This document shows positions 1 through 36,317 of a stretch of DNA of 36,317 nucleotides, one piece after another (within the stretch, counting starts at the first letter, position 1; every line of letters starts with the position of its first letter). The notes beneath the pieces are model-generated. The model ran no database searches, was not told where the DNA came from, and worked only from the letters and a program-made list of their open reading frames with translations. The position numbers were made by a program, and so were the translations under genes. The DNA comes from Sedimenticola thiotaurini (GTDB taxonomy: Bacteria; Pseudomonadota; Gammaproteobacteria; Chromatiales; Chromatiaceae). The stretch covers positions 1-36,317 of the forward strand of contig DRKP01000060.1 in assembly GCA_011051715.1 (NCBI GenBank). Direction: 5' to 3'.

Positions 1-1
1 A

Positions 2-223
2 GGCCATGCCGAGCTGCGGCGCCTGTTGTATCTGGCCGCCATGCAGGCCTGCCGGACACCTGCCTGGAGAGACGTCTACCAGCGCCACCTCGAACGGGGG
101 TTGGCCCCTGTCCAGACGCTAGTCATCCTCGCCAGAAAGCTCGCCCGAGTGGCTTTTGCCATTCTCCGTAACGGAAGCAATTATCAGTCAAGAATTACAA
201 AATCCGCTTGCGTAGAGACATAG
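2..223 (+). CDS. IS110-family transposase, C-terminal fragment (cut by window edge)
   Basis: The frame is open from the first bases to a TAG at 221-223 and reads GHAELRRLLYLAAMQACR, then a segment ending ARKLARVAFAILRNGSNY. An LRRxLYxAAxxA helix followed by an RKL...AIL helix is typical of the C-terminal end of IS110/IS1111-family transposases, which act through a DEDD catalytic domain and a C-terminal serine-containing domain. Only the last 73 residues lie in the window, so catalytic residues cannot be checked. The sequence around the stop (about 180-235) is more AT-rich than the flanking genes, as often seen at an element's end. This family lacks classical terminal inverted repeats, and I could not locate the exact boundary. 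Confidence 0.75.
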   Translation, partial: GHAELRRLLYLAAMQACRTPAWRDVYQRHLERGLAPVQTLVILARKLARVAFAILRNGSNYQSRITKSACVET

Positions 224-321
224 AATCTCCTACGGGTTGTCCCGGCCAAACGGAAACGCCTCCCTGCAGGAGCGGCGCCCCCGCCGCGAACCACCCCAGC
301 ACCCCCATCCCGGGACGGGTG

Positions 322-1383
322 TCAGGCCTCGTCGTGGCTGTGGGAGTAGCCGCCCTTCAGCACGTAGACATCGAAGCCGAGCTGGCCGAGCAGGAAGGCG
401 GCGGCGGAGCTGCGCTGGCCGGTGTCGCAGTAGAGGATGTATTTCTTCGTCCGGTCCAGGGACGGCGCCCTGCTGCGGAACCGGTGCAGGGGGATGTTGA
501 TGGCGCCGGGCAGGGCCGACTTGCGGAACTCGCTCTCCAGACGGACGTCCACCCGCACCGCCCCGTCGGCCAGCAGGTCGGCCGCCTCCTGCCCCTCCAC
601 CCAGTTCAGCAGCGGCTCCTCCAGCAGCTCGGTGAAATCCTTCTTCGACAGCCGCATCAGGATGCCGTCGGTGAGCATCTTCACCGAGGCGTTGCGGGGC
701 GCGTCGGAGACCAGGGCCTCCTCGCCGAAGCTGGCACAGGGGCCCAGTTCCGCCAGCAGGTTCTCGCCATGGCTGCCGACCGGGCGGAACACCTTGCAGC
801 GTCCCTTCTTGATCATGTAGTAGTAGTCCCCCGGCGCCCCCATCTCCACGATCAGGTCGCCGGCCTTCACCGGTACCTCCTGCAGGCGCGAGAACAGGGC
901 GTGGATGTTGCCCGAGGGCAGGCGCAGGAAGGCGGTGGTCTGCAGCATCGACATCATCCATTCGCTGTCCTCCGCGTTCGGCCCCACGGTCGGCCGCTCG
1001 CCCAGGGTGGGGGGCAGGTCGGGGGCGAACTGGCCCCAGGCGAGCAGCTTCTCCAGCAGGTTGGAGTCGACCCGGGCGATGGTGGCGGTGGGAGTGATCA
1101 CCTCGGCCTGGAACTGGCGCGGCTTGAAATTGGCCAGGGCATACAACGCCTCCTCGCTGCCGGCGAAGATCTCGGCGTCGTGCATCCGCGAGGAGGTCTC
1201 GCGAACGCCGCCGGCCAGCAGAAAGATGGAGTAGGGATCCTCGTCGCCGATCTCGAACAGCCGGTCACCCCGCTGCAGCTGCTCCACCCGGGTGTTGCGG
1301 GCCAGATAGAGCAGGCTGTCCTCGTACAGGGAGCTGATCGGGATCAGGGTCCTGAACTTGTTGAGATCCAGTTCGATATCCAT
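322..1383 (-). CDS. Cyclic-nucleotide-binding-domain/rhodanese fusion protein
   Basis: A 353-aa protein with two CRP/PKA-type cyclic-nucleotide-binding beta-barrels and a C-terminal rhodanese domain. The first barrel (about 15-120) is degenerate. The second (about 150-255) keeps a phosphate-binding-cassette-like stretch, FGEEALVSDAPRNASV (219-234). The rhodanese domain (about 265-348) has a Cys319 active loop, CDTGQRS. I see no helix-turn-helix, so it is not a standard transcription factor; it more likely couples nucleotide or redox sensing to sulfane-sulfur transfer (inference). The start at 1383 is preferred over the upstream ATG at 1521 because the barrel fold begins here and a GGAG-type ribosome site precedes it. 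It diverges from prfB. Confidence 0.8.
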   Translation of the reverse strand: MDIELDLNKFRTLIPISSLYEDSLLYLARNTRVEQLQRGDRLFEIGDEDPYSIFLLAGGVRETSSRMHDAEIFAGSEEALYALANFKPRQFQAEVITPTATIARVDSNLLEKLLAWGQFAPDLPPTLGERPTVGPNAEDSEWMMSMLQTTAFLRLPSGNIHALFSRLQEVPVKAGDLIVEMGAPGDYYYMIKKGRCKVFRPVGSHGENLLAELGPCASFGEEALVSDAPRNASVKMLTDGILMRLSKKDFTELLEEPLLNWVEGQEAADLLADGAVRVDVRLESEFRKSALPGAINIPLHRFRSRAPSLDRTKKYILYCDTGQRSSAAAFLLGQLGFDVYVLKGGYSHSHDEA

Positions 1384-1604
1384 GGCTCTGTGCTGCTCCT
1401 GTCCTCGACCGGCTGCGGCTGGAACCGGCCCGATCACCGCGGCGCGGGTGTGCGCATGCAAACTGTAGGACAGACTACGAAAATCACCGCGTCGCGGCAA
1501 CACGAACGGGCGCTGCCGCACGTGGCTTCTGCGAAGCAGTCGTCAGTTTTCGGGTGGTGCGGATGTGGTGTACTATGCGCGCTCCATTCCGCACGAGGTG
1601 CAGC
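1384..1604. promoter_or_regulatory. Divergent intergenic region between the cNMP-rhodanese gene and prfB
   Basis: This 221-base spacer must hold promoters for both genes. A TACTAT at 1571-1576 preceded by a T-rich stretch (1547-1550) could be the prfB -10 region, with about 28 bases of leader and a GAGGTG ribosome site just before the ATG at 1605. The -35 match is poor. Nothing else stands out. Confidence 0.3.
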
Positions 1605-2703
1605 ATGCAGGATCTCAATCCGATCACCAGCAGGATCAGTGACTTGAAGGGGCGCATCCAGTCCCTCAGGGGGTATCTTTGACTATCCGGGCAAGGCCGA
1701 GCGCCTGACCGAGGTCCAGCGCGAGCTGGAGGATCCGGACATCTGGAACGACCCGGAGAGGGCCCAGGCGCTGGGACGGGAACGGGCCTCCCTGGAGGCG
1801 GTGGTCAACGGCCTGGACCAGCTGACCCAGGGCGTCGACGACGCCGCGACGCTGCTGGAGATGGCGGTGGAGGAGGGGGACGACGACTCCATCGATGCCG
1901 TCGCCGCGGATCTGGACCAGTACGAGCGCCAGGTGGCGGCCCTGGAGTTCCGGCGCATGTTCTCCGGCGAGATGGATCACTGCAACGCCTACCTCGACAT
2001 CCAGGCCGGCTCCGGCGGCACCGAGGCCCAGGACTGGGCCGAGATGCTGCTGCGCATGTATCTGCGCTGGGCGGAGAAACACGGCTTCAGGACCGAGCTG
2101 ATCGAGGTGTCGCCGGGCGAGGTGGCAGGCATCAAGTCGGCCACGGTGCACGTCATCGGCGACCACGCCTTCGGCTGGCTGCGCACCGAGATCGGAGTCC
2201 ACCGCCTGGTGCGCAAGTCGCCGTTCGACTCGGGCAACCGGCGCCACACCTCGTTCGCCGCGGTATTCGTGTCGCCGGAGATCGACGACTCGATCGACAT
2301 CGAGATCAACCCGGCCGACCTGCGCATCGACGTCTACCGCGCCAGCGGCGCCGGCGGTCAGCACGTCAACCGCACCGAGTCGGCGGTGCGTATCACCCAC
2401 CTGCCCACCGGTGTGGTGGTGCAGTGCCAGAACGACCGCTCCCAGCACAAGAACAAGGACCAGGCGATGAAACAGCTGAAGGCGAAGCTGTACGAGCTGG
2501 AGATGCAGAAGCGCAGCGCCGAGCAGCAGGCGCTGGAGGAGTCCAAGTCGGACATCGGCTGGGGCAGCCAGATCCGCTCCTACGTGCTCGACCAGTCACG
2601 CATCAAGGATCTGCGCACCGGGGTCGAGACCGGCAACACCCAGGCGGTGCTGGACGGCGAGCTGGATCCGTTCATCGAGGCGAGCCTCAAGTCCGGGCTG
2701 TGA
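1605..2703 (+). CDS. prfB: Peptide chain release factor 2 (RF2), programmed +1 frameshift
   Basis: RF2 recognises UGA and UAA and triggers peptide release. The gene needs a +1 frameshift: an ATG at 1605 opens 25 codons ending CTT, then an in-frame TGA (1680-1682); shifting by one base continues as GAC from 1681 to the TGA at 2701-2703. The joined product is 365 aa, the same length as E. coli RF2. The body carries [13 protein letters not shown], which holds the SPF-type codon-recognition tripeptide of RF2 rather than the PxT of RF1, and GAGGQHVN, the GGQ loop that reaches the peptidyl-transferase centre. lysS follows 56 bases downstream, the usual prfB-lysS order. Confidence 0.97.
1668..1683 (+). 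promoter_or_regulatory. prfB: prfB programmed frameshift signal
   Basis: AGGGGG (1668-1673) is an internal Shine-Dalgarno-like element; after TAT comes the slippery CTT followed by TGA and C (1677-1683). It matches the E. coli signal in arrangement and spacing. When RF2 is scarce the slow UGA allows slippage from CTT to TTT, so the gene autoregulates. Confidence 0.95.
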
Positions 2704-2759
2704 CCGGACCGTGCCGATGTCCGCGTGCAACCACTTTTCACCATCCATCGAGTTGAACC

Positions 2760-4256
<1,497 letters not shown>

Positions 4257-4275
4257 GCGGGAGGAGGAAGGCCGT

Positions 4276-4749
4276 CTACTCCTCGTCGGGCAGCCGGTTC
4301 TCCCGCATCAGCTTCTCCAGACCGACCTTCTCGGCGTAGGCCTTCAGCACCTTCGGCCGCGCCCCCTTCTCCTTCACCTCGAAGACCTGGTCCGGGGCAT
4401 CCGGGATGTTGCCGTAGCGACCGGCGGGGATCTTCACCGTCACCTTCGCCGTCTTGCGCCGGGCCCGCTTCTTCTTCGCGGTGGCCTTCTTCTTCACCCC
4501 GGTCTTCTTCTTCGCCGGCGCGCTCTTCGCCTTCTCCCGTTCGATGCGGCCGAAGATGCGTTTGAAGTCCCGGTGCAGATGACGGACGAAGTCGTCCAGC
4601 GTGGCCTCTGCCGTCGCCAGGGTCTCGGTCAGCTGGGCGTGTGCCTTCTCCAGCACCTCCTTGCGCTTCTGTTCCAGCTTGTCCAGGGCCTCCAGCTCGG
4701 CCAGCCTGCTGCGCAGGTTCTCGATCTCTTTCTTGCGGTTGCTGCTCAT
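4276..4749 (-). CDS. Lysine-rich H-NS-like / histone-like protein
   Basis: A 157-aa basic protein in three parts. Residues 1-72 form a charged, coiled-coil-like helix (KKEIENLRSRLAELEALDKL), suitable for self-association. Residues 73-105 are almost only Lys, Ala, Arg and Thr (repeated AKKK/VKKK), like a histone H1 or AlgP tail. Residues 106-157 (IPAGRYGNIPDAPDQVFEVK, then GARPKVLKAYAEK) loosely resemble the H-NS DNA-binding end, which usually carries a (Q/R)GR and RxPxW core. I infer a nucleoid-associated DNA-binding protein. The family assignment is tentative; lysine-rich spacers make similarity searches noisy. A GGGAGAG site precedes the ATG. Confidence 0.55.
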   Translation of the reverse strand: MSSNRKKEIENLRSRLAELEALDKLEQKRKEVLEKAHAQLTETLATAEATLDDFVRHLHRDFKRIFGRIEREKAKSAPAKKKTGVKKKATAKKKRARRKTAKVTVKIPAGRYGNIPDAPDQVFEVKEKGARPKVLKAYAEKVGLEKLMRENRLPDEE

Positions 4750-4772
4750 CGACTCTCCCGATGTGGTTGGTG

Positions 4773-5597
4773 TTACAGGAATATTGCTTTCATCTCGTCC
4801 ACGTCTTCAGCCACTCCCTCGATCTCGATCACCTCCACCTCGGGTTCGAGACCGAGCTTGCGGAAGGCGGGGATGGTGCTCCAGTCCCCGATGCCGTCGT
4901 CGCCCAGGGTCTGCAGCCGGGCCACCTGGACCACGTCCACGTAGTCGGCCCTGTCGCCGCTGTCGTAGTCGTAGTCGCGGTAGTGCTCCGCCACCTTGAC
5001 CAGGTTGTCCGAGAAGCCCCAGGTGCGCAGGATCATGCCGCCGATGCGGGGGTTGAGCGCCTTGACGTAACTGTCCAGCTGCTGCGGGTTGCTCAGCAGC
5101 TCGGGGTAGGACTCGGCCATGGTGAGGATGGGCAGGCTGCCGATGTTGTGGATCAGCCCCGCCAGCATCGCCTGCTCCCGGTCCAGATGGGGCAGGGTCT
5201 GCACCAGCACCCGGCTGATCGCCGCGATCTGGACACTCTCCTCCCACAGCGCCCGCAGGCGGCGGTCGAGGGTGTCGGAGGTGGCCTGGAAGATCTGTTT
5301 CATCGCCAGGCTGACCACCAGGCTGCGTACCAGCTTGTTGCCGAGCCGGGTCACAGCCATCTGCACGCTCTCGATCGGCACCCGCCCCCGGTACAGGGGG
5401 CTGTTGGCGACCTGCAGCAGGCGCGCCGACAGGGCTGCGTCGGTGGTCACCATCTCCGCGATCTTGGCGGCGGTGGCATCGTCCCGTTCGACCGCGTCAC
5501 GAACCCGCAGGGCCACCTCGGGCAGGGTGGGGAGGGTGATGTGGTTCTGCTGGATCGCCTGTTCCAGCTCACTGGCGAATGCTTCCTGGGTAATCAT
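4773..5597 (-). CDS. HDOD-domain signalling protein
   Basis: A 274-aa protein consisting mainly of one HDOD domain, a catalytically dead relative of HD phosphohydrolases used as a signalling or scaffold module. Typical features are LPTLPEVALRVRDAV near the N-terminus, LSARLLQVANSPLYRG, VTRLGNKLVRSLVVSLAMK and AGLIHNIGSLPIL. The last replaces the metal-binding HD pair with HN. No receiver or GGDEF domain is fused. Its ATG overlaps the TGA of ygfZ (ATGA at 5594-5597), so the two are translationally coupled. The 23-base gap to the H-NS-like gene downstream suggests all three may share a transcript. Confidence 0.85.
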   Translation of the reverse strand: MITQEAFASELEQAIQQNHITLPTLPEVALRVRDAVERDDATAAKIAEMVTTDAALSARLLQVANSPLYRGRVPIESVQMAVTRLGNKLVRSLVVSLAMKQIFQATSDTLDRRLRALWEESVQIAAISRVLVQTLPHLDREQAMLAGLIHNIGSLPILTMAESYPELLSNPQQLDSYVKALNPRIGGMILRTWGFSDNLVKVAEHYRDYDYDSGDRADYVDVVQVARLQTLGDDGIGDWSTIPAFRKLGLEPEVEVIEIEGVAEDVDEMKAIFL

Positions 5598-6634
5598 GGT
5601 GATGTCTGTTCCTGCTCCAGAGGGTAGGGTTGTTCGGGGAACCGCAGTTCCGCTCCATCGGCGTCGCCCAGACGCAGGTCACCGGCCTCGCGGCTGGCGA
5701 TCTCCAGCACCACCAGCAGGTCGCAGCCGCCCTCCGGGGCCGGACGCGCGTCCACCACCCTGCCGGCGCCCTGGCCGGAGGCGCTGTGGGGGGAGTGGAT
5801 CGCATCGCCGGGCCGGGGGCACGTATCGGTGTCGACATGGGCCAGGTACATGCGCCGCTTCAGCTTGCCCAGATACCTCATCCGCGCCACCACTTCCTGG
5901 CCGGTATAGCAACCCTTGGTGAAGCTGATGCCGTCGATCAGCTCCATGTTGACCATTTGCGGCACGAATGCCTCCACCGTCTCCTGTTGTACCGAGGGGA
6001 CTCCGGCGCGGATCTCCAGCAGCGACCAGTAGTCGGCGTTTGCCGGTTCGGCCTTCTCCGCCAGCTGCTGCCACACTCCGGCCACCGTCCGGGCGTCGCC
6101 GATCAGCTCATATCTCGGCAGCTCGCCGCCCAACCTGAGCAGAGTGATGCCGTTTTCGGTCACCGCGCCGCCGCTGGCGCCCGGTGGTTGCCGGAAACGG
6201 CCCGCCAGCAGCTCCGGCGCGCAGTCTCCGGCCAGCCCGATCCGCACCAGCCGGTCACTGGCGTCCTCGATGGTCACCTTCGACAGCAGCACAAACATGC
6301 GCAGCCGGTCGATCAGCGCCGCCACCAGCCCGGCGGTGGTCTGCAGATAGAGATCGCCATCGCGGCGGAACACCAGGAACGAGGCCAGCAGCCGCCCCTT
6401 TGGTGTGCAGTAGCCGGACAGCTGCCAGTGGCCCCCGGTCACCTCGCGGATGTCGTTGGTGAGCTGACCCTGGAGAAAGCCGTCGGCGTCCTCGCCGCTG
6501 ACGCGGATCAGGCCCAGGTGTGAGAGGTCCGTCAGGGCGCAGGCCGGGGCGGCCGCCGCCGTGGGGAAGCGGACGCCGCTGTCGTCGATGCGGGCGGAAC
6601 GGGACTCGAGGAATTGCTTCCATTGGTCGTTCAT
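5594..6634 (-). CDS. ygfZ: tRNA-modifying / Fe-S cluster repair protein YgfZ (folate-binding)
   Basis: A 346-aa GcvT-like folate-binding protein. The diagnostic motif is KGCYTGQE at residues 240-247, whose cysteine is essential in the E. coli protein, followed by VVARMRYLGKLKRRMYL. YgfZ uses tetrahydrofolate to support repair or assembly of certain Fe-S enzymes, including the radical-SAM enzyme MiaB. The N-terminal half has DGFLQGQLTNDI and YCTPKGRLLASFLVFR, both typical. The start at 6634 (MNDQWKQ) is preferred over an upstream ATG at 6739, whose extra 35 residues look like translated leader. It is the first gene of a leftward unit with the HDOD gene. Confidence 0.93.
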   Translation of the reverse strand: MNDQWKQFLESRSARIDDSGVRFPTAAAAPACALTDLSHLGLIRVSGEDADGFLQGQLTNDIREVTGGHWQLSGYCTPKGRLLASFLVFRRDGDLYLQTTAGLVAALIDRLRMFVLLSKVTIEDASDRLVRIGLAGDCAPELLAGRFRQPPGASGGAVTENGITLLRLGGELPRYELIGDARTVAGVWQQLAEKAEPANADYWSLLEIRAGVPSVQQETVEAFVPQMVNMELIDGISFTKGCYTGQEVVARMRYLGKLKRRMYLAHVDTDTCPRPGDAIHSPHSASGQGAGRVVDARPAPEGGCDLLVVLEIASREAGDLRLGDADGAELRFPEQPYPLEQEQTSP

Positions 6635-6831
6635 GGTGGCTGTCTGTCTCCACGGAATTTGCACGTATGAGCGCCAATGATAGGAGAATTGTTCCCCACT
6701 GTCAGTCGATTGCGGGAATGGACGGCAACCGCAACGCAATCGGGGCGGGAGGAGAGGGCGCCGGGCCCGGGGGGGACCCCCGGTGGCGACGCGATGGGGT
6801 AGAATGGGCAGCCGTCCCCCTTTCCGTCCCC

Positions 6832-8667
6832 ATGAGCATTTTCCCTATGGCGTCGCACATGATTTCACCCGGCAGCCTGGTGCTGTACAAGATCCGTCCG
6901 GCGCTGGTCACCGGCATCAGCGACAAGATCGATATCGATCTGGACGGTGGACGGGGCAAGCGGGTCCGAACCCGGGACATCACCCTGCTGCACCCGGGCC
7001 CCCTGACCAGCCTGGCCGAACTGCGACCGCTGGAGGCGGATGTCACCGAGGCCTGGGAGCTGGTGGCCGGTGAAGCCACCGACCTGGAGGAGCTGGCCGA
7101 ACTGATCTTCGGCGAATACACCCCGGTCACCGCCTGGTCCGCCTGGCAGCGGGTCGTCGACGGGCTCTACTTCGAGGGTACGCCGGACCGCATCCTGGCA
7201 CGGTCGCCGCAGCAGGTCGAGGAGGAACTGGCCCGCCGTGAGGCGAAGGCGGCGGAGGAGCAGGCATGGGCCGGTTTTCTGCACCGGCTGGAGCAGAAGC
7301 GCATCGACGGGCAGGACCGGGAGCGGCTGCGCGAGGTGGAGCGGCGGGCGCTGGAGCAGGCCGCCCACAGCCGCATCCTGCAGGCCCTGGAACGCCCGGA
7401 CACGCCGCAGGAGGCCCACCGCCTGCTGCTGGAGGCCGGTTACTGGGAACCCGCCTTCAACCCACACCCACAGCGCCTGGGCCTGTCGCTGGACAACCCG
7501 GAGCTGCCGCCGGCGACGCTGCCGGAAGAGCCCCGCCGTGACCTGACCGGACTGCAGACCTTCGCCATCGACGACCAGGGCAGCGAGGATCCGGACGACG
7601 CCATCAGCCTCGACGGTGACCGCGTCTGGGTGCACGTGGCGGACGTGGCCGCCCTGGCGACGCCCGATTCGGCGCTGGACCTGGAGGCGCGGGAGCGGGC
7701 CGCCAACCTCTATCTGCCGGACCGGATCGTGCATATGCTGCCGCCGCATCTCACCCGGCAGCTGGGACTCGGCCTGCAGCGGCGTTCGCCGGCACTCTCC
7801 TTCGGGCTGCGGCTGGGGGGGGAGGGCGAGGTGACGGAGCTGGAGGTGGTCCCGAGCTGGGTGCAGGTGACGCGGCTCACCTACGAAGAGGCGGACCGGC
7901 AGCTGGACCGCCCCCCGTTCGACCACCTGCGCCGACTGGCGGACCGCAACCGCCGGCGCCGGATGAGTGCCGGGGCGGCCGGTATCGAGCTGCCGGAGGT
8001 GAGCGTGCGGGTGGACGGGGAGGGCCGGGTCCGGATCCGGCCGATCGAACGCCGCGACAGCCGCGAGCTGGTCACCGAGCTGATGCTGATGGCGGGAGAG
8101 GCGGTGGCGCGTCATGCGCTGGAGCGGCAGATCCCGATGCCCTTCGTCTCCCAGCCGGCACCGGAGCAGCCGGCGCGTCCCCAGGGGCTGGCGGCCATGT
8201 ACGCCTACCGGCGCCAGCTGCGGCCGTCGCGCGCCGACACCCTGGAAGCGCCCCATGCCGGCCTCGGCCTCGCCGCCTATGTGCGCAGCACCAGCCCCCT
8301 GCGCCGCTATCTGGACCTGGTTGCCCACCAGCAGCTGCGGGCCGTGGTCACCGGCGGCACTCCGCTGAGCGTGGCGGAGGTGTCCGCGCGCATCACCGCC
8401 AGCAACCAGGCCAGCGCTACGGTGCGGCGGGCGGAGCGGCTCTCCAACCTGCACTGGAAGCTGATCCACCTGCGGCAGAATCCACACTGGAGGGGGAGCG
8501 CCACGGTGGTCGAGCTGCGGGATCAGAAGGCGACCCTGCTGATCCCCGACCTGGCCATGGAGACCCGTCTCCGCCTGCCCGGCGCGGTGCTGGAGCAGAA
8601 GGTCACCCTGGCACTGCGCGACCTGGATCTGGCGGAACCGGCGGCCTGGTTCCGGGTGCAGAAGTGA
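6832..8667 (+). CDS. RNB-domain exoribonuclease (RNase II/R family)
   Basis: A 611-aa 3'-to-5' exoribonuclease. The RNB active site is at residues 245-258, AIDDQGSEDPDDAIS, with the cluster of metal-binding aspartates; it is followed by VWVHVADVAALATP and LPDRIVHMLPPHL. The conserved SPLRRYLDLVAHQQL segment near the C-terminus matches the RNase II/R arginine loop. The N-terminus lacks the usual cold-shock domains in recognisable form and instead starts with a short beta-rich domain (VLYKIRPALVTGISDKIDI), an arrangement I associate with cyanobacterial or plastid-type RNB proteins. Start choice is uncertain among ATGs at 6832, 6847 and 6859; none has a strong ribosome site. The frame extends further upstream but without protein-like character. 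Confidence 0.9.
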   Translation: MSIFPMASHMISPGSLVLYKIRPALVTGISDKIDIDLDGGRGKRVRTRDITLLHPGPLTSLAELRPLEADVTEAWELVAGEATDLEELAELIFGEYTPVTAWSAWQRVVDGLYFEGTPDRILARSPQQVEEELARREAKAAEEQAWAGFLHRLEQKRIDGQDRERLREVERRALEQAAHSRILQALERPDTPQEAHRLLLEAGYWEPAFNPHPQRLGLSLDNPELPPATLPEEPRRDLTGLQTFAIDDQGSEDPDDAISLDGDRVWVHVADVAALATPDSALDLEARERAANLYLPDRIVHMLPPHLTRQLGLGLQRRSPALSFGLRLGGEGEVTELEVVPSWVQVTRLTYEEADRQLDRPPFDHLRRLADRNRRRRMSAGAAGIELPEVSVRVDGEGRVRIRPIERRDSRELVTELMLMAGEAVARHALERQIPMPFVSQPAPEQPARPQGLAAMYAYRRQLRPSRADTLEAPHAGLGLAAYVRSTSPLRRYLDLVAHQQLRAVVTGGTPLSVAEVSARITASNQASATVRRAERLSNLHWKLIHLRQNPHWRGSATVVELRDQKATLLIPDLAMETRLRLPGAVLEQKVTLALRDLDLAEPAAWFRVQK

Positions 8668-8702
8668 CGCGGCGCCGGTGATGTGCCGGCAACGGCGAAT
8701 TT

Positions 8703-8711
8703 TGCTACTGT
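8703..8711 (+). promoter_or_regulatory. Possible extended -10 promoter of the SMC-like ATPase unit
   Basis: TGcTACTGT is an extended -10 box 46 bases before the start of the 65-aa gene. No good -35 box accompanies it. It lies just after a short GCCGG/CCGGC hairpin (about 8673-8690) that could weaken read-through from the RNB gene. Confidence 0.3.
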
Positions 8712-8757
8712 TGTCCGCGCCACCGGGCCCGGCGGGCAAGCGACAGGGAGAAAGGAG

Positions 8758-8955
8758 ATGACGGCAGCGAGCAGTGACAGGCCACTTCAGGGATCCGAGC
8801 TGGAGGGACCCTCGCGGGACTTCGCCAGCTATTGCGAGGCCGAGTTCGAGCGCCGGCGCAACGCCGACGAACCGTTCGACGAGGCGGCCTATCGCGAGGC
8901 GATGGAGATGACCCTGCGGCGGCTGCGCGCGCTGGAAGAAGAGGGCTACGCATGA
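8758..8955 (+). CDS. Small acidic protein upstream of the SMC-like ATPase
   Basis: A 65-aa protein starting at an ATG with a strong GAAAGGAG ribosome site. It is charged and helical (SYCEAEFERRRNADEPFDEA, then EAMEMTLRRLRALEEEGYA), with no membrane segment and no family that I recognise. Its TGA overlaps the ATG of the next gene (ATGA, 8952-8955), so the two are translationally coupled; it is probably a partner or regulator of that ATPase. A longer reading from 8683 is unlikely because the ribosome site favours 8758. Confidence 0.75.
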   Translation: MTAASSDRPLQGSELEGPSRDFASYCEAEFERRRNADEPFDEAAYREAMEMTLRRLRALEEEGYA

Positions 8956-10838
8956 TCATCACCGACGTCACCGCGCGCAACATCCTCAAATACGCCACCC
9001 TGGAACTGCACGACCTGCCGGAGAAGGGCCTGATCGCCATCGACGGTCCCAATGAGTCGGGCAAGAGCTCCATCGGCGAGACCATCTGTTTCGCCCTGTT
9101 CGGGCGCACCTATTCGCTCGAACCGGGGGATCTGGAGAAGCTGATCCGCTGGGGCGAGGGGCACTGCTCCGCCAGCGTCCGCTTCCGCAGTGGCGACGGC
9201 GGGCACTACGAGGTGGCCCGGTTCCTGGACCGGGACGGCAACCAGGGGGCGCGCCTCAACCGGGTGGGAGAGGAGGAGCCGCTGGCCCGGGGCACCGAGG
9301 CGGTCGACAACGAGCTCTACAACCTGCTCGGCTATGGCTACGAGGAGTTCATCGAATCCTTCTATCTGGCCCAGCGCGAAATCACCACCCCCCATCCCCA
9401 CAGCTACGCGGTCAAGGCGATGGCCGGCATCTCCACCCTGGAGTACGTGGACGGGGAGTACCGCGAGGAGATCGGGCAGATCCAGCGGTCGCTGACGGAA
9501 CTGGCGGAGCGCCGCGCGGCGGTGGAACAGGAAGTGGCCGGGCTGGCGCTGGACCCGGAGCGGCTGCCCGCACTGCAGCAGGAGCGTGACCGGCAGGCGG
9601 CAGCGGAGTCGATGCTGAATCACCGCGTTGCCGATCTGGAGCAGGCCTCCAGCGACTATCAGGACGCCTGGCCCCGGGTGCGGGCGGCCAGGCGTGCCAG
9701 AGGGCGGGCCGGTCTGCTGCGGCTGCTGTCTCTGCTGCTGGCGGCGGTGCTGCTGGCCGCCTGGGGCCTGCTCACGCGCTACCCGGAACACCCCCTGGCC
9801 GGCCGTCTGAACGGCTGGCTGGGTGCCCAGCTGCCGGCGTGGGGGGGGCAGTATCTGCCCTGGCTGCTGTATGCCGGGATCGGCTTCGCCCTGCTGTTTC
9901 TGCTCGCCTGGTTCCGCATCGGTGCCCTGAAGGGGAGGATCCGCCGGCTGCAGGAGAAGGCCGCCGGGCTGGCCGGGCAGCTGGAGGAACTGTATCAGTC
10001 GGTCGCGCCGAAGCCGGACGGGGAGCCGGAGACGGCGGCGCCTGCAGCGGAGGGCGAAGCGGAGCAGGAGACACCGGCAGAGGGTGGCGAGGCCGCCCCG
10101 CCGACGCCCCCCGAGGCGGCGACGGTCGAGACCCTGCTCGGCCGCATCCGGGCCCTGCAGGCGACACCGCCGGAGGTGCGCGACGGCAGCGGCCAGCTGC
10201 TGGCCTGGACCCGGGACCGCCTGCAACGGCTGCAGACCCGCCTAGGCCGGCTCGACGAGCAGCTGCGCAGCGAGCAGGAGCGGGTGCGCAAGGCCGGTCA
10301 CCTGCAGCAGGAGCTGGAAGGCCTGGAGCAGAGAACGGCCGATCAGCAGCACCGGCTGCAACAGCGGGAGCTGGCCCGGGAACTGCTCGCTGGCGCCATC
10401 CGCCATCTCTCCCAGCGCTTCAACCGGGAACTGCGGGACCTGGTGGGACGCACCCTTCCCCTGTTCACCGAAGGGCGCTACGAACACCTGCAGATCGACG
10501 ACGATCTGACGGTACGCGTCTTCTCCAGCGAGAAACGCGACTTCCTCGACCTGGAGGAGATCTCCAGCGGTACCCAGCGGCAGATCATGCTGGCGGTGCG
10601 CCTGGCGCTGGCCCAGGAGCTGGTCAACAGCACCGTCGAGGGGCGGCAGTTCCTGTTCCTGGACGAGCCCTTCGCCTTCTTCGATCAGGAGCGTACCCGG
10701 CAGGCGATCGGCGTGCTGCCGGAACTGAGTGGGGAGATCAGCCAGATCTGGCTGGTGGCCCAGGAGTTTCCGGCGGATCAGACCTTCGATGTCCCGATCG
10801 CCTGCTCCCGCGACCAGGACAGCCTGCCGGCGGTCTGA
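8952..10838 (+). CDS. Membrane-anchored SMC/RecN/YhaN-like ATPase
   Basis: A 628-aa ABC-type ATPase of the SMC/Rad50 class. The Walker A is GPNESGKSS (32-40), the signature ISSGTQRQIML (537-547) and Walker B FLFLDEPFAFFD (567-578). Coiled-coil-like stretches flank the centre (about 170-245 and 325-350, then 395-490). Where Rad50 would have a zinc hook there are two hydrophobic segments (about 253-276 and 301-323) separated by some 24 residues, predicting a membrane hairpin with both head halves in the cytoplasm. A Glu/Pro/Ala-rich linker spans 353-390. YhaN-type proteins also carry central hydrophobic segments, so this is my best family guess; a DNA-related or membrane-stress role is inference. 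Confidence 0.85.
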   Translation: MIITDVTARNILKYATLELHDLPEKGLIAIDGPNESGKSSIGETICFALFGRTYSLEPGDLEKLIRWGEGHCSASVRFRSGDGGHYEVARFLDRDGNQGARLNRVGEEEPLARGTEAVDNELYNLLGYGYEEFIESFYLAQREITTPHPHSYAVKAMAGISTLEYVDGEYREEIGQIQRSLTELAERRAAVEQEVAGLALDPERLPALQQERDRQAAAESMLNHRVADLEQASSDYQDAWPRVRAARRARGRAGLLRLLSLLLAAVLLAAWGLLTRYPEHPLAGRLNGWLGAQLPAWGGQYLPWLLYAGIGFALLFLLAWFRIGALKGRIRRLQEKAAGLAGQLEELYQSVAPKPDGEPETAAPAAEGEAEQETPAEGGEAAPPTPPEAATVETLLGRIRALQATPPEVRDGSGQLLAWTRDRLQRLQTRLGRLDEQLRSEQERVRKAGHLQQELEGLEQRTADQQHRLQQRELARELLAGAIRHLSQRFNRELRDLVGRTLPLFTEGRYEHLQIDDDLTVRVFSSEKRDFLDLEEISSGTQRQIMLAVRLALAQELVNSTVEGRQFLFLDEPFAFFDQERTRQAIGVLPELSGEISQIWLVAQEFPADQTFDVPIACSRDQDSLPAV

Positions 10839-10841
10839 GCG

Positions 10842-11033
10842 GTGGCCTCGCCCTATCCCAAGTGCGCGGTCTGTCGCTTCATGCGTGGCATGGCATTCAG
10901 CGCGCTTGGGGGCGGGGCGGCCGGCTACCTGGCCCTGAGCCTGGGCATGACCCGCGCCAACGCCATCATCGCCGCCTTTTTCGGTGCCCTGGGCGCGGTG
11001 CTCTGGGCCGGCCGGCGCGGCAGGGACGGCTGA
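10842..11033 (+). CDS. Tiny two-helix membrane protein with CxxC
   Basis: A 63-aa protein starting at GTG, 3 bases after the ATPase gene's stop. It begins ASPYPKCAVCRFMRGMAF, giving a CAVC pair near the N-terminus, then two hydrophobic glycine/alanine-rich segments (about 17-33 and 39-56) ending in a basic RRGRDG tail. I do not recognise a family. The CxxC could bind a metal or be redox-active. Tight packing behind the membrane-anchored ATPase suggests a shared complex. Small size and a GTG start leave some doubt that it is expressed. Confidence 0.6.
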   Translation: MASPYPKCAVCRFMRGMAFSALGGGAAGYLALSLGMTRANAIIAAFFGALGAVLWAGRRGRDG

Positions 11034-11094
11034 GCGGCCACCATGCCGGCGGGCCTGCCCGCATTCCGGTCACGCTTTGGTCGCCGCGCCTGGA

Positions 11095-11574
11095 TCACCG
11101 TTGCACCGCCACCGGCACCGGCTGCAGCACCCGCTCCAGATCGGCCGGATCCATCGACACGATGTAGCCACGGCTGCCACCGTTGATGTAGATCAGTGGC
11201 AGGGCCAGGATGCTGCGCTCGCAGTAGACCGGCATCGCCCGGCGGGTGGCGAAGGGCGATGTGCCACCCACCCGATAACCTGAATGGCGCTCGGCGCTGG
11301 CGGGGGCGCAGGGGCCGACCGACTTGCAGCCGATATGGCGGGCGAGGGCACGGGTGGAGACCTCCCGGTCGCCATGCATCAGCACGATCAGCGGCCGACC
11401 GGTCTCGTCCTCCATGATCAGGGTCTTGATCACCCGGTGTTCGTCGACCCCGAACTCGTCCGCGAACTGGCGGGTGCCGCCGCCGGGGCGGTAGCGGTAG
11501 AGGTGATCCCTGAATGCGACACCCTGCCGCCGCAGCAGCAGGGCGGCTCGGGTCGCAGGCGGTTTCCTGGCCAC
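11095..11574 (-). CDS. ybaK: YbaK/EbsC-type aminoacyl-tRNA deacylase
   Basis: A 159-aa protein of the YbaK/ProX editing family, which hydrolyses mischarged tRNAs (Cys-tRNA-Pro in the E. coli case). Visible family features are the N-terminal helix ARKPPATRAALLLRRQGVAF, VIKTLIMEDETGRPLIVLMH, and a Gly-rich substrate loop SGYRVGGTSPFATRRAMPVY. The length is standard. No ATG fits, so I chose GTG at 11574, which has a GAGGAAA ribosome site about 10 bases upstream. The much longer upstream extension of this frame (to 12846) runs antisense to other genes and is not real. It diverges from the next gene. Confidence 0.88.
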   Translation of the reverse strand: MARKPPATRAALLLRRQGVAFRDHLYRYRPGGGTRQFADEFGVDEHRVIKTLIMEDETGRPLIVLMHGDREVSTRALARHIGCKSVGPCAPASAERHSGYRVGGTSPFATRRAMPVYCERSILALPLIYINGGSRGYIVSMDPADLERVLQPVPVAVQR

Positions 11575-11691
11575 AGTGCAGTTTCCTCGTTCGGGGCCTG
11601 TCGTCGCGGCTGCTCTCCTCCCGTCCCCTGTTGCGAAGCGCGTTCCCGGTCGGGATAATCGTTCCCAGGGGGGCAACCGGAGGAGCCGCCG

Positions 11692-12189
11692 ATGCGCAGA
11701 CTCTACACCCTGCTGCCGGATCCCGACAGCTGCCGCCGGCTGGTGGAGGAGTTGCGCGGGCAGGGGATCGCGGACACGCACATGCATGTGGTGGCCTCGG
11801 CCGCCATGCCCCTCGACGACCTGCCCCAGGCCAACGCCTGGCAGACCACCGAACTGGCCCACGGGCTGGAGATCGGCGTTGGTCTCGGTGGTGCCGCCGG
11901 CCTGCTGGCCGGGCTGGCGGCACTCAGTTTTCCACCCGCAGGCCTGGCCATTGGCGGGGGTGCCGTGCTGGCGAGCGCGGCGGCCGGCGCCGGCTTCGGT
12001 GCCCTGGCCAGCGCCATGATGAAGGGGCACGAACACAACCACCGGCTGCACGAGTTCCAGCAGGAGATCGAGGCGGGGCGGGTGCTGCTGCTGGTGGACG
12101 TGCCACGGGCCCGGGCCGCAGAGATCCGCGACATCATCCTGCGCCATCATCCGCAGGCGGAGATCCGCAGCGTGCGACCCCGGAACTGA
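11692..12189 (+). CDS. Glycine-zipper membrane protein (DUF1269/general-stress-like)
   Basis: A 165-aa protein with an N-terminal ferredoxin-like half (RRLYTLLPDPDSCRRLVEEL), a central hydrophobic hairpin rich in Gly and Ala (about 58-110, with glycine-zipper spacing, for example GLGGAAGLLAGLAAL), and a cytoplasmic C-terminal strand and helix (RVLLLVDVPRARAAEIRDII). This plan matches small membrane stress proteins of unknown function. hrpB starts 2 bases after its stop, so the two are probably co-transcribed. Its biochemical role is unknown. Confidence 0.75.
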   Translation: MRRLYTLLPDPDSCRRLVEELRGQGIADTHMHVVASAAMPLDDLPQANAWQTTELAHGLEIGVGLGGAAGLLAGLAALSFPPAGLAIGGGAVLASAAAGAGFGALASAMMKGHEHNHRLHEFQQEIEAGRVLLLVDVPRARAAEIRDIILRHHPQAEIRSVRPRN

Positions 12190-12191
12190 AG

Positions 12192-14720
12192 GTGGCATCC
12201 CCCCCGCTGCCGGACCTTCCCATCCATCAGACCCTGCCCGGGCTGCGGCGACACCTCGCCGGCAGCCGCCGGGTGGTGCTGTCAGCACCGCCCGGATCGG
12301 GCAAGACCACCGTCGTTCCCCTGGCGCTGCTGGACGAACCCTGGCTGCGGGGTTCGCGCATCCTGATGCTCGAGCCGCGCCGGCTGGCGGCCAGGACGGC
12401 GGCCGCGAGGATGGCCTCCCTGCTCGGCGAGGGGGTCGGGGAGCGGGTTGGGTACAGCATCCGGCTGCAACGGCGGGTATCCGCTGCCACCCGCATCGAG
12501 GTGGTGACCGAGGGCATCCTGACCCGGCGGCTGCAGCGCGATCCGGAACTGCAGGGGGTGGGGCTGCTGATCTTCGACGAGTTCCACGAGCGCAGTCTGC
12601 ACGCCGACCTGGGCCTGGCCCTGGCGCTGGATGTGATGGAGGGGCTGCGTGACGATCTGCGCCTGCTGGTGATGTCGGCGACCCTGGACTGTGATGCGGT
12701 GAGCCGGCTGCTGGGGGGCGCCCCCGTGGTGCGGGGTGAGGGCCGCTCCCATGCGGTCGAGCTGCACTACCTGGCGCGGGAACCAGCCGCCACCTCTGCG
12801 CGAAGCGGCATCGTGCCAGCCACCGTGGCCGGGGTGCAGAGGGCACTGGCGGAACAGGAGGGGGATCTGCTGGTGTTTCTGCCGGGGGTGGGGGAGATCC
12901 GCCGGGCCGCCGAACAGCTGCAACAGCGGCTGGCGGGGAAGGTGCGGATCTGTCCCCTCTATAGCGACCTGGACCCCGGCGCCCAGGAACTGGCCCTGAC
13001 CCCGGATCCGGCGGGCGGTCGCCGGGTGGTGCTGGCCACCTCCATCGCCGAGACCAGCCTCACCATCGAGGGGATCCGTTGCGTGGTCGACAGCGGCTGG
13101 TCGCGGGTGCCCAGGTTCGACCCCAACCGCGGGCTGACCCGGCTGGAGACGCTGCCGGTGTCTCGCGCCTCCGCCGACCAGCGTGCCGGTCGGGCCGGCC
13201 GGCTGGGGCCGGGCCACTGCTACCGTCTCTGGACCGAGGCACGCCATGCCCGCCTGGATCCCCACACCACGCCGGAGATCCGGCAGAGCGATCTGGCGCC
13301 GCTGCTGCTGGAGCTGGCCCAGTGGGGGGTCACCGATCCCGCCACCCTCGCCTGGCTCGATCCCCCGCCCGCCGGCGCCCTGCGGCAGGCGGCCGACCTG
13401 CTGCGCGAGCTGGAGGCCCTGGACGACCATGGCCGGATCACCACCCTGGGCCGGCGCATCCTCTCCCTGCCGGTCCACCCACGGCTGGGACGCATGCTGG
13501 TGGCGGCGGAGGAGCGCGGGCGGCTCGCCCTGGGGGCCGACCTGGCGGCACTGCTGGGGGAGCGGGACCTGTTGCGCCGGCGCGAGGGGGGGTACATGGC
13601 AGACCTCGCCTGGCGCCTGCAACTGCTGCAGCGCTGGCGCCATGGTGGGGGTGGGGCGGGGCGGACGGAAGGGGTCGAAGCGGCCGCCTGCCGCCGCATC
13701 GACCGGGTGGCGCGCGCGCTGGGAGGAGACGGGGCGTGGGACGGGGATACCGGCCCCATCGGCGAACTGCTGGCGGTGGCCTACCCGGATCGCATCGCAC
13801 GGCGTAGCGACACCTCCCGCGACCGCTACCTCCTTACCAGCGGACGGGCGGTACGGCTGGCCCGGGGCGATCCCCTTGGCACCCATCCCTGGCTGGTGGT
13901 GGCGGAACTGGACGCAGGACAGCGGGAAGGGCGGGTGTTCCGGGCGGCGGCCATTGAACTGGATCAGATCTGGCGAATAAAAAGCAGAAGAATTAGAATC
14001 CATTCTGGGGTAGAGTGGGATTCCAGTTCCGAATCCGTGGTTTCCCGACAGGAGCACCGGCTGGGGGCGCTCGTTCTGTCCAGCCGGGAGGATGCTGATG
14101 CCGACCCGGAGAAGGTGCGCGCAGCCATGCTCGAGGGGGTTCGTCGGATGGGACTGGCCGTGTTGCCTTGGAGCCGTACTGCAATGGAATGGCGGGCGCG
14201 GGTGTTGTCCCTGCGCCACTGGCAACCGGATTCCGGCTGGCCCGACCTGACCGACGAGGGGTTGCTGACCACCCTGGACCGATGGCTGGCGCCCTGGCTG
14301 GACGGAGTGACCCGGCGGCGGCATCTGCAGCGGCTGGATCTGGAGCAGATTCTGAAGGGATTCCTGGACTGGAACGGGCAACGCGCCGTGGAACGGCTGG
14401 CGCCCGTCTGCCTTCGGGTGCCGAGTGGTGCCTGCAGGCGGCTGGACTACCGCCCCGGCGAGGCGCCGGTGCTGCGGGTCCGGTTGCAGGAGATGTTCGG
14501 CCTGCGGCAGACGCCGACGGTGTGCGATGGCCGCGTGCCGGTGCTGCTGCACCTGCTGTCGCCGGCGCAGCGGGCGGTGCAGGTGACGCAGGACCTGGCG
14601 GGATTCTGGGATACCACCTACGCAGAGGTGAGAAAGGAGTTGAAGGGGCGCTACCCGAAACACTACTGGCCGGAGGATCCGTCGCGGGCGGTGGCCACCA
14701 GCCGGGTGCGGCCGCGATGA
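12192..14720 (+). CDS. hrpB: ATP-dependent DEAH-type helicase HrpB
   Basis: An 842-aa DExH-box RNA helicase, normal length for HrpB. Motifs in order are Walker A APPGSGKTT (32-40), DEFHERSLHADLGLALALD (the DExH box is DEFH), MSATLD, then SIAETSLTIEGIRCVVDSGW and QRAGRAGRLGPGHCYRLW of the second RecA-like domain. The C-terminus has LAPVCLRVPSG and YPKHYWPEDP, typical of HrpB. GTG at 12192 is the natural start because the protein's first motif is at the right distance and the neighbour's stop ends at 12189; the same frame runs further upstream only by chance. It ends one base from mobA on the other strand. Confidence 0.95.
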   Translation: MASPPLPDLPIHQTLPGLRRHLAGSRRVVLSAPPGSGKTTVVPLALLDEPWLRGSRILMLEPRRLAARTAAARMASLLGEGVGERVGYSIRLQRRVSAATRIEVVTEGILTRRLQRDPELQGVGLLIFDEFHERSLHADLGLALALDVMEGLRDDLRLLVMSATLDCDAVSRLLGGAPVVRGEGRSHAVELHYLAREPAATSARSGIVPATVAGVQRALAEQEGDLLVFLPGVGEIRRAAEQLQQRLAGKVRICPLYSDLDPGAQELALTPDPAGGRRVVLATSIAETSLTIEGIRCVVDSGWSRVPRFDPNRGLTRLETLPVSRASADQRAGRAGRLGPGHCYRLWTEARHARLDPHTTPEIRQSDLAPLLLELAQWGVTDPATLAWLDPPPAGALRQAADLLRELEALDDHGRITTLGRRILSLPVHPRLGRMLVAAEERGRLALGADLAALLGERDLLRRREGGYMADLAWRLQLLQRWRHGGGGAGRTEGVEAAACRRIDRVARALGGDGAWDGDTGPIGELLAVAYPDRIARRSDTSRDRYLLTSGRAVRLARGDPLGTHPWLVVAELDAGQREGRVFRAAAIELDQIWRIKSRRIRIHSGVEWDSSSESVVSRQEHRLGALVLSSREDADADPEKVRAAMLEGVRRMGLAVLPWSRTAMEWRARVLSLRHWQPDSGWPDLTDEGLLTTLDRWLAPWLDGVTRRRHLQRLDLEQILKGFLDWNGQRAVERLAPVCLRVPSGACRRLDYRPGEAPVLRVRLQEMFGLRQTPTVCDGRVPVLLHLLSPAQRAVQVTQDLAGFWDTTYAEVRKELKGRYPKHYWPEDPSRAVATSRVRPR

Positions 14721-14721
14721 C

Positions 14722-15333
14722 TCAGCGGCCGGCGCGACGGCGGATCTCGCGCTCGATGCGGTCGCGCTCCTCCGGGGTGTTCAGATTGACGAAGGCGTCG
14801 GGCTGGTCGGAGAAGTCCACCGCGACCCAGGGGTGCCGTTCCAGCCACTGGCGGATCCTGCGTCCATCGGCGGCCAGGAACGCCGTCAGGTCGGCGCCCA
14901 GTCGCCGCCGGAACAGGCCATGGACCGGTTGCAGACGCTCACCGTCGTGGGCGACGCAGATGTCGGCCCCTTCGGCGTCGAGGTGCCGTTGCAGGCGCAC
15001 GGCGAGGTCGGGAGGCAGCCAGGGGCCATCGCAGGGGACCGTCAGCACCAGTTCGTGACGTGCCTCGGCGAGGCCGGCGGCGAGGCCGGCAAGGGGGCCA
15101 GGGTAGCCGGTGACCCGGTCGGGAACGACCCGGTAGCCGTAACGCCGGTAGAGCGGGAGGTTGCGGTTGGCGTTGATCAGCAGCTCGTCCACCTGCGGAC
15201 GCAGCGCCTCGATCACGTAGTCGATCATCGGCCTGCCGGCCAGATCGATCAGGCCCTTGTCCCGCCTGCCCATGCGGCGGGCCTGTCCGCCGGCCAGGAC
15301 GACGCCGGTGATGGGGGACGAAGGTGGGGACAA
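14722..15333 (-). CDS. mobA: Molybdenum cofactor guanylyltransferase
   Basis: A 203-aa nucleotidyltransferase that attaches GMP to molybdopterin to make the bis-MGD cofactor used by DMSO-reductase-family enzymes. The signature VVLAGGQARRMGRRDKGL (11-28) binds GTP; PCDGPWLPPDL carries the metal-binding aspartate; VNLNTPEE near the end is a typical MobA motif. Its presence implies molybdoenzymes such as nitrate reductase or formate dehydrogenase elsewhere in the genome. It converges on hrpB with a single base between the stops, and diverges from rpfF. Confidence 0.95.
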   Translation of the reverse strand: MSPPSSPITGVVLAGGQARRMGRRDKGLIDLAGRPMIDYVIEALRPQVDELLINANRNLPLYRRYGYRVVPDRVTGYPGPLAGLAAGLAEARHELVLTVPCDGPWLPPDLAVRLQRHLDAEGADICVAHDGERLQPVHGLFRRRLGADLTAFLAADGRRIRQWLERHPWVAVDFSDQPDAFVNLNTPEERDRIEREIRRRAGR

Positions 15334-15627
15334 GGACGGCTCCTGCAGGGATGGCAGTGGTCGGAGCCGGGATTATACCCGCTTCCGGTGGCGATCCGGT
15401 CGTCACCGGCAGGGGATGAAACGGGGAGCGGGATCACAGGATGGTGAAGCAGTGGCGTTACCGGCCGGATAATGGCGACTGGGCACGCGAAAACTGTGGA
15501 ACGGGACCGGGCAGGGACCCCGGCCGGATACATACTTGGAGTGGGACTTGGTGAAACCGGTGGGTTGGCAGCCCCACGATGTGCGCGCAGCGCGGGTTTC
15601 GGGTGTCTTGGTGCAGGAGGAAAAAAC
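15334..15627. promoter_or_regulatory. Divergent intergenic region between mobA and rpfF
   Basis: A 294-base spacer without a credible gene. It must carry the rpfF promoter, but I see no clear sigma-70 pair; GATACATACT at 15527-15536 is the best -10-like stretch. A sigma-54 match was tested near 15570 and the GG-N10-GC spacing fails. A strong ribosome site (AGGAGG, 15616-15621) lies just before the rpfF ATG. Confidence 0.35.
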
Positions 15628-16527
15628 ATGATTACAACAAACAAAGAGGCGGTCACGAAGAGTTTTCGACATGTGGATCTGGTGTTCGAGCCGGAGCACC
15701 AGGTGGTCTGGGCGGATCTCAAGTACCCCGGGCGGCCATGCATGAGCAGGGCGCTGCTGAAGGATGTGGCAGCGGCCCAGCGGCTGATCCAGCAGCGCGC
15801 CACCAGCGCCCATGAGCAGGGGCTGGACAACCGGCTCATCTACCAGGTGCTGGCATCGTCCCAGCCGGGTGTGTTCAACCTGGGCGGGGACCTGGCCCAT
15901 TTCATCGAATTGATCCGGACCCGCGACCGGATGCAGTTGTTCGACTACGCCAAGGCGTGTATCGATATCCTCTACCAGAGCGCCACCAGCTACGGCCTGC
16001 CGTTCACCACCATCGCCCTGGTGCAGGGGGAGACCCTGGGCGGCGGTTTCGAGGCGGCGCTGTCCGCCAATGTGATGATCGCCGAGCGCGGTGCCCGTTT
16101 CGGTTTTCCGGAGACGGTCTTCGGCCTGTTTCCCGGCATGGGCGCCTACAGTTTCCTGGCGCGGCGCATCGCCCCGGCGCTGGCCAAGCGGGTGATCACC
16201 AGCGGTCGCATCTACAGCGCCGAGGAGCTCTACGACATGGGTGTGGTGGACGTGCTGGCCGAGGACGGTCGGGGTCGGGAGGCGGTCTACGACTATATCC
16301 AGCACCAGCGCAGCCGTACCGCCGGTTTCCTCGCCTTCGACAGGGTGGTGGATCAGTTCCACCCCATCTCCTACAAGGAGCTGATGGACGTGGTGACCCT
16401 CTGGGTGGACACGGCGCTGGAGCTGTCGGACAAGAACCTGCGGCTGATGGAGTATCTGGTGCACGCCCAGGAGAAGCGCTGGGGTGCGGATCGGCCGGAA
16501 CAGGGGGAGCGGGCGGTCGCCCTGTAG
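15628..16527 (+). CDS. rpfF: DSF synthase (RpfF-type crotonase)
   Basis: A 299-aa enoyl-CoA hydratase/isomerase-fold protein resembling Xanthomonas RpfF along its whole length. RpfF dehydrates and hydrolyses 3-hydroxyacyl-ACP to release a cis-2-unsaturated fatty acid, the diffusible signal factor. Key stretches are VFNLGGDLAHF (82-92), LVQGETLGGGFEAALS (131-146) and FGFPETVFGLFPGMGAYSF (158-176); Glu142 and Glu162 align with the two catalytic glutamates of RpfF (141 and 161). The start at 15628 has an AGGAGG site at ideal spacing; a longer reading from 15472 does not look like protein. It converges with rpfC, opposite to Xanthomonas where rpfF and rpfC are also convergent neighbours. Confidence 0.92.
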   Translation: MITTNKEAVTKSFRHVDLVFEPEHQVVWADLKYPGRPCMSRALLKDVAAAQRLIQQRATSAHEQGLDNRLIYQVLASSQPGVFNLGGDLAHFIELIRTRDRMQLFDYAKACIDILYQSATSYGLPFTTIALVQGETLGGGFEAALSANVMIAERGARFGFPETVFGLFPGMGAYSFLARRIAPALAKRVITSGRIYSAEELYDMGVVDVLAEDGRGREAVYDYIQHQRSRTAGFLAFDRVVDQFHPISYKELMDVVTLWVDTALELSDKNLRLMEYLVHAQEKRWGADRPEQGERAVAL

Positions 16528-16540
16528 GGGAGGGGTCGGA

Positions 16541-16565
16541 GGCCCGGTCGCGCCTGCGCCGGGCC
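16541..16565. terminator. GC-rich hairpin between convergent rpfF and rpfC
   Basis: GGCCCGG (16541-16547) and CCGGGCC (16559-16565) form a perfect 7-bp stem between the two stop codons. No T-run follows on either strand, so it may only partly terminate or may just stabilise 3' ends. Confidence 0.35.
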
Positions 16566-16573
16566 GGCCGGCA

Positions 16574-19165
16574 TCAGGCCGGGTTCCCCCGCTCCCGGTC
16601 GATGCCGATGGCCTCGGCAAACAGGGGCCGGGCCCGCTCCAGGGCCTGCTCCAGGCCCTGCAGGCAGGAGCGCCCCTCCTCCTGGAACCGCTCCGGCGGC
16701 AGGTTCTCGGCCATCCGCGCGAGGGTGCCCAGCTGGGTCAGGCCCAGATTGAGGGCGCTGCCCTTGAGGGCATGGGCCAGTTCGCCGAAGTGATGGACAT
16801 CACCCGCTGCCAGTGCCTCGGTCATGCCCTGGAGCAATTGCCGGCTGTCCCGTTCCATGTTCCGGAACAGGTTCTCGACGAAGGAGTCGTCCCCGGACAG
16901 CTGTTTCAGCTCCGCCAGCGTCTCCGGGTCGAGGACGGCCATGCCGTCCTCCTGCCCATCCTCCCTCAGCGCCGCCCCCTGGGGAGGCGGTGGCGCGGCG
17001 GCGGTGCTGTCGTCGCCGACCGCCATGGAAATCGCCTCCAGCAGCCTGGCGGAAGAGATGGGCTTGGTCAGGAAATGCTCGATACCCGCCTCGTGACAGC
17101 TCCTGCGGGCCTCGGGTGTGGCATTGGCGGTCAGCATGATGAAGGGGACCGGATCCGGGTCGCCGGCATGGGCGAAACGGTGGATCTGGTAGACCTCGAT
17201 ACCACCGATCTCCGGCATGTGCATGTCCACGATCACCAGGTCGAAGGCCTCCTGCTCCAGCGCGTCCAGCACCTGGCGGCCGTTCTCCACCAGGAGAAAA
17301 TCGTGGCCGGCGCGCTCCAGCACGCGGCCGATCACCATCCGGTTGATGGAGTTGTCCTCGGCGACCAGGATGCGCAATTGCCGCAGCGCCTGCCGGCGGC
17401 GGGTGAAATGGCGCGACAGATTGATCACGCCCGGTACATCGCCACTGCCGGGTTTGCTGGCGTGCAGGGCGTTGAACAGCAGGGCCTTGTCGAACGGGCT
17501 GGGTATGACGTAGACCGGATTGGCTATCTGGCTCAGGCCCGACTGGAGGCCGCTCTCCCGCGGCTGCCGCGCCAGCAGGACGATGATGTTGGGCAGGGAC
17601 AGCTCCTGCTCCAGTGACAGGAGGAAGCGCAGCATGTCGCCACTCGGCTCGACACCGTCCAGGATGACGACCTCGTAGCTGGTCGGCCGCTGGCCGTCCC
17701 CCAGCAGCATGCGCAGCGCCTCCCGGGCGCTGCCGGCGTCGCTGTAGCCGACACCCCAGCCGCGCAGGGCGTGGGTGATCTCCGTCTCCCCCGTCGCCGG
17801 CGGGGCGATACGCAGCACCGAGCACTGCTGGACCTGTTCCAGTTCGCGGTCGTCGACCAGATCCTTCTGGTGCTGGAATTCGATGTCGAACCAGAACCTG
17901 GTACCGATGCCCGGGGTACTCTCGAGGCCGATGCGGCCACCCATCAACTCCACCAGGTTCCTGGCGATGGAGGTGCCGAGACCGGTACCGCCGAAGCGGC
18001 GGGTGGTGCTCTCATCCGCCTGGGTGAAGGTATCGAAGATGTGCTCCTGCTCCTCGGTGGTCATGCCGATGCCGGTATCGATCACCTCGAAGCGGATCAG
18101 CGAGCGGCCGGAACCGGTGCGGATGGTGCGGCAGCGCAGCTCCACTGCCCCGCGCTCGGTGAACTTGATGGCGTTGCCGATGAGGTTGATCAGGATCTGG
18201 CGCAGCCGGTGGGGATCCCCCACCAGCCGGTAGGGGATCTCCAGGCCGATGCTGGAGATCAGCCTGATCCCCTTCTTCTTCGCCACCGGGTCGAACATGC
18301 GCACGGTCGAGCCGATCAGGCCATGCAGATCGAAATCGATCCGCTCCAGCGACATGCGGCCGGCCTCGATCTTGGAGATGTCGAGGATGTCGTCGATCAG
18401 CCGCAGCAGGGTCCTGCCGGAGGTGGCGATGGTCTCGACGTATCCCTGCTCCTCGTTCCCCAGCGTGCAGTCCGAGAGCAGTTCGGTGGTACCGATGATG
18501 CCGTTCAGGGGCGTGCGTATCTCATGACTCATGCGGGCCAGGAATTCGCTCTTGGCCTGGTTGGCGATCTCTGCCCGCAGGCGCTCCGCCTGGACACGCC
18601 TGATCAGGATGGCGACATAGCCCGGCAGCACCACGAGGGCACCGAGCAGCCCGATGCCGATGGTCCGGTGGGTGCTCCAGTAGTCGCTGACCGAAAGCGC
18701 CACACTGAAGCCGACGATGGAGAGAAGGGCCGACAGGTAGAGATATCTCTCGCCGTGGCGGAAACCGTTTCCGAAGGTGATCCACAGGCACCCTGCCCAC
18801 CAGGGCGCTCCCGCCTCGCCGGTGGTGATCATGGCGATGCTGAAGGAACCGATATCGAGAAAGATCCCGAACACGATCCGCGCCGGCGACTTCCGCGGCG
18901 ACCAGAGGATCGATATCAGGATGGCGATGCCCAGGGTGAGATGGACGCCGAACAGAACCAGGCCGCCGATGAGCTGGGGGGAGGCCACCGGGGTGGTGAC
19001 ATCGAGCCAGGTGAGATAGGCCAGGATGATCGAGATGATGGCGATGCGGATGACCGCCTGCTCGAACTCCTGCTGGTTCTCTTTTCGTGAACGAAGACGG
19101 CGTACCACGGAGAAGAGTGTGGTAGAAAGAGTCCTCGTCCTGTCGATGAAGGTGTTATGATCCAT
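16574..19165 (-). CDS. rpfC: DSF sensor hybrid histidine kinase (RpfC-type)
   Basis: An 863-aa hybrid kinase; Xanthomonas RpfC is about 726 aa. The membrane input region of about five helices spans roughly 38-190 and carries RpfC-like text (GNGFRHGERYLYL, LPGYVAILIRR). HisKA contains MSHEIRTPLNGIIG with His214; the ATPase domain has N331 and the G boxes DTGIGM and GGTGLGTSIA. A degenerate receiver-like domain (about 448-570) is extra compared with the classical protein. A proper receiver follows (about 597-715; E603, D604, phospho-Asp647, K701), then an HPt domain with His798 in AHALKG. The ribosome site is weak, so the exact start is less sure. It should sense the signal made by RpfF and pass phosphate to RpfG. 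Confidence 0.92.
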   Translation of the reverse strand: MDHNTFIDRTRTLSTTLFSVVRRLRSRKENQQEFEQAVIRIAIISIILAYLTWLDVTTPVASPQLIGGLVLFGVHLTLGIAILISILWSPRKSPARIVFGIFLDIGSFSIAMITTGEAGAPWWAGCLWITFGNGFRHGERYLYLSALLSIVGFSVALSVSDYWSTHRTIGIGLLGALVVLPGYVAILIRRVQAERLRAEIANQAKSEFLARMSHEIRTPLNGIIGTTELLSDCTLGNEEQGYVETIATSGRTLLRLIDDILDISKIEAGRMSLERIDFDLHGLIGSTVRMFDPVAKKKGIRLISSIGLEIPYRLVGDPHRLRQILINLIGNAIKFTERGAVELRCRTIRTGSGRSLIRFEVIDTGIGMTTEEQEHIFDTFTQADESTTRRFGGTGLGTSIARNLVELMGGRIGLESTPGIGTRFWFDIEFQHQKDLVDDRELEQVQQCSVLRIAPPATGETEITHALRGWGVGYSDAGSAREALRMLLGDGQRPTSYEVVILDGVEPSGDMLRFLLSLEQELSLPNIIVLLARQPRESGLQSGLSQIANPVYVIPSPFDKALLFNALHASKPGSGDVPGVINLSRHFTRRRQALRQLRILVAEDNSINRMVIGRVLERAGHDFLLVENGRQVLDALEQEAFDLVIVDMHMPEIGGIEVYQIHRFAHAGDPDPVPFIMLTANATPEARRSCHEAGIEHFLTKPISSARLLEAISMAVGDDSTAAAPPPPQGAALREDGQEDGMAVLDPETLAELKQLSGDDSFVENLFRNMERDSRQLLQGMTEALAAGDVHHFGELAHALKGSALNLGLTQLGTLARMAENLPPERFQEEGRSCLQGLEQALERARPLFAEAIGIDRERGNPA
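19153..19161 (+). promoter_or_regulatory. Candidate extended -10 promoter of the ACP-KS pair
   Basis: TGTTATGAT is a good extended -10 element (TGnTATAAT-like) located within the first codons of the opposite gene rpfC. Transcription would begin near 19168, giving a leader of about 68 bases. The spacer between the divergent starts is only 70 bases, so promoters for rpfC and the acyl carrier gene must overlap or interfere. Confidence 0.4.
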
Positions 19166-19235
19166 CCGATTCAGCAGACCAGCAGCAACCCCGTACCGTC
19201 ACCCTGTCTCAGCCGAGAGAGATAAGAACCGAAAC

Positions 19236-19481
19236 ATGGATGAGAAAGTATATAACGCTATCGTAAAAGCCATTGCAACTCAAAAACATATCGATGGTGC
19301 ATCGATCGAACGCGAATCGACGCTGGAGCAGCTGGGTATTTCGTCGCTGGATGCCATCACCATCGTCTACGAGATCGAGGAGCAGTTCGACGTGGAAGTG
19401 CCGAACGACGCCCTGGAGAATCTGAAGACGGTGCAGGACATCGTCGACGGCATCGGCGCGCTGGTGGCGGCGAAGGCCTGA
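19236..19481 (+). CDS. Acyl carrier protein within the rpf cluster
   Basis: An 81-aa acyl carrier protein. The carrier motif is LGISSLDAITIVYEIEEQF (33-51); Ser37 should take the 4'-phosphopantetheine. The usual DSL tripeptide is SSL here, a variant seen in some specialised carriers, so it is unlikely to be the housekeeping AcpP. Acidic helices and length are normal. The first codons are AT-rich compared with neighbours (19236-19300). The ketosynthase gene starts 8 bases after its stop, so the two form an operon. Compare rhizobial NodF (carrier) with NodE (ketosynthase), which build special acyl chains. Confidence 0.9.
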   Translation: MDEKVYNAIVKAIATQKHIDGASIERESTLEQLGISSLDAITIVYEIEEQFDVEVPNDALENLKTVQDIVDGIGALVAAKA

Positions 19482-19489
19482 AGCGGATC

Positions 19490-20692
19490 GTGCCCAGGGT
19501 CGTCGTCACCGGTCTGGGTGCGGTCTCCGCCCTTGGCCCCGACGTGGAAACGTTCTGGACCGCCCTGGCCGGTGGCCGGTCCGGTCTCAGGGCGCTCGAG
19601 GAGGTCCCCGGCGGTGCGTCGAATACAAGGATCGGCGGACAGGTCCCGAACTTTACCCCGGCGCAGCATTTTCCAGCCGACCTGCTGCCGCTGCTGGACC
19701 GGCACTCCCAGTTCGCCATCGTCGCGGCGCGCCAGGCGGTGGCCGATGCCGGCCTCTCCAGGGACGATCTCGGCACGGCCGCAGCCATCGTCGGGACCGG
19801 CTGCGGCGGCAAGGAGACGGATGAACAGACCTATGCCAGGCTCTACCGGGAGGGGCGCAAGCGGGCCCACCCCCTGACCATTCCCCGGGGGATGCCAAGC
19901 GCCGCCAGCAGCCAGGTCAGCATGCAGCTGGGGATCCAGGGACCGGTGTTCACCGTCTCCAGCGCCTGCGCCTCCTCCAACCATGCGGTCGCCCAGGCGG
20001 CGATGATGATACGCGCCGGCCTGGTGGATGTGGCCATCGCCGGTGGCGCCGATGCCCCCTTCACCCACGGCCTGCTGAAGGCCTGGGAGGCGATGCGGGT
20101 GATGTCGGGCGACACCTGCCGTCCCTTCTCCGCCGATCGCAGCGGACTGGTACTGGGGGAGGGTGCCGGCATGGTGGTGCTGGAATCGGAGGAGCGGGCG
20201 CTTCGGCGCGGTGCCCGCATCCATGCGGAGCTGGCGGGGTTCGGCATGTCGGCGGATGCGGGCCACATCACCGATCCGAGTGTCGACGGGGCGGTCCGGG
20301 CGATGACCGCGGCGCTGGCGGATGCGCGGGTCTCTCCCGATCAGGTGGCCTACGTGAACGCCCACGGCACCGGCACCCGCGCCAACGACGTGGCCGAGAG
20401 CCGGGCGCTGCGCCAGGTGTTCGGCCGCCATGCGGACGCCCTGGCGGTCTCTTCGACCAAATCCATGCATGGCCATGCCCTGGGGGCGGCCGGCGGGCTG
20501 GAGCTGGTGGCGACGGTGCGGGCCATCGCCGCCGGACTGGCGCCGGGGACGGCCAATTTCACCCGGCCGGATCCGGACTGCGATCTCGACTATCTTCCCA
20601 ATCGGGCGCGGGCGATGGAGATCCCGGTCGCCATCTCCAACTCCTTCGCCTTCGGTGGCCTCAACGCGGTGCTGGTGGTGCGGGCGGTCTGA
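19490..20692 (+). CDS. Beta-ketoacyl-ACP synthase (FabF/NodE-like)
   Basis: A 400-aa condensing enzyme of the KAS II group, elongating an acyl chain by two carbons using malonyl-ACP. The Cys-His-His triad is visible: Cys160 in SSACASSNHA, His292 in NAHGTGTRAND, His329 in STKSMHGHALGAAG, with the supporting Lys324. The GTG start at 19490 follows the carrier gene by 8 bases; MPRVVVTGLGAVSALG is a typical KAS N-terminus. Its partner carrier and the surrounding signalling genes suggest it makes the acyl substrate for the RpfF step rather than bulk lipid. It converges on the methyltransferase gene with a 6-base gap. Confidence 0.93.
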   Translation: MPRVVVTGLGAVSALGPDVETFWTALAGGRSGLRALEEVPGGASNTRIGGQVPNFTPAQHFPADLLPLLDRHSQFAIVAARQAVADAGLSRDDLGTAAAIVGTGCGGKETDEQTYARLYREGRKRAHPLTIPRGMPSAASSQVSMQLGIQGPVFTVSSACASSNHAVAQAAMMIRAGLVDVAIAGGADAPFTHGLLKAWEAMRVMSGDTCRPFSADRSGLVLGEGAGMVVLESEERALRRGARIHAELAGFGMSADAGHITDPSVDGAVRAMTAALADARVSPDQVAYVNAHGTGTRANDVAESRALRQVFGRHADALAVSSTKSMHGHALGAAGGLELVATVRAIAAGLAPGTANFTRPDPDCDLDYLPNRARAMEIPVAISNSFAFGGLNAVLVVRAV

Positions 20693-20698
20693 CCGGTT

Positions 20699-21766
20699 TC
20701 AGCGGGTCGGCTCCCTGCGCTCGAACAGGAAGTGGCCGTTGCCGTAGACCTCGCCGTCCCCGGGCGCGAACAGCACCACCTTGCACTGGATGAAATAGTC
20801 GTTCCAGTGCCGGATCTCCGCTTCCGACAGGGTGTCACCATAGAGTCGTTCGATGTTGTCCCAGAAGCGGCGGTGCCACTCCTCCAGGGTGCGCCAGTAG
20901 TTGAAGCCGTTCAGATACCAGCTCCCCTTCAGGTCGAAGAACTCGTCCTGCTCCTCGATCACCCGGATCGGCCAGATGTGGCCTCCGGGAAAGAACTTTC
21001 CGATCAGGGTCCTGCTGGAGTCGTGGTACTGGGGAAACACCGGCCGGGAGACGATCAGGTGCAGGAACAGCCGGCCGCCGGGCTTGAGCAGTGCATGGAT
21101 GCGCTGGAACGCGGCCCGCAGGTTGTTGACGTGTTCGAAGGCGCCGACGGCCATGACGATGTCATAGCGCTGTTCGCCCAGGTCGGCGAGGGGAACGGCA
21201 CTGAAGTCCCCCTCGATCAGCGTCAGGTTGCGGCCGTGCAGGGGGTGCCCCGGCTGCTCCATGCACTCGCGGATGTAGCCGGTCTGTACCCTGCTGGGGG
21301 TGATGCTGGTGATCTCCATCTGCGGGTAGCGTCCCAGCAGGTAGGTCTCCAGCGGGCCGAACCCGCAACCGATGTTGAACACCTTTTCGTCGCCCCGGAT
21401 GCCGGCACGCTGGCAGATGAGATCGAACTTGGCCCGCTCCGCCTGTTCCAGGGTGGCGGACGACGCACGGATCTGCTCCGGGGTCTCGCCGTAGTAGGCG
21501 GTGGTATAGGCCATGAATTCCGGATCCAGGAAGGCGCGGAACAGGGTGCTGTCGGCATCGAAATGCTGCTCCATCAACTCGTCGGTCTCGTCCCACATCG
21601 GGCCCTGATCGGTGGGGATCGCCTGGATGTCCGACTCCGTTCCGGCCGCGGCCAGGCGCTGGTACTCTCGGGTGAAATAGCGGGTCAGGCGTTGTTCGTA
21701 GAGACGGAGTTCGTCACTGCCATAGGGCAGGATCCCGGCTTGCTGCAGCTGTTCTCTGATGGACAT
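20699..21766 (-). CDS. Cyclopropane-fatty-acid-synthase-like SAM methyltransferase
   Basis: A 355-aa protein resembling CFA synthase: HFDADSTLFRAFLDPEFM (68-85), the SAM-binding FNIGCGFGPLE (130-140), MAVGAFEHV (205-213) and LFLHLIVS (233-240), then FFPGGHIWPI. CFA synthase adds a methylene or methyl group across a fatty-acyl double bond. By alignment with E. coli Cfa, the active-site Glu (211), His (236) and Tyr (290) are kept, but the cysteine in YSCAY is Thr89 here (YTTAYY). The start at 21766 replaces a longer frame reaching 21961, whose added residues do not fit the family. It lies 67 bases after the pseudo-RpfC gene on the same strand, so the rpfG-side genes may form a unit. Confidence 0.82.
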   Translation of the reverse strand: MSIREQLQQAGILPYGSDELRLYEQRLTRYFTREYQRLAAAGTESDIQAIPTDQGPMWDETDELMEQHFDADSTLFRAFLDPEFMAYTTAYYGETPEQIRASSATLEQAERAKFDLICQRAGIRGDEKVFNIGCGFGPLETYLLGRYPQMEITSITPSRVQTGYIRECMEQPGHPLHGRNLTLIEGDFSAVPLADLGEQRYDIVMAVGAFEHVNNLRAAFQRIHALLKPGGRLFLHLIVSRPVFPQYHDSSRTLIGKFFPGGHIWPIRVIEEQDEFFDLKGSWYLNGFNYWRTLEEWHRRFWDNIERLYGDTLSEAEIRHWNDYFIQCKVVLFAPGDGEVYGNGHFLFERREPTR

Positions 21767-21819
21767 GATCGGTGCATATCTCTCCGGCGTGGATGGGTAC
21801 GAATGGCCGGCGACCCGGA

Positions 21820-21836
21820 TGACGGCTGCGCCGTCA
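21820..21836 (-). other. Hairpin at the pseudo-RpfC stop codon
   Basis: TGACGGC (21820-21826) and GCCGTCA (21830-21836) pair perfectly with a 3-base loop, overlapping the stop codon of the upstream gene and preceding the methyltransferase start. There is no T-run. It could modulate the ratio of the two products; this is a guess. Confidence 0.35.
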
Positions 21837-23435
21837 GTCCAGGGTCCCCCTGTGGCCCGAGCCAGTATACTCGGAAAGGAACGCCCGCAGCGCCCGTTCC
21901 GTGTTCTCGTGGATGGAGCGGATGTCCGCGGTCCGCCCGCCGGCGACCGAGGGAAAGTCATGCGGGTCGATGCGACCGGCGGCGATACTGGCCCGGTGCA
22001 GCTCGAATGCGCCCACGTTCCCGGCCAGGTCGGAGAGGGCCTGACTGAGGTCGCGGAAGTGGTGGTGGTCGCAGCGCCGGGCCGCCTCCTCCAGCTGCAG
22101 GACCAGACGCCGCCCCTCGATCCGGAAGCCGCTGACCAGCTTCTCCAGGAAATCGCTGCTGCCTCCCAGCCGGTCCAGTTCGGTCAGTCGCTGAATGTCG
22201 AGCAGAACCCCCTGGATCTCGCGGATGCCGCGGGCCTTCGGAGGGCCACCGTCGCCACGACCGGCGTCGCCGGTGTGACTGCCCAGCGGCAGCTCCATGA
22301 TCCGTTCGATGGTGGTGGAGAGCTTGTGGCCGTCCAGCGGTTTGATCAGCATGCCATCGACGCCGGCCGTTTCGCAGCGCCGCAGCAGCGCGCTGTCCGC
22401 CTGCTCCAGCAGGATGATGAAGGGAACCCTGCGGTTGCCCACCCGGCTGAAACGGTGCAGTTTGAACGTCTCCAGGCCGCTGGCCCGGTTCAGGTCGAGC
22501 GAGACGATGGCCAGGTCGAAGCGGTGGCCGTCCAGGGCATCGAGCACGTGGATGCCGTCATCGGCCACGAACACCTCGTGCCCCATGCGTTTGAGCAGGT
22601 TGCGGATGCGGTGACGGTCGCTGCCGTCGCTGTCCGCCAGCAGGATGTGCAGCGGCTGACGCGAGACCGGGCTGGTGTACCGGTCTATCAGGCGCACCAC
22701 CCGGGTGTCGCTGTCCGGGTACGGACGCAGCGGTTCGTGCAGGGCATTGTAGAGCAGGGTCTTGTCCAGCGGCCTGCCGAGAAGGCAGGAGTAGCCGGCC
22801 GCCTCCAGCTGGCTGCGCTGCAGTGCGCCGGTGCTGGCGATGTGGATCAGGGGGAGGTGGCGCAGTTCCGGCTCCGACCGGACCAGGGCCGCGAACTGGT
22901 CACTGCCGATCCCCAGGCGTCCCTCGTTGACGATGGCGGCCCGGTACGGGGTGCCGTCGCGTTCGCCCTGCAGCAGCAGATGGAGGGCCTCGCCGACACG
23001 GCTGGCGGTCTGGAAGGGGATGTTCCAGGAGGCGAGCCACTGGTGCAGGTCGTCGAGGGCGGCGACGTCGTCGGCCAGCAGCAGGACCGCGGCATCCGCC
23101 GCCTCCCTCTCCCCCGCCGCGAGGTGCTCTCCGGTGGTGGTTTCCGGTTCCGGCGCGGAAGCAGGGCCGTCCGGCAGGGCCGCCGCAACGGGGAAGGGGG
23201 TGGTCGTCGGGTCGTCCATCTCCCCGGTGAGGTGGTGTTGCCGGATCAGGCGGTGAAACACCATCAGCAGAAGCAGGACCAGGGTGACCAGCAGGACGCC
23301 GAAGAGACCGAGCCACGGGCCGGAGAGGCCCAGCAATACGCCGAACGTCAGCGCGATTGCAGGATGTCTCTGCAACAGGTGCCGGCCGGCAGCGTGACGT
23401 GTATGGGGATCCCCTGTGCTGTCCATCGCATCCAT
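21834..23435 (-). CDS. RpfC-like pseudo-phosphorelay membrane protein (no kinase, dead REC and HPt)
   Basis: A 533-aa protein with a short membrane hairpin (about 25-60), a Pro/Thr/Glu linker, a degenerate receiver-like domain (about 115-230), a second receiver (about 263-378) and an HPt-like helix bundle (about 410-525). The order matches the back half of RpfC, and stretches align well: GHEVFVADDGIHVLDAL with the RpfC text GHDFLLVENGRQVLDAL. No HisKA or ATPase domain is present. Ser312 (IVSLDL) sits at the phospho-Asp position, and Gln465 (LSQALSD) replaces the HPt histidine of RpfC (LAHALKG). Lys365 is retained. It probably arose by duplication of RpfC and may act as a binding or competitor protein. 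The start at 23435 has an AGGGGG site. Confidence 0.85.
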   Translation of the reverse strand: MDAMDSTGDPHTRHAAGRHLLQRHPAIALTFGVLLGLSGPWLGLFGVLLVTLVLLLLMVFHRLIRQHHLTGEMDDPTTTPFPVAAALPDGPASAPEPETTTGEHLAAGEREAADAAVLLLADDVAALDDLHQWLASWNIPFQTASRVGEALHLLLQGERDGTPYRAAIVNEGRLGIGSDQFAALVRSEPELRHLPLIHIASTGALQRSQLEAAGYSCLLGRPLDKTLLYNALHEPLRPYPDSDTRVVRLIDRYTSPVSRQPLHILLADSDGSDRHRIRNLLKRMGHEVFVADDGIHVLDALDGHRFDLAIVSLDLNRASGLETFKLHRFSRVGNRRVPFIILLEQADSALLRRCETAGVDGMLIKPLDGHKLSTTIERIMELPLGSHTGDAGRGDGGPPKARGIREIQGVLLDIQRLTELDRLGGSSDFLEKLVSGFRIEGRRLVLQLEEAARRCDHHHFRDLSQALSDLAGNVGAFELHRASIAAGRIDPHDFPSVAGGRTADIRSIHENTERALRAFLSEYTGSGHRGTLD

Positions 23436-23599
23436 TTCCCGGGCCCCCTAGGGTTCGTCAACACGATGGGATGGGGCCGTTTCCCCTCGTGACCGCGTTG
23501 CGCGTTTGCTTGCGTACGGCAGGCACAGGGCACTCCGTGCGCATTGTCCTGCAGAACAGTGGCTCCCGTCGATGGATATACGCATCGTGCTGGCAGACC

Positions 23600-24658
23600 C
23601 TAGAGGCTGACGGTGGTGCCATCGTCGGAGAAGCGCTCCCGGATCGACAGGATCCGGTCGAGGCGGCTGAAGAAGGCGTCGATGCAGTCCGGGTCGAAAT
23701 GCCGGCCCCGCTGCTGACGCATGTACTCCAGGGTGCGGTCGATGCCCCATGCCTTCTTGTAGGGACGCTCCGACTGCAGTGCATCGAAGACGTCGGCCAC
23801 CGCCGCCACGCGTGCCTCGATCGGAATCTCAGCCCCCTTCAGACCCTGGGGATAGCCACTTCCGTCGAAACGCTCATGATGTCCCAGGGCGATGATAGCC
23901 CCGGATTTCAGGAAAAAGGAGGGACTGTCCCGCAAAATCTCGTAGCCGATGCGGGTGTGGGTCTGCATCCGCGCCCATTCGTCGCTGTCGAGACGGCCCC
24001 GCTTCAGCAGGATGTGGTCGGGTACCCCGATCTTGCCGATGTCGTGCATCGGAGCGGCATGGCGGATGATCTCGCACAGCTCGTGTTCGAGGCCGATCTC
24101 CTGGGCCACCAGGAAGGCGTATTCCGCCATTCGCACCACATGGTTGCCGGTATCCTCGTCCCGGTATTCGCCGGCCTTGGCCAGGCGCAGCAGGGTCTCC
24201 TTCTCCCGCTGCTCCAGCTCGTGGGTCTTGTTGAACACCTCCTGTTCCAGCCAGCGGGCCCGGTCCTTGATGATCTGCTGCTGGCGACGCAACTGCAGCA
24301 GGTTGCGGCAGCGGGCGCGGCATTCGTAGTGATCGATCGGCTTGGAGAGGAAATCGGTGGCGCCCGCCTCGAGGGCACGGTAGCGGACACTCTTCTCGTC
24401 GACGCAGGTGATGATCACCAGGGGAATGTCGACGCAGGAGGGGATCTGGCGGAACCAGTGGGTGAACTCGATGCCGTCCATGTGCGGCATCTTGAAGTCG
24501 GTGATCACCAGGTCGTGGCTGTTGCCCTTCGCCCACTCCAGGGCCTTGACCGGGCTGGCGAAGCTCTCCACCTGGATCTCCCGGTCGATGGAGCGGATCA
24601 GCTCCTCCAGGATCATCCGGCTGATCGACTGGTCGTCGATGATCAGTACAGTCGACAT
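23600..24658 (-). CDS. rpfG: RpfG-type response regulator, REC plus HD-GYP phosphodiesterase
   Basis: A 352-aa protein. The receiver (1-120) has IIDD (6-9), phospho-Asp54 in VITDFKMP and LSKP at 104-107. The HD-GYP domain holds MHDIGKIGVPD (204-214; His205, Asp206) and HHERFDGSGYPQGL (260-273, with the GYP triplet), so it should hydrolyse c-di-GMP. The linker ARCRNLLQLRRQQQ and the later FDALQSERPYKKAW closely resemble Xanthomonas RpfG. The start at 24658 has a CAGGGGG site; the longer reading from 24709 adds unlikely residues. It is the expected output partner of RpfC and heads a leftward set with the pseudo-RpfC gene 164 bases downstream. Confidence 0.93.
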   Translation of the reverse strand: MSTVLIIDDQSISRMILEELIRSIDREIQVESFASPVKALEWAKGNSHDLVITDFKMPHMDGIEFTHWFRQIPSCVDIPLVIITCVDEKSVRYRALEAGATDFLSKPIDHYECRARCRNLLQLRRQQQIIKDRARWLEQEVFNKTHELEQREKETLLRLAKAGEYRDEDTGNHVVRMAEYAFLVAQEIGLEHELCEIIRHAAPMHDIGKIGVPDHILLKRGRLDSDEWARMQTHTRIGYEILRDSPSFFLKSGAIIALGHHERFDGSGYPQGLKGAEIPIEARVAAVADVFDALQSERPYKKAWGIDRTLEYMRQQRGRHFDPDCIDAFFSRLDRILSIRERFSDDGTTVSL

Positions 24659-24844
24659 CGAATCTACCCCCTGCGCTCCGCCGCGGGAGCGGTGGCCGCC
24701 GTCTGGCATCTGCTGTTCAGGTCGATTGTCAGGATCGCTGCCCCCCGCTGATCGGGAATCCCCGTCGGTCCACTGCGGGCCGGGTCCGGCTCTCCGGGCC
24801 TGCGGCCGCTGCAGCAGGGACGGATTCGGATCCGGTCCGGATTC

Positions 24845-24868
24845 TCCTAGCTTAAGTCCTAGCTTAAG
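24845..24868. repeat. Two perfect 12-bp tandem repeats upstream of rpfG
   Basis: The unit TCCTAGCTTAAG occurs at 24845-24856 and again directly at 24857-24868; each unit contains the palindrome CTTAAG. A 12-bp period places the two centres slightly over one helical turn apart, compatible with a regulator dimer pair. Confidence 0.85.
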
Positions 24869-24914
24869 TCATTTAAAAACATAATAATAGCCGATCCACG
24901 CCCGGTGGCTGCCA

Positions 24915-24937
24915 CCGTGGTGGTGACGCCACCACGG
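24915..24937. repeat. Perfect inverted repeat in the rpfG upstream region
   Basis: CCGTGGTGG (24915-24923) and CCACCACGG (24929-24937) flank TGACG. No T-run follows on either strand, so an operator-type site is more likely than a terminator. Confidence 0.7.
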
Positions 24938-25010
24938 ATCGAACTCCGACGGCAGGGCGGGGTCAGAGTTGAAATTGCAACCATTATGGACAGACACAGG
25001 GGGGCGGACG

Positions 25011-25901
25011 ATGAATAGCAACCGGATGCGACGGGCGGGGATACTGCTCACGCTGCTGCTGCTGACACCTTGGCTGCAGGCGGCGCCGGTGATGGTGTCC
25101 GGCGACTGGCTGGAACCGAGGCTGGGCCAGCCCGGCCTGGTGATCGTCGACATGAGCGTCGGCGACGCCCAGTACCAGCGATTCCATCTTCCGGGGGCGG
25201 TGCGACTGCCCTACCAGGCCCTGGTGCAGAAACGGCGTGATGGTGTCAGCGTGCGGATCGACGACGGGCGCCTTGCCGCCATCCTCGGCATCCTCGGCAT
25301 CACGCCGGAGGACCACGTGGTGATCTACGACGACATGGGCGGGCTCAATGCCGCCCGTCTGTTCTGGGAGCTGGAGCGGATCGGCCACAAGCAGGTGTCG
25401 GTGCTGGACGGGGGGCTGGTCCGCTGGATCCTGGACCGGCGTCCGGTCGACAACCGGCAGGTACAGCGCCCGCGGGTGCGTTATGCGCTTCCGGAAGGCG
25501 GTCGGGACAACGATGCGGCACTGGCTCAGGTACGAAACGCGATGGAGACGGGCAAGCCGCTGCTGCTGGATGTCCGTACCGAGCAGGAGTATCGCGGCAA
25601 GCCCCGGGTTGCGCGCAGTGGTCACGTTCCCGGCGCCCGCTTCTGGCCCTGGGACCAGGCGGTCGATTTCGATGCCGGATTCGTGGCGCGACCGGCGGAC
25701 GAACTGCGGGCCAGTCTCGCTGCCGCCGGTGCGGAGAAGGGACGGCCGGTGATCACCTATTGCCGGACCGGCCATCGCGCCGCCCGCGCCTATCTCACCC
25801 TGCGGCGTCTCGGTTTCGACCAGGTGAAGGTCTACGACGGATCCATGGCCGAATGGTCACGCAATCCGGATCTGCCGATGAAACAGGGGATGGAGCCTTA
25901 A
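25011..25901 (+). CDS. Exported tandem-rhodanese thiosulfate sulfurtransferase
   Basis: A 296-aa protein with a signal peptide (hydrophobic core about 10-22, likely cut after LQA at 24) and two rhodanese domains (about 27-145 and 165-290). The second is catalytic: ITYCRTGHRAARAY holds Cys251. The first has Asp at the equivalent loop (IYDDMGGLNAAR), the normal inactive arrangement of TST/SseA proteins. It transfers sulfane sulfur, for example from thiosulfate to cyanide or thiols, here in the periplasm. An AGGGGGG site supports the start at 25011. It diverges from rpfG; a functional link to signalling is not evident. Confidence 0.9.
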   Translation: MNSNRMRRAGILLTLLLLTPWLQAAPVMVSGDWLEPRLGQPGLVIVDMSVGDAQYQRFHLPGAVRLPYQALVQKRRDGVSVRIDDGRLAAILGILGITPEDHVVIYDDMGGLNAARLFWELERIGHKQVSVLDGGLVRWILDRRPVDNRQVQRPRVRYALPEGGRDNDAALAQVRNAMETGKPLLLDVRTEQEYRGKPRVARSGHVPGARFWPWDQAVDFDAGFVARPADELRASLAAAGAEKGRPVITYCRTGHRAARAYLTLRRLGFDQVKVYDGSMAEWSRNPDLPMKQGMEP

Positions 25902-25948
25902 CCTGCCCGGCAACCGCGTGCCGGCTGGCGGAGAGCGGTGGGGCCGGG

Positions 25949-26566
25949 TCAGGCAGGAATATCGCGCTCGCTCGCCTGCCGGAACGCAGCGCGGAACTCG
26001 TCGTAGTCGCGCGCCACCGGGTACTGGGGGAACTCGTCGATCACGTTCTGTGGTGGCCGGAACAGGATGCCGCTGTCGGCCTCGTCGAGCATGCCGGTGT
26101 CGTTGTACGAGTCACCGGCGGCGATCACCCGGTAGTTGAGGCCGTGGAACGCCTTCACCGACTGCCGCTTGGGGTCCTGCTGGCGAATGTGGTAGTCGAC
26201 CACCCGGCCGGAGTCGTCGACACTGAGGCGGTGGCAGAGCAGGGTGGGATGACCGAGCTGGCGCATCAGCGGGGCGGCGAACTCGTAGAAGGTGTCGGAC
26301 AGGATCACCACCTGGAAACGCTCGCGCAGCCAGTCCAGGAACTCGCGCGCCCCCGGTAACGGCCCCATGGCATCGATCACCCGCTGAATATCGGGCAGGC
26401 CGAGCCCGTGCTGCTCCAGGATGCGCAGTCGCTGGCGCATCAGCACGTCGTAGTCGGGGATGTCGCGGGTGGTGGCCTTCAACTCGTCGATGCCGGTCCG
26501 CTGGGCGAAATTGATCCAGATCTCCGGGACCAGGACCCCCTCCAAATCGAGGCAGGCAATCTCCAC
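25949..26566 (-). CDS. thrH: ThrH: phosphoserine phosphatase / phosphoserine:homoserine phosphotransferase
   Basis: A 205-aa HAD-superfamily enzyme almost collinear with Pseudomonas ThrH. Motif I is CLDLEGVLVPEIW (with the DLEG variant typical of ThrH), motif II ILSDTFYEF, and the late acidic motif AAGDSYNDTGML. In Pseudomonas it transfers phosphate from phosphoserine to homoserine, linking serine and threonine synthesis. The start is GTG at 26566 (VEIACLDLEG), giving exactly the family length, with an AAAGGAG site 8 bases upstream; the ATG at 26629 overlaps the terminator zone and is rejected. Confidence 0.95.
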   Translation of the reverse strand: MEIACLDLEGVLVPEIWINFAQRTGIDELKATTRDIPDYDVLMRQRLRILEQHGLGLPDIQRVIDAMGPLPGAREFLDWLRERFQVVILSDTFYEFAAPLMRQLGHPTLLCHRLSVDDSGRVVDYHIRQQDPKRQSVKAFHGLNYRVIAAGDSYNDTGMLDEADSGILFRPPQNVIDEFPQYPVARDYDEFRAAFRQASERDIPA

Positions 26567-26630
26567 TGCGCATCTCCTTTGTCGGCGGCCCGTCCCCCCT
26601 GCACGGGGTCCCGGCCGCGGCGCGGACAAG

Positions 26631-26663
26631 AAAAAGGGTTTCCGAATCGGCCATCGGAAACCC
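26631..26663 (-). terminator. Rho-independent terminator of tRNA-Glu
   Basis: On the minus strand GGGTTTCCGA (26663-26654) pairs with TCGGAAACCC (26645-26636), a perfect 10-bp stem, followed by TTTTT (26635-26631). It lies 8 bases after the tRNA 3' end and before thrH, separating the two. Confidence 0.9.
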
Positions 26664-26670
26664 GTTGGAT

Positions 26671-26746
26671 TGGTACTCCCTAGGGGGTTCGAACCCCTGT
26701 TACCGGCGTGAGAGGCCAGCGTCCTAGACCACTAGACGAAGGGAGC
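26671..26746 (-). tRNA. tRNA-Glu (anticodon CTC)
   Basis: On the minus strand a 76-base cloverleaf with encoded CCA: acceptor GCTCCCT pairs with AGGGAGT; the anticodon arm is CTGGC, loop CTCTCAC, GCCGG; the T arm is AGGGG-TTCGAAC-CCCCT. The anticodon read from the loop is CTC, for the GAG codon. The body closely resembles bacterial tRNA-Glu (TTCGTCTAG D arm). The first acceptor pair is G-U and the discriminator is A. Confidence 0.96.
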
Positions 26747-26766
26747 GTCTTGCTGCGAGGACGTGT

Positions 26767-26794
26767 ATTATACCGATGCCCGGGGCGGCCTCAA
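26767..26794 (-). promoter_or_regulatory. Sigma-70 promoter of tRNA-Glu
   Basis: On the minus strand TTGAGG (26794-26789), a 16-base spacer and a perfect TATAAT (26772-26767) stand about 20 bases ahead of the tRNA 5' end. It overlaps the leader of pcnB on the other strand. Confidence 0.75.
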
Positions 26795-26816
26795 GAGTCA
26801 AAGCGGATTTTTTTCT

Positions 26817-28178
26817 ATGCCAAGCTGGATCAAGCGCCTGAAGAAGCGAGTCAAGAATATCGCCCGCGATGGCGACGACAGCGGTGGCGGTGGTGGCGGC
26901 CCTGTGGTGATTCCCCGCCCGGAACATACCATCTCCCGCGCGGATATCAGCGAGAATGCGCTCAAGGTCCTGTACCGGCTGAAGAACGCCGGTTACCAGG
27001 CACACCTGGTGGGCGGAGGCGTACGCGATCTGCTGCTGGGCCGGGAACCGAAGGATTTCGATGTGGCCACCGACGCCAGTCCGGAGGAGGTGAAGCAGGT
27101 CTTCCGCAACTGCCGCCTGATCGGCCGGCGTTTCCGCCTGGCCCATGTCCACTTCGGACGCGAGATCATCGAGGTGGCCACCTTTCGCGGCGCCGATCGC
27201 AGCGGTGACCGCAGCGCCGAGAACGGCATGCTGGTGCGGGACAACGTCTGGGGCACCCTCGAAGAGGATGCCCAGCGCCGGGATTTCACGGTCAATGCCC
27301 TCTATTACAATATCGAGGATTTCTCCCTGATCGACTATCACGGCGGCATGGAGGATCTGCGCAACGGCGTGCTGCGGCTGCTCGGCGATCCGGAGACCCG
27401 CTACCGGGAGGACCCGGTGCGCATGCTGCGGGCGGTCCGCTTCGCCGCCAAACTCGGTTTTCGCATCGACCCCGCCTGCGAGGCACCCCTGTTCGGCTCT
27501 GCCGCCCTGCTGCGCAGCGTACCGGCGGCGCGCCTGTTCGACGAGGTGCTGAAGCTGTTCATGGGTGGCACCGGGGTACAGGCGTTCGAGAAACTGCGTC
27601 ACTACGGCCTGTTCGGCGAGCTGTTTCCACAGACCGAGGAGACCCTGGCGCGCCAGGACCACGAATTTCCCATCACCTTCGTCGTGCGCGGTCTGCACAA
27701 CACCGATCTGCGCATCCGCGAGGGCAAGCCGGTGACCCCGGCGTTCCTGTTCGCGGTACTGTTGTGGGAACCGGTGCGGTTGCGGGCGAACGAGCTGATC
27801 GCCCAGGGCGAGGCGCCGGTGCCGGCGATGCAGCAGGCCGGCTCCGAGGTGATCGGCGAACAGCTGCAGCGGGTCTCCATTCCGCGCCGGTACAGCCTGC
27901 CCATGCGCGAGATCTGGGGATTGCAGCATCGCTTCGAGCAGCGCAACGGGCGTCGTCCCCAGCGGCTGCTGGGCCATCCCCGCTTCCGTGCCGCCTACGA
28001 TTTCCTGTTGCTCCGCGCCGAGGCGGGAGAGGCGGACGGGGAGCTGGCCAGCTGGTGGACCGATTTCCAGCAGGCGGAGGCGGGGGAGCAGAGCAGGATG
28101 GCGGAGCCGGTGGTGCGCCGTCGTCCGCGCCGCAGGAGGCGCCGGCGTCCGCGCAAGCCGGCCGCCAGCGACGGCTGA
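26817..28178 (+). CDS. pcnB: Poly(A) polymerase I
   Basis: A 453-aa class II nucleotidyltransferase that adds poly(A) tails to RNA 3' ends and promotes decay. HLVGGGVRDLLLGREPKDFDV shows the GG/DxD catalytic motif, followed by RNCRLIGRRFRLAHVHFGRE and RREDFTVNALYYN-type text (here QRRDFTVNALYYNIEDF); the neck and tail have YREDPVRMLRAVRFAAKLGF. The arginine-rich tail (RRRPRRRRRRRPRKP) is normal. The start at 26817 has no ribosome site; a run of T lies just upstream. Its TGA overlaps the folK ATG by one base. Confidence 0.95.
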   Translation: MPSWIKRLKKRVKNIARDGDDSGGGGGGPVVIPRPEHTISRADISENALKVLYRLKNAGYQAHLVGGGVRDLLLGREPKDFDVATDASPEEVKQVFRNCRLIGRRFRLAHVHFGREIIEVATFRGADRSGDRSAENGMLVRDNVWGTLEEDAQRRDFTVNALYYNIEDFSLIDYHGGMEDLRNGVLRLLGDPETRYREDPVRMLRAVRFAAKLGFRIDPACEAPLFGSAALLRSVPAARLFDEVLKLFMGGTGVQAFEKLRHYGLFGELFPQTEETLARQDHEFPITFVVRGLHNTDLRIREGKPVTPAFLFAVLLWEPVRLRANELIAQGEAPVPAMQQAGSEVIGEQLQRVSIPRRYSLPMREIWGLQHRFEQRNGRRPQRLLGHPRFRAAYDFLLLRAEAGEADGELASWWTDFQQAEAGEQSRMAEPVVRRRPRRRRRRRPRKPAASDG

Positions 28179-28714
28179 TGGGGAAGGCGCCCGGTCCCGT
28201 GTCCGCGTGGGTCGGCCTGGGCAGCAACCTGGACCGGCCGCGGCAACAGCTGGAGCGGGCTTTCGTCGGGCTGGCCCGACTTCCCGGGACGCGGCTGGTG
28301 GCCCGCTCCCCGCTATACCACAGCCCGCCGATGGGCCCCCCGGATCAGCCGGACTACGTCAACGCCGTGGCCATGCTGGAGACCGGCCTCGATCCGCACC
28401 GGCTGCTCGCCGCCCTGCAGGAGATCGAGACGGCGCACGGGCGCCGGCGGGAGCGGCGCTGGGGACCGCGCACCCTGGACCTGGATCTGCTGCTGTATGG
28501 CGACCGGGTCATCCGCACGCCGGAGCTGACCGTGCCCCACCCGGGGCTGACGCGGCGGGCGTTCGTGCTCTATCCGCTGCGCGACCTGGCCCCCGATCTG
28601 ATGGTGCCGGGGGCGGGGCCGGTCCGGGGCCTGGCAGACGCCTGTGCCGATCCGGCGGTGGTGCCATTGCGGGAGAGTGGCAGCGACGGCGGGAAGGAGC
28701 CGACACGGCTATGA
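28178..28714 (+). CDS. folK: 6-hydroxymethyl-dihydropterin pyrophosphokinase
   Basis: A 178-aa HPPK, which transfers pyrophosphate from ATP to 6-hydroxymethyl-7,8-dihydropterin in folate synthesis. VGLGSNLDRP at the start, YHSPPMGPPDQPDYVNAVA and the signature RRERRWGPRTLDLDLLLYG with its two metal-binding aspartates are all present. The start overlaps the pcnB stop (TGATG), a coupling also found in many gammaproteobacteria. panB follows after 133 bases that may hold its own promoter. Confidence 0.95.
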   Translation: MGKAPGPVSAWVGLGSNLDRPRQQLERAFVGLARLPGTRLVARSPLYHSPPMGPPDQPDYVNAVAMLETGLDPHRLLAALQEIETAHGRRRERRWGPRTLDLDLLLYGDRVIRTPELTVPHPGLTRRAFVLYPLRDLAPDLMVPGAGPVRGLADACADPAVVPLRESGSDGGKEPTRL

Positions 28715-28740
28715 ACAACCTGATGGATTTCAGGTATTAT
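28712..28740 (+). promoter_or_regulatory. Possible panBC promoter at the folK end
   Basis: TGAACA (28712-28717), a 17-base spacer and TATTAT (28735-28740) give a reasonable sigma-70 pair about 100 bases before panB. The -35 matches the consensus at four of six bases. Confidence 0.4.
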
Positions 28741-28847
28741 TGCGCCGCACAAAAGCCGGTTTCGGGGTCTCCTCCACCGCCTGTCGGCGCGGGAAGGGGT
28801 CTCCCCGGGGATCCCGGTCGTCCCATTGACCTGAACGGGTAGGCCTC

Positions 28848-29645
28848 ATGTCGAACGTAACCACCGTCTCCCTGCAGCAGATGAAGCAGCAGGGGGAGAA
28901 GATCGCCGTACTGACCAGCTACGATGCCAGCTTCACCCGCCTGCTGGAGGATGCCGGCGTCGACGTGATCCTGGTGGGTGATTCCCTCGGCATGGTGATC
29001 CAGGGGCGCGAGAGCACCCTCCCCGTGGGGGTGGACGAGATGGTCTACCACACCGCCTGCGTGGCCCGGGCACGGCGCCGTGCCCTGCTGGTGGCGGACA
29101 TGCCGTTCATGAGCTACAGCTCCGCCGATCAGGCCCTCGGCACCGCCGGCCGGCTGATGAAGGACGGGGGGGCGCAGATGGTGAAGCTGGAGGGTGGAGC
29201 CACCCAGCTGGAGACGGTACGCCAGCTCTGCGCCAACGGTATTCCGGTCTGCGCCCACCTGGGCCTGCTGCCCCAGTCGGTACACCGGCTCGGGGGCTAC
29301 CGGGTGCAGGGGCGGGACCAGGAGGCGGCCCGCATCATGCTGGAGGATGCCCTGGCGCTGGAGACCGCCGGTGCCCAGATGCTGGTGCTGGAGTGTGTGC
29401 CAGTGGCCCTGGCCGGGGAGATCAGCCAGGCCCTGAAGATCCCGGTGATCGGCATCGGCGCCGGTGCCGGCTGCGACGGCCAGGTACTGGTGCTGTACGA
29501 CATGCTCGGCATCACCGCCGGTGAGCGGCCCCGTTTCGTGCGTGACTTCCTCCCTGCCACCTGCTCGGTCGCGGGCGCCATCCGCGCCTATGTGGATGCG
29601 GTGAAGGACGGCAGTTTCCCGGCGGCGGCCGAGAGCTTCCGATGA
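28848..29645 (+). CDS. panB: Ketopantoate hydroxymethyltransferase
   Basis: A 265-aa enzyme making ketopantoate from alpha-ketoisovalerate and methylenetetrahydrofolate, the first committed step to pantothenate. [35 protein letters not shown] and [15 protein letters not shown] are family signatures, with the metal-binding Asp and catalytic Glu visible. The length is normal. Its stop overlaps the panC start (ATGA at 29642-29645). Its methylene donor depends on folate, made with folK next door. Confidence 0.97.
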
Positions 29646-30493
29646 TCCAGGTGGAGACGGTGGCGGCCCTGCGCCGGCGGCGCCGGCAGTGGCGCGAGGC
29701 GGGGGAGAGCGTCGCCCTGGTCCCGACCATGGGCAATCTGCATGCCGGCCACCTGCGCCTGGTGGAGCGGGCGCGGGAACTGGCCGACCGGGTGGTGGTC
29801 TCGATCTTCGTCAATCCGATGCAGTTCGGGGCCAACGAGGACATCGACGCCTATCCCCGTACCCTGGATCAGGACCGGGAGAAGCTGGAGGCGCTGGATA
29901 CCGACCTGCTGTTCGCGCCGCCGGTGGAGGAGGTCTACCAGCGGGAGCCGGCGCAGGAGACCCGGGTCCAGGTGCCGGGGCTGTCCGAACGTCTGTGCGG
30001 GATCTTCCGTCCCGGCCACTTCACCGGCGTCGCCACGGTGGTGTGCAAGCTGTTCAACATGGTACAGCCCGAGGTGGCGGTGTTCGGCCGCAAGGACTAT
30101 CAGCAGCTGCTGGTGATCCGCCGCCTGGTGGAGGACCTCTGCCTGCCGGTAAAGATCGAGGGGGTGGACACGGTGCGCGAGGCGGACGGTCTGGCCCTCA
30201 GCTCCCGCAACGGCTACCTGAGCCGGGAGGAGCGCAGCCGGGCACCGGCCATCTACGCCACCCTGCGTCACCTGGCGGAGGAGATCCGCGGCGGTGCCGG
30301 TGACTACCGGGGACTGGAACGGGCCGGACTGGCGCGACTGGCCGGGGCCGGGCTGCGCCCCGACTACCTGGAGATCTGCCGCGCCGCCGATCTGGAGCCG
30401 GCACAGGCCGGGGAGCGCCGGCTGGTGATCCTGGCCGCTGCCTGGCTGGGACGGGCCCGGCTGATCGACAACCTGCTGCTGACCCTGGAGTAA
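29642..30493 (+). CDS. panC: Pantothenate synthetase (pantoate-beta-alanine ligase)
   Basis: A 283-aa ATP-dependent ligase joining pantoate and beta-alanine. [18 protein letters not shown] carries the HxGH nucleotide-binding motif; [35 protein letters not shown] and [11 protein letters not shown] are conserved family text. Coupled to panB by a 4-base overlap. The beta-alanine comes from PanD, encoded after the intervening channel gene. Confidence 0.97.
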
Positions 30494-30499
30494 TCCCGC

Positions 30500-32254
30500 A
30501 TGTGCCGGCCATTGCGATTCCATCTCCTGCTGCTGCTCGTCCTGCTGCTGCCCGCGGCCCTGGCGCAGACCGTGCCGGCCGGACGGGATCAGGCCGGATC
30601 GGAGCAGGAACGCCCACCGGAGGTGCCCGAGACCCTGCGCAGCCCGCGCGCCACCCTGGCCACCTTCCTGCACGCCATGAACGACATCAAGCGCGGCAAA
30701 CCGGAACGGATCGACGATGCGGTGGCCACCCTCGATCTGTCCGACGTGAGCACCCTGGTGCGCCGGGAGCGGGGGCGCGACCTGGCGTGGATGCTGCTGG
30801 AGGTGATGGACCGTACCCGGCGGGTCGATCTGAAACGGGTGCCGGACAGAAGAGAGGGCCCACCCTACCTGTTTCACCGCTACGCCAGTGGCGCCATCAC
30901 CATCGCCCGGATGAAGGACGGGCGCTGGCTGTTCGACGCCGCCACCGTGGCGGCGCTGCCGGCGATCATGGACGAGCTCTCCAGCCGCAGCCGGGTCGCC
31001 GGCGTCAGCGACAGCAGCGACTTTCTCCCCTGGTATCTCCGCCTGCGCCAGCAGATGCCGGAGCGGCTGCGCGGGAAGGTGCTGACCCTGGAGGGGTGGC
31101 AGTGGCTCGGGCTGCTGCTGACCATCGCCGTCGGTGTGCTGGTGGACCGGCTGCTGGCGCTGCTGTTGCGGCTCTCCATCCGCCGCTGGAAACGGCGCAC
31201 CAGCCACCCGGAATACCGCAATGTGGACGACAATGTGCTGCGTCCGCTGGGCCTGATGGCAATGGCGGTGATCTGGTGGCTGGGACTGAACATGCTGGGG
31301 CTGCCGGAGAGCGCCCTGCTGGTACTGCTGGTGGCGGTCAAGTTCCTGGCCAGTCTCTCCGGGGTGTGGGCGGCCTACCGGCTGGTGGACCTGGTCACCG
31401 CGCGCATGCTGCGGCGTGCGGAGGAGAGCGAGGGCAAGCTGGACGATGCCCTGGTGCCGCTGGTACCCAAGACCCTGAAGATCTTCGTCACCGTCGCCGG
31501 CTTCGTCTTCATCGCCAACAATCTCAACCTGGACGTGACCGGCCTGCTCGCCGGTCTCGGCCTCGGCGGCCTGGCTTTCGCCCTGGCTGGCAAGGACCTG
31601 GTGCAGAACCTGTTCGGCTCCATCACCGTGCTGATGGACCGCACCTTCACCGTCGGCGACTGGATCATCGTCGGCGACGTGGAGGGTACGGTGGAGCGGA
31701 TCGGCTTCCGCAGCACCCGTATCCGCACCTTCTACAACTCCCTGGTGACGGTGCCCAACTCCCGCTTCATCACCGCCAGCGTCGACAACATGGGGGCGCG
31801 GCGCTACCGTCGGCTCTCATGCAAGCTCTCGCTCACCTACGACACCCCGCCGGACCGGATCGAGGCCTTCTGCGAGGGGATCCGCGAGCTGGTGCGCCGC
31901 CACCCCTACATGCGCAAGGACTACTACCAGGTCTACCTGAACGAGTTCGCCGCCTCCTCCCTGGACGTGCTGCTGTACGTGTTCTGGGCCACGCCGGACT
32001 GGAACACCGAACTGCGCGAACGCCACCGGCTGCTGCTGGACATCCTGCGGCTGGCGCAGCGGCTCGGGGTGGAGTTCGCCTTTCCCACCCAGACCATCTA
32101 CATGAAGTCGGAGGAGGCGGCGGAGGTGCCGGCAGAGGAGCTGCCCCAGGAGCGGGCCTTCGAGCTGGGCCGCGAGGCGGCATCGAAGATCGTCGACGAG
32201 ACCCTGGGACGGGGTGTGCGGCCGCCGCCGGTGCGCTTCCCCCAGGTCGACTGA
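30500..32254 (+). CDS. MscS-family mechanosensitive channel with signal peptide
   Basis: A 584-aa membrane protein. A signal sequence (about 7-22) leads a periplasmic domain (about 24-198), then several membrane helices (about 201-224, 247-268, 272-296, 325-342). The pore helix and beta domain follow: AGLGLGGLAFALAGKDLVQN, then TFTVGDWIIVGDVEGTVERI and SLVTVPNS, which are typical MscS text. It should open under membrane tension to release solutes. It begins 6 bases after panC and so sits inside the pantothenate operon, which is not a usual place for it. The start choice is supported by the signal peptide. Confidence 0.9.
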   Translation: MCRPLRFHLLLLLVLLLPAALAQTVPAGRDQAGSEQERPPEVPETLRSPRATLATFLHAMNDIKRGKPERIDDAVATLDLSDVSTLVRRERGRDLAWMLLEVMDRTRRVDLKRVPDRREGPPYLFHRYASGAITIARMKDGRWLFDAATVAALPAIMDELSSRSRVAGVSDSSDFLPWYLRLRQQMPERLRGKVLTLEGWQWLGLLLTIAVGVLVDRLLALLLRLSIRRWKRRTSHPEYRNVDDNVLRPLGLMAMAVIWWLGLNMLGLPESALLVLLVAVKFLASLSGVWAAYRLVDLVTARMLRRAEESEGKLDDALVPLVPKTLKIFVTVAGFVFIANNLNLDVTGLLAGLGLGGLAFALAGKDLVQNLFGSITVLMDRTFTVGDWIIVGDVEGTVERIGFRSTRIRTFYNSLVTVPNSRFITASVDNMGARRYRRLSCKLSLTYDTPPDRIEAFCEGIRELVRRHPYMRKDYYQVYLNEFAASSLDVLLYVFWATPDWNTELRERHRLLLDILRLAQRLGVEFAFPTQTIYMKSEEAAEVPAEELPQERAFELGREAASKIVDETLGRGVRPPPVRFPQVD

Positions 32255-32300
32255 TGTCGGTTAGAATATCCTCCAACGAGGGCCATCCGGCGGAACTGCC

Positions 32301-32687
32301 ATGACCATGCAACTGACCCTGCTGAAATCGAAACTCCACCGCGCCTGCGTCACCCACGCCGAACTCGACTACGAGGGCTCCTGCGCCATCGACAGGGATC
32401 TCATGGATCTGGCCGGGATTCTCCCGTTCGAGCAGATCCAGCTCTACAACCTGGCCAATGGCGAGCGCTTCACCACCTATGCCATCGAGGGGGAGCGCGG
32501 TTCCCGCATCGTCTCCGTCAACGGAGCCGCCGCCCACAGGGCATCCCCGGGAGACCGGGTGATCATCTGTGCCTACGGCGTCCTGGACAGCGCCGAGGCG
32601 GCCCGCTTCCGGCCGCGGCTGGTCTACCTGGACGAGCACAACCGCGTCCTGCGCACCGGCGACCAGATCGCCACCCAGGTGGCCTGA
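32301..32687 (+). CDS. panD: Aspartate 1-decarboxylase proenzyme
   Basis: A 128-aa pyruvoyl enzyme that decarboxylates aspartate to beta-alanine for PanC. Self-cleavage occurs at Gly-Ser in [12 protein letters not shown]; the serine becomes the pyruvoyl group. [21 protein letters not shown] is a strong family signature. Starts at 32301 or 32307 are both possible; ribosome sites are weak for each. A TAGAAT at 32262-32267 could be a -10 box, so it may be transcribed separately from panBC. It converges on glgA. Confidence 0.96.
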
Positions 32688-32720
32688 GGAAAACGGTCCC
32701 GACATCCGCCGGAGGCGCGA

Positions 32721-34202
32721 TCAGGCGGTTCCGGCCAGGGGGTTCGGCGCCGGATCGTCGATGGCGCGGCGGTAGATCTCCAGGTAGCGGCGGGCGCTGG
32801 CGTCCCAGCTGAAGTCCTGGCGCATGCCGTTCACCGCCAGCCGCTCCCAGGCCCCCTCCGGCCGTCCCCAGAACTCCATCGCCCGTTCCATCGCCCGCCA
32901 CAGTGCGGCGCTGTCGGGCTGGTCGAAGACGAAGCCGGTGGCGCGCCCGTCCAGCAGGTTGCGCGGGGTGGCGTCGACCACGGTGTCGGCGAGACCGCCG
33001 GTGCGGTGGACCAGCGGAACACTGCCGTAGCGCAGGCTGTAGAGCTGGTTCAGGCCGCAGGGTTCGAACCGGGAGGGCATCAGGAAACAGTCGCAGCCGG
33101 CCTCGACCCGGTGGGCCAGTGGTTCGTCATAGCCGATGTAGGTGGCGACCCGGTCGGGAAAGCGACGGCCCGCCTCCTGCAGGGCCCGCTCCAGCTCGGC
33201 CGAACCGGATCCAAGCAGCACCAGCTGAGTGCCGGGGCGGCGCATCAGGCCGGGCAGGACATCGAGGATCATGTCCACCCCCTTCTGCTCCACCAGACGG
33301 CCGATGTGGCCGAACAGCAGCACATCGTCCTCCTCCGGCAGCCCCATCTCCCGCTGCAGCGCCCGCTTGTTGCCGGCCTTCAGTGCGAAACGGTCGGCGT
33401 CATAGTGATGCGGGATGGCGGGATCGGAGGCGGGGTCCCACTGCCGGTAGTCGATGCCGTTGAGCACCCCCTCCAGCCGCTCCTCGCGGTGGCGCAGCAG
33501 CCCCTCCAGGCCATAGCCGAAGGCGGGGGTGAGGATCTCGCGGGCATAGGTGGGGCTGACCGTGGTGATCCAGTCGGCGAAGGCGAGCCCCCCCTTGATG
33601 AAGGAGAAGTGACCGTGGAACTCCAGCCCCTGCGGGGACCAGAGGGCCGGATTCAGGTGCAGCCGGTCGAAGACGGCGCGGTCGAACACCCCCTGATAGG
33701 CCAGGTTGTGGATGGTGAACAGGGTGGCGGGGCGGCTGCCCTCGCCGGCCAGCAGGGCCGGCACCAGCCCGGTCTGCCAGTCGTTGCAGTGGACCAGGTC
33801 GGGGTGCCAGTCGAGGCCGGCGTGGTTCAGGGCAATGGCGGTGACGGCACGGCAGAACAGGGCGAAGCGCTCCGGATTGTCCGGCCAGTCGTGGCCGTCG
33901 GCGCCGACATAGGGGTTGCCCGGGCGTTCGAACAGCTCCGGTGCGTCCACCAGGTAGAGGGGGATCTCGCCCCCCAGCCGTCCCTCCAGCAGGCGCACCG
34001 GCTCCGGCGAGCCGGGCAGGTACAGCTCGGCCACCGGCTGCAGCGGGATCGCCCGCTCCACCGCCTGCGGGTAGGCCGGCAGCACCAGGCGCACATCCTG
34101 TCCGAAATGACCCAGCGCCAGGGGCAGGGCACCGGCCACGTCGGCCAGCCCGCCGGTCTTGATCAGCGGCTGTGCCTCGCTGCTGGCGAACAGGATCTTC
34201 AT
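32721..34202 (-). CDS. glgA: Glycogen synthase (ADP-glucose type)
   Basis: A 493-aa GT5 glycosyltransferase elongating alpha-1,4-glucan from ADP-glucose. MKILFASSEAQPLIKTGGLA with the KTGG ADP-glucose-binding motif opens the protein; HCNDWQTGLVPALL and, late in the sequence, MPSRFEPCGLNQLYSLRYG and VHRTGGLADTV are signatures. I start at 34202 because the family begins MKIL; an ATG eight codons earlier (34226) is possible. It implies glycogen storage. It diverges from pgi. Confidence 0.96.
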   Translation of the reverse strand: MKILFASSEAQPLIKTGGLADVAGALPLALGHFGQDVRLVLPAYPQAVERAIPLQPVAELYLPGSPEPVRLLEGRLGGEIPLYLVDAPELFERPGNPYVGADGHDWPDNPERFALFCRAVTAIALNHAGLDWHPDLVHCNDWQTGLVPALLAGEGSRPATLFTIHNLAYQGVFDRAVFDRLHLNPALWSPQGLEFHGHFSFIKGGLAFADWITTVSPTYAREILTPAFGYGLEGLLRHREERLEGVLNGIDYRQWDPASDPAIPHHYDADRFALKAGNKRALQREMGLPEEDDVLLFGHIGRLVEQKGVDMILDVLPGLMRRPGTQLVLLGSGSAELERALQEAGRRFPDRVATYIGYDEPLAHRVEAGCDCFLMPSRFEPCGLNQLYSLRYGSVPLVHRTGGLADTVVDATPRNLLDGRATGFVFDQPDSAALWRAMERAMEFWGRPEGAWERLAVNGMRQDFSWDASARRYLEIYRRAIDDPAPNPLAGTA

Positions 34203-34474
34203 CGGCGGTTCTTGGGGACCGTTCATCGCGACACCGGACGTCTGCGTGGAAACGACACATTATATCGGTTCGTCCCCACCGGTGGCCAAGGCCGCGGGCC
34301 GTCGAAACCGGCTGCAGGCGTGCTGCAGAGGCGTTTCGACGCCTTGCCGCGAACGCGCACAGCACGGCTGAACACGATATATTAGGTTGCTGGGTTAATA
34401 ATATAATATTCTGATTTGGTGAATCCCGGCCCGGTCGAGGGGCCGGGCAGGGCAACGCGACAGGGGCGGCGGGC
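34203..34474. promoter_or_regulatory. Divergent glgA-pgi promoter region
   Basis: A 272-base spacer. On the minus strand TATAAT (34264-34259) with TTGGCC about 19 bases upstream may drive glgA with a leader of about 50 bases. Near 34375-34415 the sequence turns sharply AT-rich and contains TATAAT at 34402-34407 on the plus strand, a likely pgi -10 box without a good -35. Inverted TATA-like elements make both strands promoter-like. Confidence 0.5.
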
Positions 34475-36118
34475 ATGCAGGAAGTGGACCGGTGGCAGCA
34501 GTGGCGGGATCTGGAGCGGCACTGGCAGGAGATGGCGCCGAGGCACATGCGCGACCTGTTCGGGCAGGATCCGGAGCGCTTTCCGCGCTACACCCTGGAG
34601 GCGGCCGGCCTGTTCCTGGACTACTCCAAGAACCGGATCACCGACCACACCCTGGAGTTGCTGCTGGCGCTGGCGGAGCGGGCCGACCTGGCCGGCTGGA
34701 CGGAGCGTATGTTCCGTGGCGAGGCGATCAACAATACCGAACAGCGGGCGGTGCTGCATACCGCCCTGCGCAATCGCTCCAACACCCCGGTCCTGGTGGA
34801 CGGGAAGGACGTGATGCCGCAGGTGAACGCCGTGCTGGCGCAGATGGAGCGCTTCACCACGGCGGTCCGCACCGGTGCCTGGACCGGCTTCAGCGGTCGC
34901 CCCATCCGCGACGTGGTGAATATCGGCATCGGTGGTTCCAACCTGGGCCCGCTGATGGTGACGCGGGCGCTGGGACACTACCAGAGCGACTCCATGCGGC
35001 TGCACTTCGTCTCCAACGTCGATCCCACCCACCTGGCCGAGACCCTGAAACCGCTGGATCCGGAGACCACCCTGTTCATCGTCTCCTCCAAGACCTTCAC
35101 TACCCAGGAGACCCTGAGCAACGCCCATGCCGCCCGTGCCTGGTGCCTGGAGGTGCTGCGCGAGGAGGCGGCGGTGGCGCGCCACTTCGTCGCCGTCTCC
35201 ACCAACGCCGAGGCGGTGCGCGCATTCGGCATCGACCCGGCCAACATGTTCGTGTTCTGGGACTGGGTGGGAGGACGCTATTCCCTGTGGTCGGCCATCG
35301 GCCTGCCGATCGCCCTGGCGGTGGGGATGGAACGCTTCCTCGAACTGCTCGACGGCGCCCACGCCATGGACCGCCATTTTCGCGAGGCACCGCCGGCACG
35401 CAATATGCCGGTGCTGCTGGGACTGCTGGGGATCTGGTACCACAACTTCGCCGGCGTGCGCACCCACGCGGTGCTGCCCTACGACCAGTACCTGCAGCAC
35501 CTGCCCGCCTACCTGCAGCAGGCGGACATGGAGAGCAACGGCAAGCGCGTCACCCGTGACGGCGGGGCGGTCTCCTGGACCACCGGGCCGGTGGTCTGGG
35601 GCGCCCCCGGCACCGACGGCCAGCACGCCTTCTACCAATTGATCCACCAGGGCACCCAGCTGATCACCAGCGACTTCATCGCCGCCGTGAACAGCCACAA
35701 CGAGTTGGGTGACCAGCAGCAGAAGCTGCTCTCCAACTTCCTGGCCCAGACCGAGGCGCTGATGAAGGGACGCACCCCGGAAGAGGCGCGCCTGGCGATG
35801 GAAGGGGAGGGCCTGGCCGCTGCCCGGATCGAGGCGCTGCTCCCGCACAAGGTGTTTCCGGGCAACCGGCCCAGCAACAGCATTCTGATGGAACGGCTGA
35901 CCCCGGCCACCCTCGGGGCCCTGATCGCCCTGTATGAGCACAAGATCTTCGTCCAGGGGGTGATCTGGCAGATCAACTCCTTCGACCAGTGGGGGGTGGA
36001 GTTGGGCAAGGAGCTGGCGGGGGTGATCCTGGAGGAGCTGGTGGACCGGCAGTGCCAGCGCCCCCACGACGCCTCGACCGGTGGGCTGATCGATCTCTGC
36101 CGCCGGTGGCGGGGATGA
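34475..36118 (+). CDS. pgi: Glucose-6-phosphate isomerase
   Basis: A 547-aa glycolytic enzyme interconverting glucose-6-phosphate and fructose-6-phosphate. [19 protein letters not shown] binds the phosphate; [20 protein letters not shown] and [20 protein letters not shown] are the other signatures. The E. coli enzyme is 549 aa. A purine-rich AGGGGCGGCGG stretch precedes the ATG. Paired with glgA, it connects sugar phosphates to glycogen storage. Confidence 0.97.
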
Positions 36119-36180
36119 GGTGAGGCCGGAGACCGGCGGGGGGTGGTGACCGGCTCCAGCCTCGGCCGACCGGGGATCTT

Positions 36181-36317
36181 CTACAGCTGCTGCTCGATCT
36201 GCTCGATCAGGGAGATGATCTGGTCCGACAGGGGGGCGATTCGGCGATATTCCCGTTCGGCGCCGGCGTCGTCGCCCCGTCGTTTCAGCTCCACCACCCG
36301 CTGGATCGTCTGGTGCA
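36181..36317 (-). CDS. C-terminal end of a helical protein, possibly a CZB domain (cut by window edge)
   Basis: Reading leftward from the window edge, a frame ends with TAG at 36183-36181 and gives about 45 residues, including VVELKRRGDDAGAEREYRR and SDQIISLIEQIEQQL. The pattern of a His-containing helix, a short GD turn and an S-D-x-I-I-x-L-I-x-x-I-E helix resembles the end of chemoreceptor zinc-binding (CZB) domains found on chemoreceptors and diguanylate cyclases. Only the tail is visible, so the family is a guess. Confidence 0.4.
   Translation of the reverse strand, partial: HQTIQRVVELKRRGDDAGAEREYRRIAPLSDQIISLIEQIEQQL

Follow-up and report, generated by a model that had tools for sequence, protein, structure and literature searches.

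A kinase-less relative of RpfC encoded beside rpfG lacks a complete receiver site and is kept under purifying selection

Results

The rpf locus

The window, meaning the whole 36,317-nucleotide stretch of DNA analysed here, is an entire contig of a 3.39-Mb genome in 194 contigs and carries an rpf cluster (Table 1). Directly downstream of rpfG is a gene for a kinase-less relative of RpfC, here termed RpfC*, whose open reading frame is real and has a G-rich stretch just 5' of the ATG; a scan for promoters and terminators gave no signal above chance. The next gene downstream encodes a methyltransferase, the start of which was placed at Met65 of a longer open reading frame, where the alignments of its relatives begin. 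Both this methyltransferase and the FabF-like synthase recur beside rpfF-rpfC in many relatives, as well as at locus L144 of another family, and may modify the fatty-acid signal. A HAD-family gene (25949-26629, reverse strand) also adjoins the rpf cluster in many relatives, with an identity of about 82% that is above that of the rpf proteins.

Table 1. Genes of the rpf cluster in the window and the regions of the kinase-less protein
Feature	Position	Strand	Basis or remark
rpfF-like crotonase	15472-16527	+	PRK08788 345.8 bits (cut-off 177); RpfF model 237.6 bits, below cut-off 550
Full-length RpfC, 863 aa, phospho-sites intact	16574-19165	-	Pfam HisKA, HATPase_c, Response_reg, Hpt
FabF-like beta-ketoacyl-ACP synthase, in rpf cluster	19490-20692	+	
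Cyclopropane-synthase-like methyltransferase	about 20699-21769	-	next gene downstream of the kinase-less gene
Kinase-less RpfC relative (RpfC*), 533 aa	21834-23435	-	ATG at 23435
Degenerate HPt, residues about 410-525	21861-22208	-	Gln465 replaces His (codon 22041-22043); Asp469 at His+4 (codon 22029-22031)
Degenerate receiver REC2, residues about 262-381	22293-22652	-	Ser312 replaces Asp (codon 22500-22502)
Pseudo-receiver REC1, residues about 115-233	22737-23093	-	alignment with the C-terminal half of RpfC; model
N-terminal membrane hairpin, residues about 14-71	23223-23396	-	hydropathy; AlphaFold2 helices, modest confidence
rpfG (REC and HD-GYP)	23600-24709	-	directly upstream of the kinase-less gene, gap of 164 bases

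Domain architecture of the kinase-less protein

From about residues 111-134 to 519-525 the window protein aligns, as the first-pass annotation had claimed, with the C-terminal half of the RpfC encoded in the same window; the identity is 27-31%, and both the alignments and the trees described below indicate common descent with RpfC over REC1-REC2-HPt. Pfam identified a Response_reg domain at residues 263-375 (E 2.4e-12) and neither HisKA nor HATPase, in agreement with the annotated lack of a histidine kinase core, and a kinase HMM had no match at E 1e-5 in any of the 50 kinase-less proteins collected below. The Pfam Hpt model did not reach the threshold of E 0.01 in the window protein and did so in 19 of 30 relatives scanned. 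The alignment also confirmed that Ser312 occupies the column of the receiver aspartate and Gln465 that of the HPt histidine; in addition, the acidic pair of the receiver reads Asp-Ser and its conserved Thr is Leu.

An AlphaFold2 model of the window protein shows the hairpin followed by two alpha/beta domains and a C-terminal helical region (helices 414-525); it was built from a four-row alignment (mean pLDDT 67.3, pTM 0.32) and is usable for the order of the domains, not for their packing. Structural comparison, confined to residues 259-384 of the model, returned receivers with Z up to 19.6, among them the RpfC receiver 3m6m_D (Z 18.1, rmsd 1.3 over 117 residues, 30% identity). The Response_reg match, Ser312 and this receiver fold together place the protein among the pseudo-receivers as these are defined.

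A hydropathy scan gave two hydrophobic segments, 26-45 and 46-66, and the proposed membrane hairpin is thus borne out, with model helices of modest confidence. The multi-pass input region typical of RpfC is absent from the window protein, given that the input HMM had no match and only these two segments are present; by the same HMM an RpfC-like input region is recognisable in nine of the 50 kinase-less members, the window protein having the hairpin only. Ahead of REC1 no hydrophobic segment was found in the members from genomes G056, G064, G077 and G078, whose starts are unsure, and the membrane anchor is therefore not universal.

Distribution of the family

A first search, of 55 relatives, found matches with short frames in several genera. 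With a profile of eight sequences, 76 of the 210 genomes of the window's family matched at 1e-60, up to six candidates being scored per genome. The RpfC-like proteins of 66 of these 76 genomes (window included) were fetched and sorted by the kinase HMM; the other ten (G060, G123, G184, G191, G192, G200, G207, G209, G210 and G214) have only frames of at least 854 aa. This yielded 50 kinase-less proteins, from 50 of the 210 genomes and 12 genera, and 61 kinase-bearing RpfCs, some of which come from outside the family or are second copies. Two named records hold relatives, one a metagenome-assembled genome (MAG) under the label Sedimenticola thiotaurini, of a genus in which RpfC-RpfG has been reported (PMC10300362), and the other an unplaced MAG from the Gammaproteobacteria. 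In a class-wide search 49 of 369 genomes matched, of which 18 (window included) were fetched and the rest judged on frame length; the only kinase-less forms confirmed were those of two genomes in the window's family, G000 and G007. Other class frames below 750 aa that were fetched (G499, G257, G252 and a second locus of G007) were all kinase-bearing, and G499, considered as a member from outside the family, was rejected as a contig-edge piece of a kinase-bearing RpfC; the shorter frames of G506 (270 aa) and G519 (722 aa) lay outside the fetched set. In the literature searched, with subscription papers mostly out of reach, no account of a kinase-less paralogue of RpfC next to rpfG was found.

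Two further candidates were set aside. An apparent fusion with the cyclopropane-synthase-like methyltransferase in the G074 member (802 aa) was rejected, as the frame crosses an assembly run of N, and the row was retained for the REC and HPt columns. Proteins of 263-282 aa encoded upstream of rpfG, which had been labelled by script as kinase-less RpfC, were rejected as members: they are a separate tandem-receiver protein that occurs in many relatives and is absent from the window (L025 5654-6451, L029 10946-11752, L031 13129-13959 and others). In the nine inspected, the Asp of the first receiver is replaced by Thr, Ala or Ser, and the second receiver looks intact.

Several arrangements of full RpfCs were also seen. 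Locus L031 of G010 encodes two full-length RpfCs (5325-7856 and 9124-11682), one of them adjoining rpfG, with the kinase-less gene absent; G056, of the same genus, has the kinase-less form. At L129 of G007 two further RpfC-like kinases (4843-6948 and 6983-8665), one of which is without HPt, are found near a distant RpfF and away from the rpfG locus. G079 (L106, 8555 onwards) has a single RpfC beside rpfG and rpfF, of 1094 aa in its longest reading, which overlaps rpfG, so that the true start is probably later.

Phospho-sites across the family

All 61 full RpfCs have the acidic Asp, phospho-Asp, Lys and HPt His, and their receiver site is complete, whereas not one of the 50 kinase-less members has a complete site (acidic pair, Asp, Thr/Ser and Lys); L024 and L025, which match G073 and G124, and L037, which is another kinase, were left out of the phospho-site count. 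The phospho-Asp column of the kinase-less proteins holds Asn in 26, Asp in ten, Ser in eight and Glu in six. The ten members with Asp have neither the first acidic residue nor the conserved Thr/Ser, and all ten also keep the HPt His. On the HPt His column, which could be read in 48 members (two have no such region), His is found in 24, Gln in 17, Leu in four and Gly in three. The first-pass statement that all phospho-sites are lost is consequently correct for the window protein and does not extend to the family. The first-pass annotation had further taken homologues with intact Asp and His at the columns of Ser312 and Gln465 as a sign of local decay rather than an evolved pseudo-relay; this applies in part, as ten members retain both residues, though their receiver site is broken at the acidic residue and at Thr/Ser.

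The position four residues after the HPt His is Asp in all 48 kinase-less members, whereas the 61 full RpfCs have either Gly (47) or Asp (14) there. A comparison of columns between 29 kinase-less proteins and 26 full proteins of carrier genomes identified this change of Gly to Asp as the only one, by the cut-offs we chose, between two near-fixed residues. Since the 14 full RpfCs have the same Asp, it need not abolish function. These 14 all belong to genus g8 (for example L032, 9576-12077), and their HPt keeps the His and has no Lys at His+3. From the column counts, Ser312 and Gln465 are endpoints reached in the window protein; what marks the family as a whole is the broken receiver site together with the Asp at His+4. 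In a bacterial sample 2.0% of receivers were without Asp and 0.9% of Hpt domains without His (PMC12632262), and given the rarity of such losses the combination of Ser312 and Gln465 is unlikely to be due to chance.

Gene order and phylogeny

Of the 50 kinase-less genes, 47 have a usable rpfG on the same stretch, and every one of these follows rpfG directly, downstream and on its strand; gaps range from -145 to +359 bases and twelve of the 47 overlap rpfG by 4 bases. Carriers, where measurable, have no full RpfC on the same strand as rpfG and within 500 bases of it, the full gene being at least about 1.6 kb off or on the opposite strand, whereas in non-carriers a full rpfC is right beside rpfG in ten of 13 measurable cases (exceptions G222, G029 and G047).

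The kinase-less proteins form a single clade, with an SH-aLRT of 98 in a tree with 49 kinase-less rows (one of 111 rows was dropped for too few columns). The support was again 98 for 29 kinase-less rows after removal of 26 phospho-site columns, addition of outgroups and omission of rows with 200 or fewer filled columns, and 100/98 for 17 kinase-less rows without the phospho-site columns, both being chosen subsets of the 50. This clade groups (93/93) with the rpfG-adjoining RpfCs of G010, G188, G079, G208 and G211 and with the RpfCs of genus g8, which are not beside rpfG. A separate clade (100/99), termed RpfC-A, includes the window RpfC. The nearest joins to the kinase-less clade (93/93 and 94/78) fall below starred support, and an AU test did not reject a single group of kinase-less proteins and RpfC-A (p = 0.105). 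Descent from an RpfC on the rpfG side is favoured by these trees over descent from an RpfC of the window type, and a recent duplicate of the window's own RpfC, which would fit the first-pass wording of a copy, is not favoured.

Trees of RpfG and RpfF were made from a chosen subset with the near-duplicates of 16 named genomes removed. The RpfGs of the 32 carriers in the tree form one group (99) with those of G079, G208, G211, G213 and G222, of which the first four keep a full RpfC beside rpfG and G222 is without the kinase-less gene. The RpfFs of most RpfC-A genomes form another group (100), joined by L144 of another family. Exceptions are the RpfGs of G010 and G188, outside the carriers' RpfG group, and the RpfF of G010, outside the RpfC-A group; they bear on the order of events and leave the odds of the mechanism as they were. 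The simplest account would be of two modules with different histories, one in which rpfG goes with its old RpfC and one that pairs rpfF with a second RpfC. Given that the carrier RpfGs group with those of genomes with a full RpfC in the slot, and that RpfF and most working RpfCs group otherwise, the kinase-less protein is most likely RpfG's former kinase. In G222 and at L144 the kinase-less gene is absent and rpfC lies away from rpfG, indicating that the system can do without it.

Selection

On close pairs, by the Nei-Gojobori method in our own script (several saturated pairs gave no value), dN/dS was 0.06-0.36 in the kinase-less gene; the corresponding ranges were 0.06-0.20 (full rpfC), 0.00-0.23 (rpfG) and 0.05-0.15 (rpfF). 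The kinase-less gene is constrained by purifying selection, often more weakly than rpfC and rpfG. Mean column entropy, compared with RpfC, shows constraint that is alike in the HPt (2.07 vs 2.04), tighter in REC1 (2.10 vs 2.33) and looser in REC2 (1.84 vs 1.32), and 14 columns are invariant across 30 divergent kinase-less members. Three members are shortened, those of G111 (in-frame stop), G165 (stops short of the HPt) and G164 (truncated near its end); the frames of the others, where not cut by a contig end or a run of N, are uninterrupted. The G111 gene (L071, 7900 to about 9946) is divided by a TGA into frames of 506 and 157 aa, a real break or a sequencing error. Local decay was rejected on the low dN/dS, the mostly intact frames and the conserved columns. 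The first-pass reading of an evolved pseudo-relay is upheld by these results taken with the one old clade and the lack of a complete receiver site in all members.

Candidate partners

RpfG is intact: all 61 proteins have the acidic pair, the phospho-Asp and the Thr, the HD pair and a further His, as well as Tyr and Pro of GYP, and the Lys column holds Lys in 54 and Arg in seven. RpfF matched in 26 of 32 genomes searched, with six initially unmatched. It was not found in G161, G162, G163 and G165 (93-99% complete), where the best remaining matches are distant crotonases; these four are related, all keep the kinase-less gene and rpfG, and three have a full RpfC in the set. The absence was withdrawn for G157, which has a contig-edge fragment (82% identity over 28 residues), and is doubtful for G154, since RpfF is present in its close relative G151. 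A further 14 genomes of genus g8 have RpfF on another contig or far off. A check for full RpfC in eight carriers gave a full-length match in G120, G122, G155, G167 and G226 and no clear one in G025, G064 and G165 (81-93% complete). Judged by gene content, the conserved partner would more likely be RpfG, alone or together with RpfC, than RpfF.

Discussion

The relay of this protein has been lost and yet the gene has been kept by selection in many relatives, which suggests that it probably acts by binding old partners and not by phosphate transfer. The best explanation, to which we give an even chance, is that the protein was once the membrane kinase of RpfG and is now a phosphorylation-blind membrane adaptor. 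In such a case, signalling would have passed to another RpfC, after which the original one would have lost its kinase core and its working phosphorelay; the protein would then hold RpfG, and perhaps the working RpfC too, at the membrane through REC1-REC2-HPt, and would set the place or activity of RpfG, possibly with an effect on c-di-GMP, with no phosphate given or taken. Against the phosphorylation-blind reading, the HPt His in half of the members means that some could still carry phosphate. A wider form of this proposal is distinctly more doubtful: that these proteins are a class of retired kinases in which, after a second RpfC came with the rpfF module, the rpfG-side kinase lost its core and was kept as a membrane platform for RpfG, that the Asp at HPt His+4 perhaps grips the RpfG receiver in place of phosphohistidine, and that the RpfH of Xanthomonas could be the other half of a like event.

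The first-pass annotation had raised titration of RpfF or RpfG at the membrane. In Xanthomonas, RpfC represses RpfF via its receiver with no need of the phosphorelay and signals to RpfG by phosphorelay (PMC4504480, PMC5391125), and the window protein might similarly titrate or restrain RpfF through its receiver. The chain 3m6m_D is indeed an RpfC receiver crystallised with RpfF; it was the only chain under 1e-8, it stood well apart with the family profile (E 4.8e-27 vs 1.9e-16 for the next chain), and its 30% identity was the highest among the 50 structural matches listed. However, this is unlikely to be the main role for three reasons: first, four genomes have the kinase-less gene and no RpfF that could be found, which weakens the idea; second, RpfF is distant or on another contig in the 14 other genus g8 genomes; and third, the constraint on the receiver (REC2) is relaxed. 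The RpfG half of the suggestion would fit better, given the linkage in 47 of 47 cases and the largely shared history of the two genes.

With a similarly small probability, the members that bear the HPt His would form a relay side arm like RcsD, leading from the RpfC receiver through the protein to RpfG. The His in 24 of 48 members, the Hpt matches in 19 of 30 and the intact receivers of RpfC and RpfG are consistent with such a route, but the His has been lost from the other 24, the window protein included, with the gene retained, the residue at His+4 is Asp in every member, and RpfC keeps its own HPt His throughout. Still less probable is a sensor role, in which REC1 would bind a small molecule such as c-di-GMP and provide feedback on the c-di-GMP-degrading RpfG. 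There is a precedent in the pseudo-receiver of ShkA (PMC7010744), ShkA and RpfC both place a pseudo-receiver between kinase core and receiver, and REC1 is more conserved here than in RpfC; however, Tyr338 of ShkA aligns by hand with residue 218, where none of 29 members has Tyr, and c-di-GMP binding of the ShkA type is unsupported. The least probable explanation is slow decay of a redundant RpfC to a remnant with no present role: although the kinase, the phospho-sites and, in many members, the sensor region have been lost, three genes are split or shortened and dN/dS exceeds that of RpfC in many pairs, the frames are otherwise uninterrupted, dN/dS is well below 1 and invariant columns persist among divergent members.

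Comparison with known systems

Of the known kinds, pseudo-receivers, the pseudo-kinase DivL and the RcsD side arm come nearest to the window protein, which lacks defining features of RpfC, RpfH and RcsD and has that of a pseudo-receiver. The kinase-less protein is like RpfC in its homologous REC1-REC2-HPt half, in its place beside rpfG and, in nine members, in its input region, and is unlike it in the absence of HisKA and HATPase, the broken receiver site, the HPt His lost from 24 of 48 members and its separate clade. The plant pseudo-HPt AHP6 is likewise an HPt domain without His, and inhibits a relay, but is a stand-alone, soluble plant protein. The RpfH of the X. campestris rpfGHC operon, which is described as resembling the RpfC input region and as having no apparent role (PMC3749722, PMC4504480), is also an extra gene in a similar place that corresponds to part of RpfC, and the parallel drawn in the first-pass annotation holds in this respect; compared by description only, RpfH resembles the input region whereas the window protein resembles the output region. 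Pseudo-receivers and aspartate-less receivers share the receiver fold without a working Asp site (PMC12632262, PMC4395418), whereas REC2 of the window protein has a second pseudo-receiver and a degenerate HPt attached, in a protein encoded beside its probable former partner. DivL, the Caulobacter pseudo-kinase that reads DivK~P, has been repurposed from signalling to the binding of a response regulator (PMC4211667), but keeps the histidine kinase region where the window protein keeps the relay half. RcsD, the phosphotransfer partner of RcsC, is a hybrid-kinase relative with an HPt (PMC3762810); unlike the window protein, with Gln465 and no pseudo-kinase domain, it keeps a pseudo-kinase domain and a working HPt.

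The family provides a natural series after replacement of a kinase, from the full RpfC beside rpfG, to kinase-less forms with a sensor region and kinase-less forms with a hairpin, with the HPt His present or absent. The switching of pseudo-receivers has been termed a mystery (PMC12632262), and here intact and degenerate versions of one module are found beside the same partner. Transcript data from Xanthomonas point to partners of RpfG besides RpfC (PMC3749722), and the membrane adaptor proposed here, if true, would be one example of such a partner.
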